Part shown: positions 1-64,000 of the stretch, one piece after another
Layout of the letters: the number at the start of each line of letters is the position of its first letter
Numbering within the stretch: position 1 is the stretch's first letter
Assembly: GCF_041821045.1 (NCBI RefSeq)
Contig: NZ_JBGUAW010000003.1
Coordinates: forward strand, 248,001 to 312,000
Direction: 5' to 3'
Source: Thiohalorhabdus sp. Cl-TMA
GTDB lineage: Bacteria; Pseudomonadota; Gammaproteobacteria; Thiohalorhabdales; Thiohalorhabdaceae
DNA: 64,000 bases
Position numbers and translations under genes: made by a program
The notes under the pieces: model-generated
What the model saw: only the letters and a program-made list of their open reading frames with translations
Database searches by the model: none
What the model was told of the DNA's origin: nothing

Positions 1-1
1 G

Positions 2-571
2 GGCTACCGCATCGAGTACGGCGGCCAGTTCCGGGCGGCCCAGGAGTCCACCCGCGCCCTGCTGTGGATGGGGGCGGCGGTGCTGGCGGGGATCTTCCTG
101 CTGCTCTATGTGGCCTTCGACTCGGCGCGCGACGCCACCCTGGTCATGGTCAACCTGCCGCTGGCCCTGATCGGCGGCATCGCGGGGCTGTTCGCGGCCG
201 GCGGGGTGATCTCGGTGGCCACCCTGATCGGCTTCATCGCCCTGTTCGGCATCGCCACCCGAAACGGCGTCATGCTGGTGAGCCACATCCACACCCTGCG
301 CGGGCAGGAGGGCGAGGGGCCGCTGGCGGCGGTGCGCCGCGCCACCCTGGAGCGGCTGGTGCCGATCCTGATGACCGCCCTGTCCGCCGGCCTGGGGCTG
401 CTGCCCCTGGCCCTGAGCGCCGGGGAGCCGGGCAGCGAGATCCAGGCGCCCATGGCCTTGGTCATCCTGTTCGGGCTGCTGTCCTCCACCATCCTGAATA
501 TGGTGGTGCTCCCGGCGCTGTATCTGCGCTTCGGGGCGGCGAGCCGGACAGGCCGGGAGGGGACGGTTTAA
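2..571 (+). CDS. RND heavy-metal efflux pump, C-terminal part (CusA/CzcA type), truncated by window edge
   Basis: Only the last ~189 residues are present; the reading frame is open from base 2, so the gene starts left of the window. The visible part has four or five hydrophobic helices of the second RND membrane half and ends after a final helix and a short basic tail. The family consists of inner-membrane proton antiporters that, with a periplasmic adaptor and an outer-membrane channel, export Cu/Ag or Zn/Co/Cd. The copper genes that follow suggest Cu/Ag, but the substrate-defining methionines lie outside the window. Its stop overlaps the stop of the convergent methyltransferase gene by 4 bases within TTTAAA. 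Confidence 0.9.
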   Translation, partial: GYRIEYGGQFRAAQESTRALLWMGAAVLAGIFLLLYVAFDSARDATLVMVNLPLALIGGIAGLFAAGGVISVATLIGFIALFGIATRNGVMLVSHIHTLRGQEGEGPLAAVRRATLERLVPILMTALSAGLGLLPLALSAGEPGSEIQAPMALVILFGLLSSTILNMVVLPALYLRFGAASRTGREGTV

Positions 572-1143
572 ATCGGCGTCGAGGCGTCCTTGTGCAGGGA
601 CAGGGCGAGGAAGGCCCCAAAGGGCAGGTGGGCCGGGAGCATCCGCTCCAGGACGCGACCGACCGGTCCGGCATTGGGAGAGAAGATGACCGTGCCCCAG
701 CGTGTTGCGTCTGGGGCAGGAGAAAGTGCGCTGGACCAGGAGCGGGCCTCCCCGAGGCTGTCCCAACGGGCGTTGGCGTAGCCGCCGCGCCCGGCCTTTC
801 TACGGTGGAGCAGGCTGCGCCGGTTCAGCAGCCCCACCAGCACCGCCCTTCTCGCCACCCGCCACATCTCCGCCAGCGCCGCCTCCGGGTTGTCGATGAA
901 GCACAGGCTGGTTACCGCGGTCACCAGGTCGAAGGAGTGGTCGGCGAAAGGCAGGCTGATGGCCGTGCCCCGCACCCAGGGCAGCTCGGGGCTCCAGTGA
1001 CGGGTGTAGTCCAGCATGGCGGGGTCGGGGTCCAGCCCGGTAACTGCCAGCCCGGCCCCGGCGAAGCGCCGGGTGAAGTGGCCGGTACCGCAGCCCACAT
1101 CCAAGAGGGTCTCTCCGGACTGCGGCTGCAGCAGGCGGTGCAT
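568..1143 (-). CDS. Class I SAM-dependent methyltransferase, apparently 5'-truncated by an in-frame TGA
   Basis: The protein has the SAM-binding motif I (LLDVGCGTGHF), an acidic motif II (GLDPDP) and a motif with FIDNPEAALAEM, as in UbiE/type-11 methyltransferases. The open frame from ATG 1143 gives 191 residues. The same frame continues upstream through a TGA (1170..1168) to ATG 1218, which has a good AGGAGA site 5-6 bases before it. The upstream 16 codons and the stretch after the TGA read like the family's usual N-terminus, with TGA where a tryptophan is common. The gene may therefore be a nonsense allele, or be translated from 1143. The substrate is unknown. It converges on the RND gene. 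Confidence 0.75.
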   Translation of the reverse strand: MHRLLQPQSGETLLDVGCGTGHFTRRFAGAGLAVTGLDPDPAMLDYTRHWSPELPWVRGTAISLPFADHSFDLVTAVTSLCFIDNPEAALAEMWRVARRAVLVGLLNRRSLLHRRKAGRGGYANARWDSLGEARSWSSALSPAPDATRWGTVIFSPNAGPVGRVLERMLPAHLPFGAFLALSLHKDASTPI

Positions 1144-1167
1144 GAGCGTCGCCTCCCGCCCGGCGAT

Positions 1168-1170
1168 TCA
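1168..1170 (-). other. In-frame TGA interrupting the methyltransferase N-terminus
   Basis: Codon 17 of the frame opened by ATG 1218 is TGA. The frame on both sides is unchanged and encodes family-like sequence, so a single TGG to TGA change (or a sequencing error) explains it. Confidence 0.7.
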
Positions 1171-1329
1171 GACGCCGTGCGGGGTGTGGTACCAAGCCTC
1201 GTAGTCCGCCGCCTCCATGCGGTTCTCCTGCCTGATAGGGACGGGAGCGAGCTTAAACCGCGCAGCTTGAGCGGAGCCAGTGGGGAGAGGGGGCCTAGCT
1301 TTGCAGCGGGGCAGGAGGTGGCTTGTACA

Positions 1330-1355
1330 GGCGCCCCGGGGTGCTCCGGGGCGCC
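1330..1355 (-). terminator. GC-rich hairpin downstream of the Spy-like gene
   Basis: A perfect 10-bp stem (GGCGCCCCGG / CCGGGGCGCC) with a 6-base loop lies 32 bases after the Spy-like stop codon. No T-run follows on the minus strand, so it may be a weak terminator or an mRNA 3'-end stabiliser. Confidence 0.45.
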
Positions 1356-1386
1356 GGGTAGAGACGGGGCCGGAAGCTGCCGCCCG

Positions 1387-1926
1387 CTAGTGCTTGTACC
1401 CGTGCTTGGAGCCGTGCTTGCCGCCACCCATGTGCATTTTGTGCATGCGCTTCTTCATTTCCTGCAGCTTCTGCATCTGTTCCTGGTTGAGCACGCCCAT
1501 CATTTCGTTGCGGGTCTGGACCTTTCCCTGGAGCAGGGTTTTCTTCTTCTGGGCGATCTGTTCATAGATCTTGCCGACTTCTTCGGGGCTGGGCTGGTCC
1601 TTCTGCATCTCCTGGTAGAGCTGCCAGCGGAGCTGCATCATCTCCACCTTCATTCCGGCGCGCTGCTGGGCGTATTCCTTGTAGATATTCGCCATTTCCT
1701 GGACCTGGCCCTCGTCCAGGCCCAGGGCGCTCATGCCCTTCATCATCATGCCGTGGTCCATCATGTCCATGCCGTGGTCCGACATACCGCCTTCCATCAT
1801 ACCGTGGCCCATCATCATGCCGTGCAGCTCCCCGTGCTCGTAATCGTTCGCGAGGGCGGGGGCGGCCAGGGAAACCGCGGTTGCAGTGCCCAGGGAAACA
1901 AAAAGATTGCGGAATATTCGGTTCAT
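1387..1926 (-). CDS. Met/His-rich periplasmic Spy/CpxP-like metal-stress protein
   Basis: The 179-residue protein has a clear Sec signal peptide (basic MNR start, hydrophobic core, cleavage near ALA-ND). A region of about 40 residues very rich in Met, His and Asp-His follows, then a long helical segment with an LNQEQMQKLQEMKKRM stretch typical of LTxxQ-motif Spy/CpxP/ZraP proteins, and a His/Lys/Gly tail. The family acts as periplasmic chaperones or metal buffers under envelope and Zn/Cu stress. The Met-rich head suits Cu(I) or Ag(I). It lies just downstream of copB on the same strand, about 137 bases away. GGAGG precedes the ATG. Confidence 0.8.
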   Translation of the reverse strand: MNRIFRNLFVSLGTATAVSLAAPALANDYEHGELHGMMMGHGMMEGGMSDHGMDMMDHGMMMKGMSALGLDEGQVQEMANIYKEYAQQRAGMKVEMMQLRWQLYQEMQKDQPSPEEVGKIYEQIAQKKKTLLQGKVQTRNEMMGVLNQEQMQKLQEMKKRMHKMHMGGGKHGSKHGYKH

Positions 1927-2063
1927 GGCCCATTTCCTCCCGTGTAGCGGCGAATTGTTCCGGGCAACAAAGCTTCTTCGGGCTTCCTTACCACCCTGTG
2001 CAAAGTGCTTTTCCGTGGTCCAGAAGGGAAGTCCCTGCTCCTATCCTCTTTGCCCGGAGCCCG

Positions 2064-4142
2064 TCAGGGGGCCTGCGCGGCGTCTCCCTTGGGCTGGAAC
2101 CGTTCCAGCAGCTTGGCGTTGACGGCGACGATCACCGTGGAGGCGGACATCACCGCCGCCCCCACCGCCGGGGGCATGAGGAGCCCGGCCCAGTAAAGGG
2201 CACCGGCGGCTAGGGGGATAGCGACGATGTTGTAGCCGGCCGCCCACCACAGATTCTGGATCATTTTGCGATAGGTGGCGGCGGACAGCTCCGCCACCGC
2301 CGCCACGTCGCGGGGGTCGGAGTTCACCAGCACGATGTCGGCGGATTCCACGGCCACGTCGGTACCGGCCCCGATGGCGATGCCCAGATCGGCCTCCACA
2401 AGGGCAGGGGCGTCGTTGACGCCGTCACCCACCATGGCGACGGTCAGGCCACGGTCCTTCACCTCGCGGATCTGTTTGGCCTTCTGGTCCGGCAGCACCT
2501 CGGCGAAATAGTCGTCGAGGCCCAGCTCGCCGGCCACGGAGCGGGCCACCTGCTGGGAGTCGCCGGTGAGCATCATGCACTGGATCCCCAGGGCCTTGAG
2601 GCGGTCGATGGCCTGCCGCGATTCCTCGCGGACGATGTCGGCGAGGGCCACGGCCCCCACCGCCTCGTTATCCCGCACCACATAGACCACCGTGTGGCCG
2701 TCGGCGGCGAGCCGCTCCGGACGGTCACTGTTCACGGCCAAGCCCTGGCGTTCCACGTAGCCGGGGCTGACCACGCGAACGGTGGCCTCGCCCACCTCGG
2801 CCTCCACGCCCTCGCCGGGCAGGTTCCGGAATTCCCCCGGTTGTTGGATGGTCAGCCCCCGGTCCTGGGCGCCGCGGACGATGCCGCGGGCGATGGGGTG
2901 CTCCGACTGGCCCTCCAGGGCGGCGGCCAGGGCCAGCGCCTCGTTCTCATCCAGGCCTCCGAGGGCCACCACCTCGCTGACCCCGAAGCGCCCTTCGGTG
3001 AGGGTGCCGGTCTTATCGAAGACGATGGCGTCCAGGTCCCGGGCGCGCTCGAAGGCGGCGCGATCGCGGATCAGTAGCCCGTTCTTGGCCGATTTGGTGG
3101 TGGAGACCGCCACCACTAACGGCACCGCCAGGCCGAGGGCGTGGGGGCAGGTGATGACCATGACCGTGACCATGCGCTCCAGGGAGAAATCGAAGGCGTA
3201 GCCGGCCGCCAGCCAGGCCGCCAGGGTGACCGCCCCCACGGTGAGCGCGATGTAGGTGAGCCATGCGGCGGCGCGGTTGGCCAGGTCCTGGGTTCGGGAG
3301 CGGGACTGCTGGGCCTGGCGGACCATGTCGATGACCTGGGAGAGGTAGGTATCGGCCCCGGTCTTCTCGATCTCCAGGGTCAGCGCCCCCTCGCCGTTCA
3401 CGGAGCCGCCGATGGCCTCATCGCCCGGGCCCTTGCTCACGGGTTTCGATTCGCCGGTGAGCATGGACTCGTTGAGGCTGGAGGTGCCTTCCTCGATGAC
3501 CCCGTCGGTGGGGATCTTCTCGCCGGGCTTCACCAGCACCCGGTCCCCGGGAGAAAGGTCCTCCACGGAGACTTCCTCGGGGTCCCCTCCCTTGGTGAGC
3601 CGGTGGGCGGTGGCGGGCATGAGCTTGACCAGGGCCTCCAGCGCCCCCGAGGCGCCCATTACCGAGCGCATCTCGATCCAGTGCCCCAGCAGCATCACGT
3701 CCACCAGGGTGGCGAGCTCCCAGAAGAACACCCTGCCGGAGAGGCCGAATACCACCGCCGAGGAGTAGAGGGAGGCCACGCTGATGGCCAGGGCGATCAG
3801 GGTCATCATGCCCGGCTGGCCTTGTTTCAGCTCCGAGGTCAGGCCGGTAAGGAATGGCCAGCCACCGTAGAAGAAGACGCCCACCGAAAGGGCGAACAGG
3901 ACGTACCCGTCTCCCGAAAAGGCCAGGGTTTCGGTCAGTCCCAGGAAGGACTGGATCATGGGAGAAAGGGCCAGGATGGGGACGGTCAGGGCCAGCGAGA
4001 CCCAGAACCGTTGCCGGAAATCGGCGATCATGGCGTCATGGGCATGATCTCCGTGGGCCCGGCCGCCGTTGCCGTGATCACCGGTGGCGCGGGGCGCACG
4101 GGCATGCTGGTCGGCTTGCGTGGAAGTGGTTGAAGGCTGCAA
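2064..4142 (-). CDS. copB: Copper-translocating P1B-type ATPase, CPH type (CopB)
   Basis: A 692-residue P-type ATPase. It lacks CxxC heavy-metal domains and instead has a His/Asp-rich N-terminal tail, as CopB does. The transmembrane metal motif is CPH (residues 332-334) rather than CPC; the phosphorylated aspartate is in DKTGT at about 376, followed by the SEHP and GDGVND motifs. CPH ATPases usually export Cu(II) or Ag from the cytoplasm. The start is a TTG backed by a strong GGAGG five bases upstream. Only 18 bases separate it from the upstream glycosidase gene, so the two are probably co-transcribed even though the functions look unrelated. Confidence 0.93.
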   Translation of the reverse strand: MQPSTTSTQADQHARAPRATGDHGNGGRAHGDHAHDAMIADFRQRFWVSLALTVPILALSPMIQSFLGLTETLAFSGDGYVLFALSVGVFFYGGWPFLTGLTSELKQGQPGMMTLIALAISVASLYSSAVVFGLSGRVFFWELATLVDVMLLGHWIEMRSVMGASGALEALVKLMPATAHRLTKGGDPEEVSVEDLSPGDRVLVKPGEKIPTDGVIEEGTSSLNESMLTGESKPVSKGPGDEAIGGSVNGEGALTLEIEKTGADTYLSQVIDMVRQAQQSRSRTQDLANRAAAWLTYIALTVGAVTLAAWLAAGYAFDFSLERMVTVMVITCPHALGLAVPLVVAVSTTKSAKNGLLIRDRAAFERARDLDAIVFDKTGTLTEGRFGVSEVVALGGLDENEALALAAALEGQSEHPIARGIVRGAQDRGLTIQQPGEFRNLPGEGVEAEVGEATVRVVSPGYVERQGLAVNSDRPERLAADGHTVVYVVRDNEAVGAVALADIVREESRQAIDRLKALGIQCMMLTGDSQQVARSVAGELGLDDYFAEVLPDQKAKQIREVKDRGLTVAMVGDGVNDAPALVEADLGIAIGAGTDVAVESADIVLVNSDPRDVAAVAELSAATYRKMIQNLWWAAGYNIVAIPLAAGALYWAGLLMPPAVGAAVMSASTVIVAVNAKLLERFQPKGDAAQAP

Positions 4143-4160
4143 AGCTTCCTCCGGCAGGTG

Positions 4161-5414
4161 CTATCGGAATACCGGCCGTCCCTCCAGGGCATGGTGGGCC
4201 ATGAGGGAGCCGGCCGCGCTCCAGGCCTGGTGCTGGTTTCCTCCGGCGGTTAGCTGTCGTCCGTGCACGTACTCCGGGAAGGACCAGGACGCCCCGGCCA
4301 TGGGCAGGGCGTTGGCGCGGTCAATGGCCTCGGTGACCCGCAGGGCCTGCTCGGTCCGGCCGCGATGGGCCAGGTCGGCCGCGTGAAAGCCCGAGAGCAT
4401 GGGCCACAGCCCGCCGTTATGGTACTCGTGCGGCTGGTTCTTGAAGGAATAGGAGAAGGTCATCTGCAGCTCCTCCCATTCCTCGTCGCGGGGAGTGATG
4501 ACCGGGTGGAAGGCCGGCGCCAGCGGCAGCTCCTCGGGAAGGATGCCGTCCAGATAGGCGTCCACGCTTCCCTGCTGGGTGGGGTCGGCGATACCGAGAA
4601 GGGAGGCCAGGAGGTTGGCGAACGCGTCGAATCGGTAGCCGTAGCCCGAGGGGGAGAAGAAGGGCAGCCAATACCGGCCGTGGCAGAAGCAGGCCGCTTC
4701 CCGGCCCTTTTCCCAGAGGATCTCGTGGTAGGCGTCCGGGGGCGGCTCGGCATCCCTCTCGGGGAACCAGTAATTGGCCCGGATCAGATGGTGGAGCCGC
4801 GCCCGTTTTTCCTCCAGAGGGTGGTCCGCCGAGCCGTGCAGTGCCTGATGGATGCGGCACAGCTCCGATTGGGCCTGGAGATAGAGGAGCTGGTCGTAGA
4901 GGACGTAGCCGTGCTGCAGGTATTCGTCCGCCCAGTCGCCCGTCTGGGGCACGTGGAGCAGGCCCCGGTTGTTCATCTCCCAGGCCCCGAGCAGGAACTG
5001 GACCCGTTCCAGGTGCGGCGTGATGGCATCCAGAAAGCCGTCGTCACCGGTCGCCCGCCAATACTGCCCGCAGCCGACCACGAACCAGAGGTCGGCGTCC
5101 ACCCGTCCGGCCGTTCCGCCGTAGCTGATACGGTCGGCGCGGGGGTCCACGTTGCTGGGGATTTCCCCGTGGCGCCCCTGGTAGCGGGCAAGGGTGCTCA
5201 GCGTCCGCCGGAAGGTGTCGATCAGCCCCTCGTCCCCGGTCATCAGGGCCGCCAGCCCCACGATGCCGCCATCCCGGGCCCAGACGCGCTGGTAATTGTC
5301 CTGTTTCACGGGGCTGGCGAGGAACCCGGACGGGGAGCTGCAGCTCCGGAGAAGCGCGAGGGCCCTGCGGTAGCCGTCGTCCTCCATGGCTTTCCTGCTC
5401 TCGGTGACTCCCAT
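4161..5414 (-). CDS. (Alpha/alpha)6-barrel glycoside hydrolase, GH100/GH15-like or debranching type
   Basis: About 417 residues. Motifs such as NYQRVWARDGGIV, YGGTAGRVDADLWFVV and YHNGGLWPMLSGF resemble neutral/alkaline invertases and amylo-alpha-1,6-glucosidase-like six-hairpin hydrolases. In this fold, the Asp in the WARD loop and a later Glu act in catalysis. No signal peptide is seen, so it is likely cytoplasmic and acts on sucrose or an alpha-glucan. Family assignment between GH100 and GH15/debranching enzymes is uncertain. The start could also be ATG 5387, which has a better AGGA spacing. It precedes copB in the same transcription direction. Confidence 0.7.
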   Translation of the reverse strand: MGVTESRKAMEDDGYRRALALLRSCSSPSGFLASPVKQDNYQRVWARDGGIVGLAALMTGDEGLIDTFRRTLSTLARYQGRHGEIPSNVDPRADRISYGGTAGRVDADLWFVVGCGQYWRATGDDGFLDAITPHLERVQFLLGAWEMNNRGLLHVPQTGDWADEYLQHGYVLYDQLLYLQAQSELCRIHQALHGSADHPLEEKRARLHHLIRANYWFPERDAEPPPDAYHEILWEKGREAACFCHGRYWLPFFSPSGYGYRFDAFANLLASLLGIADPTQQGSVDAYLDGILPEELPLAPAFHPVITPRDEEWEELQMTFSYSFKNQPHEYHNGGLWPMLSGFHAADLAHRGRTEQALRVTEAIDRANALPMAGASWSFPEYVHGRQLTAGGNQHQAWSAAGSLMAHHALEGRPVFR

Positions 5415-5626
5415 GCCTCCAGGGTATATGGTGCGGCCTGGAGGCCTACCAGGATGGACCCGCATCCCCGTAGGGCCTCGCGGCCTGTTCTCCGCGGCGG
5501 CGGCAACGGCGCGGGGGTGGCGTACCGGCGGGTGTTTGCTGCACATTGCGGATAAAGGTGTCCGGACCGGTGATGCCGGCACCGGGCGCCCGACACCCGG
5601 CGTGAGCCGAAGGACGACAGCCCACC

Positions 5627-6571
5627 ATGAAGACCCTGCTTCTGCTCCTGCTTATCACGCTATCCGAAGCCACCATCGGTGTTTTCGTGAAGCTCGTCGA
5701 TGGCCGGATCCCCATTCAGACCCTCAATTTCTACGCCCTGGCCTTCGCCGCGGCGTTCCTCATGGCGGCCCTGCCGCTGGCCACCGGACAGTCCCCGCGC
5801 TTTCCCCGGGACAATGTTAAGGACACCGTGATCATCGGGGCACTGATTGCCCTGCAGATCAGCGTGTTCAACTTCGCAATGACCCTGGCGCCCATCGCCA
5901 ACGTGGTGATCTTCTGGAGCGTGGCGCCCTTCTTCACCTTTATCTTCTCCGCCGTCTTCCTCGGCGAGAAGGCGCGCAAGAGCTATATCCTGATCTTCGC
6001 CCTGGCCCTTACCGGCATCGTCCTGGCCAAACCGCTCGAGGGGGGCAACATGGCCGGCAACCTCGTGGCGCTGGGCGACGGCGCCATCTATGCGGCCATG
6101 GTCACCTACATGCGCCACGAGGGGAAAACCGAGGCGGGCAACGACATCGCCTGGTCCATGCTGACCGGGGCGCTGCTGCTCTCGCCCGCGCCCTTGCTGT
6201 TTGGTCCGGGCGCCGTCGGGGCCATGATCCCGTACCCCACCCTCGGGGCTTCCCTGCCGGTGATGTTGTGGGCGGCCTGCCTGGGGATCGTCTCCACCGG
6301 CTTCGCCTATTTCGGCATCTCCATCGTCCTGAAGCGACTCCGCGCCAATGCCTACGCGCTCGTCGACATCATCGTCTCTCCGGTGGTGGCCTCCCTGCTG
6401 GGGTATCTGGTCTTCGGCGAGGTGCCCGCCGGGAGCACCATCTACGGGGGAGCTATCCTGCTGGGTGCCGGGTTCTGGCTGACCCTGGAGATGTCGCGGG
6501 GCCGGGAGAGCCAGGCCGTGCATCCCGATCAGTGCGCATCGGGAAGCCGGGCCGTCTCCTCCCGGGCATAG
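5627..6571 (+). CDS. EamA/DMT-family drug-metabolite transporter
   Basis: 314 residues with about ten hydrophobic helices in two EamA repeats, including the conserved run around NFAMTLAPIANVVIFWSVAPFF in repeat 1 and LRANAYALVDIIVSPVVASLLGYLVFGE in repeat 2. Such inner-membrane proteins export or import small metabolites, but the substrate cannot be read from sequence. It is divergent from the glycosidase gene, with about 210 bases between the likely starts holding both promoters. The last ~25 residues are polar and non-conserved. Confidence 0.88.
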   Translation: MKTLLLLLLITLSEATIGVFVKLVDGRIPIQTLNFYALAFAAAFLMAALPLATGQSPRFPRDNVKDTVIIGALIALQISVFNFAMTLAPIANVVIFWSVAPFFTFIFSAVFLGEKARKSYILIFALALTGIVLAKPLEGGNMAGNLVALGDGAIYAAMVTYMRHEGKTEAGNDIAWSMLTGALLLSPAPLLFGPGAVGAMIPYPTLGASLPVMLWAACLGIVSTGFAYFGISIVLKRLRANAYALVDIIVSPVVASLLGYLVFGEVPAGSTIYGGAILLGAGFWLTLEMSRGRESQAVHPDQCASGSRAVSSRA

Positions 6572-6588
6572 GGGTCGGCGGGAACTCC

Positions 6589-6627
6589 TTGACCTGGCCG
6601 TGGTCTCAAGTTTACAACTTGTTGTAA
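6589..6627 (+). promoter_or_regulatory. Putative promoter and dyad operator of the CueR-like gene
   Basis: TTGACC at 6589-6594 could be a -35 element. A perfect inverted repeat, TTACAAC-TT-GTTGTAA (6612-6627), lies 36 bases before the ATG. This position fits autoregulation by the MerR-family protein, although the dyad does not match the classic CueR site. Confidence 0.5.
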
Positions 6628-6662
6628 GGTTGAGGCTCACCGCATAGAGGGGAGGAGTGCCC

Positions 6663-7070
6663 ATGTCCACCATGACCATCGGCCAGCTGGCGGGTGAGCT
6701 GGGGCTGGCCACGGAGACCCTGCGCTACTACGAGCGTCGCGGGCTGGTAATCCCGAGCGGGCGTTCGGGATCCGGCTATCGCCTGTACGGGGAAGACGCC
6801 CGGGAGCGGCTGCGCTTCATCCGCCGGGCGCAGGCCCTGGGCTTCAGCCTCGACGAGGTGGCGGAGCTGCTGGCCATGTCCGACAGTCCCCAAGCCGGCG
6901 CCGGCGAGGTGAAGGCGCTCACCGATAACCGAATCGCCGACATCGAGGCACGGATCCGGGACCTGGAGCATCTGCGCGACGGCCTCAAGGCGCTCTCCGA
7001 GCAGTGTCCGGGGCACGGCTCCACTGCGGACTGCCCCATCCTGAGCGCCCTGAACCGGGACGATGAGTAG
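6663..7070 (+). CDS. cueR: CueR/HmrR-type MerR-family Cu(I)-responsive regulator
   Basis: 135 residues from ATG 6663 (GGAGGAG just upstream), the same length as CueR. The N-terminal winged helix has the MerR signature LATETLRYYERRGLV, followed by a dimerisation helix. Near the C-terminus two cysteines (C115 and C124, in CPGHG...DCPI) match the Cu(I)/Ag(I)-binding loop of CueR, with one extra residue between them. Such proteins twist overlong promoters of copper-export genes when Cu(I) binds. It precedes copA directly and probably controls it. Confidence 0.88.
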   Translation: MSTMTIGQLAGELGLATETLRYYERRGLVIPSGRSGSGYRLYGEDARERLRFIRRAQALGFSLDEVAELLAMSDSPQAGAGEVKALTDNRIADIEARIRDLEHLRDGLKALSEQCPGHGSTADCPILSALNRDDE

Positions 7071-7088
7071 AAGAACCGGAACGTAGTC

Positions 7089-7118
7089 CTGTAGGAGCGA
7101 CCTCCAGGTCGCGATACT
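7089..7118. repeat. REP-like palindrome, copy 1
   Basis: CTGTAGGAGCGACCT-CC-AGGTCGCGA contains a perfect 7-bp stem (7097-7103 / 7106-7112). It has the GTAGGAGCG head and CGCGA tail common to REP elements of gammaproteobacteria. A related copy lies near 22104. Confidence 0.6.
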
Positions 7119-7184
7119 TGAACGGGCACGTTGGGAATTGCTGCTGAATCAATGGGCGGCTTGCTCCCCATGGGAGGGAAACGC

Positions 7185-9704
7185 ATGAAGGAATTGGACC
7201 TCGGCATCGAAGGCATGACCTGCGCCTCCTGCTCCTCGCGGGTGGAGCGGGCCCTGAACAAGCTGGAAGGGGTCTCCGAGGCGAGCGTCAACCTGGCCTC
7301 GGAGCGGGCCACCGTGCGCTTCGACGAGGAGGCGGTGGACGCCGAGCGGATCGCCGAGACGGTTAGCGAGACCGGCTATGCGCCCCTGATCGCAGAATAC
7401 GAGATCGGCGTGGGCGGCATGACCTGCGCCAATTGCTCCTCCCGGGTGGAGCGTAAGCTGAACAAGCTGCCGGGCGTGGTGACGGCCACCGTGAATCTTG
7501 CCACCGAGCGGGCTACGGTGCGCTATTTCCCGGAGACCGTGACCCCGCGGGGCATCGCGGCGACCATCAGCGACACCGGCTACGAGCCCCGGCCTCTGGA
7601 GGAAGAGGCCGGGGAGCAGGATCCCGGGGCGCGGCGCGCCCGCTCGCTGGCAGCCATGCGCCGCGACCTGTGGATCGCGGCCGGACTCACAGTGCCGGTG
7701 CTTTTCCTTGCCATGGGTGCCATGGTGGTGCCGGGACTCCACGAGCTGCTGGCCGCCGCGGAGCCGTGGCCGGGGGCCTGGGATTGGACGCAGCTGGTGC
7801 TCACCACCCTGGTGCTGGCCATTCCCGGGCGGCGCTTCTGGGGACCGGGCCTCCAGGCCTATCGCCAGGGCTCCCCGGACATGAACAGCCTGGTGGCCAC
7901 CGGCGCCGGGGCCGCGTGGCTCTACAGCCTGGGCGTGGTGGTGGCCCCGGGCCTGTTCCCGGCCGAGGCCCGCGGTCTCTATTTCGAGTCCGCAGCGGTG
8001 ATCGTCACCGTGATCCTGTTCGGGAAGTACCTGGAGGAGGTGGCCAAGGGGCGCACCAGCCAGGCCATCCGCAAGCTGGTGGGCCTGCAGGCCAAAAATG
8101 CCCGGGTGCTGCGCGACGGGGTGGAGGAAGAGGTCCCGGTGAGCCGGGTTCAGGTGGGCGATTGGCTCGTGGTGCGCCCCGGGGAGCGGATCCCGGTGGA
8201 CGGCCGGGTTACCGAGGGCAGCAGCTACGTGGACGAATCCATGCTCACCGGGGAGCCGGAGCCGGTGGTCAAGGCCGCCGGCGACGAGCTGGTGGGCGGC
8301 ACCGTGAACCAGTACGGTGTCCTGCAATTGGAGGCTACCCAGGTAGGTAGTGACACGGTGCTGGCCCAGATCATCCGCCTGGTGGAGCGGGCCCAGGGGG
8401 CCAAGCTGCCCATCCAGGGTCTGGCGGACCGGGTGGTCCGGGTGTTCACTCCCGTCGTGCTGGGGGTGGCCGTGCTGACTTTCCTGCTGTGGCTGGCTTT
8501 CGGCCCCGCGCCGGCAATCACCCTGGCCCTGGTGAGCGCGGTGGCGGTGCTGGTGGTGGCCTGTCCCTGCGCCATGGGCCTGGCCACGCCGGCGGCCATC
8601 ATGGTGGGTACCGGGCGGGCGGCCGAGCTGGGCGTGCTGTTCCGCAAGGGCGAGGCCCTGGAGCGTCTCTCGGAGGTGGATACGGCCGTGTTCGACAAGA
8701 CCGGCACGCTCACCGAGGGCCGGCCGCGACTCACCGACTTGGAGACCGCCGACGGCGAAACGGCCGGTGCCCTGCGCCTGGCCGCCGCCGCGGAGGCGGC
8801 CAGCGAGCACCCGCTCGGGGCCGCCGTGCGCGAGGCCGCGGACGGCCGCGGTCTGAATATCCCGGAGGCCGAGGGGTTCGAGGCGGTGCCGGGCCACGGG
8901 GTGCGGGCCGAGGTGGACGGCGCCCGGGTGCTCGTGGGCTCGGCGCGCCTGCTGACGGAGCACGGCGTGGACGCCTCGGCCTGGGCGGGGCGCGCATCCG
9001 CGCTGGCCGGGGCGGGCAAGACCCCCATCTTGCTGGCGGTGGATGATACGGTTCAGGCAGTGCTGGCCGTGGCCGATCCGCTCAAGGCGGAGGCGGCCGC
9101 CGCCGTGGCCGCACTGCGCGAGCGCGGGCTGCGCGTGGCCATGATCACCGGTGACAACCGCGCCACTGCCGAGGCCATCGCCCGGCGCGCGGGCATCGAC
9201 GAGGTGCGCGCGGAGGTGCTGCCCGACGGCAAGGCGGAAGCCGTGGAAGCCATGCAGGGCGCGAGCCGGCGGATCGCCTTCGTGGGCGACGGCATCAACG
9301 ATGCCCCGGCCCTGGCCCAGGCCGAGGTAGGCGTGGCGGTGGGCACCGGAACCGACATCGCCATCGAAGCCGCGGACGTCACCCTGAGCCGGGGCAGTCT
9401 CGACGGGGTGGTCACCGCCCTGGACGTGGCTCGGCGCACCCTGAGTACCATCCGGGGCAACCTGTTCTGGGCCTTCGCCTACAACGTTGTGCTGATCCCG
9501 CTGGCGGCGGGGGTCTTCTACCTGCCGTTCGGCTGGCACCTGAATCCCATGATGGCGGGCGTGGCCATGGGCCTTTCCAGCCTGTTCGTGGTTTCCAACA
9601 GCCTGCGGCTGCGTAGAATGCGTCCGGTCCGGCTTTCCGGGGAAGGGGGGCATGTCCCCGCCGCGGAGCCCGAGGCGGACGCCACGCCGGCGAGGGCCGC
9701 CTGA
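7185..9704 (+). CDS. copA: Copper-exporting P1B-1 ATPase CopA with two heavy-metal domains
   Basis: 839 residues from ATG 7185 (GGAGGG six bases before). Two N-terminal HMA domains carry CASC (C13/C16) and CANC (C81/C84). The membrane metal site is CPC (460-462), the phosphorylation site DKTGT (D504), then SEHPLG and [10 protein letters not shown]. This is the canonical Cu(I) exporter of the inner membrane, fed by the CopZ encoded just downstream. Together with the CPH-type CopB upstream, the locus covers both classes of copper ATPase. An upstream ATG at 7131 is open but has no family support. Confidence 0.95.
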
Positions 9705-9740
9705 ATTTCAAACGTCGATTTGAGCGATAAGGAGGACGAG

Positions 9741-9947
9741 ATGGCGGGCACCACCCTGAAGGTGACGGGCATGACCTGCCGCCACTGCGTGAACGCCGTG
9801 AAGGAGGTCCTGGAGGAGGTGAACGGCGTGGAAAGCGCCGAGGTCTCCCTGGAGGAGGGCCGGGCCGAGGTCACCGGCAATGCCGACCCTTCGGCCCTGA
9901 TCAAGGCGGTGGCCGAAGAGGGCTACGAGGCGGAGGTGGCAACCTAG
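9741..9947 (+). CDS. copZ: CopZ-type heavy-metal chaperone
   Basis: A 68-residue ferredoxin-like HMA protein. It has the metal-binding motif GMTCRHC near residue 15 and the usual beta-alpha-beta-beta-alpha-beta length. It delivers Cu(I) to the HMA domains or membrane site of CopA. It lies 36 bases after copA with GGAGGA before the ATG, so it is co-transcribed. His between the cysteines (CRHC) is seen in some copper chaperones. Confidence 0.9.
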   Translation: MAGTTLKVTGMTCRHCVNAVKEVLEEVNGVESAEVSLEEGRAEVTGNADPSALIKAVAEEGYEAEVAT

Positions 9948-10029
9948 GCGGCGCCCTATCTCCGGTGCCGGTTGGGCCCTGCACCGCTCCCCCGGCATTG
10001 AATTCGCCGCGAATTTCCGCCACAGCGAG

Positions 10030-10656
10030 CTAGGTTCGGCGGAACAGGGCCCCCACGAACTGTTGTGGTTTGCCGGCCGGGGTTCGGTGGGCTTCGTACC
10101 GGGTGGCGCATAGCTCGAATCCGGTACCCAGGGCTTCCTCCAGTCCCTCTGGGGTGTAGCGCACTACCGGGAGTCCGCTGCAGCAATCGGGCCCGTCGGG
10201 ACCGAAGCTTGCTATGATCACGTGACCTCCGGCCGGCACGGTGGAGCGCAGGCGCTCGAGATAGGCGGTGCGCTCGCCAGCCTCCGTGAGGAAGTGGAAC
10301 ACCGCCCGGTCGTGCCATAGCCGATAGCACCGGGGCGGTTCCCAGGCGGTGACATCGGCCTCGATCCAGGCCACGGAGGCGGCGCGCTCGCCGAGGCGTT
10401 CCCGCGCTTGGGCCAGGGCGCTACCCGCCAGATCGAGTACCGTTACGTCGGAGTGGCCCCGGTCCAAAAGGGCATCAACCAGGTGCGCCGCCCCGCCGCC
10501 GATGTCGATGATCGGTTCATCGGGCGCGGTTCCGGCCTGTCCGATGAGCGCCAGGGACATTTGTGGTCGATCCTGGTGCCAGCTCACCTCGGATTCGTCC
10601 TTCTCGTGATAGATCCGCTCCCAATGCCCCTTCCGGGCCTCCCAAACCTGATTCAT
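10030..10656 (-). CDS. Class I SAM methyltransferase (thiopurine-like / tellurite-type fold)
   Basis: 208 residues. The N-terminus (HWERIYHEKDESEVSWHQ) and the motifs IIDIGGGAAHLVDALLDRG and VTVLDLAGSAL are typical of a small methyltransferase family that is common beside metalloid-resistance genes. HDRAVFHFLTEAGER is its motif IV region. The substrate is unknown; metalloid or thiol methylation is possible but inferred. The start ATG overlaps the stop of the TVP38-rhodanese gene by four bases (ATGA), so translation is probably coupled. Confidence 0.85.
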   Translation of the reverse strand: MNQVWEARKGHWERIYHEKDESEVSWHQDRPQMSLALIGQAGTAPDEPIIDIGGGAAHLVDALLDRGHSDVTVLDLAGSALAQARERLGERAASVAWIEADVTAWEPPRCYRLWHDRAVFHFLTEAGERTAYLERLRSTVPAGGHVIIASFGPDGPDCCSGLPVVRYTPEGLEEALGTGFELCATRYEAHRTPAGKPQQFVGALFRRT

Positions 10657-11657
10657 TGCCCTTTCCCCTCGGTAGCCGCTGAAGAGCTGACCCGCTCTAT
10701 CGGTAGATCCGCCTCGTTCCAGGCCGTCATGCCGCCGCGGACCATGTGCACGTCGGAAAAGCCGTTCCGGGCGAGAAGGTCCGCGGCCTTGGCCGAGCGT
10801 CGGTCGGCCTTGCAGAGCAAGGCGACGGGGCGATCCGTGGCACCGGACAGCTCGTCGAGGCGACGAGGCAGCTCGTCCACGGGGAGGTTGACCGCCCCGG
10901 GGATATGGCCGAGCGGTCCGGTGAATTCCTCCGGCGTGCGCACATCCACCACCAGCAGGTCGTCCCCCGCCTCCAGGCGCTGGTGGATTTCGTCCACTTC
11001 CAGCATGGACCGTTGCCGTAGCCGGGCCACCAGCCGGGGCAGGAAGGCTGCCAGGGCCAATAGGGCCAGGCCCAGAAGACCCTTCCGGATCAAGTCCTCG
11101 GCGCCGGTGGCCGCCTCCCGGCCAACATAGCCGAGGTAGGTGTAGGCGACGGCGCCCGGTGCCATGCACACCAGGGTGGCGATTACGTAGGACAGTAACG
11201 GGATGCGGGTGAGGCCCAGGGCATAGTTGAGGAGGTTGTAAGGAAAGATGGGCACCAGACGGGTAAAGGCCACGAAGCGCCAGCCCTCTGACTCCACCCC
11301 CTGTTTGAGCCGCTCCAGCCGGCCGCCGGTGTGCTCGGCCGCCCAGTCCGAGGCCAGGTAGCGGGCGATGAGGAAGGCCAGGGTGGCGCCGATGGTGGCC
11401 CCGGCCAGATTCACGATGGTGCCGAGCACCGGGCCGAACAGGGCCCCACCGGCCAGCGTGAGCACGGAGCCGGGTAGGAACAGCACCGCCCCGATGGTGT
11501 ACAGGGTCAGGAACAGCAGGGGCGCCAGGCCGCCGGTGCCCTGGATCCAGGCCTCCACGGCGGCCGGGTCCACCCGGTCACGGTAGAATAGGGCGGTTCC
11601 AACGGCCAGGAGCAACAGGCCGCCCAGTAGCCACCGCAGCCATCTAGGCGGTGCCAT
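10653..11657 (-). CDS. TVP38/TMEM64 (DedA-like) membrane protein fused to a C-terminal rhodanese domain
   Basis: 334 residues. The first ~210 form a SNARE-associated/VTT-type membrane domain with the signature FLPGSVLTLAGGALFG and FTRLVPIFPYNLLNYALGLT. The last ~110 form a cytoplasmic rhodanese domain with active-site loop LCKADRRSAKAA, a cysteine at the sulfurtransferase position. TVP38 proteins are often found with arsenosugar genes and with sulfurtransferases; transport of selenium, sulfur or lipid substrates has been suggested for relatives. It overlaps the hydroxylase-family gene by 14 bases and the methyltransferase gene by four, giving a three-gene operon. Confidence 0.88.
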   Translation of the reverse strand: MAPPRWLRWLLGGLLLLAVGTALFYRDRVDPAAVEAWIQGTGGLAPLLFLTLYTIGAVLFLPGSVLTLAGGALFGPVLGTIVNLAGATIGATLAFLIARYLASDWAAEHTGGRLERLKQGVESEGWRFVAFTRLVPIFPYNLLNYALGLTRIPLLSYVIATLVCMAPGAVAYTYLGYVGREAATGAEDLIRKGLLGLALLALAAFLPRLVARLRQRSMLEVDEIHQRLEAGDDLLVVDVRTPEEFTGPLGHIPGAVNLPVDELPRRLDELSGATDRPVALLCKADRRSAKAADLLARNGFSDVHMVRGGMTAWNEADLPIERVSSSAATEGKGQ

Positions 11658-12513
11658 CGGTGGTCTCCTTGAGGCGCTGGTTGATGGGGTACTCGGGGGT
11701 GCCGCCGCGGAACGGGATGCCGACCAGCAAGCCGTCGAGCCACACCGCAGCGCGCGGCTCGCGCACGCTGTGGATGCCGATGGGCATCCCCTCGTGGCCG
11801 GCGCGCGGCTGGTCGCGGTAGGTGCCCAGCAGGCTGTCCCACCAGGGCAGGTTGAAGCCGAAGTTGCTGTTGGTCTCGTCGCCCTCCACGGAGTGGTGCA
11901 CGCGGTGCATGTCCGGGGTTACCACGACCCAGCGCAGGATCCGGTCCACACCGGGGGGCAGCCGCAGGTTGCCGTGGTTGAACAGGGCGGTGGCGTTGAG
12001 TAGCACCTCGAAGGTCAGCACTCCGGCGGCTGGAGCCCCCAGCGCAGCTACGGCGGCCAGCTTAATGAGCATGGAGAGCACGATCTCGATGGGGTGGAAG
12101 CGCAGGCCGGTGGTGGTGTCGAAGTCTAGGTCGGCGTGGTGGACGCGATGCAGCCGCCACAGTGCCGGCACGGCATGAAACATGACGTGCTGCAGGTAGA
12201 CGATCAGGTCCAGAATCACCACGCTCAGGATCAGCGCCGGCACGGCCGGTAAGGCCCACTGATTGAACAGTCCCCAGCCGTGGGTCTCGGCGTACAGGGC
12301 GGTGCCCACGGCCGCGGCGGGAAACAGCAGGCGCAGCAGGACGGTGTTGAGCACCACCAGTCCCAGGTTATTGAGCCAGCGCACCCAGCGTGGCTGGCTG
12401 CGGGGACGGCGGGGCATGGCTGCCTCCCAGAACGCCATCACCCCGAGGATGCCGAGGAAGAAGCCGAGGCGAATCTGGGGCGCGTAAGCAAGCAGCATTT
12501 CGGACACCGTCAT
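11644..12513 (-). CDS. Fatty-acid hydroxylase / sterol desaturase family membrane protein
   Basis: 289 residues from ATG 12513 (AAGGAG upstream). Several membrane helices enclose the di-iron histidine clusters HVMFH, HRVHHAD and HRVHHSVEGDE, the eight-His signature of the family. It uses oxygen to hydroxylate or desaturate lipid chains, but the exact substrate is not predictable. It is the first gene of the minus-strand operon and is divergent from the ArsR-rhodanese regulator, 90 bases away, which likely controls it. Confidence 0.9.
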   Translation of the reverse strand: MTVSEMLLAYAPQIRLGFFLGILGVMAFWEAAMPRRPRSQPRWVRWLNNLGLVVLNTVLLRLLFPAAAVGTALYAETHGWGLFNQWALPAVPALILSVVILDLIVYLQHVMFHAVPALWRLHRVHHADLDFDTTTGLRFHPIEIVLSMLIKLAAVAALGAPAAGVLTFEVLLNATALFNHGNLRLPPGVDRILRWVVVTPDMHRVHHSVEGDETNSNFGFNLPWWDSLLGTYRDQPRAGHEGMPIGIHSVREPRAAVWLDGLLVGIPFRGGTPEYPINQRLKETTDGTA

Positions 12514-12552
12514 GGCCCTATTCTCCTTGCGCGGCGATCGATCGGCTACCAG

Positions 12553-12600
12553 GGTAGTCCAATGATACATTGTTCAATTGATTGGTTGAATATCAGGTGA
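12553..12600. promoter_or_regulatory. Divergent promoter region with imperfect dyad
   Basis: The AT-rich stretch between the two start codons contains TTCAA-N8-TTGAA at about 12575-12592. It is a likely operator for the ArsR-family protein encoded next to it, placed to control both directions. Confidence 0.5.
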
Positions 12601-12603
12601 GCC

Positions 12604-13290
12604 ATGAGCGGTGACTTCAAGCACGCCCTCTCCGGGCAGTTCGCCCGCGTGGGCAAAGCGCTTTCCAATGCCAACCGGCTGGAGCTGCTGGAGTACCTGG
12701 CCCAGGGCGACCGCAGCGTAGAGGAGCTGGCCCGCGTGTCGGGGCTGGCGGTAGCCAATACCTCGCAGCACCTGCAACAGCTACGTCAGGCCGGTCTGGT
12801 CACCACCCGCAAGGAGGGGCTCTATGTCTACTACCGGGTGGCGGGAGACGAGGTCATCAGGCTTCTGGAGGCGGTGCGCGCGGTGGCCGAGCGCAACCTG
12901 GCCGAGGTAGGGCAGCTAATCGCCATTAACCTGGCAAGCCGGGACCAGGCGGACCCATTGGCGGCCGAGGAGCTCCTGAGCCGGGCCCGGGAGGGCGATG
13001 TCACGGTGCTCGATGTGCGACCGGAAGAGGAGTTCGCCGCCGGGCACCTGCCGGGCGCCGTGAACGTGCCGCTTGGAGAGCTGGAATCCTACCTGGAGGG
13101 GCTTTCCCACGAACAGGAGGTGGTGGCCTACTGCCGCGGTCCCTACTGCATGCTTGCCTACGAGGCCGTGGCCCGATTGCGGGAGCGGGGCTATCGGGCT
13201 CGCCGCCTGGAGTACGGCTACCCGGAATGGAAGCTGGAGGGGTATCCGGTAGAGGGGGAAGCGTTCCGGGGGGACGTGGAGGAAGAATGA
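12604..13290 (+). CDS. ArsR-family regulator fused to a rhodanese domain
   Basis: 228 residues. Residues 1-95 are an ArsR winged helix (NRLELLEYLAQG...LAVANTSQHLQQLRQAGLV). Residues ~115-220 are a rhodanese domain with active loop CRGPYCML. In this family the regulator senses thiol, sulfide or polysulfide chemistry through the rhodanese cysteine; metals are a less likely ligand because the ArsR half has no CxC metal motif. The divergent TVP38-rhodanese operon, which carries a second rhodanese, supports a sulfur or selenium trafficking role. Confidence 0.88.
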   Translation: MSGDFKHALSGQFARVGKALSNANRLELLEYLAQGDRSVEELARVSGLAVANTSQHLQQLRQAGLVTTRKEGLYVYYRVAGDEVIRLLEAVRAVAERNLAEVGQLIAINLASRDQADPLAAEELLSRAREGDVTVLDVRPEEEFAAGHLPGAVNVPLGELESYLEGLSHEQEVVAYCRGPYCMLAYEAVARLRERGYRARRLEYGYPEWKLEGYPVEGEAFRGDVEEE

Positions 13291-13907
13291 TCAGGGATCC
13301 GGGCGAGCCGGTCCAGATCCTCGGGCCGGTCCACGTCCCAGGTGGTCGGAAGCTCCCGCCATGCCGCCCCCGTGGTCCGCAGTCGCTCTCGGGTGGCCTC
13401 CGCCACACGCTCCGAGCCCCAGGGAATCTCCCGGAACAGCTCGGGCAGGGGACGGCGTAGGCCAACCAGCCCGTAGCCGCCGTCCTCGGTGGGCAGGAGC
13501 ACCGCATCGTTTCCCTCGCGCAGGGCCCGGAAGGCGGCCGCCACCGATTCGGCGTCGAGCCTCGGCAGGTCCGTGCCCACCAGCACCGCTGGTCCGCCGC
13601 CCGCCAGCGCTTCGGCCAGCGCCCGGTGCAGGCGCTCGCCCAGGTCCCGCCCGTGCTGCAGGCGGAGAGGAATTCCGTGACGGCGGGCGCAGGCCCGCAG
13701 GAAGGGGTGCCGGGTGTCGGGGGTGCCGTACAGCCGGGTCCGCCATCGATGCGGATCGACGAGGCGTTGGAGGGTGCCCGCGGTCAGGCGCATATGCAGG
13801 CGGGCCGCCTGCCGGGCGGTGAGCACCGGGGCCAGGCGGCGGAAGACCTGCCCCGGCACGGGGGCCTTGGCGAGCACCAGCAGCCGCTCCGGAGGCGCGC
13901 CGCTCAT
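13218..13907 (-). CDS. TIGR04282/DUF2064-like glycosyltransferase
   Basis: 229 residues from ATG 13907. It has a nucleotide-binding start (LLVLAKAPVPGQVFRRLAP), a DLPRLD metal/substrate motif and a TEDGGYGLVGLRRP stretch, all typical of the small GT-A fold proteins found with arsenosugar genes. It overlaps the preceding TIGR04283-like gene by four bases (ATGA). The usual APKPG(x)VKTRL motif is altered to APVPGQVFRRL. The last ~25 codons lie antisense to the 3' end of the ArsR-rhodanese gene (73-base convergent overlap) and add a Ser/Pro-rich tail beyond the family fold. Confidence 0.8.
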   Translation of the reverse strand: MSGAPPERLLVLAKAPVPGQVFRRLAPVLTARQAARLHMRLTAGTLQRLVDPHRWRTRLYGTPDTRHPFLRACARRHGIPLRLQHGRDLGERLHRALAEALAGGGPAVLVGTDLPRLDAESVAAAFRALREGNDAVLLPTEDGGYGLVGLRRPLPELFREIPWGSERVAEATRERLRTTGAAWRELPTTWDVDRPEDLDRLARIPDHSSSTSPRNASPSTGYPSSFHSG

Positions 13908-14600
13908 CCCCGGTGGTACCGGGCGGCGAGCACGGCCGGGTCTGCCCCCAGCCAGTAGCGCAGGCGCAGCGCCCACATGAGGCCGATGGTGCGTAGGATG
14001 CCTCGATCCTCCCAGCGCCGGCTGGAGGTGAGGGCCCGCTCCCGCAAGCAGGCGGGGCGGCCACAATGCTTCTTGAGGAGGCGGCTCAGGGCGATGTCCT
14101 CCATCAGGGGCTGCTCCGGGAAGCCGCCGACCGCGCGGAAGGCCGCCCGGGTGACGAACAGGGCCTGATCCCCGGTGGCGATGCCGGTGAGCCGCGAGCG
14201 CAGGTTCATCATCGCGCCCACCAGCCCCAGCAGGGTGAGCCGGGAAGCGCCCGTGAGACGGACGTCGAAGCGGCCCCAGTGCCGCCCGCCCTCCAGCGCG
14301 GTCAGCAGGGCGCGGTCGCCGTCCTCCGGCGGCCGGGTATCGGCGTGCAGGAACAGCAGCACGCGGCCACCGGCCGCGGCCGCGCCGGCGTTCATCTGCG
14401 GCGCCCGGCCCCTGGCGCCCCCCAGGACCCGGTCCGCCCCGGGCGCGGCTGCCTCCGGCGTGCCGTCGCCGCTGCCGCCGTCCACCACCAGCACCTCCGC
14501 TCCCCGTTCCCGCCAGACCTGCAGGGGCTCCAGGGTGGCGGCGATGCCGGCGGCCTCGTCCAGGGCCGGGACGATGACGCTCAGCGGGCAGCCGGCGGCC

Positions 14601-14608
<8 letters not shown>
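13904..14608 (-). CDS. TIGR04283-type family 2 glycosyltransferase
   Basis: 234 residues. The GT-A start SVIVPALDEAAGIAATL is followed by VDGGSGDGT, the metal-binding DTRPP (in FLHADTRPP) and EDIALSRLLKK. The family occurs with the TIGR04282 transferase and ArsS in arsenosugar clusters and in sulfur bacteria. It is placed between the radical SAM gene (8-base overlap) and the partner transferase (4-base overlap), so the three are translated together. Acceptor and donor are not known from sequence. Confidence 0.88.
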
Positions 14609-15566
<958 letters not shown>

Positions 15567-15609
15567 GGTCGGCTCCTTTGGGAGGCCGGGAAGATAAAGG
15601 CATCGCTCC

Positions 15610-17115
15610 TTACGGTACAAGCCGATTGATCCAGCGTACCAGCCCCTTGACCGGCGGCCGGAACAATCGCTCGCCGTAGTACTTCTCCACCGCTCGCTTG
15701 GCGATCTCGGCCAGCGTCGGATAGGCGTGGACCGCGCCGATAATGTCCTTGGGGCGGAGCTTGCCGCGCACCGCCTGCACAAGCTGGGGCAGCAGCTCGC
15801 CGGCATGCGGGCCCACCACGGTGGCACCAATGATCCGGCCACGCCGGAATACCAGCTTGGCGAAGCCCGTCGCCTCGCCCTCGGCCAGGGCCCGGTCGAG
15901 ATCGGCGAAGTCCGCCCGATGCACCTCCGTGTCCCCGTACCGCTGTTCGGCCTCGGCGGCGGTGAGGCCCACCTGCGCCACCTCCGGGTCGCAGAATGTG
16001 ACGCGTGGCAGGGCGGTGAGGTCGGCCCGCGCCGGCAGCCGGAACACCGCGTTCTGGATCACTACGCCGGCCTGGTAATTGGCCAGGTGGGAGTACTGGT
16101 AGGGCCCGCACACATCGCCCACGGCGTAGATGTGGCGGGCGGTGGTGCGCTGGCGGCGATCCACCGCCACCGCCCCGGTCTCCGTGCGTTCCACCCCGGC
16201 TGCCTCCAGGTCCAGGCCGCCGGTGGTCGGGTGCCGGCCGGTGGCCACCAGGATGCGCTGGGCGGGGATCTCGGAGCCGTCCGCCAGGCGCAGGGCATGG
16301 CGCTCGTCCCTGGTGGCGGCCGGAACCACCTCCTGGAGCTTGTTGCCGGTGTGTATCGTAAGCCCCTCGGCTTCCAGGGCTTCGCGCAGGACCCCGGAAG
16401 CCCCACCGTCCTCGGCGGGCAGGAGGCGCGCGCCGCGCTGCACCAGGGTTACCGTCCAGCCCAGACGCCGGAAGGCCTGGGCCATTTCCACCCCCACCGG
16501 GCCGCCGCCTACCACCGCCAGCTCACCGGCAGGCTCCGTCACGTCGAAGAGGTTCTCGTTGGTCCAGTAGCCGGCCGCCGCCAGGCCCGGGACCTCGGGC
16601 ACCGCCGGGGTGGAGCCGGTGGCGAGGACGAAGCGGCGCCCCCACAGTACCCGGTCCCCGGCGGCGATCCGGTGGGCGTCCAGGAAGCGGGCGGCGGCAA
16701 AAATCACCTCCACGCCGTAGCTCCGGAACCGATCGGGGTCGTCGTGGGCCTGCAGCCGGTCCACCACCGCATGCACCCGCCGGCTGACCGCGCCCATGTC
16801 CGGGGCCGGCTCGCAAGCCTCCAGGCCGAAGTCGGCCCCCCGCCGCATGAGCCGGGCCACCCGCGCGCTGCGCAGCAGGGCCTTGGAGGGTACGCAGCCC
16901 GTATGCAGGCATTCGCCGCCCAGCTCGCCGCTCGCCTCCACCAGCGCCACCCGCAGGCCCAGGCGGCCGGCCACGCTTGCCACCGACAGCCCCCCGGAGC
17001 CGCCGCCGATCACCACCAGGTCGAAGCGCTCCCCGCCGGTGCCCGGCGCACTCATGGGCCGCCCCCCGGCGGCACGGCCGGGACTAGGCTCCTCCCCGGG
17101 ACCGCCTCCTCGCAT
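15610..17115 (-). CDS. FAD-dependent pyridine nucleotide-disulfide oxidoreductase (mercuric-reductase-like, no HMA)
   Basis: About 501 residues. FAD motif VVIGGGSGG, intact redox pair GGECLHTGCVPSK, NAD(P) motif VVGGGPVGVEMAQ and the second FAD motif YAVGDVCG are present. The C-terminal cysteine pair and the N-terminal metal domain of true MerA are missing. It is commonly annotated as mercuric reductase in ArsS clusters; here it more likely reduces a disulfide or thiolated metalloid. ATG 17115 has GGAG at good spacing; ATG 17055 gives a start closer to the FAD motif. It is the first gene of the operon that ends with the two glycosyltransferases. Confidence 0.87.
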   Translation of the reverse strand: MRGGGPGEEPSPGRAAGGRPMSAPGTGGERFDLVVIGGGSGGLSVASVAGRLGLRVALVEASGELGGECLHTGCVPSKALLRSARVARLMRRGADFGLEACEPAPDMGAVSRRVHAVVDRLQAHDDPDRFRSYGVEVIFAAARFLDAHRIAAGDRVLWGRRFVLATGSTPAVPEVPGLAAAGYWTNENLFDVTEPAGELAVVGGGPVGVEMAQAFRRLGWTVTLVQRGARLLPAEDGGASGVLREALEAEGLTIHTGNKLQEVVPAATRDERHALRLADGSEIPAQRILVATGRHPTTGGLDLEAAGVERTETGAVAVDRRQRTTARHIYAVGDVCGPYQYSHLANYQAGVVIQNAVFRLPARADLTALPRVTFCDPEVAQVGLTAAEAEQRYGDTEVHRADFADLDRALAEGEATGFAKLVFRRGRIIGATVVGPHAGELLPQLVQAVRGKLRPKDIIGAVHAYPTLAEIAKRAVEKYYGERLFRPPVKGLVRWINRLVP

Positions 17116-17166
17116 GTAGAATCTCCGGCAACATGTCCCATGCCGTGAAAGGACCTTCCCCTACTC

Positions 17167-17394
17167 ATGCATTGGATAGAGCGCATCCCTTTGGGCCCGC
17201 TGGTGATTGGAGCCCTGCTGTTGGGCCTGGCCCCCTTCACTCCGGAGCCCCACCTCTGGCAGAAGCTGAAGATGCTCGCCGCCGGCAGCCTGACCCGTCC
17301 CCTCGACATCTTTGACCTCTTCCTCCACGGCATTTTGCCGCTGTTGTTGGCCATCCGTCTGGTGCGTCTCGCCCGGGGGCGCCCGGCACCCTGA
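17167..17394 (+). CDS. Small two-helix membrane protein (75 aa), annotated in relatives as RND-associated
   Basis: 75 residues with a first hydrophobic segment (PLVIGALLLGLAPF) and a second (FLHGILPLLLAIRL), joined by a conserved-looking loop PEPHLWQKLKMLAAGSLTRPLDIFD. I recall very similar short proteins annotated as RND transporter in proteobacteria, but nothing here shows a transport domain. It is divergent from the oxidoreductase gene and starts 51 bases from it. Confidence 0.65.
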   Translation: MHWIERIPLGPLVIGALLLGLAPFTPEPHLWQKLKMLAAGSLTRPLDIFDLFLHGILPLLLAIRLVRLARGRPAP

Positions 17395-17556
17395 TCCGTC
17401 CGCTCCCCACCATGCCTGATCTCCCTCGTGGCATGATGGCTTCGTGGCGATATCTCCGCCCGGCCTGCCAGTATGGGGGCCGGAAGAAGGGTCGAGGCTT
17501 TTCAGGGCCCGGGCCATCTTCAACAATGGTGGCGATTCTGCCAAGGAGAGGCGGCC

Positions 17557-18672
17557 ATGATCTCGGCGCATACGGATGTGGTGGGCAGCCTCCTGCGGCC
17601 GCCCGAGCTGCTCCGGGCCCGGGAAGACCGGGATGCGGGCCGGCTGGATGCGGCGGCCTTCAAACGGCGGGAGGACGAGGCGGTGGATGCCGCCGTCCGT
17701 CTCCAGGAGGAGGCCGGCATGGCGGTGGCCACCGACGGCGAGATGCGCCGGCTGTCCTTCCAGAGCCAGATGACCGAGGCGGTGGACGGCTTCGGTACGT
17801 GGGACCTGGATGCTTTCCTGTGGGGGGATTGGCAGGGCGACGAGGCCACCGGGGACTGGTCGCGGGAGCGGCCCGCCCGTCTGGGCGTGGAGGCGCCGCT
17901 GCGCCGGCGGCGCTTCCTGTCCGTGGAGGAATTCGTCTACCTGCGGGCCCGGGTCGGCCCCGACACCGTGCCCAAGGTCACCCTGCCCAGCCCCAGCCTG
18001 TTCGCCAGCTTCTGGGATCCCGAGCGCTCCACCGCCGCCTATCCCGCCCTGGCGGCCTTCCTGGCCGACGTCACCGAGCTGCTGCGCGAGGAGGTGGCGG
18101 AGCTGGCCCGGCTCGGCGCCGAATACGTGCAGCTCGACGCGCCCCATTATCCCCTGCTGCTCGATCCCGGGACCCGGGCCTTCTACGAGGCGCGCGGGGG
18201 CGGTTGGCGGGACTGGCTGGCGCGGGGCATCGAGCTGGACAACGCGGTGATGGAGGCGGCACCGGGGATCACCTTCGGCTTCCACCTGTGCCGGGGCAAC
18301 CAGGGCAGCCGCTGGCTGGTATCGGGCGACTATGACCCCATCGCCGCCCCCATCTTCCGGGAGACCCGGGCGCAGCGGCTGCTGCTCGAGTATGACGATG
18401 AGCGCTCCGGCTCCTTCGCGCCCCTGGCCCAGGTGCCCGAGGACAAGATGGTGGTCCTGGGCCTGGTGACCACCAAGTCGCCGCGGCTGGAGACTCCGGA
18501 GGCGCTGGCGGAGCGGATCCACGCCGCCGCCGGCCATTTTCCCCTGGAGCGCCTGGCGCTGTCGCCGCAGTGCGGATTCTCCACCTCGGTGGTGGGCAAC
18601 CGGGTTACGGTGGAGGACGAGCGCCGCAAGCTGGCGACCATCCGTGAAACGGCCGATCGAGTCTGGGGGTAG
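17557..18672 (+). CDS. MetE-like cobalamin-independent methyltransferase (C-terminal domain only)
   Basis: 371 residues from ATG 17557 (AAGGAG). It is a single (beta/alpha)8 barrel of the MetE C-terminal type, starting HTDVVGSLLRP. Zinc ligands are recognisable: His and Cys in FGFHLCRGN, a glutamate in the LLEYDDER region, and Cys in LSPQCGFSTS. Related short proteins (YxjG/YxjH type) transfer methyl groups to homocysteine or act on other thiols without the N-terminal MetE half. Only two bases separate its stop from the TTG of the SelD fusion, so a role in selenium or sulfur methyl chemistry is a reasonable inference. Confidence 0.85.
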   Translation: MISAHTDVVGSLLRPPELLRAREDRDAGRLDAAAFKRREDEAVDAAVRLQEEAGMAVATDGEMRRLSFQSQMTEAVDGFGTWDLDAFLWGDWQGDEATGDWSRERPARLGVEAPLRRRRFLSVEEFVYLRARVGPDTVPKVTLPSPSLFASFWDPERSTAAYPALAAFLADVTELLREEVAELARLGAEYVQLDAPHYPLLLDPGTRAFYEARGGGWRDWLARGIELDNAVMEAAPGITFGFHLCRGNQGSRWLVSGDYDPIAAPIFRETRAQRLLLEYDDERSGSFAPLAQVPEDKMVVLGLVTTKSPRLETPEALAERIHAAAGHFPLERLALSPQCGFSTSVVGNRVTVEDERRKLATIRETADRVWG

Positions 18673-18674
18673 CC

Positions 18675-21029
18675 TTGCAAGGAACCAGCGACGTCCCCGT
18701 CCTCAAGGACCTGGTGCTGGTAGGCGGGGGGCACAGCCACATCGCCGTGCTGCGCAAATTCGGCATGAAGCCGGAGCCGGGGGTGCGCCTCACCCTCGTC
18801 GCGCGCGATGTCCACACGCCCTACTCGGGCATGCTGCCGGGATTCGTGGCCGGCCACTACGCCTACGACGACTGCCACATCGACCTTCGCCCCCTGGCCC
18901 GTTTCGCCGGGGCGCGGCTGATCCACGCCGAGGCCACCGCCCTGGACCCGGACGCCCGCCGGCTGCACTGTGCCGGTCGCCCACCGGTGGCCTACGACCT
19001 GCTCTCCCTGGACATCGGCTCGCGGCCCAATACCGGCAACGTGCCCGGTGCCGCCGAGCACGCCATCCCGGTGAAGCCCATCGATAGCTGGCTGGCGCGC
19101 TGGGAGCGGGTCAAGGCGCGGGCCCTCGCCGCCGGCGGCGCCTATCGCATCGCCGTGGTGGGCGCCGGGGCCGGCGGCGTGGAGCTGGCCCTGTCCGTGC
19201 GATTCGCTCTGCGCAGCGAGCTGGCGGCTGGCGGCGGCGAGCCGGATCTGCTGCGGGTGGACCTGGTCTCCGCCGAGGACACGGTGCTACCCGCCCACAA
19301 TCGGCGCGCCCGGGCCAAGTTCGCCCGGATCCTGCGTGAACGGGGTGTCCGCGTGCACACGGGGGTTCCCGTGGCCAGGGTCGCTCCGGGGGCGCTTCAC
19401 CTAGCGGACGGGCGGATCCTGGAAACCGACGCGCCCTTGTGGGTGACCCAGGCGGCCGCGCCGGAATGGATCGCGAACGCCGGCCTGGCCACCGACGAGG
19501 CCGGCTTCGCCGAGGTCAACCAATACCTGCAGTCCACCTCGCACCCGGAGGTGTTTGCCAGCGGCGACATCGCCAGCATGGCGGGCCATCCCCGCCCGAA
19601 ATCCGGGGTGTACGCGGTTCGCCAGGGGCCGCCCCTGGCCCGGAATCTGCGCCGGGCTTTGCTGGGCCGCCGACTCAGGCGCCACATCCCGCAGAAGCGG
19701 GCCCTGGCCATCATCAGCACCGGCGACCGCCACGCCGTGGCGGCGCGTGGCCGCTGGGCGGTGGAAGCGGACTGGCTGTGGCGGATGAAGCGCTGGATCG
19801 ACGAGCGTTTCATGGAGAAGTACCGCGACCTGCCCCAGATGGACGAGGAGGGCGAGCCCGGGGTGCGCGAGGAGCTCGCGGGCGGGCCCGAGGCCCTGAA
19901 GGAGATCGCCTCGGCGGCCATGCGCTGCGGCGGGTGCGGCGCCAAGGTGGGCAGCTCGGTGCTGTCGCGCGCCCTGGCGCGCCTGACCCCGGTGGACCGC
20001 GACGACATCCTGCTGGGCCTGGACGCACCCGACGACGCGGCGGTGGTGGAGGTTCCGGAGGGCCATGTGATGGTGCATACCGTGGACTTCTTCCGCGCCA
20101 TGGTGGACGACCCCTACGTGTTCGGGCAGATCGCCGCCAATCACAGCCTGGGCGACGTTTTCGCCATGGGCGCCGACCCGCAGTCCGCCCTGGCCCTTGC
20201 CACCGTGCCCTACGGCCGCGAGGAGAAGGTGGAGGAGCAGATCTACCAGATGATGGCGGGCGCCCTGTCCGTGTTCGAGGACAGCGGCACCGCCCTGGTG
20301 GGGGGGCACACCGGCGAGGGCGCCGAGCTGGCCTTCGGCTTCGCCGTAAACGGCCTGGTGGCGCGGGAGCGCATCCTGCGCAAGGGCGGCATGCGGCCCG
20401 GGGACGTCTTGATCCTTACCAAGCCGATCGGCACCGGCACCCTGTTCGCCGCCGACATGCGCCACCTGGCCAAGGGGCGCTGGGTGGCCGGGGCCCTGGA
20501 TACCATGGTCACCTCCAACCGGCGCGGCGCCGAGATACTGTTCGAGCACGGCGCCACCGCCTGCACGGACGTCACCGGCTTTGGCGTCCTCGGTCACCTG
20601 GTGGAGATGACCAAGCCCTCCGGGGTGGACGTCGAGGTCCGGCTGGCGGACCTGCCGGTGCTCGATGGTGCCCTGGAGACCGTCCGGGCGGGGGTGTTCA
20701 GCTCCCTGCAGCCGGAGAACGTGCGGCTTCGCCGCGCCGTGAAGAATCCGGAGGCGGCTGGGGCTGACGAGCGCTATCCGCTGCTGTTCGACCCCCAGAC
20801 CGCCGGCGGCCTGCTGGCCAGCGTTCCGGAGGAGCGCGCGCAGGACTGTCTGGCTGCCCTGCGGGGTGGCGGATATCCCGAGGCGGCGGTCCTCGGTCGG
20901 GTCCTGGAGGCGAGCGGCGCCGAGGAATCGGTGGCCGTGATTCCCGCCGGCGGCGAGTGGAAGGACGCGGGCTCCGCCCGGGAGACCGGCGGTTTCCGGC
21001 GCTGGCCCCAGGGCGTTACCACGTCTTGA
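18675..21029 (+). CDS. selD: Fusion of an FAD/NAD(P) oxidoreductase with selenide, water dikinase SelD
   Basis: 784 residues. The first ~380 are an NDH-2/sulfide-quinone-reductase-like flavoprotein (VLVGGGHSHIAVLRKFG; NAD motif VVGAGAGGVELALS). The remainder is SelD. The catalytic pair of E. coli SelD (Cys17, Lys20) is present as C421-G-A-K424, with the second cysteine of GCGCK replaced by Ala. Metal and ATP motifs follow (LDAPDDAAVV, HTVDFFRAMVDDPY, GGHTGEGAE). It makes selenophosphate, and the flavin half may reduce selenium. The start is a TTG placed two bases after the MetE-like stop. Its neighbours senB and senA need selenophosphate. Confidence 0.92.
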   Translation: MQGTSDVPVLKDLVLVGGGHSHIAVLRKFGMKPEPGVRLTLVARDVHTPYSGMLPGFVAGHYAYDDCHIDLRPLARFAGARLIHAEATALDPDARRLHCAGRPPVAYDLLSLDIGSRPNTGNVPGAAEHAIPVKPIDSWLARWERVKARALAAGGAYRIAVVGAGAGGVELALSVRFALRSELAAGGGEPDLLRVDLVSAEDTVLPAHNRRARAKFARILRERGVRVHTGVPVARVAPGALHLADGRILETDAPLWVTQAAAPEWIANAGLATDEAGFAEVNQYLQSTSHPEVFASGDIASMAGHPRPKSGVYAVRQGPPLARNLRRALLGRRLRRHIPQKRALAIISTGDRHAVAARGRWAVEADWLWRMKRWIDERFMEKYRDLPQMDEEGEPGVREELAGGPEALKEIASAAMRCGGCGAKVGSSVLSRALARLTPVDRDDILLGLDAPDDAAVVEVPEGHVMVHTVDFFRAMVDDPYVFGQIAANHSLGDVFAMGADPQSALALATVPYGREEKVEEQIYQMMAGALSVFEDSGTALVGGHTGEGAELAFGFAVNGLVARERILRKGGMRPGDVLILTKPIGTGTLFAADMRHLAKGRWVAGALDTMVTSNRRGAEILFEHGATACTDVTGFGVLGHLVEMTKPSGVDVEVRLADLPVLDGALETVRAGVFSSLQPENVRLRRAVKNPEAAGADERYPLLFDPQTAGGLLASVPEERAQDCLAALRGGGYPEAAVLGRVLEASGAEESVAVIPAGGEWKDAGSARETGGFRRWPQGVTTS

Positions 21030-21117
21030 GAGGGGGAATGCCTTCCCGGAAGTGCCTCCGCCGCGGCCGAGGGCGTTTGTTGGGCAACGGGGAAGGCCGG
21101 CGCGCTTTCGGGGCGGG

Positions 21118-22077
21118 TCAGCGAGCCGCGAGCTCGTCCATCAGGGCCCGCCAGGCCGCCGCCTCGCGCTCCGGGGAGAACAGCGGGGCGCGCATCCGGC
21201 AGTGGGTGGCCAGCGCTTCGTAGAAGTCGGGCTCGCGCTCGGCCCGGAGCAAAAGGTCCGCCAGCCCGGCGGTGTCCGCCACCGGGAAGGAGCCCGGATA
21301 GCGGACCCCGAGCAGCCCGGTGTTGCCCGGGACATCCGAGGCGAGCACCGGGACCCCGGTCACCACCGCCTCGCCCACGGCGTTGGCGCCGCCCTCCATG
21401 CGGGAGGGATGCACCAGCAGGTGGGCGCGGGACAGGGCGCGGCGGACCCGCCAATGGGCCACCTCGCCGTGCCATTGGTAGCGGGGATTGGCGGCTGCCT
21501 CTCGGCGCGCGGCCGCCGCCCAATCCTCGTCCGGGGCGAGGCCGTAGTGGTGGATCCGGAGCCGGGAGTCCGCTGGCAGGTCGCGGGCGGCCAGGGCGGG
21601 CCGGAAGGGGTCCTTTACGTCGCGCAGATGGCCCACCACCAGGGCCCGGAATTCCCGCTGTACCGGCCGGTGTCCCTGTGGTGGCGGGGTGGCTCCCTGG
21701 AGGATCACGGTGAGTCGGGCCCGAAAGCGCTCGGGGAGGTCGGCCCCCGCGGCCTCGTGGATGGCCACCAGGCGGTCGGCCAGGGCCATGGTGTGCTGGG
21801 TGACCTCGGGGTCGGTGTGCTGGAATCGGTAGAGGTCGGTTCCGGTTAGCGCCACCACCACGGGGTGGTCCGGGTGGTCCGCCCGGAACCGGGCGACGGA
21901 ATCGGCGCTGCGCCAGGCGTGCAGGGCCACCATGGCGTCGGCGGGCTCGCCGCCGTACTCCACGGCGATGTCCACCCGGTGGCCCCCGGCGCGCAGGAAG
22001 CGGGCCCAGCGCTCGGCGGTGGCGCGGTTGCCCGAGCGGGAGCCGCGGGCGGCGGGGGTGATCATGCGGATGCGCAC
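21118..22077 (-). CDS. senB: Selenosugar synthase SenB (TIGR04348-type glycosyltransferase)
   Basis: 319 residues from GTG 22077, preceded by GGGAGG. The start RMITPAARGSRSGNRATAERWARFLR and the motif VALTGTDLYR are the hallmark of the TIGR04348 family. Members were shown to join selenophosphate to UDP-GlcNAc-type sugars, giving a selenosugar. A GT-B C-terminal half has HLLVHPSRMEGGANAVGEA, the nucleotide-sugar site. It is divergent from senA and convergent with the SelD fusion, which would supply selenophosphate. Confidence 0.9.
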   Translation of the reverse strand: MRIRMITPAARGSRSGNRATAERWARFLRAGGHRVDIAVEYGGEPADAMVALHAWRSADSVARFRADHPDHPVVVALTGTDLYRFQHTDPEVTQHTMALADRLVAIHEAAGADLPERFRARLTVILQGATPPPQGHRPVQREFRALVVGHLRDVKDPFRPALAARDLPADSRLRIHHYGLAPDEDWAAAARREAAANPRYQWHGEVAHWRVRRALSRAHLLVHPSRMEGGANAVGEAVVTGVPVLASDVPGNTGLLGVRYPGSFPVADTAGLADLLLRAEREPDFYEALATHCRMRAPLFSPEREAAAWRALMDELAAR

Positions 22078-22103
22078 GGGGCCTCCCGTATGACCTGCAG
22101 CCT

Positions 22104-22134
22104 TGTGGAAGCGGCTATCAGCCGCGACTTGGGA
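22104..22134. repeat. REP-like palindrome, copy 2, between senB and senA
   Basis: TTGTGGAAGCGGCT-ATC-AGCCGCGACTT has a 6-bp stem (22111-22116 / 22120-22125) with the same head and tail as the copy near 7089. It lies in the 86-base gap between the two divergent sen start codons. Confidence 0.55.
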
Positions 22135-22163
22135 ACGTGACGGGCAAGCGGAGCGGAATTGCC

Positions 22164-23501
22164 ATGACACAACCGGTACAAGCGGACACCCTGCTGGACA
22201 TGCTCGCGGACGCCCGGGCGCGCACCTTCGAGCTGGTGGAGGGGCTGGACGGTCCGCAGCTCACCGAGCCCATGCTGGCCACGGTGAACCCGCTGCTGTG
22301 GGAGATCGGCCATGTGGCCTGGTTCCATGAGTATTGGATTCTCCGCCACCTGGACGGCCTCGAGCCGCTGATCCCCGATGCCGATGCCCTCTACGATTCC
22401 TCCGCTATCCCGCACGACGACCGCTGGGGCCTGCCCCTGCCGTCCCTGGAGGATACCATCGCCTACATGACCTCGGTGCACAACGCCCTGGCTGCCCGCC
22501 TGGAGCCCTTGGGCAGCGGGCCGGCGCCGGTGTCGGACAGCTATTTCTACCAGCTCACCACCTACCACGAGGACATGCACGACGAGGCCTTCACCTATAC
22601 CCGGCAGACCCTGGGACAGCCGCGGCCGGATTTCTCCCGCACCGGTGGGGGGCTGGACCCGGATGATCCGCCGAGGGCCGGGGCGCTGCCGGGGGACGTG
22701 GAGGTGCCGGGCGGCGTCTTCTGGCTGGGGGCCGCGGAGGACGCGCCTTTCGTATTCGACAACGAGAAGTGGGCCCATCGCGTGGACCTGCGCCCTTTCC
22801 GCATCGCCCGGGCGCCGGTGACCAACGCTGATTTCGCCGCCTTCGTGGAGGACGGCGGCTACCGGGAGCCGCGCTGGTGGAGCGAGGTGGGCTGGCAATG
22901 GCTCCAGGCCCAGGGGCGGGCGCATCCGGTCTACTGGCGGGCGCAGGATACCGGCGGCTGGCTGGTGAAGGACTTCGACGGCTGGCGGCCCCTGCCGCCG
23001 CAAGCCCCCGTGGTCCACGTCAGCGCCTTCGAGGCCGAGGCCTACTGCCGCTGGGCGGGGCGGCGCCTGCCCACGGAGGCCGAGTGGGAGGCGGCTGCCG
23101 CCGGGGAGCCCGATGGCTCCGGGCGGGCGCTGGTCGAGGGCAAGCGGCGCTTCCCCTGGGGAGCGGAGCCGCCGGCTCCCCGGCGGGCGAATCTGGACGG
23201 CCGCCACCTCGGCACCCTGGATGTGGCGGACTGCGCGGCGGGAGACAGCGCCTTCGGCTGCCGACAGATGATCGGCAACGTGTGGGAGTGGACCGCCTCG
23301 CCCTTCGAGCCCTTTCCCGGCTTCACCCCCGACCCCTACAGGGACTATTCCCAGCCCTGGTTCGGCGACAACCGGGTGCTGCGCGGCGGCGCCTGGGCCA
23401 CTCGCGGCCGCCTGTTGCGCAATACCTGGCGCAATTTCTTCACCCCGGGCCGGTGCGACGTGCTGGCGGGGTTCCGCACCTGCGCCTTGGACGAGGACTG
23501 A
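22164..23501 (+). CDS. senA: Selenoneine synthase SenA (EgtB-like sulfoxide-synthase family)
   Basis: 445 residues from ATG 22164. The N-terminal DinB-like four-helix domain carries the iron histidines: H50 in GHVAWFHEYW and the pair H135/H139 in YHEDMHDEAF. The C-terminal half is a formylglycine-enzyme-like domain ending NVWEWTASPF and RVLRGGAWATR. EgtB joins gamma-Glu-Cys or Cys to hercynine; SenA joins a selenosugar to hercynine. The SenB neighbour and the SelD fusion favour SenA. EgtD, which makes hercynine, is not in the window. GTG 22137 is an alternative start. Confidence 0.88.
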   Translation: MTQPVQADTLLDMLADARARTFELVEGLDGPQLTEPMLATVNPLLWEIGHVAWFHEYWILRHLDGLEPLIPDADALYDSSAIPHDDRWGLPLPSLEDTIAYMTSVHNALAARLEPLGSGPAPVSDSYFYQLTTYHEDMHDEAFTYTRQTLGQPRPDFSRTGGGLDPDDPPRAGALPGDVEVPGGVFWLGAAEDAPFVFDNEKWAHRVDLRPFRIARAPVTNADFAAFVEDGGYREPRWWSEVGWQWLQAQGRAHPVYWRAQDTGGWLVKDFDGWRPLPPQAPVVHVSAFEAEAYCRWAGRRLPTEAEWEAAAAGEPDGSGRALVEGKRRFPWGAEPPAPRRANLDGRHLGTLDVADCAAGDSAFGCRQMIGNVWEWTASPFEPFPGFTPDPYRDYSQPWFGDNRVLRGGAWATRGRLLRNTWRNFFTPGRCDVLAGFRTCALDED

Positions 23502-23609
23502 GTATCCCGGCAGGGTCCGGCCCTTGCTCGATTGCCCATGGGCTGCGGCTAGCCCGGGATGTAGACTCCGGGAAGCGCGCCGGGTCCGCATGCCACGAAA
23601 GGGCACGCC

Positions 23610-23957
23610 ATGGAGTCCGTTCTTCCCTTCCTTCGTCCGCTGGGCTACTACCTGGGAGCGGCCCTGTTCGAGATCGGGGGGTGCTTCGCTTTCTGGGCCT
23701 GGCTCCGGCTGGACAGGAGTGCCCTGTGGCTGGTGCCCGGATTGGTGGCCCTGGCCGCATTCGCCTTTCTGCTGACCCGCATCGACGCCGATTTCGCCGG
23801 CCGTGCCTACGCCGCCTATGGAGGGGTGTATATCGCCTCTTCACTGCTCTGGCTGTGGACGGTAGAAGGGCAGACGCCCGACCGCTGGGACGGAATCGGG
23901 GCGGCGGTCTGCCTGGTGGGCGCCGGGATCATCCTGCTGGCCCCTCGGGGTACTTAG
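23610..23957 (+). CDS. YnfA/UPF0060 family small membrane protein
   Basis: 115 residues with four hydrophobic helices and the family's conserved stretches: a Glu in helix 1 ([17 protein letters not shown]), [19 protein letters not shown] and [13 protein letters not shown]0060 proteins resemble small multidrug-resistance pumps; their function is not firmly established. The family often sits beside arsenic genes, as it does here just before arsR. Confidence 0.88.
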
Positions 23958-23989
23958 AAAGCAAGCCATGGGCAATATATATGGAAAAA

Positions 23990-24023
23990 CGGATATTGCT
24001 ATATCCGGCTATCCGGATATAAT
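23990..24023 (+). promoter_or_regulatory. ars promoter with two overlapping operator palindromes
   Basis: CGGATAT-TGCT-ATATCCG (23990-24007) and ATATCCGG-CTAT-CCGGATAT (24001-24020) are both perfect and share the middle half-site. A TATAAT -10 box (24018-24023) overlaps the second one, with TTGCTA 16 bases upstream as a -35. ArsR bound here would block RNA polymerase. Confidence 0.8.
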
Positions 24024-24049
24024 GACGACATCAAGAGAAGGAGGCGGAT

Positions 24050-24403
24050 ATGGAGTGCGAGGCGGCCCAATTCTTCCGTGCCCTGGGCGACGAGACGCGG
24101 CTGCGCTGCGTCGCGCTGCTACACGCCGAGGGGGAGCTGTGCGTGTGCGAGCTGGCCTACGCCCTGGACCTGGCGCAGCCCAAGATCTCCCGGCATCTGA
24201 GTCAGCTTCGCCATGCCGGGGTGGTGGAGTCCCACCGCCGCGGCACCTGGATGCACTACCGCCTGCACCCGGAGCTTCCGGACTGGGCGCGCGCCGTCCT
24301 GGACCAATGGGTTGCCGGCTGCGCCGGGACGTCGCCCTTCGAGGACGATCGCCGGGTTCTGCACGCCATGCCGGACCGGCCCGAAAATACCTGCTGCGCC
24401 TGA
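24050..24403 (+). CDS. arsR: ArsR arsenite-responsive repressor
   Basis: 117 residues from ATG 24050 with AAGGAGG six bases before. The winged helix contains the metal-site pair in GELCVCELAYAL (the ELCVCDL motif), which binds As(III) in alpha-3, followed by the recognition helix QPKISRHLSQLRHAGVV. A C-terminal CC pair may add a ligand. It should repress from the twin palindromes just upstream and release on arsenite. The same palindrome recurs before arsC. Confidence 0.93.
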   Translation: MECEAAQFFRALGDETRLRCVALLHAEGELCVCELAYALDLAQPKISRHLSQLRHAGVVESHRRGTWMHYRLHPELPDWARAVLDQWVAGCAGTSPFEDDRRVLHAMPDRPENTCCA

Positions 24404-24478
24404 GCGCCCCCGCGGGCTCTCCGCCAATCTGGAGGGGCCACGGCTCGCTAGCCACTTGCCTCACGGGAGGGAATGTCC

Positions 24479-24928
24479 ATGAACCGATTCCATGTACATA
24501 TCGCCGTCGATGATCTGGACAAGAATATCGCCTTCTACAATGCCCTGTTCGGCACCGAGCCCGCCGTGGTCAAGCCCGACTACGCCAAGTGGGAGCTGAC
24601 CGACCCGGCGGTGAACTTTGCCATATCGGCGCGCGGCCGCGCGGCGGGCCTCGACCACGTGGGGCTTCAGGCCGGCTCGGAGGAGGAGCGTGCCGAGATT
24701 GAGGAGCGGCTGCAGACGGCGGACATCGCCGGGGTGAAGCAGGAGGGCACCACCTGCTGCTATGCCCGCTCGGACAAGTACTGGGTTACCGACCCGCAGG
24801 GCATTGCCTGGGAAACCTTCCATACCCTCGGCGAAGCGCCCCTGTTCGGCGAAGCGGAGGTCGAATCCGGGGAGAGCGCCTGCTGTGCGCCCCGGCCGGA
24901 GGATTCTTCTTCCTCCTGCTGCGGCTGA
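24479..24928 (+). CDS. arsI: ArsI/CadI family dioxygenase-fold protein
   Basis: 149 residues. A vicinal-oxygen-chelate fold with Fe(II) ligand candidates HVHIAVDD (His), GLDHVGLQ (His) and a late Glu (ETFHTLGE). The ArsI marker TCCYARSDKYWV, a vicinal cysteine pair that binds trivalent organoarsenicals, is intact. ArsI cleaves the C-As bond of methylarsenite; CadI relatives bind cadmium. A Cys-rich tail (ACCAP...SSCCG) is an added metal-binding feature. ATG 24479 has GGAGGG at proper spacing; ATG 24473 is too close to it. Confidence 0.87.
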   Translation: MNRFHVHIAVDDLDKNIAFYNALFGTEPAVVKPDYAKWELTDPAVNFAISARGRAAGLDHVGLQAGSEEERAEIEERLQTADIAGVKQEGTTCCYARSDKYWVTDPQGIAWETFHTLGEAPLFGEAEVESGESACCAPRPEDSSSSCCG

Positions 24929-25027
24929 TCCCCCGGCACTGGCGCGCAGCGGGCAGGTGCCGGGTACCTGTACACCGGCCCGGGAGGCCAAGCGCTCCGG
25001 GCCGCTTCTCCGGATGGCTAAGCGACC

Positions 25028-26116
25028 ATGAACCAACGCGAAACCGCCCTGGAGGCCCCCGACGTCCGCGAGGGCATGGGCCTGTTCGAGCGCTACCTCT
25101 CCGTGTGGGTGGCCCTGGCCATCGTCGCCGGGGTGGCCCTGGGCCAGCTTGCCCCGGCGGTGCCGTCGGCGCTGTCGCGCTTCGAGTATGCCCAGGTCTC
25201 CATTCCGGTGGCGATCCTCATCTGGGCCATGATCTTCCCCATGATGGTGCAGATCGACTTCACCTCCATCCTGGGGGTACGCCGCCAGCCCAAAGGGCTG
25301 GCCATCACCACCGTGGTGAATTGGCTCATCAAGCCCTTCACCATGTTCGCCATCGCCTGGTTCTTCCTGATCGTCCTGTTCGCGCCGCTGATCCCGGCGG
25401 GGTTGGCGCGGGAGTACCTGGCCGGGGCTATCCTGCTCGGAGCGGCGCCCTGTACGGCCATGGTCTTCGTCTGGAGCTACCTCACCCGCGGCGATCCCGC
25501 CTACACCCTGGTGCAGGTGGCGGTGAACGATCTGATCATGCTGTTCGCCTTTGCCCCCATCGTGGTGTTCCTGCTCGGGATCTCCGACATCAGCGTGCCC
25601 TGGGAAACGGTGGCCCTGTCGGTGCTGCTCTACATCGTAATCCCGCTGGCGGCGGGCTACGCCACCCGGCTGATCCTGATCCGGCGCCGCGGGGCCGAGT
25701 GGTTCGACAACGTCTTCATGCCGCGCATCGGGGCGGTGACGCCGGTGGGCCTCATCCTCACCCTGGTGCTGCTGTTCGCCTTCCAGGGCGAGGTGATCCT
25801 GGACAACCCGCTGCACATCGTCCTGATCGCCATCCCGCTCATCGTGCAGACCTTCCTGGTCTTCCTCCTAGCCTACGGCTGGGCCTGGGGGTGGCGGGTT
25901 CCGCACAACGTGGCCGCACCAGGGGCCATGATCGGGGCCAGCAACTTCTTCGAGCTGGCGGTGGCGGCGGCCATCGCCCTGTTCGGCCTGCAGTCCGGGG
26001 CGGCCCTGGCCACCGTGGTAGGGGTGCTGGTGGAGGTGCCCTTGATGCTGGCCCTGGTGAAGATCGCCAACCGCACCCGCCACCGCTTCCAGGCGGTGGA
26101 AGGCGCGGGCGGATGA
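25028..26116 (+). CDS. acr3: ACR3-family arsenite efflux permease
   Basis: 362 residues with ten predicted membrane helices. Family marks are FPMMVQIDF (helix 2), GAAPCTAMVFVWSYL with the essential cysteine of helix 4, and IGASNFFELAVAAAIALFG (helix 9). It exports As(OH)3 from the cytoplasm using the proton gradient. It follows arsI in the ars operon, and its stop overlaps the next start (ATGA). Confidence 0.95.
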   Translation: MNQRETALEAPDVREGMGLFERYLSVWVALAIVAGVALGQLAPAVPSALSRFEYAQVSIPVAILIWAMIFPMMVQIDFTSILGVRRQPKGLAITTVVNWLIKPFTMFAIAWFFLIVLFAPLIPAGLAREYLAGAILLGAAPCTAMVFVWSYLTRGDPAYTLVQVAVNDLIMLFAFAPIVVFLLGISDISVPWETVALSVLLYIVIPLAAGYATRLILIRRRGAEWFDNVFMPRIGAVTPVGLILTLVLLFAFQGEVILDNPLHIVLIAIPLIVQTFLVFLLAYGWAWGWRVPHNVAAPGAMIGASNFFELAVAAAIALFGLQSGAALATVVGVLVEVPLMLALVKIANRTRHRFQAVEGAGG

Positions 26117-26415
26117 ATGCCCCGGAGGTGCGCCTGCACCCGAACGCCGCCCGCTGGGTGGCGGAGCGGGGCGGGACCCTCACCCTGCGGTCATCGCCGC
26201 GTAACGGCTGCTGCGGCGGCACCGCCCACCTGACGGTGGCGGAGCCGGGTCGGCCCGAGGATCCGGCGGACTGGGAGGTCCGGACCGTGGACGGCGTCAC
26301 CGTCTACCTGGATCCGGCCCTGGCCGGGCAGGCGGGCCCGTTCACCGTGCGCGCCGAGGGGCTCCTGGGCTGGCGACGGCTGTTCGTTGAGCTCTCCGCG
26401 TCGGGGGAGGCCTGA
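26113..26415 (+). CDS. Small CC-motif protein of the CC/Se (seleno)protein type
   Basis: 100 residues beginning in a four-base overlap with acr3. The N-terminal half has RGGTLTLRSSPRNGCCGGTAHL, with a vicinal cysteine pair; a beta-rich C-terminal part follows. It resembles a family that, as I recall, is named CC/Se motif, in which some members carry selenocysteine in place of a cysteine; here both are Cys codons. Placement directly after the arsenite pump suggests binding or delivery of As(III). Function is not known. Confidence 0.7.
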   Translation: MNAPEVRLHPNAARWVAERGGTLTLRSSPRNGCCGGTAHLTVAEPGRPEDPADWEVRTVDGVTVYLDPALAGQAGPFTVRAEGLLGWRRLFVELSASGEA

Positions 26416-26470
26416 TTCCCGTTGGAGGTGCCGGAAGAGGGGTGCTTCGGCGGAATTAGAGCGCCTTTTT

Positions 26471-26496
26471 TATATGGATAATCGGATATCCGGATA
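26471..26496 (+). promoter_or_regulatory. Second ArsR-type operator, upstream of arsC
   Basis: The palindrome CGGATATCCG (26483-26492) in an AT-rich context repeats the half-sites of the arsR operator. It lies 113 bases before arsC1, so arsC1-arsC2 form a second unit of the same regulon. Confidence 0.65.
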
Positions 26497-26604
26497 CGCA
26501 GGGCCCAAGGCTCGGACGGTCGCTGCCACCCCCCGACAAACCGGGACCCCCTTTGGCCTACTCAATGCGTGCAATTGTCCAGCCTGTGATGTGGAGTCAG
26601 CCCC

Positions 26605-27132
26605 ATGCCGAGCGAGCCCTACCGCGTGCTGTTCCTTTGCACCGGCAATTCCGCCCGCTCCCAGATGGCGGAGGCCCTGCTGAACCGCCTTGGGGAAGGC
26701 CGGTTCCGGGCCTACAGCGCCGGCAGCCACCCGGCCGATGCGGTACATCCCCTGACGCTGGAGATGCTGGAGCGCGCGGGGCTCGAAACCGCCGGCCTGC
26801 GCACCAAGTCCTGGGACGAGCTCGCCGAGCCCGGCGCCCCGGCGCTGGAATTCGTATTCACCGTCTGCGACAAGGCCGCCGCCGAGCCCTGCCCGGTCTG
26901 GCCAGGCCAGGCCCTGTCGGCCCACTGGGGCTTTCCGGACCCGGCTGGCTACCAGGCCGCCACCGAGGCCGAGCGCCGGGTGGTGTTCGCCGATGTCTTT
27001 CGTCAGATCCAGAACCGCATCCGCCTGCTGGTCAGCCTGCCGATGGACCGCCTGGACCGGCTGAGTCTCCAGCGCCGTCTCGACGAGATCGGGGAGTCCG
27101 CGCTGGATAGCTCCGACCCGAACGCCGACTAA
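26605..27132 (+). CDS. arsC: Arsenate reductase ArsC, low-molecular-weight phosphatase fold (first copy)
   Basis: 175 residues. The P-loop CTGNSARSQMAEALL near residue 12 and the later cysteines in FTVCDKAAAEPCPVWPG are the nucleophile and relay cysteines of this longer ArsC subfamily. The final ~45 residues form a helical extension seen in these ~165-175-residue forms. It reduces arsenate to arsenite for export by ACR3. It precedes a second ArsC of the other subtype by 28 bases. Confidence 0.9.
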   Translation: MPSEPYRVLFLCTGNSARSQMAEALLNRLGEGRFRAYSAGSHPADAVHPLTLEMLERAGLETAGLRTKSWDELAEPGAPALEFVFTVCDKAAAEPCPVWPGQALSAHWGFPDPAGYQAATEAERRVVFADVFRQIQNRIRLLVSLPMDRLDRLSLQRRLDEIGESALDSSDPNAD

Positions 27133-27160
27133 ACCGCCACAGAAATCGCCGGAGATCCTC

Positions 27161-27586
27161 ATGAATATCCTCTTCCTCTGCACCGGGAATTCCTGCCGCA
27201 GCCAGATGGCCGAGGGCTGGGGCCGCCACCTGGGCGGTTCGGGCCTGCATTTCGATTCCGCCGGCATCGAGGCCCATGGCCAGAACCCGCGCGCCATCGC
27301 CGTGATGGAAGAGGCCGGCATCGACATCAGTGGCCAGGAGTCCACCCGGCTCACCGATGCCATGCTGACCCGCGCCGACCTGGTAATAACCGTCTGCGGC
27401 CACGCCGATGAGCGTTGCCCTGTCCTTCCCCCGGGGACTGCCAAGGAGCATTGGCCGCTATCGGATCCCGCCAAGGCCACCGGCAGTGAGGAGGAGGTCC
27501 TGGCTACCTTCCGCGCCACCCGCGACGAGGTGAAACGGCGGGCGCGGGATCTGATCGAGCGGCTCCGGAAAGAGGGCGCGATATGA
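27161..27586 (+). CDS. arsC: Thioredoxin-coupled arsenate reductase ArsC (second copy)
   Basis: 141 residues of the pI258/Bacillus type. It has nucleophile loop CTGNSCRSQMAEGW and the relay pair in TVCGHADERCPVLPPG, so all four conserved cysteines (C-N-S-C and C...C) are present. A KEHWPLSDPAKATG stretch confirms the subfamily. Electrons come from thioredoxin. With the preceding paralogue, the locus has two distinct arsenate reductases in tandem. Confidence 0.93.
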   Translation: MNILFLCTGNSCRSQMAEGWGRHLGGSGLHFDSAGIEAHGQNPRAIAVMEEAGIDISGQESTRLTDAMLTRADLVITVCGHADERCPVLPPGTAKEHWPLSDPAKATGSEEEVLATFRATRDEVKRRARDLIERLRKEGAI

Positions 27587-27764
27587 CTGCCTAGAGCGAA
27601 GCCACCGCCAAGCGGGCGGCAGGATAGGAGGTGCCGTTCCCCACGTGTCACCTGTCGCTGTAAGTGGGCTTGTGCATCGTCGCACGAATTGGGCTGAGCT
27701 ACCCCTCTCAAGCCGGGCGCCTTCCAGGCCTTGGCCGGCCTGGAGGTGGCGCGCGTGAATTCCC

Positions 27765-28070
27765 CGTGACGGGGCTTGTTTGGCTGATGATCAGCCCATG
27801 CTGCTCAAGGTGGACTTCCGGGCCCTGGCCCCTGCTACGGTCTGTGAGGCTTTACATCGTCCCCCGGTGAGCCTCGCCACCCGGAGGTGATCCTCCTGCT
27901 CGCCATCCCCATCCTGATTCAGATGTGCTTCGGCTCCGGCCTCGCTTGCCTGCGGAATCGCGCCTTCCGGGGGGCCATTGCAGGCACGCCCCGCGTCATC
28001 TGTTATGGCCGGACTTCCTGGGAGGCAGAAAGTCCGGCTATCTTGGCGTTCTTCATCCCTCCTGCCGCCC
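27765..28070 (+). pseudogene. Decayed second arsenite permease (ACR3/ArsB-like) remnant
   Basis: Two fragments match permease sequence in different frames. The first reads TGLVWLMIS in frame 1 and then, after a one-base loss, PMLLKVDFRALAPATV in frame 3. The second reads PEVILLLAIPILIQ...SGLACLRNRAF, then IAGTP, in frame 2. These align with helix 2 and helices 8-9 of the intact acr3 at 25028, with the middle of the gene deleted. No continuous gene remains between arsC2 and the mer-type promoter. Confidence 0.65.
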
Positions 28071-28156
28071 CGCCGTTGAACCAAGCCCGACGTCCAAGGT
28101 CTTTATAAGAAATGTACAACTTTTCGCTCCGGCCGTTCCGGGCATGCACTGGGTCC

Positions 28157-28188
28157 TTGACTCTGTATCACGGTACGGAGCGTAAACT
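28157..28188 (+). promoter_or_regulatory. MerR-type promoter/operator before the merA-like gene
   Basis: TTGACT (-35) is followed at once by the dyad CTGTA-N6-TACGG and, 20 bases after the -35, by TAAACT (19 bases if GTAAAC is taken). This matches the Tn501 mer layout (TTGACT, CCGTA-N6-TACGG, 19-base spacer) closely. The leader to the gene is unusually long, about 140-210 bases, with GC-rich stems. Confidence 0.8.
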
Positions 28189-28400
28189 GCTCCGCTGATC
28201 GCGCCCCTACGGGGGCCGTTTCCTCCGCGGGCTTCCCTCCAGAGTCGGTCCGGTCCATCCGCCCGGATGGCGGACCGGGGGAGGGGGTAGTTGCGTCCGC
28301 CCGGGAGGTACGGGAGGCCCATGCCATGCCTATGGACGGCGGCTTGTCCCGGATGGGGCATATCGGGAAAACGGCGCCTGGACGGCTGGAGAGCGCGCAT

Positions 28401-30014
28401 ATGATCGACAGGACCCTGGGCGTACCGAATTTGCGCAGCCGGGAATGCGCCAACCAGGTGGAAAGGGTGCTGAACGGCATCCCCGGGGTCTTTGGGCGGG
28501 TCGCCTTCGCGGAGGGGGTGGTGCGTGTCGCCGCGCAGGAATCCATTCCCGACAGCGAGCTGATCGCGGCGCTCCGGAAGGCCGGCTTCCAGGCCCATCG
28601 GGTGGATACCGAGGAGCCCGGCCCCCTGCGAGTGGTGGTCATCGGTGGCGGGCCGGCGGCTACCGCGGCGGCCGTCCAGGCCGCGGACAGCGGCGCGGAG
28701 GTGACCGTGGTGGAGCGCAACGACCTGGGAGGCACCTGCATCAATGTGGGTGCCGTGCCTTCCAAGCTGCGCCTGCGGGCCGCGGAAACCGCCTTCCGGC
28801 CCGGCAAACCGGCGTTCGACGGTATCAGCGCCACGGTGCCGGAAGTGGACCTGGGGGCCCTGATCGACCAGGAGAAGCAGTTAGCGCAATCCCTGGGAGA
28901 CTGCAAGTTCCGCCAGGTCCTCGAGGACCACCCGCGTATCCGGTGGCTACGGGGGTCCGCCCGCCTGCAGGGCCGCAAGCTGGTCACCACAGAGACCTCT
29001 GAAGGATCCGAGGAGCTGCACGCCGACCGGATCCTTCTGGCGGTGGGCGCCGCTCCCTACGTGCCGCCCATTGACGGCCTGGCCGCCACGCCTTTCTGGA
29101 CCTCCGTGGATGCCCTGGAGACGCAAGTCATCCCGGAGCATCTGGTGGTGCTGGGTGGCGGCTACGTGGGAGTGGAAATGGCCCAGGCCTTCCAGCGCCT
29201 GGGCAGCCGGGTGACTCTGATCACCCGGCGCGGCCTGCTGGCGGACATGGAGCCGGAGCTTGGCGAGCGGCTCGCCGCCATCCTCGCCGAGGAGGGAATG
29301 GCACTCCGCCTCCATACCACCATTCACTCGGTTTCCTACCAGGACGGCTTCTCGCTGGAGACCCGGACTGGGGAGATCTTGCGCGGCGACCGGCTGCTGG
29401 TGGCCGCCGGACGGGAGCCGAACACCGATGGCCTGGGCCTGGAGGGGGCAGGAGTGCCCACGGACCGGGACGGCTTCATCCACGTGAACGAACGGCTGCA
29501 GACGGATGCCGAGGGCATCTATGCGGTGGGTGACTGCACCGACCAGAACCCGCGGCTGGTGTACGTGGCTGCCGCGGCCGGCGCCCGGGCGGCCACGAAT
29601 ATGACCGGCGGCTTCGCCGAGCTGGAGCTTTCCCTGGCTCCGCAGGTGGTGTTCACCGATCCCCAGGTGGCCTCCGTGGGGCTCACGGAGCGGGAGGCCC
29701 GCGAGCAGGATCTGGACGTGGAAGTCCGGGTCCTTCCCCTGAGCCAGGTGCCGCGCGCCGTCATCAACCGCGATGCGCGGGGGGTGGTGAAGCTGGTGGC
29801 CGAGCGCGGCGGCGGACGTCTGCTGGGCGCGCACCTGGTGGCCGAAGGCGCAGGCGAGGTCATCCAGACCGCCTGCCTGGGGCTGCGCTACGGCATCAGC
29901 GTCGCGGAACTGGCAGGGGGCATCGTTCCCTTCCTGACCATGGCGGAAGGGCTGAAGCTCTGCGCGCAGCGGTTCTCGCAGGAGCTATCCCGGATGCCTT
30001 TTTGTGTGGATTGA
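28401..30014 (+). CDS. merA: MerA-like flavoprotein with cysteine-depleted active sites
   Basis: 537 residues from ATG 28401 (ATG 28326 is an alternative). Domains: N-terminal HMA-like domain (1-65), FAD domain (VVVIGGGPAATAAAV), NAD(P) domain (VVLGGGYVGVEMAQAF), C-terminal dimer domain. The overall match to mercuric reductase is strong, but the HMA CxxC is S13-x-x-C16, the redox motif CVNVGCVPSK is C113-INVG-A118-VPSK, and the C-terminal vicinal pair is F534-C535. Hg(II) reduction by the known mechanism needs both cysteines of the last two pairs, so this protein should not be a normal mercuric reductase. The frame is intact. Confidence 0.88.
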   Translation: MIDRTLGVPNLRSRECANQVERVLNGIPGVFGRVAFAEGVVRVAAQESIPDSELIAALRKAGFQAHRVDTEEPGPLRVVVIGGGPAATAAAVQAADSGAEVTVVERNDLGGTCINVGAVPSKLRLRAAETAFRPGKPAFDGISATVPEVDLGALIDQEKQLAQSLGDCKFRQVLEDHPRIRWLRGSARLQGRKLVTTETSEGSEELHADRILLAVGAAPYVPPIDGLAATPFWTSVDALETQVIPEHLVVLGGGYVGVEMAQAFQRLGSRVTLITRRGLLADMEPELGERLAAILAEEGMALRLHTTIHSVSYQDGFSLETRTGEILRGDRLLVAAGREPNTDGLGLEGAGVPTDRDGFIHVNERLQTDAEGIYAVGDCTDQNPRLVYVAAAAGARAATNMTGGFAELELSLAPQVVFTDPQVASVGLTEREAREQDLDVEVRVLPLSQVPRAVINRDARGVVKLVAERGGGRLLGAHLVAEGAGEVIQTACLGLRYGISVAELAGGIVPFLTMAEGLKLCAQRFSQELSRMPFCVD

Positions 30015-30380
30015 CGGCCGTCAGGCTTTCGCCTTCCGGGTGCCTGCCGAGGTCCGTTCCCCGGGCGAGGGGGCTTTCATGAGCCCGTCGTCTCCCATCG
30101 CAGTCGCTGTTTCTCCCGTTCGCGCGGCGCACCGCCGCGCCTACGTGCCGCCGAACGCTTCTCCCCCCATGCCTATGGATCCGGAAAACCGCGCGGGCGG
30201 GGCCCATGGTCCTCCGCGGGGCGTATCGTGCCGTTTCCGGAAACCGGTATGCACACCCATGCGTATGGAGAAAAGGGAGGTCCCGAGCCCGGATCATGCC
30301 GGTGAAGGGACCGACCGGCTGGGCCATGCGGATTGGACGGCAGCCCCTTGGCGGGCTCCAGCAACGTAAGGCCGACTAGC
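30015..30380. other. 366-base gap between merA-like and merR-like genes
   Basis: Open frames occur on both strands but none has a ribosome site plus recognisable protein. It holds the two CCATGCSTATGG motifs and a TTTCCGGAAA palindrome near 30234, so it may carry the merR promoter. Confidence 0.4.
30166..30270 (+). repeat. CCATGCSTATGG palindromic motifs
   Basis: CCATGCCTATGG near 30168 and CCATGCGTATGG near 30256 repeat the motif seen at about 28325 before the merA-like gene. Each has CCAT/ATGG arms around four bases. The function is unknown. Confidence 0.45.
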
Positions 30381-30815
30381 GTGAACGATGCATACGAACC
30401 CTATATGACCATCGGTGTGCTGGCCCAGAAGGCCGGGGTCAACGTGGAAACCGTCCGGTACTACCAGCGCAAGGGCCTGCTGCCCGAGCCGCCGCGACCG
30501 CCGGGCGGGGTGCGCTATTACGGGACCGAGGTCATCGACCGCATCCGTTTCATCAAGCGTGCCCAGTATCTGGGCTTCACGCTCCGGGAGGTGGGGGAGC
30601 TGCTGGCTTTCGGGTCGGGAAGCTGCAAGGACGTGGAAGGCCTGGCCGCCGCCAAGCTGTCGGAGGTGGAGGCGCGTATCTCCGATCTGCAGGCCATTCG
30701 CCAGGAGCTCGAGCGGCTGCTGGAACAGTGCCGCGGCGGCGAGCTGACCACCGAATGGGACCTGATCCGGGTGGTAATCGGCCAGGAAACCGGATCGGAC
30801 GCCGGCGAGGGCTAG
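30381..30815 (+). CDS. merR: MerR-like regulator lacking the third mercury-binding cysteine
   Basis: 144 residues from GTG 30381, the same length as Tn501 MerR, and motif positions match without gaps: the HTH (VNVETVRYYQRKGLL), C82 and C117 are in place, but C126 is tryptophan (TGG at 30756-30758). MerR binds Hg(II) through all three cysteines across the dimer, so its ligand or affinity must differ. It follows the merA-like gene on the same strand rather than being divergent from it. The start is fixed by the length and by LTIGVFA-like sequence after eight residues. Confidence 0.88.
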   Translation: MNDAYEPYMTIGVLAQKAGVNVETVRYYQRKGLLPEPPRPPGGVRYYGTEVIDRIRFIKRAQYLGFTLREVGELLAFGSGSCKDVEGLAAAKLSEVEARISDLQAIRQELERLLEQCRGGELTTEWDLIRVVIGQETGSDAGEG

Positions 30816-30827
30816 CCCACCGCCGGG

Positions 30828-31256
30828 CTATTCCATTTCCTCCTCATAGTGCACGAACGCCCGGCGCAGCCGCTCGCCCCACCCCGGGCCCAGCCGTTCC
30901 CCGGCTTCGGTGAGCTCCCGCTCCAACCCCTCCACGCTGGCCTGCCGGGCATCGTAGGTGATCTCGAGCCGGTCGCCGCGGAAGCCTACGGTGCGCACCC
31001 CCATGAGTCCCTCCAGGAGATCGCGCAGCGTCTCCGCCTGATCCCGGCTCGGCTGATGTCCCAGCCGCAGGCGCCGGCGTTTGACGGCCTCCGGGCCGTG
31101 GCCCCGGGCATGGCGGGGGCTCAGGAAAAAATCCGGGTCCTGCAGGAAGCGCTCCTGGCAGGAGGGGGAGCAGAACAGGAAATACATGCCGCGGAATTCC
31201 AGCTCGTTGCTGTTCGAAAGCGCGCGCATGGCGCACACGGGGCAGCGGGCGGTCAT
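30828..31256 (-). CDS. YHS/TRASH-type metal-binding protein with a cysteine-less HMA-like tail
   Basis: 142 residues from ATG 31256 (GGAG upstream). The first ~45 residues hold four cysteines as CPVC...FC..SC (ARCPVCAM ... YFLFCSPSCQERF), the YHS/TRASH knuckle that binds metal. The rest includes MGVRTVGFRGDRLEITYDARQASVEGLERELTEAG, which follows the strand-helix spacing of a heavy-metal domain but has no CxxC. The gene is convergent with merR (12-base gap). Metal handling is likely; the substrate is not shown. Confidence 0.75.
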   Translation of the reverse strand: MTARCPVCAMRALSNSNELEFRGMYFLFCSPSCQERFLQDPDFFLSPRHARGHGPEAVKRRRLRLGHQPSRDQAETLRDLLEGLMGVRTVGFRGDRLEITYDARQASVEGLERELTEAGERLGPGWGERLRRAFVHYEEEME

Positions 31257-31395
31257 GGGAAAATCTCCGGGGTGCGAAGTCGGAGCCGTCGTGGTCCAAG
31301 GTAAAGAGACGTTCGGCCCGGTAGTCCAGTGCGAAGCCAGCACCTCCGGGTGCAGAATGGCCGGGCCCGGGAGCCGCCGGGATCGGGAGGGAACG

Positions 31396-31821
31396 TTGTC
31401 GCGACATCGCCTGCTACAGACCATGGTTGGCCTGGCCGCCCTCGAGGGGGCGACGGCCGGGGCGGCCGCGCTGCTCTGGGGCCCTTGGGGCCTGCTGGGC
31501 GCACTGGCCGTGCTCCTGGTGGTGGGCGACTGGCCCTTCGGCTGGCTGCTGGAGCGCCATGTTCCCGCCCGCCTGGGCCGGGAGGCCCTGCCGGGCACCC
31601 GGGCGCGGGTGGTCGCCTCCTTCCGGCCGGGGGAGTCCCGGCAAGCGGCCCGCGGCCGAATCCACGTGCACGGTGCCCTATGGGCCGCGCGGTTGGATCC
31701 GGGGACCGAATCCCTGCCCCGGCACGGCGAGTACGTCCGCGTCCGGGCGGTGGAGGGCCTGACTCTGGTGGTCTCTCCGGAGTCGGAGTCGGGCGCCGCC
31801 GGGCGTTCGGTCGAGGACTAG
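31396..31821 (+). CDS. NfeD-like membrane protein with OB-fold domain
   Basis: 141 residues from TTG 31396, preceded by GGGAGG five bases upstream; ATG 31423 is the next option. Two hydrophobic helices (residues ~12-50) are followed by a small beta domain ALPGTRARVVASF...GRIHVHGALWAARLD...GEYVRVRAVEGLTLVV, as in NfeD short forms. These partner with stomatin-like proteins or serine proteases at the membrane, though none is adjacent here. It is divergent from the YHS gene. Confidence 0.75.
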   Translation: MSRHRLLQTMVGLAALEGATAGAAALLWGPWGLLGALAVLLVVGDWPFGWLLERHVPARLGREALPGTRARVVASFRPGESRQAARGRIHVHGALWAARLDPGTESLPRHGEYVRVRAVEGLTLVVSPESESGAAGRSVED

Positions 31822-31875
31822 CAGCCGGGCTGCACGGCCTCGCGTCCACGAGCCGGCACGATCAGCCGCAGGATA

Positions 31876-32265
31876 TCAGCCCGCCAGGCTCTCCCGCACG
31901 CGCTCCAGACGCTCCCGGACCTCCCGCGCCACCTTGGTCAGCCGCGCATTATCGGTTATGCCGAGGATCACCTCCGGGTCCATGAACCCCACCGTCTGGC
32001 GGCCCTGCTCGTTCTCGCGAACCACCACATTGCAGGGCAGCAGAAGGCCGATGTCCACGTCCGCCTTGATGGCCTGCTCCGCCAGCGCCGGGTTGCAGGC
32101 GCCCAGGATGGTATAGGGTGCCATGTCCGAATCGAGCTTGGCTTTCAGGGTGTCGGCGACGTTGATTTCGGTGAGCACCCCGAACCCCTCCTTGCCCAGG
32201 GCCTCAATGACCTGTTTCCGCACGGTCTCGAACTCGCCGGGCAGCTCCGTATGAAATCCGTACAT
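31876..32265 (-). CDS. DUF302 family protein
   Basis: 129 residues with the family pattern: F..VRKQVIEALGKEGFGVLTEINVADTLKAKLD, YTILGACNPALAEQAI and LLLPCNVVVRE. The two cysteines (ACNP, LPCN) are usual. DUF302 proteins are small alpha/beta cytoplasmic proteins often near metal-resistance or sulfur-metabolism genes. Biochemical role unknown. A GGAGGAGAGG run lies upstream of the ATG. Confidence 0.9.
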   Translation of the reverse strand: MYGFHTELPGEFETVRKQVIEALGKEGFGVLTEINVADTLKAKLDSDMAPYTILGACNPALAEQAIKADVDIGLLLPCNVVVRENEQGRQTVGFMDPEVILGITDNARLTKVAREVRERLERVRESLAG

Positions 32266-32422
32266 AGATCCCTCTCCTCCATGGGAAGATCGCGGGGGCG
32301 GCCCGCCGGGACCGCCGTTTGAAAGGCGTCTCTAGTTTGGGACCCGGGGAAAAGCGGGACCATTCAATCCGCCCGGCGGGGGCCGCATGGCGCCTTGCGG
32401 CGAAGCGGGCCGCGGCGGCGCA

Positions 32423-33469
32423 TCAAGCGGCGGGAAGACCCTCGCGCAGGCCGTGTAGCACGATCTTCCCGGTGGCCAGGGCGGGCAGCGCCAGGATCAT
32501 TCCCGCAAGCCCGAAGAAATGCCCGGCCATGATGATGCCCAGCACCACCATGAGCGGGTGGAGGTTCACCGCGTGGGCCAGGACGCCGGGGACCACCACC
32601 GCGTTATCGAAGACCTGCCCGAAGAACACCACGCCCACCGCGCTGCCGATGACCCAGGGATCCAGACCGCTGTCGCCCAGGATGAGCACGGTCGGCGGGA
32701 TCATGGCCAGCACGGGACCGAGGTAGGGGATGAGATTGAGCACCCCGGCCAGCAGGCCCAGCAGCACCGGTGAGCCGAGGCCGATCAGGAAGAAGCCGCT
32801 CCCGGTGATCAGGGCCATGATACCCGACTGGAGCATCACCCCCCGGATATAGGCCTGGAGCTGCCGGGCCACCCGGTAATAGAGGGTCCAGCCCAGCTCG
32901 AAGGAGCGGTTGGGAAGCAGGTCCAGGAGGCGATTGCGCAGGAGCTTCCAGTCGCGGATGAGGAAGAAGGTGAGCAGCGGCACCAGCAGCAGCGTGGCCG
33001 TGGCGTCCAGAAGCAGGTTGGAGCCCTGCACCAGGGCCCGAGTCAGGCGTTCCTGGCCGCCTTGAGCCAGATCGGCGGTGGCGGCGGAGACATCCAGGTG
33101 GACCCCGGTGGCGCTCGCCAGGTGCTCGCTGACGCGCTGCGCGAGCTGGGAGAGGGTCTGCCACAGGGTGGGCAGGTTGCCCTGCAAAAGCTCCACCTGC
33201 GCCGCCAGGTGCGGGAAGAGCCAGGCGGCGGCCAGACCGCTTATGGCCAGCAAAAGCACCAGCACCAGGAGGGCGGCCGGCGTGCGCTTGAAGCCGCGCC
33301 GCTCGAGGAGGCTGGTGAAGGGCTCCAGCACGGCGTAGAGGATCACCGCTAGGACCAGGGGCACCAGCAGGGGCCGAAGCAGGAAAGCCAGCACGCCCGC
33401 CAGGCCGAGGAGCAGCCCGAACAGTCCCAGGACCCGGAGCTGCGGGTAGCGGTGCAGGAGCGTATTCAT
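32423..33469 (-). CDS. AI-2E/PerM family membrane permease
   Basis: 348 residues from ATG 33469. It has eight hydrophobic helices with the family order: helix pair near the N-terminus, a long amphipathic middle region (residues ~75-150), then LLTFFLIRDW, LIPYLGPVLAMIPP and GQVFDNAVVVPGVLAHAVNLHPLMVVLG. Members export or import small molecules (AI-2, sodium/proton, auxin-like compounds), so the substrate cannot be assigned. Its ATG overlaps the stop of the cyclic-nucleotide gene (ATGA). Confidence 0.9.
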   Translation of the reverse strand: MNTLLHRYPQLRVLGLFGLLLGLAGVLAFLLRPLLVPLVLAVILYAVLEPFTSLLERRGFKRTPAALLVLVLLLAISGLAAAWLFPHLAAQVELLQGNLPTLWQTLSQLAQRVSEHLASATGVHLDVSAATADLAQGGQERLTRALVQGSNLLLDATATLLLVPLLTFFLIRDWKLLRNRLLDLLPNRSFELGWTLYYRVARQLQAYIRGVMLQSGIMALITGSGFFLIGLGSPVLLGLLAGVLNLIPYLGPVLAMIPPTVLILGDSGLDPWVIGSAVGVVFFGQVFDNAVVVPGVLAHAVNLHPLMVVLGIIMAGHFFGLAGMILALPALATGKIVLHGLREGLPAA

Positions 33470-33963
33470 GGGGTGGTGTCGGCATCGGCGAGCTGGTGGT
33501 TCGCCTGGCGCAAACGGGTGGCGAGGATACCGGCCAGATTGCTCATGAAACGGGTCCCGTGGCGGGGCGCCCGGCCCAGCCATTCCTCCAGGTCGGGCCG
33601 CAGGAAGAACACCAGCTCCGACGCCTCGAGGCACACGGCGTCGGCGGTGCGCCGCTCCTCGGCCACCAGGGCCACCTCCCCGAAGAAGTCCCCCGGACCG
33701 AGCTCCGCTAGGTCCCGGCCGCCGGCGCGGATGGCCACCCGCCCCCGGCGGATCAGCACCGCTCCGGCGCCCACGTCCCCTTGACGGAAGACCGGCTCGT
33801 CGGCCGTGAAGCTGCGCAGGTGCATGGCCGCCGTCAGCGCTCGGCACTGGCGCTTGGGCAGGTCCCGGAACAGGGGAGTGCGGCGCCACAGCTCCGCGGC
33901 CTCGGTGATCCAGTCCGGACCGGTGCGGAACAGGTTGGTCCACAGGGGGTGCTGGGGCTGCAT
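33466..33963 (-). CDS. Cyclic-nucleotide-binding domain protein
   Basis: 165 residues, essentially one cNMP-binding beta-roll: FRDLPKRQCRALTAAMHLRSFTADEPVFRQGDVGAGAVLIRRGRVAIR and then LGPGDFFGEVALVAEERRTADAVCLEASELVFF, with the phosphate-binding cassette GEVAL...RRTA. No DNA-binding or catalytic domain follows, only a short helical tail. Probably a stand-alone sensor acting with the co-transcribed AI-2E permease. The ligand (cAMP, cGMP or none) cannot be read. Confidence 0.85.
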   Translation of the reverse strand: MQPQHPLWTNLFRTGPDWITEAAELWRRTPLFRDLPKRQCRALTAAMHLRSFTADEPVFRQGDVGAGAVLIRRGRVAIRAGGRDLAELGPGDFFGEVALVAEERRTADAVCLEASELVFFLRPDLEEWLGRAPRHGTRFMSNLAGILATRLRQANHQLADADTTP

Positions 33964-34147
33964 GGCGCGCGGTTCTCCTGGTGGGGCGACCCGCGAAAAA
34001 TGCCAGATCCGGGGGGGCTTTCCAAGTGGATGGGATTTTCTATGGTGGACGGAGGCGGGGCCGGAAATGGCCGGGCATTACGGCGGGAATCCGGACTCCG
34101 GGCCCATGCATGGAAAGGAAGGCCGGCGCCGGCCGAAAGGAGGCACG

Positions 34148-34405
34148 ATGTGGATGCACGACGGATACGGTATGTGGGGCCTCGGTGGGATCTTCATGAT
34201 CCTGTTCTGGGTACTGGCCATTCTCGCCATCGCCGCGCTGGTGCGCTGGCTGGCGTTGGGCCCGGGCGGCTCGGCGAGAGACGGTGGGGAAGTTGAAGCG
34301 AAAGACCGGCGGGCGCGGCCGCTGGAGATCCTGGAAGAGCGCTATGCGCGGGGGGAGATCGACCGGGAGGAATTCCTGGAGAAGAAGGAGGACCTGTCGG
34401 AATAG
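34148..34405 (+). CDS. SHOCT-domain small membrane protein
   Basis: 85 residues from ATG 34148 (AAAGGAGG). A Met/Gly/His-rich start precedes one hydrophobic helix (FMILFWVLAILAIAALVRWLAL), a charged linker, then the SHOCT motif PLEILEERYARGEIDREEFLEKKEDL at the C-terminus. SHOCT tails mediate oligomerisation. Short proteins of this type occur next to copper and other metal-resistance genes, consistent with this region. Confidence 0.85.
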   Translation: MWMHDGYGMWGLGGIFMILFWVLAILAIAALVRWLALGPGGSARDGGEVEAKDRRARPLEILEERYARGEIDREEFLEKKEDLSE

Positions 34406-34507
34406 GCTGTGGGCGCACACCATGCCCCGGCGGGGCGGCAGGGCGCCGCCCCCTTCGCCGGGGAGGGATCAGCGACCGGAAACATCCGGCCGGAACGGGG
34501 CGCCCGG

Positions 34508-35422
34508 TTAGCCGAGCACCCTCCGGAAACGCCGGCCGAGCCCCGTCATGAAGGCGAAAACGCCCATGGCGAGAAGGCTCAGAATGCCCGGCTCCGGGAT
34601 CTCCTGGGCGGGACCGTCCGCGCCGTCCTGGCCGGCCTGGCCGTCGGAGACGGGCTCGATGGTGCCCGCAGCCACCGGGAGCACGTCCTTGTACCCGGCG
34701 GTGCCGTCCACCTCGCCGGGGGTGCCGGCACCGTCGTCTTCAGAGGTGCTCAGGCCGTGCAGGATGATCTCCCGCTGTTCCAGGGGCAGCAGGTCGTCCC
34801 GGGTGAAGTCGTTGGCGTAGATGCTCTCGTCGCTGAGGTCGTACACCTCGCTGAAGGAGATGTTGCCGTCCCCGTCGGCGGTGGGGAAAACGGCCTCCTC
34901 ACCGTCCTCCTGATTCTCGGCGGTCTGCTGGCCGTCTTCGCCGTTATCCTCCGCCTCCTGGTTCTGGTTAGTCTGCTGGTTTTGGTTGGCCTCCTGATCC
35001 ATGTTGGCCTGCTGGCCCTGATTCCCTTGCTGATTCTGCGCGGCCTCCTGGCCCTGTCCATTCTGCCCCTGGGTAGTGGTGAGCGGCAGAATGACCGGAC
35101 CGTAGGAGGCGGCTCCTTCCTCCAGCTCAATGAAGCCGTCCCCGTCGGTATCGTCCCCCATTTCCGGAATGGTCGAATCCGTGGGGTTGCCCGAGTCATC
35201 GAACAGGCCGTGGATATGCTGGGGATGGGTCTGGTTCTCCTCCAGCCCTGAGGCATCGATATCCACGCTCAACGAATCCCCGTCCAGATTCATGTTGGCG
35301 CTACCGTTCACGCCGGAATCGTTCAGGGGCTGCAGGTCGGCGCTGTACGGCACGCCCCAGGCGATGGCCGGGGCGGTCAACAGGACAACGCCGAAAAGAC
35401 CGAGCTGTTTCGAACTGGTCAT
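34508..35422 (-). CDS. Secreted CHRD-like protein with EF-hand loops, Q/N-rich linker and PEP-CTERM-like tail
   Basis: 304 residues from ATG 35422 (AAGGAG). Order: signal peptide (1-23), CHRD-like domain (ADLQPLNDSG... HPQHIHGL), a good EF-hand loop DTDGDGFIELEE, a ~45-residue linker mostly Q, N, E and G, a second weaker loop TADGDGNISFSE, then IPEPGILSLLAMGVFAFMTGLGRRFRR. The last part is a PEP-type sorting signal: PEP, hydrophobic helix, basic tail. It should be exported and possibly processed by an exosortase, with calcium binding outside the cell. No exosortase is in the window. Confidence 0.75.
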   Translation of the reverse strand: MTSSKQLGLFGVVLLTAPAIAWGVPYSADLQPLNDSGVNGSANMNLDGDSLSVDIDASGLEENQTHPQHIHGLFDDSGNPTDSTIPEMGDDTDGDGFIELEEGAASYGPVILPLTTTQGQNGQGQEAAQNQQGNQGQQANMDQEANQNQQTNQNQEAEDNGEDGQQTAENQEDGEEAVFPTADGDGNISFSEVYDLSDESIYANDFTRDDLLPLEQREIILHGLSTSEDDGAGTPGEVDGTAGYKDVLPVAAGTIEPVSDGQAGQDGADGPAQEIPEPGILSLLAMGVFAFMTGLGRRFRRVLG

Positions 35423-35907
35423 TGGTCCACTCCTTGGTTTGAAAGAGGCCTTATACGTCCAATGTGCAGGGCCCTGCTCCCCATATTCCGCAACACATGT
35501 GCCAAACGGATTCCGGCTGGGAATAACAAGGATTTGTGTAAAAAGGCGCGGCACCGGGACGCGCAGGGTAAAAAAGGCGAACACCCGGGGCAGCCGGGCT
35601 TCGCTTCCGGGCATGGGGTATTAACGCTTCATATTTTTCATGTTTTTCCGATCGGCGGTTCCGATTCGGTTGACGGGGTGGGGTGCACGGGGCAGGTAAA
35701 GATGTAAAGGTGATTGACCCCGGAATCCGGGGCTCGGATACGGCGGACTCCCGAGGCTGTGCCGCGGAGTAGTGCCCGGGAGGAGGTAAATGGGCCGATC
35801 AGAAGGCATTGCCGGGTGGGGAATGACCCGCACGGGTCGCCGGGTGCCGCATGGCGCCGACGGTAACGGCGATAAACAATCGGCGGTTCCGGGGAAGGGA
35901 CCGGGAC
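35423..35907. other. Intergenic region without a gene
   Basis: About 485 bases between the CHRD gene start and the HiPIP terminator. It is less GC-rich near 35520-35660. It should hold the CHRD promoter on the minus strand. No convincing coding frame was seen. Confidence 0.4.
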
Positions 35908-35936
35908 GAAAAAAGGCCCCGGAAAGATCCGGGGCC
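35908..35936 (-). terminator. Rho-independent terminator of the HiPIP gene
   Basis: A perfect 9-bp stem GGCCCCGGA-AAGA-TCCGGGGCC (35915-35936) followed on the minus strand by TTTTTT, 23 bases after the HiPIP stop codon. Confidence 0.88.
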
Positions 35937-35959
35937 CGGCCTCCCAGCCAAGGGGGGAA

Positions 35960-36229
35960 CTAGGAGCTGGGCTTATACAAGGCGCACCAGCCGTCCGGAG
36001 CGATGCGTCCCTTCACCCGCCCGCAGGTGTAGGCGCCCTGCCAGAACTGGCATTCGGAACACTGCTGCCCGCTTTTCGGGGAATCCTGATAGGCGGCCGC
36101 CTCCTTGGTCACCTTGGTGGTGGCCCGCGCCGGTACGCCCGTCAGGCCCAGACCGGCGCATGCCGCCGCGGTCCGGAGAACGTGCTCCAGGAAACGCCGA
36201 CGGGGAACGGGGCGGTCTTTCTTGCGCAT
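35960..36229 (-). CDS. High-potential iron-sulfur protein (HiPIP), Tat-exported
   Basis: 89 residues from ATG 36229 with GGAGGAAG upstream. A twin-arginine signal (RRRFLEHVLRT, hydrophobic stretch to about residue 36) precedes a mature ~53-residue protein. Cluster cysteines are C57, C60, C69 and C82 (x2, x8, x12 spacing), with the typical GWCALY near the end. HiPIPs carry electrons in the periplasm between the bc1 complex and reaction centres or terminal oxidases in purple and sulfur bacteria. The gene is monocistronic with its own terminator. Confidence 0.93.
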   Translation of the reverse strand: MRKKDRPVPRRRFLEHVLRTAAACAGLGLTGVPARATTKVTKEAAAYQDSPKSGQQCSECQFWQGAYTCGRVKGRIAPDGWCALYKPSS

Positions 36230-36923
36230 GGGGCTTCCTCCATGGGGCAACTGTGCCGCCGGTCCGTGGGGCCGTCCGGGCCTTTTGCCGGGCCGTAACG
36301 CGGTCTCTACGGGTGGGCCTGGCAGGGTCGGGCCACGAGGGGGCCGGAGGGCGGCGGAGGAAACCGAGGCCCATACCCGGGGAAACCGGGCAAGGACCGG
36401 TCCGTCCCGAACCGGGTACCTTTCGGGGCGAACGGAGGCGGCGTGGGCCGGTTGCCGGGCGGGTGTCGGTCCGCGGGGCGCAGGCGCGGGATGTCCGCGC
36501 CGAGGAGGCCCATCCGCCCGGCGAACGGAGGACAGGACCGTTCGCCGGGAAGGGAATGCGGGAAGCAGGGTGTGGGGGACCCATGTCGCTCCCTCTTGCT
36601 GGGAATGTTGCCTTCCGGGGACGCCAAGCATACGGCATGCCCAAATAAAAAGAGCTTCCATATCAGTAGGCTGCAGAATGGACGCGGCGTGGCGGGGAAC
36701 CAAGTGTAAAGAAAACCGACCACCAAGGAGGCTTCCGACGGGGGCTGATATCCGGGCTTTACAGACACGGAGCGCGGAGCGGGCGGACACCCGATGAGGG
36801 AGACCGTAGCCGCGGACAGCGGAGGGCCGGTCGGGCGCTTCCGGCCGGTTCGGTCCCCGCCGCGTTGCCTTCCTCGCATCGGGCGTTCCATGGTTGGAGG
36901 GGGATTCAGCTTGGGAGGGGATC
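36230..36923. other. 694-base region without a convincing gene
   Basis: Several GC-driven frames cross it on both strands, but none has a ribosome site with a recognisable protein. It should contain the HiPIP promoter on the left and the YceI promoter on the right; an AT-rich patch lies at 36640-36730. Confidence 0.4.
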
Positions 36924-37787
36924 ATGCGTGTTTCCGGAGTGTGTGCGGCGGCCCTCCTGGGGGGGCTACTGTTGGCGGGCTGCGGGGCCCGGGAAGGACC
37001 GCGAATCCATGCGGTGGAAGGGCCGCCGGAGGCCTTCCCCGCGCCCGCGTACAGGCAGGCGCTCCGGGCGGGGAAGCGGGTTTACCGGGTGGACCCCTGC
37101 CTCTCTCGGGTCACCATACGCGTCTCTGCGGGCGGACCGCTGGCCGAGCTGGGCCATAACCACGTGGTCTCGACCCGGGAGCTGCACGGCTACGTGCTGG
37201 ATCCGGCGGCTGGCGGGTCGGGGCGGACGGATATCTACGTGCCGGTGACCGCGCTTGAGGTGGACAAGCCCCGCCTGGTGGAGGAAGCGGGCTTCGACAC
37301 GGAGCTCTCCGAGCAGGAAAAGGCCCAGACCCGCTACAACATGCTGGCGGAGGTGCTGGAAGCCCATAAGTATCCCTATGTGCGGATCCACGCCACGCCG
37401 GCACCGGATTCCCCCACGCCGCCCGAGGCCCTGACCGTTGACCTGACCATTCACGGGGAGACCCAAACCAGGCGCGTACCCGTCCGGATGCGGCGCACGG
37501 AGGATTGGCTGGAAGTGCGGGGCCGGCTCTCCGTGCGACACGAGGACTTCGGCATGGAGCCCTTCACCGCGCTGGCAGGGCAGCTGCGGGTCAAGGAGGA
37601 GCTGGATCTGCGCTTCCTGGTCCACGCGACGGTCGTGGAGCGGTGGAACGGGGCCGGTGCCGGCTCCGTCCTGGAGGGCGGGGCCAGGCGCTGCACCGTG
37701 GGCGGAGTCGTGGAGACGGTGCCAGCGTGGCCCGAGGGCACCGCCGGAGCGGCTCCGGGCTCAATCGAAGGTGGGCAGCCCCAGTAG
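36924..37787 (+). CDS. YceI-like lipoprotein
   Basis: 287 residues from ATG 36924 (GGGAGGGG). A lipobox LLLAGC ends a lipoprotein signal at about residue 20. The YceI lipocalin-like barrel starts at VYRVDPCLSRVTIRV and includes ELGHNHVV, then DLTIHGETQTRRVPV and VRHEDFGMEPF. YceI proteins bind isoprenoid lipids in the periplasm. An extra C-terminal ~50 residues rich in Gly/Ala extends beyond the fold. Its 3' end overlaps the convergent kaiC by 27 bases. Confidence 0.85.
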   Translation: MRVSGVCAAALLGGLLLAGCGAREGPRIHAVEGPPEAFPAPAYRQALRAGKRVYRVDPCLSRVTIRVSAGGPLAELGHNHVVSTRELHGYVLDPAAGGSGRTDIYVPVTALEVDKPRLVEEAGFDTELSEQEKAQTRYNMLAEVLEAHKYPYVRIHATPAPDSPTPPEALTVDLTIHGETQTRRVPVRMRRTEDWLEVRGRLSVRHEDFGMEPFTALAGQLRVKEELDLRFLVHATVVERWNGAGAGSVLEGGARRCTVGGVVETVPAWPEGTAGAAPGSIEGGQPQ

Positions 37788-39239
37788 GCTGGTGCCCGAT
37801 CCCTGGACCGGGCCGCCTATGCGGAGTCCGCGCTCCGTCACCGTGAAGGTGCGAACCGCCTTGTCCTGATTGGAGCCCCGCATCTTGAGCACCGCCAGTC
37901 CCCGGTGGATTGCCCCCTCCTGCTCCAGGTAGCGCAGCAGCACGATGGTATCGGTCATGCTCGACACCTGATCCTCGGAGACCGACGAGCCGCCCTGGAT
38001 GTTATTGGTGTTGGTGGTGAACAGGGCGGTGATGCCCTGCTCGCGGAGGAAGGCCACCAGCGCGATGACGAACTCGCGGAAGCTCCGCTGGCTGGAAATG
38101 CGCTCCAGGGCGGAGAGGCTGTCCACCACCACCCGCCGGGGGCGCCGGGCTTCCAGCAGGTGCTTGATGCGGATCAGGTGGTCCTCCAGGCTGGCGGTTT
38201 CGGGATAGGCGGCCGAGATGCGGAGCCGCCCGCCGGCCTCCAGATCCTCCAAGGGCATGCCCCAGCCTCGGGCGTTGCGCCGGAGCTGGTCCGCCCCCTC
38301 CTCGAAGGCCAGCAGCAGCGCGGATTCCTCCGGAGCGCCGTTCAGGAAATGGGTGCTGATGAGGGTCTTTCCGGTGCCGGTGGGGCCGGCAACCAGCGTG
38401 ATGGAGCCCTCCAGGAGTCCGCCGTCGCACATACGGTCCAGCTCGGTGTCGCCGAAGGAGGTGCGCGCGCCGGAGGCGGGCCGGTTGAGCTCGATGGCGG
38501 AGAGCGGAACCACGGAGAGCCCGCCCGCTTCCGCGCCGATGGTGAAGGGATACTCCCCCGTCCGGTGGGAGGTGCCGCGCATCTTGAGGACCTCCAGGGT
38601 CCGGCGCCGCTTCTCCCCCTCCAGGCCGTTGCGGAGCAGCACCACCGAATCGGCGACGAACTCCTCCACCTGGAAGCGGGCGATGGGGCCATACTCTTCG
38701 GTGCGCTCTGCGGTGACCAGGGTGGTGATGCCCATGTCCCGAACCGCCGCCATCAGGCGTCCCAGCGCCCGGCGAACCATCTGCTGGTCGCTGAACTGGG
38801 AGAACAGGCTGCCCAGGCTATCCACCACCAGCCGCCGGGCCCCCACCCGGTCCACGGCGTGGCGCAGCCGCGGCAGGAGGGCGCCCAGGTCGAAGCTGCC
38901 CGTTACCGATTCCTCGTCCATGCCGGGGGCCAGATCCACGAAGGCCCACTGCCCGCTTTCCTCCCACTCGGCCACGGGCCAGTCCAGGGCGGCGAGATTG
39001 GCGCGGATGGCCGCCGGCGGCTCCTCGCAGGTGACGAAGACCCCGGGCTCCTCCCGGCGCCGGATCCCCTCGGCAAGGAACTGGGCACAGAAGACCGTCT
39101 TCCCGCTTCCCGAGGAGCCGGCCACCAGGGTCGCCCGACCGCTGGGCAGGCCGCCGTCGGAGATGAACTCGAAGCCCGGGATATCCGTTGGGAACTTGCA
39201 TACCGCCTGCCCGGCGGTGCCGGGGGAAGCTTCAGCCAT
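37761..39239 (-). CDS. kaiC: KaiC-family circadian-clock-type ATPase
   Basis: 492 residues, two RecA-like domains. CI has Walker A GSSGSGKT and the catalytic Glu pair in [11 protein letters not shown] has GPTGTGKT and LAFEEG. The autophosphorylation pair of cyanobacterial KaiC (Ser431/Thr432) corresponds to S426/S427 in QVSSMTDT, so both acceptors are serines. The C-terminal A-loop region used by KaiA is short. kaiB overlaps it by eight bases; no kaiA was seen. A timer or stress-type Kai system is likely, not a proven clock. Confidence 0.93.
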
Positions 39240-39540
39240 GGGGGTCCGCTCCGTTGTGGGGGCCGTGCAGAGGGCGCAGGTCCAGGCCCAGAAGGACCTG
39301 GTCCTTGTCCGACAGGTCCCCGATTACCCGGCGCAGGGGCGTCGGGAGCTCCTTGATCAGGGTCGGAGTGGCCAGGATTTTCTCGTCCTCGGCAAGCTGG
39401 GGCTTCTCGAGAACGTCGATGATCTCCAGCTCGTAGCGGCCCGCCAGCTCCTCGTCCATGATGCGCCGCAGGTTCGCGACGGCCTGCTGGGAGTGCTGGG
39501 TGGGTCCGGTGATGTAGAGCTTGAGCAGGTATTTCTCCAT
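39232..39540 (-). CDS. kaiB: KaiB-like protein
   Basis: 102 residues with the KaiB thioredoxin-like pattern: [29 protein letters not shown], then [31 protein letters not shown]. KaiB switches fold to bind KaiC CI and slow it. The gene lies nine bases after the GGDEF-EAL gene and overlaps kaiC, so sensor, KaiB and KaiC are one transcript. The C-terminus has a short Gly/His tail. Confidence 0.93.
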
Positions 39541-39549
39541 GGAGCCTTC

Positions 39550-42021
39550 CTACCGGCTGGCGGGATGCGTGTCGGGGGAGTACGGATGATCCGGGCTGCG
39601 GAGGTGCTCGATCAAGGGCCCCTGGGGCATGGGTCTGGCGAACAGGAATCCCTGGGCGAAATCGCAGTTTTCCAGCGCGAGGCAGGAGGCCTGGGCCCGG
39701 GTCTCCACCCCTTCCGCCAGCACGGAAAGGCCCAGGCCGTGGGTCATGGCGATGATGGCCCGCACCAGGGAGCGATTCTCTGCGGAGTCGGGGAGGTCGC
39801 GTACGAAGGACAGGTCGATCTTCACCAGGTCGAAGGGCAGCTGGCGAAGGAAGGTGAGGGCGGAGTAGCCCTTGCCGAAGTCGTCCATGGCGATATGCAG
39901 CCCGCGACGGCGGAGCTGGGACAGTATGCGCACCGATTCCCGGATGTCGCCCGTGACGCCGGACTCGGTGAGCTCGATGCCCAGGCGGTCCCCGGAGATC
40001 CCCTCCTCCCGGAGGACCCGGTCCACCAGCCCCACCAGGTCTCCCGACACCAACTGCTGGGCGGAGACGTTGACCCAGACCCGGTCCACGCCTACTCCGG
40101 CCCGGTCCCATTCCCGGAGATCCGTGCAGACCTGGTGGAGGACCCATTCGCCCACGGAATGGATGAGTCCGGTTTCCTCCAGCAGGGGGATGAACTCGCC
40201 CGGCGAGACCATGCCGTGCTCCGGTGCTTCCCAGCGGAGGAGTGCCTCCAGGCCCTTCAGGCCGCCGTCGGCGAGGGAGACCTGGGGCTGGTAGAAGACC
40301 CGGAATTCGCCCTGGGTCTCCGCTCGCCGCAGGCCCTGCTCCAGTCGGAACCGACGCGAGGCCGCCTTTCCCTGGTCCGGGACGAAGGTCTGGATCTGGC
40401 TGCGTCCGGAGCCCTTGGCCTCGTACATGGCGGTGTCCGCCCGCATGAGCAGGGTCTCGGGGTCCCGGCCGTCATCGGGATAGAGGCTGACACCGATGGT
40501 GCCCGCGGGGGTGATCTGGTTGCCCTCGATGTCCATGGGGGAGGCCAGGCTGTCGCGGAGCTTTTCCGCCACCGCCAGGGCGTCCTCCCGGGTTTCCACA
40601 CCCTCGAGGATGATGGTGAACTCGTCGCCGCTCATGCGCGCGACGGTGTCCATGGCGCGGGTGCCGTCCCGCAGCCTGCGGGCCACCTCGCGGAGTAGCT
40701 GGTCCCCGGCGGCGTGCCCGAGGGTATCGTTGACCTCCTTGAAACGGTCCAGGTCCAGGAAGAGCACCGCGAGGCGCGATCGGCCCTCCCGTGCCCGTTC
40801 CAGGGCGGATTCCAGGGCCCCGCGGAAGCTGGTGCGGTTGGGAAGGCCGGTAAGGTCGTCGTGGTAGGCCTGGTAGCGGGCCGCTTGCTCGGCCCGCTGG
40901 CGCTCGGTGACATCGTGGAAGGTCACCAGGAAGGCGCTGCCCCCGCCCCATACCGTGGGCTGGAAGCTGATCTCCGCCACGCCGGCGCTGCCGTCCTTGC
41001 GGCGGATGTCGATCTCCGTGCTCCGGCCGGATACCACGGGGATGCCCAGGGGCGTTCCCTCCAGCTCCTCGGCGCTGCGGTTCATGAGCTGCTGCGCGGC
41101 GGGGTTGGTGAACAGGATGCCCCCGTTCTGGTCGTCCACCACCATCATCCCGGTCTGGGACTGGGTGATGAGCTCGCGGATCTCCCGGAAGGTGCCCTGG
41201 AGCCGCTCGGCCATGCGGTTCAGGCTGTCGGCCAGGTCGCCGATCTCGTCGTTACCGTTCTCCTCGGCGCGCAACTCCAGGTTGCCGCGGCCCCATTCCT
41301 GGGCGACGCCGTTCAAGCGGTGCAGCCGGCCCAGTATGCGCCAACGGACCAGGAGAAAGACCGTGAGCCCGGCCAGCAGGACCATGCCCAGCGCATAGCC
41401 GATGGCGTTCCAATAAGTCTCGCTCAGCTGGGTCTTCGCCGTCTCCAGGGTGGTGCTCACCCGGACCACGCCCAGCACGGAGCGGTCCGAATAGCCGTGG
41501 CAGCTCTCGCAGGCGGGCTCATTGACCAGGGGAAAGAGGTAGTCGATGCGGCCTTCTTCCCAGCGGGCCCGGCTTACCCGCTCCCCCTTCAAGGCGCTCT
41601 GAAGAAGCGCATCGGGGAGGTCGGTTGGGGTCTTCCCGGGCCGGGCCGGCCTGGTGAAGGCCTCCCCGCCCAAGTAGGCGTTGACCCGCCGCAGGGTCTG
41701 GCGGTCCCGGAAGGCCAGCTTTCCGCCGGGCCGCAGGACCTGAATGCTTTCCAAAGAGGGATGGGTGCGTGTCTCCGCCAGCCACTCCCGCACAAGCTCC
41801 GCATTTCCAGTGAGCAGGAGGCTGTGCAGGCTCGAAACCATGCCCTTCTCGAAGCCTTGCAGATGATGGCGCTTTTCGCCGATGACGGTGCTCTGGTACA
41901 GGGTATGCAGCAGGAGGAGCCCGATGGCGAGGAGGACGCCCAGTACCAGGGAGAGGGTGAGGGCGAATCGGGCGCTGAGCCGGGACCAGTACCGCCGGCC
42001 GGAGGAAGAACGCGTAAGCAA
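39550..42021 (-). CDS. Membrane sensor with haem c motif, HAMP, PAS, GGDEF and EAL domains
   Basis: 823 residues. A first membrane helix (~20-42) and a second (~215-235) flank a periplasmic domain with CESCHGYSD, a CxxCH haem c site as in DUF3365-type redox sensors. Then come HAMP, PAS (near 290-400), GGDEF with the site written MSGDEF instead of GGDEF, and EAL with EALLRWEAP, the DDFGKGYSAL loop and late metal ligands. The GGDEF change SGDEF still permits activity in some enzymes; the EAL residues look competent. It controls c-di-GMP and shares a transcript with kaiB and kaiC. Confidence 0.92.
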   Translation of the reverse strand: MLTRSSSGRRYWSRLSARFALTLSLVLGVLLAIGLLLLHTLYQSTVIGEKRHHLQGFEKGMVSSLHSLLLTGNAELVREWLAETRTHPSLESIQVLRPGGKLAFRDRQTLRRVNAYLGGEAFTRPARPGKTPTDLPDALLQSALKGERVSRARWEEGRIDYLFPLVNEPACESCHGYSDRSVLGVVRVSTTLETAKTQLSETYWNAIGYALGMVLLAGLTVFLLVRWRILGRLHRLNGVAQEWGRGNLELRAEENGNDEIGDLADSLNRMAERLQGTFREIRELITQSQTGMMVVDDQNGGILFTNPAAQQLMNRSAEELEGTPLGIPVVSGRSTEIDIRRKDGSAGVAEISFQPTVWGGGSAFLVTFHDVTERQRAEQAARYQAYHDDLTGLPNRTSFRGALESALERAREGRSRLAVLFLDLDRFKEVNDTLGHAAGDQLLREVARRLRDGTRAMDTVARMSGDEFTIILEGVETREDALAVAEKLRDSLASPMDIEGNQITPAGTIGVSLYPDDGRDPETLLMRADTAMYEAKGSGRSQIQTFVPDQGKAASRRFRLEQGLRRAETQGEFRVFYQPQVSLADGGLKGLEALLRWEAPEHGMVSPGEFIPLLEETGLIHSVGEWVLHQVCTDLREWDRAGVGVDRVWVNVSAQQLVSGDLVGLVDRVLREEGISGDRLGIELTESGVTGDIRESVRILSQLRRRGLHIAMDDFGKGYSALTFLRQLPFDLVKIDLSFVRDLPDSAENRSLVRAIIAMTHGLGLSVLAEGVETRAQASCLALENCDFAQGFLFARPMPQGPLIEHLRSPDHPYSPDTHPASR

Positions 42022-42240
42022 GCCCGGCCCTTCCCTGTGGAGCTATAAAAGGGGTTTCGCGAGAACCTATCGGAACCTGCCGATCTGCGCAATTCCCTTA
42101 TGCGGTTACGAAGGGTTTCGTAGAAACGGGCCGGTGACAGGGAAGCGAACCAGGGCTCCGGTAACAACTTCCGGCGGGTGCCCGGGAAACGGGGTGCGGA
42201 CTCCGGCACGGGCCCGGGCCCCGGCTCATAGGTGCTGGAG

Positions 42241-42268
42241 TCCGTGGCCGGCATGGAGCCGGCCACGG
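42241..42268. terminator. Strong hairpin between two minus-strand genes
   Basis: CCGTGGCCGGC-ATGGA-GCCGGCCACGG forms an 11-bp stem just past the stop of the small secreted protein. There is no T-run, so it is a possible terminator or RNA stabiliser. Confidence 0.45.
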
Positions 42269-42279
42269 TACCGTCCTGC

Positions 42280-42789
42280 TCAGGGAAAACGCCGGGTTCC
42301 CCAGCGCAGGGTGAGGAGGGCCCCTACGAGAAGCGCCACCACGGCGGGATCCAGCAGGCTGCTCATCCCCCAACGGTTGCCGGTGGCCGCTTGCCCCTGC
42401 CCGGGGGCCCGGGCAGGGGCCGCCGAGCCCGGTCCTTCGCGCGTCCGCCCCGTGCTTTTCCGCTCCATGCGGGCCGAGAGGCTGAAGGATTGCCCCGCCT
42501 CCCGCGGCGGTCCGGCACCGGGGGCGGCATGCGCGGATCCGGAATTTTCCCCATCCCGTCGCCTGTTGGAAACAAGGATCCGTTCCTTGGAGCCCGGGGA
42601 CATGCTTTCGCGGCCCCGGGATTGCCGGGAATGGACCGGTGGCTGGGCGGCTTGCGCCATGCTGTCGCCATGGGCAGACGGATTTCCCGCAGAGGCCGCG
42701 AAAACGGTCGCGGGTGCGGCGAGCAGAACGATGGCCGGAACGAGCGATAGCGTGTAACCAACGGATGCAGCGGAATATTTTGCAGACAT
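42280..42789 (-). CDS. Hypothetical secreted protein with signal peptide and C-terminal membrane anchor
   Basis: 169 residues. The N-terminus is signal-like (YTLSLVPAIVLLAAPATVFA-A), the middle ~105 residues are polar, low in hydrophobics and rich in Ser, Arg, Gly and Pro, and the end is LLDPAVVALLVGALLTLRW with a short RRFP tail. The layout recalls proteins with C-terminal sorting or anchor signals. A GGGGGG run precedes the ATG. No family recognised; the gene call rests on this layout and on spacing. Confidence 0.5.
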   Translation of the reverse strand: MSAKYSAASVGYTLSLVPAIVLLAAPATVFAASAGNPSAHGDSMAQAAQPPVHSRQSRGRESMSPGSKERILVSNRRRDGENSGSAHAAPGAGPPREAGQSFSLSARMERKSTGRTREGPGSAAPARAPGQGQAATGNRWGMSSLLDPAVVALLVGALLTLRWGTRRFP

Positions 42790-42972
42790 GGATTCCCCCC
42801 GCCTTTCGGGATACCTCGGTCCCTACCCCGGAAGCTGCATCAGGCGTTCCTTTTTGGTTTCCGTAAATTTTTCAGGACGCTGTTCCGGGACGGCGGGCCC
42901 CATGGGAAAAGTCTGTCAATTCCGTCGACGGGACAGTCCGGAATTTCGCGGCGTGGAGGGAGGCGGGTCCAT

Positions 42973-43000
42973 TTGTCTGTCGGATGGGGCCCTCTATAAT
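42973..43000 (+). promoter_or_regulatory. Sigma-70-like promoter
   Basis: TTGTCT, a 16-base spacer and a perfect TATAAT. It lies 31 bases before the GTG of the CheX-like gene and overlaps the ATG at 42999, which argues against that ATG as a start. Confidence 0.7.
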
Positions 43001-43031
43001 GCCGGGCGCGCCCTTAGCACTCGAGGCCCAC

Positions 43032-43631
43032 GTGGGAACTTCTTCCGACCTCCTTCCGGAACCGGAAGCCATCGCCGAATACCTTTCCGCCAGCCTGGGC
43101 ACTCCCTCGGAGGTCCTGGGGCCGGAGCTGTGGGTGCTGTACAAGCTCAAGCAGGCGGCGCGCCGCTCCGGCGGGGTGCTGGCGGTGCCCCTCTACAATC
43201 TGGAGGGAGAGGAGGCGGTGGAGCTGGGCTGGATGGCCATCGGCATCCGCATGGCCGTGGCCATCGGCGGCACCATGGTCCGCGACCCCAACCTCCGGGA
43301 GAAGGTGGGCTTCAACCAGACCGACGAGCTGCTGATGGACGCCGCGCAGGAAACCCTCAACATCGTCAGCGTGGCCTTCAACCAGAAGCTGGAGACCCTG
43401 GGCTGGCACAGCGGCATCCGCACCGGGACCATGGAGATGCTCTCCCCCGAGGAGCTGGACAGGCAGGTGCTGCGGACGGGGGAGGGCGTGCTGTCCGGTC
43501 TCTATATCCTGCGCTTCCCGAAGCTCAACCTGCCTTCCTGGACCAAGCGACTGGGATCGCTGGGAATCGCCTTCCACTGCGACCCGGAGCAGGGGCCGCG
43601 GCCCCTGATCATGCGGTCCGGCGATGAATAG
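43032..43631 (+). CDS. CheX/CheC-like putative phosphatase
   Basis: 199 residues from GTG 43032 (GAGG five bases before). No close family was recognised, but ELLMDAAQETLNIVSVAFN contains the D-x3-E-x2-N signature of CheC/CheX/FliY phosphatases, placed on a helix after a strand-rich segment as in that fold. The remaining sequence (IRMAVAIGGTMV...) is compatible. It would dephosphorylate a response regulator. It is followed after 27 bases by the PilZ-like gene. Confidence 0.6.
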   Translation: MGTSSDLLPEPEAIAEYLSASLGTPSEVLGPELWVLYKLKQAARRSGGVLAVPLYNLEGEEAVELGWMAIGIRMAVAIGGTMVRDPNLREKVGFNQTDELLMDAAQETLNIVSVAFNQKLETLGWHSGIRTGTMEMLSPEELDRQVLRTGEGVLSGLYILRFPKLNLPSWTKRLGSLGIAFHCDPEQGPRPLIMRSGDE

Positions 43632-43658
43632 CATCCCGCCCGGCAGAAAGTCATTCCC

Positions 43659-44276
43659 ATGAGCGATTCCCGGAGGGAGCGCCCTTTCCCGGCGAACGAG
43701 CTGCGGATGCTGGCGGAACGGGTCCACGAGGGGTCCCTCAGTCCCGGGGCCGTGGACTACCTCCTTTCCGCGGCGGGGCGCCTGGAGGAGCTCCTGGCCT
43801 ACCGCCCGGGTGGGGGGCCGGTTCCGGAGGCGGGCGAGCCCTCCTCCGGGGCGGTGGAGAGCCTGGCCGACCTACAGGACCGGCTCGGCGCGATCGGCGA
43901 CCGGGCGGCTGGCGCGGGCGCCGATCCGGCTGTAACGGAATACCTGCGGACCGTGCTCCTGCGGGCCACTCTCCTTCACCAGCAGGAGCCCCCGGATATG
44001 CGTCTGGTTCCCCGCTTTCCCGAGACGCGGCCCGCCCGGGTGCATCCCGCCGGGGGCTCTACCCTGGACGCGCTCCTGGTGGACCGCTCCGCCCTGGGGT
44101 TCGGTCTTCGCGCCGGGGAGCCGGTTGCCGAGGGTCAGCTGGCGACCCTGGAGCTGCCGCCCGTGGCGGACGCCGAGGCGGAAGTCCATGAGTGCCTGGT
44201 GATCTTCTGCCGGGAAACCGAGCCCGGGGTGCTCCGGGTCGGCCTGGATGTGGTGGATGGGGACTGTGCGGGCTAG
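43659..44276 (+). CDS. PilZ-like domain protein
   Basis: 205 residues. The N-terminal ~125 residues look helical. The C-terminal part has RLVPRFPETRPARV followed by LLVDRSALGFGL, matching the RxxxR and D-x-S-x-x-G elements of PilZ c-di-GMP receptors. Its neighbours are the CheX-like protein (same operon) and a divergent GGDEF-EAL sensor about 1.6 kb away. Binding of c-di-GMP is inferred from these motifs only. Confidence 0.6.
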   Translation: MSDSRRERPFPANELRMLAERVHEGSLSPGAVDYLLSAAGRLEELLAYRPGGGPVPEAGEPSSGAVESLADLQDRLGAIGDRAAGAGADPAVTEYLRTVLLRATLLHQQEPPDMRLVPRFPETRPARVHPAGGSTLDALLVDRSALGFGLRAGEPVAEGQLATLELPPVADAEAEVHECLVIFCRETEPGVLRVGLDVVDGDCAG

Positions 44277-44411
44277 CAAGTCCCGGCAGGGCCGCCCTTT
44301 TTTCCTCCCAGAATCGGCGTATCCCCCTTCCCTGGCTCGGCATCCTGCACCAAAGTGGGATACCCGTTCGAAGTGCCGTGACCGAACACGCACCCCTTTG
44401 GTAGGAATCCC

Positions 44412-47400
44412 ATGAGCGACGATCCCATCCGTTTCGACGGACTCTCCTATAACGACCTCCGCGGACCCGCCGGTCTGCAGCGCCTGGACGAGCGTTTCCG
44501 CGTGCACCTGGAGCAGCAGGACCCGGAGCTGCTGCGGCGCTTGGTGGATTTCCGCCAGGCGGCGAGCACGCCGCCCGCGCTGGAGCACAGCCAGCTCCTG
44601 CTGGACCTCGCCCCGCACGTGGAGGCCTTCATCGCCGCGCTGTTCGGCATCGACGCAGCCACCCGGGAGGCCGGCGTGGCCACGGCGGCGCAGAATCCCC
44701 CCTTCGCCTTTCAGCAGGAGGTGGTGCAAAAGCGCACCAAGCGCCTGTGGGGGAAGGTGGAGGAGGACTTCGCCGACCTGGATGCCTGGCTGGACGATCG
44801 GCTGAAGGCGCATGGTATCGACCGCGCCGACCGCGAGCTGGCGGTGGGCGAGCTCACCGTGGCCCTGGCGGCGGACCGCAAGGCCAACAAGGCGGAGCTG
44901 GACCGGCTGGCGGCCTGGGCGGTGCGCGCCCGCGAGACGGAAGAGGGCCGGGCCGTCACCGGCGACTGGGTGAGCTTCCGCACCCCCGACCGGGTGGACG
45001 TGGACCACCTGGTGCCGGTACGCAAGGCCACGGACAAGTCCCCCAACGCGGTGGAGTCCCCCGGCCGCTTCCGGGCGCGGGACGGCTTCGAGCTCACCGA
45101 TCCGCGCATGTCCGCCCGAGAGGCCCAGGGGGAGGTGAACTACTGCATCTACTGTCACGACCACGACGGCGACTTCTGCTCCAAGGGCTTTCCCGAGAAG
45201 AAGGGACAGCCGGAGCTGGGCTTCAAGGTGAGCGCCATCGGCAACACGCTGCACGGCTGTCCGCTGGAGGAGAAGATCTCCGAGATGGACCTCCTCAAGC
45301 GGGACGGCTACACCATCGCGCCGTTGGCGACGGCCATGGTGGACAACCCCATGGTGCCCGCCACCGGGCACCGCATCTGCAACGACTGCATGAAGTCCTG
45401 CATCTTCCAGAAGCAGCAGCCGGTGAATGTCCCGCAGATCGAGACCCGGGTGCTCACGGATGTCCTGGATCTGCCCTGGGGCGTGGAGGTGTACGACCTG
45501 CTCACCCGCTGGAATCCCCTCCGCCACGAGCAGTACGTGCAGAAGGCCTACAACGGCAAGAAGGTGCTGGTGGCGGGCATGGGCCCCGCCGGCTTCACCA
45601 TGGCCCACCACCTGACCATGGAGGGCTGCGCGGTGGTGGGGGTGGACGGCCTCAAGATCGAGCCCCTGCCGGAGGAGTTCCGCGACCGCCCTATCCGTGA
45701 CTACGCCGAGCTGGAGGAGCCCCTGGACCGCCGCATCAACTACGGCTTCGGCGGGGTGGCCGAGTACGGCATCACGGTGCGCTGGGACAAGAACTTCTTA
45801 AAGCTCATCTACCTGACCCTGGCGCGGCGGGAGACCTTCCAGGTGTTCGGCGGCGTGCGCCTGGGCGGCACCCTGACGCTTGAGGACGCCTGGGCCCTGG
45901 GCTTCCATCACGTCTGCAACGCCAGCGGAGCTGGGCTGCCGCGGGTCATCCAGATGGGCAACAGCCTGGCGCGGGGCATGCGCCAGGCCAACGACTTCCT
46001 CATGGCCCTGCAGCTCACCGGTGCCGCCAAGCAGGAGAGCCTGGCCAACCTCCAGGTGCGCCTGCCGGCGGTGGTGATCGGCGGCGGCCTCACCGCCATC
46101 GACACCGCCACCGAGCTGCAGGCCTACTACATCCAGCAGGTGGAGAAGGCCCTGGACCGCCACGAGCGCCTGGCCGCCGTCTACGGCGAGGAGTCCCTCT
46201 GGGAGAAGCTGGACGAGGAGAACGCCGGCATCCTGGAGGAGCTCCTGGCCCACGGCCGGGCGGTGCGGGCGGAGCGCGAGCGGGCCGCGGCGGAGGGGCG
46301 CAAGCCGGACTTCCTGCCCCTGCTGCGCGAATGGGGCGGGGTGACGGTGGCCTATCGCCGGCCCATGAACGAGTCCCCCTCCTACAAGCGCAACCACGAG
46401 GAAGTGGTCAAGGCGCTGGAGGAGGGTATCTACTTCGAGGAGCGCCTGGAGCCCATCCACGCCGTCCTGGACCGCTTCGGGCACGTGCAGTCCCTGCAGT
46501 TCCGGCGCCGGCGCGACCCCCAGGGCAAGCCCCTTTCCGTGCCGGAGGACGTGGAGCTGCCGGCGCGGGGTATCTTCGTGGCGGCCGGAACCGTGCCCAA
46601 CACCATCTACGAGCGGGAGCATCCCGGCACCGCGGAGCTGGAGGACAACCACTACCGGCCCTACGTCCACCACCGCCACGAGCTCCAGGCGGTGGATACG
46701 CCGCAGCACTGCAAGGAGGAGGAGTTCGGGCCGTTCACCTCCTATCGGGCCGACGGCCGGTACATGACCTTCCTCGGCGATACCCACCCCGCCTTCTCGG
46801 GCAGCGTGGTGAATGCCATCGCCTCCGGGCTGCGCACCTATCCCCACGTCATGACCGCCCTGCGCGACCAGGGGCCGGTGGAAGCCGACTGGGTGGCGTA
46901 TCGGGCCTTCCGGGAGCGCATGGAATACATGCTCGCCCCGCGGGTCTCGTCGATGGACGCCAGTCATCCGGCAGTGGTGGAGCTGCGGGTGCGCGCCCCC
47001 ATGGCCGCGCGCAACTTCCGGCCGGGGCAGTTCTTCCGCATGCAGACCTTCGAGAGCCACGTGCCCAAGGTGGCGGACACGCGCCTCCAGGTGCCGCTGC
47101 AGACGGTGAGCGGCGCCGGCGTGGAGGGGGACCTGATGCGCCTGTTCGTGCTCAAGGGCGGCATCGGCGGCCGCCTGTCGGCGCGTCTCAAGCCCGGCGA
47201 TCCCCTGGTGCTCATGGGCCCCACCGGCGCGCCCACGGAGATGGGCTCGGGCAAGACCATCATGGTGGTGGCCGGGCGCTGGGGGGCGGCGGTCATGCTG
47301 GCCCTGGGCCCCGCCCTGCGCGCGGCCGGCAATCGGGTGATCTATTTCGGCGCCTTCCGCCGGGCCGAGGAGCCGTATTACCGGGAGCAGCTGGAGGCGG

Positions 47401-47906
47401 CCACGGACCAGATCGTCTGGGCCACCGCCGACGGCGAGCCCATCCCCGCGAGCCGGCCACAGGACATCAGCGTTTCCACCGGGGACGCGGTGGACCTGAT
47501 TCGCCGCTATGGCGACGGCGAGCTGAGCGGCCCCGAGGCACCCCACCTGCCCCTGGGAGAGGTGGACGAGGTGCTGGTCATGGGCTCCACCGGACTGCTC
47601 TACGGCATGCAGCAGGCCCTTTCCCCGGACGGGGCCCTGGCGCCGTATTTCCGGGAAGGGGTGGAGATCCAGGGCACCGCTGGCAGCCCCATGCAGTGCA
47701 TGCTCAAGGGCGTGTGCTCGCAGTGCCTGCAGTGGCAGGTGGACCCGGAGACGGGCCGCCGTACCCAGACCGTGTTCTCCTGCGCGGAGCAGGACCAGCC
47801 CCTCCTGGCCCTGGATTTGGAGAACCTTTGGGCCCGCCAGACCCAGAACCGGCTCCCGGACATGATGGCCGATCTGTGGCTCAATCACCTCCTTGAGGGA
47901 GAGTAG
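44412..47906 (+). CDS. Single-chain GltD-like plus PyrK-like flavoprotein (Nfn-like fusion)
   Basis: 1164 residues. Order: helical N-terminal region (1-~235); an Fe-S segment with YCIYCHDHDGDFC (C near 246), GCPLEEKI and CNDCMKSC as in GltD; a GltD-type FAD/NAD(P) domain (VLVAGMGPAGFTMAH, later VVIGGGLTAIDTATEL) with a long helical insert around 570-640; then, from about residue 845, a ferredoxin-reductase/PyrK-like FAD and NAD half (FRPGQFFRMQTF) ending in CMLKGVCSQC...FSC, a [2Fe-2S] site. The parts match NfnL/NfnS joined in one chain. It probably shuttles electrons between NAD(P)H and ferredoxin. The pntA/B genes lie about 1.5 kb downstream. Confidence 0.85.
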   Translation: MSDDPIRFDGLSYNDLRGPAGLQRLDERFRVHLEQQDPELLRRLVDFRQAASTPPALEHSQLLLDLAPHVEAFIAALFGIDAATREAGVATAAQNPPFAFQQEVVQKRTKRLWGKVEEDFADLDAWLDDRLKAHGIDRADRELAVGELTVALAADRKANKAELDRLAAWAVRARETEEGRAVTGDWVSFRTPDRVDVDHLVPVRKATDKSPNAVESPGRFRARDGFELTDPRMSAREAQGEVNYCIYCHDHDGDFCSKGFPEKKGQPELGFKVSAIGNTLHGCPLEEKISEMDLLKRDGYTIAPLATAMVDNPMVPATGHRICNDCMKSCIFQKQQPVNVPQIETRVLTDVLDLPWGVEVYDLLTRWNPLRHEQYVQKAYNGKKVLVAGMGPAGFTMAHHLTMEGCAVVGVDGLKIEPLPEEFRDRPIRDYAELEEPLDRRINYGFGGVAEYGITVRWDKNFLKLIYLTLARRETFQVFGGVRLGGTLTLEDAWALGFHHVCNASGAGLPRVIQMGNSLARGMRQANDFLMALQLTGAAKQESLANLQVRLPAVVIGGGLTAIDTATELQAYYIQQVEKALDRHERLAAVYGEESLWEKLDEENAGILEELLAHGRAVRAERERAAAEGRKPDFLPLLREWGGVTVAYRRPMNESPSYKRNHEEVVKALEEGIYFEERLEPIHAVLDRFGHVQSLQFRRRRDPQGKPLSVPEDVELPARGIFVAAGTVPNTIYEREHPGTAELEDNHYRPYVHHRHELQAVDTPQHCKEEEFGPFTSYRADGRYMTFLGDTHPAFSGSVVNAIASGLRTYPHVMTALRDQGPVEADWVAYRAFRERMEYMLAPRVSSMDASHPAVVELRVRAPMAARNFRPGQFFRMQTFESHVPKVADTRLQVPLQTVSGAGVEGDLMRLFVLKGGIGGRLSARLKPGDPLVLMGPTGAPTEMGSGKTIMVVAGRWGAAVMLALGPALRAAGNRVIYFGAFRRAEEPYYREQLEAATDQIVWATADGEPIPASRPQDISVSTGDAVDLIRRYGDGELSGPEAPHLPLGEVDEVLVMGSTGLLYGMQQALSPDGALAPYFREGVEIQGTAGSPMQCMLKGVCSQCLQWQVDPETGRRTQTVFSCAEQDQPLLALDLENLWARQTQNRLPDMMADLWLNHLLEGE

Positions 47907-48217
47907 GGCTTGAGGACCAGCACGCCGGGCTTTCGTATGGCCTTCTTATGGCCTTTTTCCGGCGCGAACCCCAAGCGACCAGGGATCTCCCGGGGGGTTC
48001 GCACGCGGAAAGGTCCCCTGAAAATCAAACATCTAGTTTTTTCTGCTGGTTTGAGCGCTTTTCCGGCCGCGATGTGGCCCGAGGTTCGCGCACGACGCCT
48101 GCTTTTCCCCGCCTGGCCAGTGACTTAAGGTAGAGCGGTCGCCCCCCATGCGGGGGCGTGGATAGGAACGGCGAGTCCGGTTATCAGTATGTTTGGCCCG
48201 TTTTACTCGGCGGGGCT
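47907..48217. other. Intergenic region with GC-rich hairpin
   Basis: No convincing gene. A short hairpin with GCCCCC/GGGGGC arms lies at about 48140-48158 between convergent genes, and near-repeated ATGGCCTT words occur at 47938 and 47949. Confidence 0.35.
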
Positions 48218-48733
48218 TTACTGTTTTATCTCGATTGTACGGCAGCTCAGTGCATGCCGGGTCCCGCCCGGCCCCACCCGGGTGTAGATCGCCAGCGGGA
48301 TGCGCATTGGCTCCCCGGAGCGGGATTCCCAATCGAAGACGGCCTGTAGCGGCCGCTCGCCGCTTTCCAGGAAGCGGGGGAGGAGCCCGGCGTTGCCCAG
48401 CTCCTGGGTGCGGAGCTGGACCGTCTGATGCGGTTGAAGGTCCCCGAAGTCCACGTTGGTGAAGGCGGGGGGCGCCTCGCTTTGCCGGGAGTCGTAGATC
48501 AGCCTGCCGCTGGCCGCGTACAGGCGCATGCGCTTCAGGTGCAGGACCCGGGAGGCGCTGATGTTGCGGATGGTCCAGAGAGCGGAGACGTCCGGCGACC
48601 GGTAATTGCCGCCGCAGACGAAGGTGCCGGCTCGGGCGGACAGGTCGGCGTCCGCGGTGGTGGCCGGGACCGGGCCGGCGCCGGAAAGGGTGATCCCGCC
48701 GGCGAGACAGGCGATGAAACGAATAGGCGGCAT
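48218..48733 (-). CDS. Secreted hypothetical protein
   Basis: 171 residues with a signal peptide (FIACLAGGITLSGAGPVPA). The mature part is beta-rich with two cysteines (FVCGGNY and LSCRTI) near either end that could form a disulfide. The middle (LHLKRMRLYAASGRLIYDSRQ... LQPHQTVQLRTQEL) resembles DUF3124-like folds only weakly. Function unknown. It lies downstream of the PRC-barrel remnant on the same strand. Confidence 0.7.
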   Translation of the reverse strand: MPPIRFIACLAGGITLSGAGPVPATTADADLSARAGTFVCGGNYRSPDVSALWTIRNISASRVLHLKRMRLYAASGRLIYDSRQSEAPPAFTNVDFGDLQPHQTVQLRTQELGNAGLLPRFLESGERPLQAVFDWESRSGEPMRIPLAIYTRVGPGGTRHALSCRTIEIKQ

Positions 48734-48819
48734 GGAAGCGTCCGTGGCGATGGGCCTTCTCCATGTATTCCCATGTCTCCGGGGGAGCTGCCAAGCGGTG
48801 GAGGACGCTCCCGTCCCGC

Positions 48820-49005
48820 GGACGGAATGCGGAACCTCTTCGCCTTGTACGGCTCCCGCTTCTTCAGCTCCTCAACCGGGACGAAGACCTCCTGGCCGCC
48901 GAAGCCGAGGAAACCGCCTATGGCCAGGGCCATGCCCACCTGCTGGCCTTGCTTGCTGGCCACCACTTCCCGGACCTCGCCCACGTTCTCCCCGCCGCAG
49001 CTCTC
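48820..49005 (-). pseudogene. PRC-barrel domain gene remnant
   Basis: In the minus-strand frame a PRC-barrel core is clear: ENVGEVREVVASKQGQQ, then GMALAIGGFLGFGGQEVFVPVEEL. The expected N-terminal signal or linker and a start codon are missing, and the sequence beyond each end is unlike the family, so only about 50 codons of the domain remain. Confidence 0.65.
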
Positions 49006-49362
49006 CCCCGTCCCCGGGACGAGCGGGCCCGGCCCTGTAGGGCCTCCCGCTTTTGGAAGGCCCGCTCCCGGCCTGTCCCATGTGCGCACATGCCACCACA
49101 GCGCCTTGACCGCCCGCGGCCACGGCTTGTTCTCGAAAATGATGCTTATGGTTTGCAGGCGAAGTGCCAATAGGGGACAGCCCAGTCCCGACCTGGGGGA
49201 GAGCTCGGGAACCGGAATTCCCCCAGCGTCCGGTCTCCGGGCGGGTCCGTCGGTTTCGGACAAGGCCCGGAATAATGGGGGTATAGCGTCCGCTGATTTG
49301 ACCGGACAGGGGGTTTGGTGTCTTAGTTGGGGGACCAGGGCGTATTTCTGAGGGGGTAGTGA
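49006..49362. other. Intergenic region before pntA1
   Basis: About 350 bases without a recognisable gene. It should hold the promoter of the pnt operon near 49260-49350. Confidence 0.4.
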
Positions 49363-50496
49363 ATGGCCGTAACGCTTGGGGTACCCAAGGAAACCACGGA
49401 GACCGAGAACCGAGTGGCTCTGGTTCCCGATGTGGCTAGACAGCTCATCGGCCGTGGGATGGAAGTGCGGATGCAGCCGGGGGCGGGGGCCGGAGCCTTC
49501 TTCGCCGACGGCGATTACCACGACGTGCGGATGGTGGAGGAGCGGGAGGACCTGTACCGCGAGGCGGACGTGCTGCTCAAGGTCCAGCCCCCGAGCCTGG
49601 AGGAGATCGATCTGCTCGGTCCGGAGACGGCAGTGCTGGGACTCCTGGATCCCCTGGGCAGCCCGGAGCGGGTTTCGCGGCTGCGCGATCGGGGGGTCAC
49701 TGCCTTCGCCATGGAGCTGGTGCCCCGCGTGGCCCGGGCGCAGGCGATGGACGCCCTTTCCTCCCAGGCCAGCATCGCCGGATACAAGGCCGCGCTGATG
49801 GCCGCGGACCTGGCGCCCCGGTTCTTCCCCATGCTCACCACCGCCGCCGGGACCGTGCGGCCGGCCAAGGTCCTGGTGCTCGGCGCGGGGGTCGCCGGCC
49901 TGCAGGCCATCGCCACTTCGCATCGGCTCGGCGCCTCGGTGTCCGCCTATGACGTGCGGCCCGAGACCAAGGACCAGGTGGCCTCTCTGGGGGCCACCTT
50001 CCTGGAGCTTGGCGTGGGCGCCTCGGCGGAGGGCGGTTACGCCCGGGAGCTCACCGAGGAGGAGAAGCGCCAGGAGCAGGAGCTCCTGGCGGACCGGATC
50101 GCCGACATGGACGTGGTGATCTCCACGGCTGCGGTGCCGGGCCGAAAAGCGCCGATCCTGGTGCGGGAGGCGGATGTGACGGCCATGCGCCCGGGATCGG
50201 TGATCGTGGACTTGGCCGCCGAGACCGGCGGCAATTGCGAATGCACCCAGGCCGGGGAGACGGTGCGCCACGAGGGGGTGCTGGTCTATGGGCCGCGCAA
50301 CGTCCCGGGCCGCCTGCCCGTTCACGCCAGCGAGATGTACGCCCGCAATCTGGCCAATTTCCTGGACCTGCTGGTACGGGACGGGCAGTGGGCCCCGGAC
50401 TGGGAGGACGAGGTGGTCGCCCAGACCGTGCTCACCCGGGAAGGCAGCGTAGTCCCCGAAACCGTCCGCGAGCGGGTGGAAGGAGGTGCAACTTGA
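49363..50496 (+). CDS. pntA: NAD(P) transhydrogenase subunit alpha, part 1 (dI domain)
   Basis: 377 residues covering only the soluble NAD(H)-binding domain: GVPKETTETENRVALVPD at the start, SSQASIAGYKAA, the nucleotide motif VLVLGAGVAGLQAIATSHRLGA and VDLAAETGGNCE. In the enzyme this domain passes hydride to the NADP domain of PntB at the cytoplasmic face of the inner membrane. Its stop overlaps the TTG of part 2 (TTGA). The split alpha subunit is the alphaproteobacterial-type three-gene layout. Confidence 0.94.
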   Translation: MAVTLGVPKETTETENRVALVPDVARQLIGRGMEVRMQPGAGAGAFFADGDYHDVRMVEEREDLYREADVLLKVQPPSLEEIDLLGPETAVLGLLDPLGSPERVSRLRDRGVTAFAMELVPRVARAQAMDALSSQASIAGYKAALMAADLAPRFFPMLTTAAGTVRPAKVLVLGAGVAGLQAIATSHRLGASVSAYDVRPETKDQVASLGATFLELGVGASAEGGYARELTEEEKRQEQELLADRIADMDVVISTAAVPGRKAPILVREADVTAMRPGSVIVDLAAETGGNCECTQAGETVRHEGVLVYGPRNVPGRLPVHASEMYARNLANFLDLLVRDGQWAPDWEDEVVAQTVLTREGSVVPETVRERVEGGAT

Positions 50497-50786
50497 TCGA
50501 AGGCTTCGTCGCGCTCTATATCTTCATCCTGGCCGCGTTCACCGGCTACGAGATCATCAGCCGGGTTCCGGAGACCCTGCATACGCCGCTCATGTCGGGG
50601 GCCAACTTCGCACACGGCATCGTCGTGGTGGGCGCCATGGTCGCCCTCAGCCACGCGGATTCGCTGGCCGGGCAGGCGCTGGGCTTCGTGGCCGTGCTGC
50701 TCGCCGCCATGAACGCGGTGGGCGGCTACGTGGTCACCGAACGGATGCTGCGCATGTTCAAGCACAGCCAGGGAGGCCGGGAATGA
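50493..50786 (+). CDS. NAD(P) transhydrogenase subunit alpha, part 2 (membrane dII)
   Basis: 97 residues from TTG 50493, with AGGAGG at proper spacing, overlapping pntA1 by four bases. Three membrane helices include GYEIISRVPETLHTPLMSGANFAHGIVVVGAM, the usual proton-path segment, and end in YVVTERMLRMF. It overlaps pntB by four bases. It supplies the alpha half of the proton channel. Confidence 0.92.
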   Translation: MIEGFVALYIFILAAFTGYEIISRVPETLHTPLMSGANFAHGIVVVGAMVALSHADSLAGQALGFVAVLLAAMNAVGGYVVTERMLRMFKHSQGGRE

Positions 50787-52150
50787 GCTACGTTCTCCAG
50801 AGCGGCTATCTGGTGGCCGCGGTACTGCTGATCCTCGGCCTGCGCGGCATGAGCTCGCCCCGGACCGCCCATCGCGGCCTGGTCTGGGTAGGGGTGGGCA
50901 TGGTGCTGGCGGTGCTCGTCACCTTCATCCACACCGGCACCGGCAACATCGGGCTGATGCTTCTGGCTCTGGTGCTGGGCGGTGTCCTTTCGGCGGTCTA
51001 CGGTCGGCAGGTGCCCATGACCGCCATGCCCCAGGGGGTGGCCCTGTTCAACGGCATGGGCGGCGGCGCCGCCGGCGCCATCGCCGCCGTGGAGCTGGTG
51101 GGCGGTTCGGCGACGGGGGGCGCGCCGCTGGTGCTCGGCGTGCTGGGCGCCCTGATCGGTACCGTCTCCCTGACCGGCAGCGGCGTGGCCTTCGCCAAGC
51201 TGCAGGGCTGGATGCGGCGACCCCTGCGCTTCGCCGGCATGCCGCTGGTGAACGGCCTGCTCGCGGTATTCGCGCTGGGCCTGGGCATCGCCCTGATGGC
51301 CGGGGTACAGACGGATCCCGTGCTGGCCGCCTACTTCGGGGTGGCCATGGCCCTCGGGGTCCTGCTGACCATGCCCATCGGCGGGGCCGACATGCCCGTG
51401 GTCATTTCCCTGTACAACGCCGCCACCGGCCTGGCGGTGGCCTTCGAAGGCTATCTCCTCAGCAACCCGGCCATGATCATCGCCGGGACCGTGGTCGGCG
51501 CCGCCGGTACCCTGCTTACCCTGCTCATGGCCCGGGCCATGCATCGCACGGTGTTCCAGGTGGTGGGCGCGGGCTTCCGATCCCCGGAGGCCGACGCGGC
51601 GGCCACGCAGGAGGGCGGGATGCTCAAGGGGATCGAGCCCGTGGACGCGGGCATCCAGCTCGGCTACGCCCGCAAGGTGATCATCGTTCCCGGCTACGGG
51701 ATGGCGGTGGCGCAGGCCCAGCACAAGGTCTGGGAGCTGGTGCAGCGCCTGGAGGAGCGCGGCGTGGAGGTGAAGTTCGCCATCCACCCGGTGGCGGGCC
51801 GGATGCCGGGCCACATGAACGTGCTGCTGGCCGAGGCCGGGGTGCCGTACGATCTGGTGGCCGATCTGGAGACCATCAATCCGGAGTTCGCCCAGGCGGA
51901 CGTGGCCCTGGTGATCGGTGCCAACGACGTGGTCAATCCCTCCGCCCGCAACATGCCGGACAGTCCCATCTACGGCATGCCCATTCTCAACGTGGACGAG
52001 GCCGCCAACGCCATAGTAATCAAGCGGGGCAGCGGCCAGGGCTTCTCCGGGGTGGAGAACCCGCTGTTCACCGCCGACAACACCCGCATCCTGTTCCGGG
52101 ATGCCCTGGAAGGGGCCTCGGATCTGGTGCAGGCCCTGAAGCAGGCATGA
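50783..52150 (+). CDS. pntB: NAD(P) transhydrogenase subunit beta
   Basis: 455 residues. About eight to nine membrane helices (1-~265) are followed by the NADP(H)-binding dIII domain, with VIIVPGYGMAVAQAQHKVWEL, IHPVAGRMPGHMNVLLAEA and GANDVVNPSARN. It uses the proton gradient to reduce NADP+ with NADH, supplying NADPH for thiol, selenium and arsenic reduction. Its stop overlaps the next gene by four bases. Confidence 0.95.
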   Translation: MSYVLQSGYLVAAVLLILGLRGMSSPRTAHRGLVWVGVGMVLAVLVTFIHTGTGNIGLMLLALVLGGVLSAVYGRQVPMTAMPQGVALFNGMGGGAAGAIAAVELVGGSATGGAPLVLGVLGALIGTVSLTGSGVAFAKLQGWMRRPLRFAGMPLVNGLLAVFALGLGIALMAGVQTDPVLAAYFGVAMALGVLLTMPIGGADMPVVISLYNAATGLAVAFEGYLLSNPAMIIAGTVVGAAGTLLTLLMARAMHRTVFQVVGAGFRSPEADAAATQEGGMLKGIEPVDAGIQLGYARKVIIVPGYGMAVAQAQHKVWELVQRLEERGVEVKFAIHPVAGRMPGHMNVLLAEAGVPYDLVADLETINPEFAQADVALVIGANDVVNPSARNMPDSPIYGMPILNVDEAANAIVIKRGSGQGFSGVENPLFTADNTRILFRDALEGASDLVQALKQA

Positions 52151-52752
52151 GCGGGGCGGAGCGGAAGCCGGCCGATGGGCCGTGCCGTACGGTGCGGGGC
52201 CTCGGCTGGGGCTTCCGCTCCGCCGCCTGCTGCCTGGCCGCGGCGTCCCTGTTCGGGCTGGCCGCGGGGTGCACGTCCGTGAAGCTGCTGAACGCCGACC
52301 CGCCGCGGGTCTCGGTGGTGAGCCTGAAGGCCGCCGAGCTGTCCCTGATCGAGCAGCGCTTCATCGTGGCCGTCCGGGTGCGCAATCCCAACGGCTTCGC
52401 CCTGCCCATCGCGGGGCTGGATTACCAGCTGGCCCTGAATGGCGAGGAGTTCGCCTCCGGCGCCACGGACCGTGGGATGGAGGTGCCCGCCTTCGGCGAG
52501 CGGGTGGTACCCGTGCCTATTACCAGCACCCTGCTGACGAGCTTCAACCGGATCCAGCGCTGGCGGCGGAATTCCCCGGAGATGCTGGAATACCGGCTCA
52601 GCGGCCAGGTGCGTCTGGCCGGCTCCTCCGCCGTGCTGCCCTTCGAGCGGTCGGGTGCCGTGGACCTGAACGGCAAGGGCGGCGCGGAGCCGGGCGCGCA
52701 GACCCTGCCGGCCTGGCGCCGCGCCCTGTCCCCCATCCTGGCGGGTGAGTAG
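52147..52752 (+). CDS. LEA type 2 (WHy domain) lipoprotein
   Basis: 201 residues. A signal with lipobox LAAGC (near residue 42) is preceded by ~25 polar residues. The mature part has the WHy pattern VVSLKAAELSLIEQRFIVAVRVRNPNGFALPIAGLDYQLALNGEEFASGATD. Such proteins are linked to desiccation and osmotic tolerance. It is attached to the pnt operon by an ATGA overlap, though it has no obvious role there. Confidence 0.85.
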   Translation: MSGAERKPADGPCRTVRGLGWGFRSAACCLAAASLFGLAAGCTSVKLLNADPPRVSVVSLKAAELSLIEQRFIVAVRVRNPNGFALPIAGLDYQLALNGEEFASGATDRGMEVPAFGERVVPVPITSTLLTSFNRIQRWRRNSPEMLEYRLSGQVRLAGSSAVLPFERSGAVDLNGKGGAEPGAQTLPAWRRALSPILAGE

Positions 52753-52772
52753 GAGCGGAGCCGCCGGGCGGG

Positions 52773-54059
52773 TCAGGCGGGCAGCGCCTTGGGGGCCGCG
52801 GCGGTGAGGTTCTCGGGCTCGCCGTCGGTTACGTGGACGTCATCCTCCAGGCGGACGCCGATTCCGCGCAGCTCCGGACGCACGTCCTCGGCGTCCGGCG
52901 GGATGTACATGCCCGGCTCCACGGTGAGGACCATGCCCGGCTCCAGGGTCCGCCAGTGGTCGGCGGCCACCTTGTAGCGGCCCACGTCGTGGACGTCCAG
53001 GCCGAGCCAGTGGCCGGTGCGGTGCATGTAGAAATCGCGGAACTCGCCGCGCTCGATGAGGCCGTCCACCTCGCCCTCCAGCAGGCCCAGGTCCACCATG
53101 CCCCGAACCAGGACGCGTAGCGCCGCCTGGTGGTAATCGTCGAAGGTCCGGCCCGGACGCACCTCGTCGATGGCGGTCTTCTGGGCCTCGGCGACGATGT
53201 TCCAGACCTCGCGCTGGGCGCCGGTCACCGCGTCGCCCACCGGGAAGGTGCGGGTGATGTCCGCGGCGTAGCCCTCCACCTCGCAGCCGGCGTCGATGAG
53301 CAGCAGGTCGCCGTCGCTGAGCGGTGCCCGGTTCTCCGTGTAGTGCAGGACGCAGGCGTTGGCCCCGCCGGCCACGATGGAGGGGTAGGCGGGGCGCTCC
53401 GCGCCGTTGTAGTGGAAGACGTACTCCATCTCCGCCTGGATCTGGTACTCGGACATGCCCGGCCGGCAGACCTCTTGGGCGCGCCGGTGGGCCTCGGCCG
53501 AGATGCGGGCGGCCTCGCGCATGCGATCCAGCTCCTCGGGCCCCTTGATGAGGCGCATCTCGTGGAGCAGGTCCTCCACGTCCACCAGCTCCCCCGGGGC
53601 GCGCACCCCGGCGCGCTCCTTGGCCCGGGTGGCGTTGAGCCAGCCGGTGACCCTGGCGTCGAAGGCGCTGTCACGCCCGAAATGCACGTACAGGCGCTCC
53701 CGGTCCGCCAGCAGCTCCGGCAGGACGTCGTCCAGCTCCTCCAGAGAGTAGGCCTTGTCGGCGCCGTAGTCCCGTTCAGCTCCCGCCACGCCGGCGCGGA
53801 TACCCGTCCAGACCTCCTTGGCGGGGTCCTTGGGGGGCACGAAGAGCAGGTAGCGGTGCTCCGGATGGTCGGGGACCAGCACCGCCACGGCGTCCGGTTC
53901 GGTGAAGCCGGTGAGGTAGAGGAAGTCCGAGTTGGCGCGGAACGGGTATTCCACGTCGCGGTTGCGCAGGCTCACCGAGGCATTGGGCAGGATGGCGACC
54001 CCGCCCCCCATGCGCTCCATGAGCCGCTCACGACGCTGCGCGAATATCTGTCTGTCCAT
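52773..54059 (-). CDS. pepP: Xaa-Pro aminopeptidase (PepP)
   Basis: 428 residues. N-terminal aminopeptidase-P domain (1-~165) and a pita-bread metalloprotease domain. Metal ligands are recognisable: Asp in LLIDAGCEVEGYAADITRTFP (two Asp), His in MHRTGHWLGLDVHD, and Glu in VLTVEPGMYI and later GIGVRLEDD. It removes an N-terminal residue before proline using two Mn2+ ions in the cytoplasm. It is convergent with the LEA gene. Confidence 0.94.
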   Translation of the reverse strand: MDRQIFAQRRERLMERMGGGVAILPNASVSLRNRDVEYPFRANSDFLYLTGFTEPDAVAVLVPDHPEHRYLLFVPPKDPAKEVWTGIRAGVAGAERDYGADKAYSLEELDDVLPELLADRERLYVHFGRDSAFDARVTGWLNATRAKERAGVRAPGELVDVEDLLHEMRLIKGPEELDRMREAARISAEAHRRAQEVCRPGMSEYQIQAEMEYVFHYNGAERPAYPSIVAGGANACVLHYTENRAPLSDGDLLLIDAGCEVEGYAADITRTFPVGDAVTGAQREVWNIVAEAQKTAIDEVRPGRTFDDYHQAALRVLVRGMVDLGLLEGEVDGLIERGEFRDFYMHRTGHWLGLDVHDVGRYKVAADHWRTLEPGMVLTVEPGMYIPPDAEDVRPELRGIGVRLEDDVHVTDGEPENLTAAAPKALPA

Positions 54060-54149
54060 GGCTGATACCTTCCGTTATGCCGACCATGGCCCGGCCGGGA
54101 CAGGTGGCGTACTATTGGCCCCGCGCTTCACAGCCCGAGAGGACAGGAC

Positions 54150-54293
54150 ATGAATATCTATATCCAGCTCGAGCCGCTGCTGGCCCTGGTTGCCGGCCTG
54201 GCCGCCCTCGTTGTGCCCGCCAAGCTGGGAACCCGGATTATCGGTGCCTATCTGGTGGCCATTGCCGTATTGGAGCTGCTGAACATCACGTAG
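54150..54293 (+). CDS. DUF3096-like tiny membrane protein (47 aa)
   Basis: 47 residues from ATG 54150, with AGGACAGGAC upstream. Two hydrophobic segments (LLALVAGLAALVV and IIGAYLVAIAVLELL) are joined by a short PAKLGTR turn. It matches what I know of DUF3096 proteins (short two-helix proteins with a Pro and a basic residue between the helices). Role unknown. It is divergent from pepP. Confidence 0.7.
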   Translation: MNIYIQLEPLLALVAGLAALVVPAKLGTRIIGAYLVAIAVLELLNIT

Positions 54294-54367
54294 GTTCGCC
54301 GGACGGGCGGGGCGTACGCCGTTCGGGACTGGACGGCCCACGCGTTCGCGGACGGAGCGCCTTCGGC

Positions 54368-55078
54368 CTAGCCGGCGTAGCCGCGCACCACCTCGGCCAC
54401 CTCCGCGGGGTATTCGTCCTGCTGGACCTGTTTGGCCGCCTCGGCGAAGAAGGCCGCCGCGTCGTCGGGCAATCGTTCTTGCAGCTGATCGAACGCCTGC
54501 CGGATGCCCTCGGGATCCTGCCCGCGCACCGCCACGATCCCCTCGTTCATCAGCAGGATCCGCCACGCCCGGTGGGGGTTGGCGGTTTCCAGGTCGGCCT
54601 TGATGTCGGCGCTGGCGTGGTCGGCCACCCGCTGCATCATGGTCCGGATGCGGCGCAGCTCCTCGGCGTCCGCGGTCTGATTGGCCACTAGGCCGAGGCC
54701 GTTGACCACCATGTCGATGTGCTGGATGGAGGCGTTCCAGGAGGCCAGCCACATGGCCACGGCGATGGCCACCTGCTGCAGCTCGGCGGTGGTGTCCGGA
54801 AGCTCCAGGCGCTCGCTGTACACCCCCAGATCGTGCAGGAAGTTCATGGCATGGTTGCCGATCTTCTCGGCTTCCCCTTCCTCCTGCATGGGCGGCGTCG
54901 GGTCGTCGGCGGGGTTGCGCTCCAGGATCTCCAGGAGCTGCCGGATGGCCTCCACCAGGTCCGGCGGGGTCACCTGCTCGCCGGTGGCCAGGTCCGAGCG
55001 CTCGTAGGCCTCGGTGATGGCCGTGCCCGCCTGGACGAACCGGTTGCGGGCGGTGGGCATGCTGCTATCGAAAACCAT
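54368..55078 (-). CDS. Conserved hypothetical helical protein
   Basis: 236 residues, almost all alpha-helical and acidic (AELQQVAIAVAMWLASWNASIQHIDMVVNGLGLVANQT; AFFAEAAKQVQQDEYPAEVAEVV). No signal peptide and no motif I recognise; it looks like a cytoplasmic helical-repeat protein. It lies upstream of nothing obvious and 61 bases from the patatin gene, in the same orientation, so the patatin may share its promoter region. Confidence 0.75.
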   Translation of the reverse strand: MVFDSSMPTARNRFVQAGTAITEAYERSDLATGEQVTPPDLVEAIRQLLEILERNPADDPTPPMQEEGEAEKIGNHAMNFLHDLGVYSERLELPDTTAELQQVAIAVAMWLASWNASIQHIDMVVNGLGLVANQTADAEELRRIRTMMQRVADHASADIKADLETANPHRAWRILLMNEGIVAVRGQDPEGIRQAFDQLQERLPDDAAAFFAEAAKQVQQDEYPAEVAEVVRGYAG

Positions 55079-55139
55079 GGAACGGCTCCCGTGGGCTTGC
55101 GGATCGTACAGGGTGCGCCCCGAAGGGCGCCGGTAAGGC

Positions 55140-56000
55140 TTAGACCGTTTCCACCAGGCGTTGGATGCGGTCCAGGTTGTCCATTGCGGCCTGCCGGCCC
55201 GCCTCCAGGGCCTCGCGGCCCCGGTAGAATTCCAGCGTGCCCATGCCCGGAACCACGGGCTTGAGGGTGAGGTCGGGCGGACTGGCCGCTACCCGCCAGC
55301 TTACCAGCTGGGCCTGGGTGATCTGTACGGCGCGGCGCAGGTTGCTGATGAGGGCGGGACCGCTGGATTCTTCCTGCGGCTCGTGGAAGGGGTCCGGGTC
55401 GTCGGGCTGCTCCTCCCGGCCCAGGGCGCCCGGATGGACGGCCACCGCCACCACCGGTCCGCCGAACAGCCGCCGGGCCACGTCCACGGGGAGCGGATTG
55501 ACCAGCCCGCCGTCTCCCAGAAGCCGGCCGTTCACCCGGAAAGGCTTGATGAGCCCGGGCAGGGCGATGCTGGCCCGCACGGCCTCCACGAGCCCGCCCT
55601 CGTCCAGGACCACCTCGTCGCCGCGCACCATATCGGTGGCCACCGCCCGCAGCTGCGGGTCGCAGTCGGCGAAGGTGGCCTTCCCAAGCCGCTCGCGCAG
55701 GTAGGATTCAATGTTGCGCCCGGAGGTGAGCGCGCCTCCTTCCAGGCTCGGCCAGAAGAGCTTGAAGGTGGCCATCCAGTCCATTTCCCGGGCCATGTCC
55801 TCGATCCGGTCCGGGCCCAGGCCCACGCAGTAGAAGGCGCCGATCTCGGCGCCGATGCTGGTTCCAACCACGGCCCGCACCGGGATCCCGGCGTCGGCCA
55901 GCGTGGCCAGGACCCCCGCATGAGCGAGCCCCCGGGCACCGCCGCCGCCTAGGGCGAGGGTGATTCCGGGGGCCGTTCCGGGCGCGCGCGTTTCGGGCAA
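55140..56000 (-). CDS. Patatin-like phospholipase (RssA type)
   Basis: 286 residues. The oxyanion motif LALGGGGARGLAHAGVL is followed by the nucleophile GTSIGAE and the catalytic DGG (RLLGDGGLVNPLPVDVA), forming the Ser-Asp dyad. Substrate is membrane phospholipid or another acyl ester. The frame has a short N-terminal PETRAPG extension. It lies between the outer-membrane barrel gene and a helical hypothetical gene, all on the minus strand. Confidence 0.92.
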   Translation of the reverse strand: MPETRAPGTAPGITLALGGGGARGLAHAGVLATLADAGIPVRAVVGTSIGAEIGAFYCVGLGPDRIEDMAREMDWMATFKLFWPSLEGGALTSGRNIESYLRERLGKATFADCDPQLRAVATDMVRGDEVVLDEGGLVEAVRASIALPGLIKPFRVNGRLLGDGGLVNPLPVDVARRLFGGPVVAVAVHPGALGREEQPDDPDPFHEPQEESSGPALISNLRRAVQITQAQLVSWRVAASPPDLTLKPVVPGMGTLEFYRGREALEAGRQAAMDNLDRIQRLVETV

Positions 56001-56026
56001 TCCGCTCCCCGGGGCCGCGGGCCCGA

Positions 56027-56749
56027 TCAGAAGGCCAGGGTGAGGCCGCCGAAGGGACCGCTGAACTGGGCGTCCATCACCAGGTCGCTGCTGTTGTCAT
56101 CGTACTTGAGGCCCACCTCCCGGTAGCCGCCGCGGATCTGCAGAGGGCCCATCTGATAGCCGATCTCGGCGGTGACATCCCGGTAGTTGTTGCCGTCGTA
56201 GCCGATGCCGTTGGCCTTCACTACAGCGATCAGGGGGATCAGGGGGAAGTCCACGCGCGCCTCGGCCTTGGCCACGGGCAGCGTAACCTCGGCGGTGGCG
56301 GTCTCGTTACCCACCTTACCCTCGGCGTCCAGCCGGGTGGCGCCCAGGCCGAGGCCGATGTCCACCACCGGCAGCGGCACGGAGAACATGGCGCTGCCGT
56401 GCAGCATGGTCATGTCGAAGCTGGTGTCCTGGCCGGAGGCGGTAAAGTTCCGGTTGCCGAAGGTGAAGCTGCGGTCGCCCGTGCTTCCCGTGTAGGAGAG
56501 GTCGGTGTGCTCCACCTCCAGGGTGACGAAGGGGATGGCGGCGCGGGCGTAGAAGCTCGGCGTCCATTCCTTTTCGAAGCCCAGATCGTCCTGGACGTCC
56601 AGGTCGCGGCCGTTGTAGGCCATCTCGCCACCGGGATTGGCGTACCAGTAGCGGGCGCCCGCCTCGATGTCCACGAGGGGGAGGGCATGTGCGGAGCCGG
56701 CCGTCAGGCAGAGCGCGGCGGCGGTGACTAGCGTGCGGATTCGAACCAT
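56027..56749 (-). CDS. Outer-membrane beta-barrel protein (TIGR04219-like)
   Basis: 240 residues. Signal peptide MVRIRTLVTAAALCLTAGSAHA, then alternating strands (FYARAAIPFVTLEVEHTDLSYTG, GLGLGATRLDAEGKVG) that end in a terminal aromatic (GGLTLAF), the outer-membrane insertion signal. Around ten strands are expected. Function of the family is not known. It is 26 bases upstream of the patatin gene on the same strand. Confidence 0.85.
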   Translation of the reverse strand: MVRIRTLVTAAALCLTAGSAHALPLVDIEAGARYWYANPGGEMAYNGRDLDVQDDLGFEKEWTPSFYARAAIPFVTLEVEHTDLSYTGSTGDRSFTFGNRNFTASGQDTSFDMTMLHGSAMFSVPLPVVDIGLGLGATRLDAEGKVGNETATAEVTLPVAKAEARVDFPLIPLIAVVKANGIGYDGNNYRDVTAEIGYQMGPLQIRGGYREVGLKYDDNSSDLVMDAQFSGPFGGLTLAF

Positions 56750-56882
56750 TGCTGGGTTCCCCTTTTGCAGCGCGTTATATTGGGGCCCAAGCCTATCAGA
56801 TGCCGCGGGCGGGAGGCATGAATCTCTTCACATCCGGTCCGCGTACGCCGGACGGACACCGAGACTAAGGGGACAGGAGGCC

Positions 56883-57548
56883 ATGGATCGGATCCCCGAG
56901 CCGGAGCTGATGGATGAGCCCGAACAGGCGCGGGCCTACGCCGATGCCGATTTCGAGGCGGTGAACGCGGGGTTCGTGGCGGACTTCCAGCGGCGCTTCC
57001 CCGCGCTGGCGGACGGCCGTCCGCTCCTGCTGGATCTTGGCTGCGGCCCCGGGGATATCCCGCTGCGCCTGGCGCGGGCCCTGCCCGGCGCGCGGGTCGA
57101 GGCGGTGGACGGCTCCGGGGCCATGCTCGCCCTGGCGCGGCGGGCCGTTTCCGGCGCGCCGGAGGAATCCCGCATTACCCTGGTGGAGCGCACCCTGCAG
57201 GCGCTGGAGCCCCGGTCCGAGGCCATCCACGCGGTGGTTTCCAACAGCCTGCTCCACCACCTCCATCACGGGCCCGACCTCTGGGAGGCCATCAAGCGGG
57301 TGGCGGGACCGGGCGCCGCCGTCTACGTCATGGATCTGCGGCGCCCCGAAAGCCGGGAGCGGGCGGCGGAGATCGTGGCGGAGTACGCGGCCGGCGAGCC
57401 CGAGCAGCTCCGCACCGATTTCCACAACTCCCTGCTCGCCGCGTTCACGCCCGAAGAGGTGCGGACCCAGCTCCAAGCCGCCGGTCTGGACGGATTGGAG
57501 GTGGAGGCCGTGAGCGACCGGCATTTGCTGGTGGCGGGTACGCTCTAG
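56883..57548 (+). CDS. Class I SAM methyltransferase
   Basis: 221 residues from ATG 56883 (ACAGGAGG). Motif I LLLDLGCGPGDIPLRLA, acidic VEAVDGSGAM, then VVSNSLLHHLHHG, where the tandem histidines resemble ubiquinone-type and arsenite-type methyltransferases. No conserved cysteines of ArsM are present. Substrate unknown. It is divergent from the barrel gene and convergent with the RimI-like gene. Confidence 0.87.
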   Translation: MDRIPEPELMDEPEQARAYADADFEAVNAGFVADFQRRFPALADGRPLLLDLGCGPGDIPLRLARALPGARVEAVDGSGAMLALARRAVSGAPEESRITLVERTLQALEPRSEAIHAVVSNSLLHHLHHGPDLWEAIKRVAGPGAAVYVMDLRRPESRERAAEIVAEYAAGEPEQLRTDFHNSLLAAFTPEEVRTQLQAAGLDGLEVEAVSDRHLLVAGTL

Positions 57549-57569
57549 GGAGACACCGCGGGGCGGCGG

Positions 57570-58034
57570 TCAGGCCAGGCAGGTCTCGAAGGGCTCGGGG
57601 AGCGGGCCTTCGGCGATGCGGCGGCCCAGCACGAGGCCATCCTCGCGGCCCCGGGGGCCGGGATAGTAATCGGGCCGCTCGCCGATCTGCTGGAAGCCCT
57701 CGGTCTCATAGAGCCGCCGTGCCCGGCCGTTGGAGACCCGCACCTCCAGGAAGACGTCCTCGGCCCCGGCGTCGCGGGCGGTGTGCAAGAGGTGGCGCAG
57801 GAACGCCCGGCCCAGGCCGTGGCCGCGGAGGCTGGTGCATATGCACAGGTTCAGGATCTCCGCCTCCGGGCCGGCCACGCTCAGGATGGCGTGGCCGGCG
57901 ATCTCGCCGTTCACCTCCAGGACCCGGCAGCGGTAGCCGGAGCCCAGGCTGGCCCGCAGCATGTCTGCGTTCCAGGCGGAGTAGTGGCAGCGGGCCTCGT
58001 TGACCACCACCACGGGCAGGTCGGCGATGCCCAT
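57570..58034 (-). CDS. RimI-like GNAT N-acetyltransferase
   Basis: About 154 residues. The acetyl-CoA loop is in LCICTSLRGHGLGRAFLRHLLHTA (RGxGxG), and VFLEVRVSNGRARRLYETEGFQQIGERPDYYP is the RimI-type C-terminal part. RimI acetylates the N-terminus of ribosomal protein S18. ATG 58034 is the best start, but RFRAMGIADLP reads as if the usual start lies 4-6 residues earlier, so the true start is uncertain. It is 55 bases downstream of the DUF488 gene. Confidence 0.8.
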   Translation of the reverse strand: MGIADLPVVVVNEARCHYSAWNADMLRASLGSGYRCRVLEVNGEIAGHAILSVAGPEAEILNLCICTSLRGHGLGRAFLRHLLHTARDAGAEDVFLEVRVSNGRARRLYETEGFQQIGERPDYYPGPRGREDGLVLGRRIAEGPLPEPFETCLA

Positions 58035-58089
58035 GGCGCGGAAGCGGCATTCTCCCGGCCCCGGCGGGGCGGGGGGCGTCTGCGTCCGT

Positions 58090-58449
58090 TCAGCGGAAAT
58101 CCTCTTCCTCCAGTACCTCGCGAAGCGCCACGGCGCTGTTGTGCGTGGTGTCCTTGGTGGCGAACAGCAGGGTGACCGGCCCGGAGTGGGCGCGCTCCCG
58201 CAGGTCCGACAGCAGGCCGGGGCGTCCGGCGAGCTCTTTCCGGTAGCGGCGCTTGAACTCCGGCCACTTCTCCGGGTCGTGGCCGAACCATTTGCGCAGC
58301 TCCGGGCTCGGCGCGATTTCCTTGAGCCAGTCGTCCAGCCGGGCTTCGTCCTTGCGCATGCCGCGGGGCCAGATCCGCTCCACGAGTATGCGCTGGCCGT
58401 CGCCGGGCTCGGCGGTCTCGTAGATGCGCTTGAGGCGGAATTCGCCCAT
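58090..58449 (-). CDS. DUF488 family protein
   Basis: 119 residues from ATG 58449 (GGAGGGG). Family marks: RLKRIYETAE, GQRILVERIWPRGMRKDEARLDDWLKEIAPSPELRKWFGHDPEKW and VTLLFATKD. DUF488 proteins are small cytoplasmic proteins of unknown role, sometimes linked to stress or restriction. GC-rich, no signal peptide. The RimI-like gene follows downstream on the same strand. Confidence 0.88.
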   Translation of the reverse strand: MGEFRLKRIYETAEPGDGQRILVERIWPRGMRKDEARLDDWLKEIAPSPELRKWFGHDPEKWPEFKRRYRKELAGRPGLLSDLRERAHSGPVTLLFATKDTTHNSAVALREVLEEEDFR

Positions 58450-58554
58450 GGGCCCCTCCTTTGCCGGCCGGGCCAGCATTGCGGGGAGGAAAAGGGTACC
58501 CTAGTGCACCCGGGGGCGGGCAAGTAACCGGGGAGAATACCCAGGGGTCGCGCC

Positions 58555-59655
58555 ATGGAGATCAGGGACACCGGCCAGCGCCGCATCCTCCACTGCGACA
58601 TGGACAGCTTCTTCGCCGCGGTGCACATGCGTGACGAGCCGCACCTGCGGGAGGTGCCCCTGGTGATCGGCGGCGATCCGGACGGTCGGGGAGTGGTGTC
58701 CACCGCCAACTACGCGGCCCGGGAATACGGCATCCACTCGGCCCAGCCCGCCGCCACCGCCAAGCGCCTCTGCCCCCATGCCGTGTTCCTGCGTCCGGAG
58801 CTGGAGCGCTATCGGCGGGAGTCCCGCCGTATCATGGACATCTTCCGGGATTTCACCGAGATCGTGGAGCCGGCCTCCCTGGACGAGGCCTACCTGGAGG
58901 TCACCGGACGCCTCGGCCCCTACGGCTCGGCCACCGCCGTGGCCGAGGCCATCCGCGCCCGCGTCCGGGAGGAGACCGGTCTTACCGTCAGCATCGGGGT
59001 CTCCAATTCCCGTCTGGTGGCCAAGATCGCCAGCGATTGGGACAAGCCCGACGGGCTGACCGTGGTCCGGCCGGCACGGGTCCCCGAATTCCTGGCGCCG
59101 CTGCCGGTACGCAAGCTGCACGGCGTGGGACCCGCCACCGGGGAGGTACTGTCCGGCATGGGCATCACCACGGTGGACGACCTGCGGGCGCGCTCCCGGG
59201 AGGAGCTCGCCGGGGCCCTGGGCCAGTTCGGCGTGACGCTGCACGATTTCTCCCGGGGCATCGATCCCCGCCCGGTGGGGATTCCCCGGGAGCGCAAGAG
59301 CCTCGGCGTGGAGGACACCTTCCAGCGCGACATCGGCGACCTGGCCGAGATGGACCGCCGCCTGACCGCAATGGCCGGACACGTGGCGGAGCAGCTGTCC
59401 GCCAAGGAGCTCCGCGGCCGGACCATAACCGCCAAGGTGCGCTTCCCCGACTTCCGCACCCTGACCCGCAGCCAGACCCTGGAGCGTCCCAGCCAGGATC
59501 CGGAGGAGATCGCCTTCTGGGCGTGTCAGCTTCTCCGGCGGACGGAGGCCGGACACCGTCCAGTGCGTCTGCTGGGCGTCACCGTCAGCAATCTGGAGGA
59601 CAATGCGGGCGCACCGGAACAATTCTCCCTCTTCGGTTCCCAGAACGGGCTCTGA
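58555..59655 (+). CDS. dinB: DNA polymerase IV (Y-family)
   Basis: 366 residues. Catalytic acidic residues are in HCDMDSFFAAVH and SLDEAYLEV; the steric-gate region, HhH (LHGVGPATGEVLSGMGITTVDDL) and little-finger domain (KSLGVEDTFQRDI...) follow. The C-terminal beta-clamp peptide is probably QFSLF. It carries out translesion synthesis. The start follows a GC-rich region with no obvious SOS box in the ~50 bases upstream that I could recognise. Confidence 0.95.
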   Translation: MEIRDTGQRRILHCDMDSFFAAVHMRDEPHLREVPLVIGGDPDGRGVVSTANYAAREYGIHSAQPAATAKRLCPHAVFLRPELERYRRESRRIMDIFRDFTEIVEPASLDEAYLEVTGRLGPYGSATAVAEAIRARVREETGLTVSIGVSNSRLVAKIASDWDKPDGLTVVRPARVPEFLAPLPVRKLHGVGPATGEVLSGMGITTVDDLRARSREELAGALGQFGVTLHDFSRGIDPRPVGIPRERKSLGVEDTFQRDIGDLAEMDRRLTAMAGHVAEQLSAKELRGRTITAKVRFPDFRTLTRSQTLERPSQDPEEIAFWACQLLRRTEAGHRPVRLLGVTVSNLEDNAGAPEQFSLFGSQNGL

Positions 59656-59701
59656 CAAGTATCGTGGGCTCTCCTTCAGGGTGGCGGGTAAGGGGGAAGC
59701 C

Positions 59702-60301
59702 ATGAACCACATCCTGATCATCGTCGGACATCCCAGTCCGGACAGCTTCAACGCGGCCCTCACCCAGACGGCCAAGGCCGCCATCAGCGACGCCGGCGGA
59801 CAATACCTGGTCCACGATCCGTACCAGGACGGCTTCGATCCGGTGCTATCCTTCCGCAAGAGCAGCGATCCGCTCACCAAGCGCTATACCCGCGACCTGA
59901 AAGAGGTGGGAGGCTATATCGTCATCCACCCCGACTGGTGGGGGCAGCCGCCTGCCATGCTGAAGGGGTACCTGGACCTGGTCTTCCAGGACAACGTCGC
60001 GTATCACTATCCCGAAGGCGGCGGGAGGTCTCCCGAGGGTCTGCTTTCCGGCACCGCGGCCCTGGTCCTGAACACCTCGAACACCGCCCCCGAGGAGGAG
60101 CGGGATCGCTTCGGGGGCACGCTGGAGCATATCTGGAGGGACTGCGTGTTCGGACCCTGCGGCGTGGGCAGTGTCCAACGCCGCGTGTTCGGACCCGTGG
60201 CGGACAGCACCGAGGAGGGCCGGACGCAGTGGCTCGGCGAGGCGCGCGAGCTGGTGGCCGATTACGTGGCGCGCAATCATCTGGTGGGCACGGTTTCCTG
60301 A
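59702..60301 (+). CDS. NAD(P)H dehydrogenase (quinone), MdaB/NQO-like flavodoxin-fold protein
   Basis: 199 residues from ATG 59702. It opens HILIIVGHPSPDSFNAALT, a flavodoxin-like FMN/FAD loop, and has YIVIHPDWWGQPPAMLKGYLDLVF and YPEGGG, as in two-electron quinone reductases. It reduces quinones without semiquinone release and is usually cytoplasmic. It lies 46 bases after dinB. Its 3' end precedes a strong terminator. Confidence 0.88.
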   Translation: MNHILIIVGHPSPDSFNAALTQTAKAAISDAGGQYLVHDPYQDGFDPVLSFRKSSDPLTKRYTRDLKEVGGYIVIHPDWWGQPPAMLKGYLDLVFQDNVAYHYPEGGGRSPEGLLSGTAALVLNTSNTAPEEERDRFGGTLEHIWRDCVFGPCGVGSVQRRVFGPVADSTEEGRTQWLGEARELVADYVARNHLVGTVS

Positions 60302-60359
60302 CCGCCTCCGGCGGATCGGCGGCCCGGACCCCATTTCCGCACGGGCTGACTGCTTGCAA

Positions 60360-60547
60360 CCGGGCCCGGGGGCGGGTATTTTCCCGTTTTCAACATGCAA
60401 TAGGCGATAGTGCATTCATGCAGCCGGTTCTTTCCGTTTCCATTCGACGCCGCTGGTGGCGCCTGGCCGAGCCAGGCGGGGACTTGCGCGTCGTGAGGAA
60501 GGGGGTGTGACGGCCGGCTGACAGCCTGACCCGCATACCATCTCGAT
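60360..60547 (+). other. Possible small RNA or long 3' leader region
   Basis: About 190 bases between the quinone-reductase stop and the terminator. It contains the near-palindrome TGCAATAGGCGATAGTGCA and a GCCTGGCCGAGCCAGGC stem and no convincing gene. A 30-codon frame from ATG 60418 exists but lacks support. It could be a transcribed small RNA. Confidence 0.35.
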
Positions 60548-60592
60548 AAGCCGCAGGTCCTCGTCGCGAGGACCTGCGGCTTTTTTTTGCCC
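60548..60592 (+). terminator. Strong Rho-independent terminator
   Basis: AAGCCGCAGGTCCTCG-TCG-CGAGGACCTGCGGCTT forms a 16-bp stem followed by TTTTTTT, the best terminator in the window. Confidence 0.93.
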
Positions 60593-60701
60593 TTTCAAAG
60601 ACGGTGCGGAGAACGAGCCACGGCATGGAGAATCAGCGAGGCGGGCCCGGCAGCGGTCTCCTGGTCGCGGACAGGGTCGGGCGCGGCGCTGGGGATGGCT
60701 G

Positions 60702-60791
60702 GAGGTGGCCACGAGGCCGCTGCCTTCCTTCGAGCGAAGCTTCGTCTTCTACGAGAAAGCGGGCTTCACGGTGGCCCGGTGCCGAAGGTGA
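60702..60791 (+). pseudogene. Truncated VOC/bleomycin-resistance-like gene fragment
   Basis: One frame reads EVATRPLPSFERSF and then VFYEKAGFTVAR before a stop at 60789-60791, the first strand-helix of a vicinal-oxygen-chelate domain. The rest is missing. Confidence 0.5.
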
Positions 60792-60848
60792 AAAAGGTGA
60801 AACCGGCTCCGTAGCTCCGAGCCGGTAGCCAAGCACAAGGGAATGAAA

Positions 60849-61538
60849 ATGGCTTTTGACCTGAAAGATATCGTCCCGTTCGGGCGCTCTTACCGGGAGT
60901 ACGTCGATATGTTCGCCCTCGGCGAGTCCGAGCTTGCCGGGCACGTCCTGGACTGTGGCGGCGGTCCGGCCGCCTTCAACGCCGAGCTGGCCCGCCGCGG
61001 CGGCTCCGTGGTATCGGCGGATCCCGTCTATGGCTTCGGAAGGGAGGCCATTCGCGCGCGCATCGACGAGGTGGTGCCGGAGATGGTGGCCCAGCTCCAC
61101 AGGAACCGGGCCAAGTTCCGCTGGGACCGGAGCGGGAGCCCGGAAGAGCTGGTGGCGCGGCGGCGCGCGGCCATGGAAACCTTCCTGGCTGATTACGCGG
61201 CGGGGCTGGAGGCGGGCCGCTACGTGGAGGCCTCTCTGCCGGAACTGCCTTTCGAGCCGGGCCGGTTCGACCTGGCCCTGGTCTCCCATCTGCTGTTCCT
61301 CTATGGGGACCATCTGGGCCGCGACTTCCACATCCGGGCGCTAAAGGAGCTGGCGGGGCAGGCCCGGGAGGTGCGGGTGTTCCCGCTCGCGGACCTCAAT
61401 GCGCGCCGCTCTCCCCATCTTGAGCCGGTCCGGCGGGCGTTGGATAGGGCCGGGCTGGCCAGCGAGGCGGTGAAGGTGTCCTATGAATCCCAGAAGGGCG
61501 TAAACCGGATGCTGCGCATCCGGGCGGTGGAGGGGTAG
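60849..61538 (+). CDS. SAM methyltransferase-like protein
   Basis: 229 residues from ATG 60849 (AGGGA with proper spacing; ATG 60843 overlaps it). GHVLDCGGGPAAFNAELARRGG is motif I, and VSHLLFLYGDHLGRDFHIRALKEL resembles the later motif of small methyltransferases. Motif I is weakened (CGGGP). The middle ~75 residues are charged and helical, not typical, so a rewired substrate domain is possible. Function unknown. Confidence 0.75.
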   Translation: MAFDLKDIVPFGRSYREYVDMFALGESELAGHVLDCGGGPAAFNAELARRGGSVVSADPVYGFGREAIRARIDEVVPEMVAQLHRNRAKFRWDRSGSPEELVARRRAAMETFLADYAAGLEAGRYVEASLPELPFEPGRFDLALVSHLLFLYGDHLGRDFHIRALKELAGQAREVRVFPLADLNARRSPHLEPVRRALDRAGLASEAVKVSYESQKGVNRMLRIRAVEG

Positions 61539-61574
61539 GGCCGTGGTCGCGCCCATCGGTACAGGAGTCAGGCC

Positions 61575-62006
61575 GTGGAAGTGGTGATCCAGGAGGAGGA
61601 GACCGGCTGCGGCCTGGCCTGCGTGGCCATGCTGGCCGGGGAAAGCTACGAAGCCGTACGGCGCACGGCGGCGGGTATGGGGATCCGGGCGACGGATGAG
61701 GCGCTCTGGTCGGATACGGCCTACGTCCGGCGACTGCTGCGCCATTACGGCATCGAGACGCGGCCGGGGGAAGCCCCCTTCACGGGTTGGGCGGAATTGC
61801 CCGCACGGGCGCTGCTCGCCACCAAGCTCCACTATGACCGGGGCCGGCCCTTCTGGCACTGGGTGGTGTTCGTTCGGGAGCCAGAAGGCCCGGTGGTGCT
61901 GGATCCGGCGCCGTATCTGGCCGGGAACAGGCGCACGGATACGGAAGCAATCACGCCGGCGTGGTTCATCCCCATCCCCACGGCTAGGGTGCCGGAGCCC
62001 GGCTGA
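61575..62006 (+). CDS. C39-like cysteine peptidase-fold protein
   Basis: 143 residues from GTG 61575 (AGGAG seven bases before). It opens VIQEEETGCGLACVAMLAGESYEAV, with a Gln and the Cys of the C39 papain-like start, then FWHWVVFV (His) and VVLDPAPY (Asp), giving a full Cys-His-Asp triad. No signal peptide or transporter is attached. It could be a cysteine peptidase, or a stand-alone C39-like domain of unknown substrate. It lies 36 bases after the methyltransferase-like gene. Confidence 0.75.
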   Translation: MEVVIQEEETGCGLACVAMLAGESYEAVRRTAAGMGIRATDEALWSDTAYVRRLLRHYGIETRPGEAPFTGWAELPARALLATKLHYDRGRPFWHWVVFVREPEGPVVLDPAPYLAGNRRTDTEAITPAWFIPIPTARVPEPG

Positions 62007-62068
62007 AGCCCCCATGCCCAGCCTCTTTAATCCGCATTCGCCTTCGTGGCGTACTCGGAGGTTCGGCG

Positions 62069-63445
62069 TTAATAGGCGTGCTCCCGGAAGATGGGATCGA
62101 TGTCGCCGTGCCAGTCATTGTGGAACTCGTCGAGCAGGAGCTCGGCGGGGGTGCGACCGTTGTCCACCACCTCGAAGAGGTCGGCGAGGAAGACCCGCTC
62201 GTCCTGCCCGCTGTCGTTGCGGCGATCGATGCGGCGCAGACCGGCCTCGGCGATGTTCAGCACCTCGCGGGCGATGTCCCGTACCGACCGGCCGCGGATC
62301 TCGGCGTTCAGGGCCTTGTGCGGGACCTCGGCGCGCAGGCGCCAGCGCTCTTCCGCCGTCCACTCCTTGACCAGGTCCCAGGCGGCGTCCAGCGCAGTGG
62401 TGTCGTAGAGGAGCCCCTTCCACAGGGCGGGCAGGGCGCACAGTCGGCCCCAGGGCCCGCCGTCGGCGCCGCGCATCTCCAGGAAGTGCTTGAGGCGCAC
62501 CTCGGGGAACAGCGTGGTGAGGTGGGTCTCCCAGTCGTCCAGCGTGGGGTACTCCCCGGGCAGTGCGGGCAGCCGGCCGGCCATGAAGTCCCGGAAGGAC
62601 TGCCCGGCGGCGTCCACGGCCACGCCGTCCCGCACCACGAGCAGCATGGGCACATCGAGGGCGTAGTCCACGTAGCGCTCGAAGCCCATCCCCGACTCGA
62701 ACACGAAGGGCAGGTCCCCGCAGCGGTCGGGATCCGTATCCATCCAAACCGAGGAGCGGTAGCTCAGATAGCCGTTGGGGCGCCCCTCCGTGAAGGGGGA
62801 GTTGGCGAACAGGGCCGTGGCCACCGGCTGCAGGGCCAGCCCGACGCGGAACTTGCGGATCATGTCCGCCTCCGAGTCGAAATCCAGGTTGGCCTGCACG
62901 GTGGCGGTGCGGTACATCATCTCCAGGGCGTGGCCGCCCCGCGTCGGCATGTACCGGGTCATGATCCGGTAGCGCTTCTTCGGCATCTGCGGGATGTCGG
63001 CGAGCCGCCATTTCGGCTGGAAGCCCACGCCGAGGAAGGCCACCCCGAGCGGGTCGGCCACCTCCTTCACCTCCTTGAGGTGCTCGTTCACCTCGCAGCA
63101 GGTATCGTGGAGGGAATCGAGTGGCTCCCCAGAGAGCTCCACCTGCCCGCCGGGCTCCAGCGTCACCGAGCCCTTGCCCATCTTGAGGCCCACGACCCGG
63201 CCGCCCTCCTCCATGGGCTGCCAGCCGAAGCGGGTCAGGCCCCGGAGCACGGCCTCGATGCCCCGTTCGCCTTCGAAGGCCAGAGGGCGTAGGGTATCCA
63301 CCTCGAAGCCGAACTTCTCGTGCTCGGTGCCGATGCGCCAGGCCGAACTGGGCTTGGCGCCGGATTCCAGGTAGCGGACCAACTGGTCGCGGGAGGTGAC
63401 GGTTTCGTCGGAGGCCGGTGCCGGGCGGCCGCTGGACTGGGACAA
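62069..63445 (-). CDS. gshA: Glutamate-cysteine ligase, plant/alphaproteobacterial type
   Basis: 458 residues of the GCS2-like family with RIGTEHEKFGFEVDTLRP (Glu-rich ATP/glutamate site), GGRVVGLKMGKGSVTLEPGGQVELSG, TRYMPTRGGHALEMMYRTATVQANLDF and FLEMRGADGG. It forms gamma-glutamylcysteine, which feeds glutathione and can also be the sulfur donor in EgtB-type ergothioneine synthesis. Upstream, 89 bases away on the same strand, is the DUF1054 gene. Confidence 0.93.
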   Translation of the reverse strand: MSQSSGRPAPASDETVTSRDQLVRYLESGAKPSSAWRIGTEHEKFGFEVDTLRPLAFEGERGIEAVLRGLTRFGWQPMEEGGRVVGLKMGKGSVTLEPGGQVELSGEPLDSLHDTCCEVNEHLKEVKEVADPLGVAFLGVGFQPKWRLADIPQMPKKRYRIMTRYMPTRGGHALEMMYRTATVQANLDFDSEADMIRKFRVGLALQPVATALFANSPFTEGRPNGYLSYRSSVWMDTDPDRCGDLPFVFESGMGFERYVDYALDVPMLLVVRDGVAVDAAGQSFRDFMAGRLPALPGEYPTLDDWETHLTTLFPEVRLKHFLEMRGADGGPWGRLCALPALWKGLLYDTTALDAAWDLVKEWTAEERWRLRAEVPHKALNAEIRGRSVRDIAREVLNIAEAGLRRIDRRNDSGQDERVFLADLFEVVDNGRTPAELLLDEFHNDWHGDIDPIFREHAY

Positions 63446-63534
63446 GGCGGTCTTCCTTGGTCGGATGAGAGGCCGAGGGAGGGCTTACCGAATGGTCATT
63501 CTGCCCCCTCCCGCCGGACTCTTCAATGCGGCGG

Positions 63535-64000
63535 CTATTCCAGGCCGCGCAGGATCCGGTAGAGCGCGGTGAAATCCTGCAGCTCTTCAAGGAGCGGGTC
63601 GGGGTCGGAGCGTTCCGTTCCCACCGTGCGGCCCAGGTCCAGCCCGCCGGTCTTGAGCCGCATCTTGTGCAGGCGCTGCTCCCAGAATTCATCGTCGGCC
63701 ACCGCTTCCGGCGGTGCTTCGGTGAACTTCCAGTCCTGGAAATTTCCCAGCCGCATGGCCGGCCGGCGCGCGTCCAGGCGGTCCGCCATGGCGGGCCGGT
63801 TCTCCCAGGACTCCTGCTTGCAGACCACCTGGGTGTGGATGCCGAAGCGGCTGATGGCCACGCCCACGTAGGGATACTTCTTGTACCCGCGCTTTTCCGG
63901 CCCGAAGGCCACCCAGGTATCCTCGGGGGGATTCACGCTGCGCCGGGCGTGCTTGGCCACGTGCGCGAACATGGGCTCGCCGGTCTGGGCAGCCAGCGGG
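63535..64000 (-). CDS. DUF1054/YktB-like protein, cut off at the right edge
   Basis: The visible 154 residues run off the edge with an open frame past ATG 63972; the family-typical PLAAQTGEP precedes it. [39 protein letters not shown] is almost the family signature of Bacillus YktB (UPF0637). Function unknown. The family is best known from Firmicutes, so its presence here is worth a phylogenetic check. Confidence 0.85.

Follow-up and report, generated by a model that had tools for sequence, protein, structure and literature searches.

Two neighboring genes of Thiohalorhabdus sp. Cl-TMA appear to join a divergent CheX-type CheY~P phosphatase (ORF1), an assignment that we make with moderate confidence from sequence comparison, to a protein that is PilZ-type by descent (ORF2), for which the case is good though indirect. 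We read the pair as a unit by which chemotaxis or motility output may be damped or redirected, and give this explanation, taken as a whole, an even chance of being right. The genes lie in a window of 64,000 nt, the whole stretch of DNA that was analyzed (assembly GCF_041821045.1, contig NZ_JBGUAW010000003.1, positions 248,001 to 312,000 of the forward strand); the features discussed are collected in Table 1.

Table 1. Features of the ORF1/ORF2 unit and of the neighboring Kai unit (positions within the window).
Feature	Positions	Strand	Basis or remark
Promoter-like site, sigma-70-type, TTGTCT-16-TATAAT	42973..43000	+	10/12 positions
ORF1, remote CheX-like, 199 aa	43032..43631	+	GAGG before GTG, paralogue start alignment, GC3 0.90
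D-x3-E-x2-N putative phosphatase motif, ORF1	43338..43361	+	residues 119-126, ATG numbering
ORF2, PilZ-like, 205 aa	43659..44276	+	own-genome relatives; relatives match Pfam PilZ
R-x3-R motif, ORF2	44001..44015	+	both Arg invariant in 6/6 members
D-x-S-x2-G motif, ORF2	44082..44099	+	D, S, G invariant in 6/6 members
Small ORF, no family, between ORF1/ORF2 unit and GGDEF-EAL gene	42280..42789	-	
GGDEF-EAL protein of neighboring Kai unit	39550..42021	-	Pfam EAL 1.1e-69, GGDEF 3.8e-49
KaiB	39232..39540	-	Pfam KaiB 3.4e-28
KaiC	37761..39239	-	Pfam KaiC ATPase 1e-109; NCBIfam PRK09302 above cut-off

An earlier note on this DNA had described two ORFs with CheX-like and PilZ-like motifs, and both exist. 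Read from 43032, ORF1 has a GC content of 0.67/0.43/0.90 at the three codon positions, which resembles that of KaiC and of a 1164-aa gene in the same window; the antisense frame that overlaps ORF1 has 0.88/0.44/0.68. The two ORFs are spaced by 27 bp on the same strand, and we infer that they are co-transcribed as a two-gene transcription unit. The promoter-like site is the sole match of its kind in 42200-44500, where shuffles average 0.1, and no terminator-like site was found in the same interval (shuffles mean 1.9). The note had also announced a clear promoter shared by both genes; a promoter-like site is indeed present, but the ATG start at 42984 sits inside it. This ATG, rejected as the start of ORF1, falls between the -35 and -10 boxes and cannot start a protein on this promoter's transcript because TATAAT ends at 43000. 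The overlap therefore points to the in-frame GTG at 43032 as the likely start: GAGG stands a few bases upstream, the product has 199 residues, and the position aligns with the start of the paralogue P0001. We take this GTG as the most likely start of ORF1.

The motif of ORF1 contains, as E123 and N126 (ATG numbering), the E-x2-N pair looked for in CheX and CheC, a pair that CheX requires for phosphatase activity (PMC3510030). Recognition of a possible remote CheX by motif has a precedent in the Campylobacterota (PMC9321776). All three residues D, E, and N are kept in P0001, and E and N are also aligned in two members of a bridging family introduced below. Taken alone, the motif is weak evidence, as is the PilZ motif of ORF2: among 20,000 shuffles of ORF1, 2.0% contain D-x3-E-x2-N and 5.6% the looser [DS]-x3-E-x2-N, and among 20,000 shuffles of ORF2, 1.8% contain the PilZ pattern. 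Family searches place neither copy: for ORF1, Pfam and NCBIfam give nothing at E up to 1 and a PDB sequence search nothing at E up to 10; for P0001, Pfam gives nothing at E up to 10 and NCBIfam a single match at the level of chance (HtpG, 0.24); and both are without a Pfam CheC or FliY match. A standard CheX was rejected for ORF1, since neither it nor P0001 gives a significant Pfam CheX match. In further PDB searches, L014 matched nothing at E up to 10, and the alignments A3 and A2 each gave a single match at the level of chance (0.25 and 1.3, respectively). A single-sequence AlphaFold model of ORF1 has a mean pLDDT of 36.3, too poor to judge the fold.

The sole close relative of ORF1 that we found is P0001, a 179-aa protein of the same genome (G000:C7) that is 44% identical (42% in the genome search). 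Close relatives outside this genome were found neither in the 55 others of 56 relatives nor in the 368 others of 369 genomes of the class; two pattern scans of genome contigs and one of viral contigs, which rest on a few short peptides and which divergent relatives could escape, yielded none, and a tblastn search with P0001 against plasmids yielded no relative. The setting of P0001 is a flagellar and chemotaxis one: Its gene follows that of FlgM (Pfam 1.2e-8) at 50 bp and is convergent with the CheB gene (1.6e-50) on its other side, in a region that also carries FlgI, a rod-binding protein, an MCP, a CheW-PilZ protein, CheA (by domains), a single receiver protein, a 301-aa ORF after this receiver that by eye is CheR, and a sigma factor with Pfam sigma-70 regions, which we take to be FliA. 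Among three genomes of the genus, no CheZ passed its cut-off (best 0.29, G000:C9), and neither did any Pfam CheX (PF13690; best 0.60, another place on C7); at E 0.001 Pfam CheX has no place in G000. FlgI and the CheX-like pair both occur in G000 only, that is, in the same one of three genus genomes. Within the genus, the family thus tracks the flagellum, in a sample of three genomes of which one is 82% complete. On this view, a lineage-restricted CheX-type protein would be present in two copies, one between flgM and cheB and a second, divergent one, which is ORF1. P0001 probably replaces the missing CheZ, with hydrolysis of CheY~P carried out by the Glu and Asn of E-x2-N. Separately, the CheW-PilZ fusion of this flagellar chemotaxis cluster (L007:3397-4218) is a more direct candidate for a link of c-di-GMP to chemotaxis in this genome.

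The connection of ORF1 to CheX itself comes from remote profile comparisons. When 398 genomes of the phylum were searched with a profile of ORF1 and P0001 (A1), 32 non-self matches, all weak, came up at E up to 1. Seven of them were read: Four are CheX-like proteins beside a receiver gene (G473, G493, G385, G376), and three are not CheX-like, namely a repeat-rich frame (L011) and two that by eye are orotidine decarboxylase (L013, L019); G385 and G376 were chosen for covering the same part of the profile, and four in seven is no fair rate. The four bridging proteins moreover count as one event because they are related to each other. Three of them have a Pfam-CheX place less than 2 kb away, and the two scanned against Pfam CheX gave 0.069 and 0.007. 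In the reverse direction, a profile of the four (A5; L084-L087) was searched over the 398 genomes, and its top match beyond its own strong members is P0001 at E 0.0187; E-values are per genome, and this value over 398 genomes is therefore not significant alone. ORF1 is absent from the list of this reverse search, and nine of its 54 weaker places coincide with Pfam-CheX places. The bridging family (L084-L087, loci L088-L117) has strong A5 matches in many genomes, in other classes of the phylum.

Profile-profile alignment with hhalign gives a graded picture. A1 against the bridging four scores 34.4 with 52.5% probability, which 0/200 column shuffles reach (best 25.0), but since it was their match to the profile that led to the choice of the four, the shuffles understate chance. 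Against an enlarged bridging set of 16 (those of 30 loci that passed the motif filter) the score is 28.3 with 16.1%, equalled by 1/300 shuffles. Against 20 Pfam-CheX proteins it is 19.9 with 1.8%, which is noise level and exceeded by 2/200 shuffles; this comparison set comes from 30 loci, 23 of which yielded an ORF that passed the motif filter, and the 20 ORFs no longer than 200 aa entered the alignment. The bridging four match the Pfam-CheX proteins at 68.7% and the enlarged set of 16 at 58.6%. Throughout the comparisons of ORF1/P0001, the bridging proteins, and Pfam-CheX, the Glu and Asn of E-x2-N line up. Alignment is confined to the surroundings of the E-x2-N helix: about 50 residues for the bridging family and about 30 for CheX.

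With the CheX family (PF13690; the CheC/CheX/FliY CheY-P phosphatases), ORF1 and P0001 share E-x2-N in a predicted helix region and, for P0001, the place in a chemotaxis cluster; they differ from it in falling below every curated score, in being longer (179-199 aa), and in aligning round the motif only. The bridging family, whose CheX-like domain is N-terminal and whose genes adjoin a receiver gene, is their profile neighbor in both search directions. It differs in its C-terminal CBS domains (in one long member scanned; two others are alike by eye), in belonging to other classes of the phylum, and in being 15-19% identical to ORF1 (two members aligned). The CheX reading is plausible and improved by the context of P0001, and it falls short of membership; what the earlier note had called CheX-like is supported only by the remote profiles and by the chemotaxis cluster of P0001, not by Pfam or by the direct comparison with CheX, which is at noise level.

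The same data bear on two other views of ORF1. That it belongs to an unrelated fold, a lineage-specific family of flagellar accessory proteins in which E-x2-N is coincidental, would agree with the frequency of the motif among shuffles, with the lack of any credible family match, and with profile scores that are weak and variable; since the weak two-way matches nevertheless hit the same helix, in CheX-like proteins adjoining receivers, we hold this to be unlikely, though a competitor of some substance. Alternatively, ORF1 may be CheX-like by descent and have lost the phosphatase, serving as a scaffold or binding to ORF2, a receiver, or the motor switch. The shortness of the aligned stretches speaks for such a loss, but neither copy has lost E or N, and we consider it rather improbable.

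For ORF2, the evidence is one of homology. R-x3-R is a c-di-GMP-binding motif and D-x-S-x2-G a motif of PilZ domains; ORF2 has the former and then the latter in its C-terminal half, as the PilZ domain (PF07238) does, and R115, R119, D142, S144, G147, and G149 are invariant in all six aligned members of its family. It differs from that domain in lying below detection and in an N-terminal half that is common, as searched, only to the family of its own lineage. Its own genome holds two relatives (E 6.1e-14 and 1.3e-11) and a third, weak match (E 0.008, L006). The congener G001 holds four, the closest of which (G001:C11) is 41% identical and at the syntenic place. Neither ORF2 nor this closest congener relative has a Pfam match, but four of the seven family members scanned reach E 0.01 or better with Pfam PilZ (6.5e-7, 4.9e-6, 0.0034, and 0.0065), the first two exceeding the curated cut-off. 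A PDB sequence search with ORF2 found no match at E up to 10, and its single-sequence AlphaFold model (mean pLDDT 40.2) is too poor to judge the fold. With hhalign, ORF2 and the congener relative match five PilZ proteins, two of them from ORF2's own family, at 86.9% and a score of 40.2 (best of 200 shuffles 21.3); against the three outside its family there is no alignment (0.1%). The PilZ-like character claimed for ORF2 is supported by this homology, even though ORF2 itself is without a Pfam match. Judging from its two motifs, ORF2 probably binds c-di-GMP. One of the congener's PilZ-type relatives (L035, G001:C10:303000-316000, 6371-6793; Pfam PilZ 0.0034) is directly followed, at 6815-9214, by what looks by eye like the gene of a PilB-like ATPase with a receiver-like domain at its end.

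The explanation that we prefer joins these two assignments: ORF2 would sense c-di-GMP as a PilZ-domain protein, ORF1 would dephosphorylate a receiver whose gene lies elsewhere in the genome, and the likeliest joint role would be that chemotaxis or motility output is damped or redirected at high c-di-GMP. An extension of this explanation, not exclusive of it, would include the neighboring Kai unit: Kai would set the activity of the GGDEF-EAL protein, ORF2 would read c-di-GMP, and ORF1 would act as phosphatase, giving a clock- or stress-timed control of motility. The two units are about 1 kb apart in this genome, and the GGDEF-EAL gene stands directly before kaiB-kaiC. That kaiBC units with GGDEF/EAL genes occur in non-cyanobacteria is already published (PMC3164672), and the unit at 37761-42021 has an arrangement of this known kind; the words CheX and PilZ are absent from that paper's main text. 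The level of c-di-GMP alters the clock of a cyanobacterium (PMC13001216), and the idea is therefore not absurd, only unsupported here. Among the literature matches listed, no title suggests a KaiC-PilZ or KaiC-CheX link.

Conservation of the neighborhood does not support the common circuit of phosphatase, c-di-GMP output, and Kai/GGDEF-EAL unit that the earlier note had suggested. We compared 14 proteins of the window with a 17-kb stretch of the congener G001: Seven match in conserved order, ORF2 included, and the conserved flanks comprise the protein of 34508-35614 on one side and the 1164-aa protein with transhydrogenase-like genes (by eye) on the other. Identity to the congener is 84-85% for the three genes compared on this latter side, the 1164-aa oxidoreductase and two of the transhydrogenase-like genes, and 51-70% for others in the stretch. 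The remaining seven, namely KaiC, KaiB, the GGDEF-EAL protein, ORF1, the small ORF, and the ORFs 35960-36925 and 36894-37787, have no match at E 1e-3 in this stretch, and KaiB was not found in the G001 genome; the congener keeps the PilZ gene without the CheX-like gene, Kai, or GGDEF-EAL in these 17 kb. A second GGDEF-EAL - KaiB - KaiC unit of the same gene order lies elsewhere in the Cl-TMA genome (L051, G000:C3:96000-110000, about 3426-8028), with a KaiC 52% identical to that of the window. At E 1e-4, neither ORF1 nor ORF2 has a match near this unit (14 kb) or in the GGDEF-KaiB-KaiC unit of G002 (L050), an 8.7-kb contig whose end is reached by KaiC. A conserved neighborhood of ORF1/ORF2 with a Kai unit was seen neither in the one congener stretch compared nor at the two other Kai units.

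Within the window, the ORF1/ORF2 unit and the GGDEF-EAL/Kai unit are divergent in that they lie on opposite strands; they are not immediate neighbors but are separated by the small ORF. The latter has its top Pfam match at 0.083, below the cut-off, and tblastn at E 1e-3 does not find it in the 17-kb stretch of the congener; only its C-terminal end, about 20 residues, looks similar by eye to a small ORF in the equivalent position there. On the other side, the 1164-aa protein (44412-47906) is glutamate-synthase-beta-like (NCBIfam PRK06567, 562 bits, below the cut-off), has a reductase-like C-terminal part, precedes the transhydrogenase-like genes, and is 85% conserved in the congener. A receiver profile, with its positive control found, was run against the 582 window frames of at least 60 aa and detects no receiver domain. 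Given the congener that has ORF2 and both flanks alone, the Kai units elsewhere, the intervening ORF, and the lack of a receiver, we regard the inclusion of the Kai unit as very improbable.

The widest form of the explanation that we prefer would be that a new CheX-type family, so far known from one genome, has replaced CheZ, that its second copy has joined a c-di-GMP receptor, and that c-di-GMP, possibly set by Kai/GGDEF-EAL, drains phosphate from a receiver; we think this distinctly unlikely. A flagellated bacterium without a recognizable CheZ must still end the CheY~P signal, and the ORF1/P0001 family is a testable candidate for this task: an orphan in the right place and with the right motif. 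If the fold of ORF1 is not that of CheX, the two genes are an ordinary orphan pair; if ORF1 is such a phosphatase, its pairing with a PilZ gene would wire c-di-GMP directly to the decay of the chemotaxis signal.

Follow-up and report, generated by a model that had tools for sequence, protein, structure and literature searches.

An open reading frame in the window (the whole 64,000-nt stretch of DNA analyzed here) encodes a 1,164-residue protein that, as judged from its predicted structure and its sequence, is a single-chain Nfn-type flavoprotein at the level of fold. We put at about 0.5 the probability that this protein descends from an Nfn-type enzyme and works, in soluble form and as one chain, as an NADPH:ferredoxin oxidoreductase, with cofactors, direction, and partner that we infer. 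The family to which it belongs is widespread in bacteria, many of them ordinary aerobes. The frame runs uninterrupted from an ATG at 44412, the earliest possible start in that frame, to the stop codon at 47906, and is laid out as follows.

44412..47906, forward strand: open reading frame of the single-chain Nfn-like iron-sulfur flavoprotein (1,164 aa; coordinates include the stop codon)
44403..44406, forward strand: AGGA, resembling a ribosome-binding site, 5 bases upstream of the ATG (read from the sequence)
44412..45065, forward strand: all-helical N-terminal domain, residues 1 to 218 (predicted structure, pLDDT 91)
45066..45446, forward strand: GltD/NfnB-type iron-sulfur domain, residues 219 to 345 (alignment; profile match)
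45549..46121, forward strand: FAD-binding half and start of the NADPH-binding domain, residues 380 to 570 (GxGPAG at 389 to 394; GGGLT..D at 557 to 564)
46119..46331, forward strand: helical hairpin inserted in the NADPH-binding domain, residues 570 to 640 (alignment and AlphaFold2 model)
46332..46868, forward strand: remainder of the NADPH-binding domain, after which the chain re-enters the FAD domain, residues 641 to 819 (YRR at 648 to 650)
46938..47903, forward strand: NfnA/PyrK-type half with an NfnA-like C-terminal helix, residues 843 to 1164 (fold and profile)

The 1,164-residue frame proposed in an earlier sequence-only reading is real. Among 56 related genomes searched, 10 others from the class carry full-length homologues at 46 to 85% identity; these, with many more elsewhere, exclude a chance origin. 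The relatives number at least 563 across 84,980 scanned species, and the full-length ones overall range from 41 to 85% identity. The best 80 loci among these relatives come from gammaproteobacteria, Acidithiobacillus, Methylococcales, Myxococcota, Acidobacteriota, Nitrospirota, and one Planctomycetota bin. With the NCBIfam model NF005128 (PRK06567), strong relatives (E under 1e-90) turned up in about 70 of the 369 genomes searched from the class, and the gene is present in roughly one-fifth of the genomes sampled there. The same model detected further relatives elsewhere in the phylum, which we take to be alphaproteobacterial.

The sequence-only reading had joined a GltD-type and a PyrK-type half under an Nfn likeness, and structure and profile comparisons bear out both the halves and the likeness. 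In the AlphaFold2 model (mean pLDDT 78, pTM 0.80), residues from about 190 to 820 correspond to the Nfn large subunit and residues from about 843 to 1164 to the small subunit. Foldseek placed NfnI L and Xfn first for the large half (1e-18) and returned NfnI S for the small half (5e-13). VIA-align superposed about 436 residues (model residues 190 to 819) with Z scores of 23.3 for NfnI L and 22.5 for Xfn; glutamate synthase (GltS) reached 21.7, about 1.6 Z behind the first-ranked NfnI L. Profiles built from 44 family members favor the Nfn subunits: the large half scores 90 to 92 bits against 5jca_L and 5vj7_A versus 38 bits against GltS, and the small half scores 72 bits against 5jca_S (NfnA) versus 34 bits against PyrK, with its C-terminal helix aligned to that of NfnA. 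In a large-half tree, a long stem leads to a single clade holding the family (100/100), and GltD (99/98) and Nfn (79/78) form groups of their own. The proposed comparison of the halves with NfnA/NfnB and GltD/PyrK by tree thus yielded a clade of its own for the large half, but because the tree is unrooted, it does not name the nearest pair among the family, Nfn, and GltD.

The protein shares with NfnAB/NfnI of Pyrococcus furiosus and Nfn of Thermotoga maritima both folds, the large-half FAD and NADPH sites, a glutamate cluster ligand, and the C-terminal helix of the small half. It differs from them in being one chain in the order large-small, with an additional 218-residue N-terminal domain, the hairpin at residues 570 to 640, an all-cysteine [2Fe-2S] motif, and altered flavin and NAD motifs in the small half. 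Xfn (5vj7, an NADP-ferredoxin oxidoreductase) is the best or second-best match to the large half by both profile and fold, but has two chains.

The sites of the large half are strictly conserved. The glycines of the GxGPAG and GGGL..D motifs are invariant in 91 members, and the Nfn large-subunit fold with its FAD and NADPH sites is present. Residues C245, C248, C256, C283, C323, C326, and C330, the seven cysteines of this half, are likewise invariant in 91 of 91 members, as is E344, suggesting that residues 219 to 345 hold two [4Fe-4S] clusters with a glutamate ligand, a feature of Nfn seen here at the sequence level. By analogy with dihydropyrimidine dehydrogenase, C283, C323, C326, and E344 would presumably ligate the FAD-proximal cluster, with C245, C248, C256, and C330 at the outer one. 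E344 aligns exactly with E126 of P. furiosus NfnL, the glutamate ligand of the proximal cluster in that enzyme (PMC9503767). We considered E344 as proof of bifurcation and dropped the idea; GltD has the same glutamate, so the residue does not prove Nfn chemistry.

Two parts of the protein, the N-terminal 235 or so residues and an insert near residues 570 to 640, had been noted as explained by neither half, and both observations hold. Within the two regions singled out for checking (residues 1 to 235 and 560 to 650), structure prediction yields a helical domain at residues 1 to 218 and a hairpin at residues 570 to 640; the domain search that was to accompany it returned no matches for the N-terminal domain. 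Residues 1 to 218 have no Pfam hit common to members, no PDB sequence match under an E value of 0.2, and no Foldseek match under an E value of 1, and the best VIA-align Z score is 3.7 over 56 residues. These negative searches do not by themselves establish a novel fold. The full-length members that we compared all retain the N-terminal domain, though at weak conservation (31% mean column identity), and NF005128 spans it. The hairpin is specific to the family: it is absent from Nfn chains in the profile alignment, and its residues Y573, H614, and A625 are invariant. Our guess is that the N-terminal domain and the hairpin serve docking or assembly.

The small half departs from Nfn at three motifs.

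47094..47114, forward strand: PLQTVSG, residues 895 to 901, in the place of the Nfn flavin motif ERxPxT (Arg missing, Ser kept)
47271..47291, forward strand: AGRWGAA, residues 954 to 960, in the place of the NAD pyrophosphate loop GGGxGxA (altered in this protein's clade)
47697..47783, forward strand: C-x5-C-x2-C-x18-C, residues 1096 to 1124, all-cysteine [2Fe-2S] motif (alignment)

In Nfn, the [2Fe-2S] motif is DGTGMCGxCRx10CV, with an aspartate ligand (PMC6405883). The aspartate-type motif DGTGMCG is seen in Ilyobacter, Enterococcus, Bacteroides, and PRK12775 proteins, and as DATGMCG in PRK12779. In the present family, four cysteines (C1096, C1102, C1105, and C1124) are invariant in 91 of 91 members, the first replacing the aspartate of Nfn. 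The arginine of ERxPxT is missing family-wide, the corresponding strand being EGxALT in class I, one of three classes into which the small half sorts by motif. Class I (40 of 91 members, plus all eight checked members from elsewhere in the phylum) has an intact NAD loop, GGGLGNA, and a threonine at the flavin position. Class II (29 members, including the protein studied here) mostly has AG[RKSA]WGAA and a serine, and most rows of class III (22 members) have neither the NAD loop nor the flavin serine or threonine. Identities in the small and large halves are 67 and 64% in class I, 62 and 69% in class II, and 44 and 66% in class III. From the sequences, the class II small half looks altered but constrained and that of class III looks relaxed; the 62% conservation in class II argues for a kept function rather than decay. 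Class I is probably ancestral, because it is spread over the most phyla and keeps the Nfn-like loop. What is new here is the all-cysteine [2Fe-2S] motif across the whole family and the three small-half motif classes that retain its cysteines, together with the genomic pattern of fdxA and Fpr and the adjacency of fdxA in some lineages, both given below. Because the NAD loop, ERxPxT, and the aspartate-ligated [2Fe-2S] motif are all missing from the class II protein in the window, its use of NAD(H) cannot be assumed. Given the GGGLGNA loop and threonine of class I, NAD(H) use may nonetheless persist in the family at large.

A single-chain Nfn had been put forward as a departure from the two-chain NfnAB, which is not new: Liang et al. 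(PMC6405883) described fused Nfn homologues in three patterns in 2019. Their Pattern C comprises uncharacterized fused homologues from Proteobacteria with the GltD-type half first. As judged from the published description, the present protein resembles Pattern C in being one chain with the GltD-type half first and the FAD/NAD/[2Fe-2S] half (cofactors from domain order) at the C terminus. Pattern C is, however, described as about 200 residues longer than the fused Nfn of Clostridium, whereas the present protein is about 400 residues longer (1,164 aa versus 766 aa for the Pattern B protein at locus L155). PRK12779-type proteins share the domain order of Pattern C; the example at locus L120 differs from the present protein in length (956 aa) and in its aspartate-type motif, VDATGMCGAC. 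Such 956-residue fused Nfn proteins, with the aspartate-type [2Fe-2S] motif and an N-terminal region of their own, occur at L120 to L127 in one family of the phylum. Between this N-terminal region (L120) and ours, hhalign detected no match (probability 1%). The AU test neither establishes nor rejects a common origin with the PRK12779-type proteins (p = 0.476).

Database models recognize the protein poorly. Pfam gives weak matches to Pyr_redox_2 (8e-5) and Fer4_20 (0.013), both below cut-off. NF005128 aligns over nearly the whole length, including the N-terminal domain (model positions 9 to 683 and 738 to 924 against residues 13 to 701 and the C-terminal half), but the score of 562 bits is far under the curated cut-off of 1072, which no member in 398 sampled genomes of the phylum reaches. 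The sequence-only reading had been made to hinge on a described full-length family with a known, different activity; NF005128 provides the coverage, while its activity, as "putative bifunctional glutamate synthase subunit beta/2-polyprenylphenol hydroxylase," is a name given by similarity alone. The only paper that we found using this name, on Neorickettsia, inferred the activity from it (PMC5481527).

The genomic neighborhood varies between lineages. The sequence-only reading had tied the protein to NADPH balance through nearby pnt genes, which are indeed present:

49363-50496, forward strand: PntA, proton-translocating transhydrogenase
50780-52150, forward strand: PntB, proton-translocating transhydrogenase

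These are neighbors only within the genus. Outside it, PntB is absent by tblastn from all 92 homologous loci, and PntA-like matches reach only 28 to 31% identity, high identity being confined to the genus. Upstream in the window, kaiC, kaiB, and a HAMP-PAS-GGDEF-EAL gene lie together on the reverse strand (37761-42021); kaiB and kaiC are not found near the family gene in any of the 92 loci. Two forward-strand open reading frames directly upstream (42984-43631 and 43659-44276) have no Pfam hit; the latter is PilZ-like by eye and has a 45% identical partner beside the homologue at L003 only.

Clustering of neighboring genes revealed no conserved operon. Greedy gene picking overlooks genes where GC content is high, and we therefore searched the 92 loci directly by tblastn, finding FdxA near the gene in 8 of them, one as a short partial match. 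Five are gammaproteobacterial (L006, L007, L088, L102, and L103) and three are from Acidithiobacillus (L015, L047, and L048). The fdxA gene lies directly upstream in L047 and about 0.6 to 3.3 kb away in the six other loci with an intact fdxA. Across 339 genomes of the class, fdxA is common overall (272 genomes) and is present in all 66 genomes with the family gene, versus 206 of 273 without it (p = 1.4e-7). E. coli-type Fpr shows the opposite trend, occurring in 6 of 66 genomes with the gene versus 103 of 273 without it (p = 3e-6), as detected with one E. coli query that may miss divergent Fpr types. By taxonomic family, the only level at which kinship was allowed for (total taken as about 177 families), the Fpr counts are 6 of 39 versus 59 of 138 (p = 0.0014). 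There are 170 genomes with neither the family gene nor E. coli-type Fpr. The genome studied here has FdxA and no Fpr match.

We propose that NADPH would bind the GltD/NfnB-like half and exchange hydride with the FAD there, and that electrons would then pass through the two putative [4Fe-4S] clusters, held by the seven cysteines and Glu344, to ferredoxin, most likely the seven-iron FdxA. The PyrK/NfnA-like half would provide a second electron route ending at the all-cysteine [2Fe-2S] cluster. In this protein's clade, where the NAD loop is altered, the small half probably no longer uses NAD(H) in the manner of Nfn and may pass electrons on internally or deliver them to another acceptor. Several observations argue for the oxidoreductase reading: the invariant large-half motifs, cysteines, and E344, with the matches to Nfn and Xfn; the presence of fdxA in every gene-bearing genome, its adjacency in some lineages, and the scarcity of Fpr; the loss in most of class III of the NAD loop and flavin residue while the [2Fe-2S] cysteines are kept; and the organism's possession of its own GltD. 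The proposed task is that of Fpr, the bacterial ferredoxin-NADP reductase, which has a different architecture without a GltD-type half; genomes tend to have either Fpr or the family gene but not both. Arguing against our reading, the partner of FprA in Pseudomonas aeruginosa appears to be Fdx1, not FdxA (PMC5302815), and fdxA is widespread in the class in any case.

The same features admit other readings. A true electron-bifurcating Nfn in one chain, in which NADPH oxidation drives reduction of ferredoxin and NAD+, or the reverse, would account for the matches to both Nfn subunits, the kept glutamate, and the class I loop and threonine. We consider it unlikely, though worth keeping in view, since the aspartate ligand has become cysteine in every member, ERxPxT lacks its arginine family-wide, the NAD loop of this protein is AGRWGAA, and the equally good match Xfn is named only a ferredoxin-NADP oxidoreductase. 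We give a similarly low chance to an enzyme that bifurcates, or acts as a branch point, with its second branch running through the [2Fe-2S] cluster to an acceptor other than NAD+, such as a protein docked by the N-terminal domain. It is favored by cysteines that stay invariant even where the flavin and NAD motifs erode and by a weakly conserved N-terminal domain that is nonetheless kept; no nearby partner gene is conserved, except fdxA in some lineages.

A reductase dedicated to one metabolic enzyme is suggested by the mobilizable Acidithiobacillus caldus plasmid pTcM1 (locus L153, 6361-14035), on which the order is gntR, a fumarate/APS-reductase-like flavoprotein gene, a 4Fe-4S protein gene, HEAT, fdxA, and the family gene, with fdxA 149 bp upstream on the same strand; the module has been described as ferredoxin/APS reductase/GntR. 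L047 also has the fdxA and small 4Fe-4S genes of this module ahead of its family gene. This arrangement is confined to some Acidithiobacillus loci and neighbors differ elsewhere, making a dedicated role, for example with the APS-reductase-like flavoprotein, improbable. Least probable is a fusion involving the glutamate synthase small subunit, as in the similarity-based name of NF005128 that was repeated for Neorickettsia (PMC5481527). We rejected this identity: the organism has a separate GltD above the family cut-off, the present protein scores only 32.5 and 25.8 bits against the GltD models TIGR01317 and TIGR01318 (cut-offs 447.7 and 482.95), profiles favor Nfn over GltS, and the family clade lies outside GltD.

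The prevailing view assigns Nfn to anaerobes. In 2019, a single aerobe with an Nfn homologue was known (PMC6405883). We tentatively suggest that the proteins described here form a large, overlooked single-chain family derived from Nfn, a NADPH:ferredoxin oxidoreductase that would replace Fpr in aerobes and whose NAD(H) branch would have been rebuilt or lost in two of three classes while the [2Fe-2S] cluster was kept. If this is true, the classes would form a natural series from a three-substrate to a two-substrate enzyme and could be compared directly to learn what enables Nfn to bifurcate. The oxidoreductase reading would also replace a misleading database name. The family would shift where Nfn-type ferredoxin chemistry is expected, to about a fifth of the genomes of the class and to Myxococcota, Acidobacteriota, and methanotrophs, and could explain how ferredoxin stays reduced in bacteria without Fpr.
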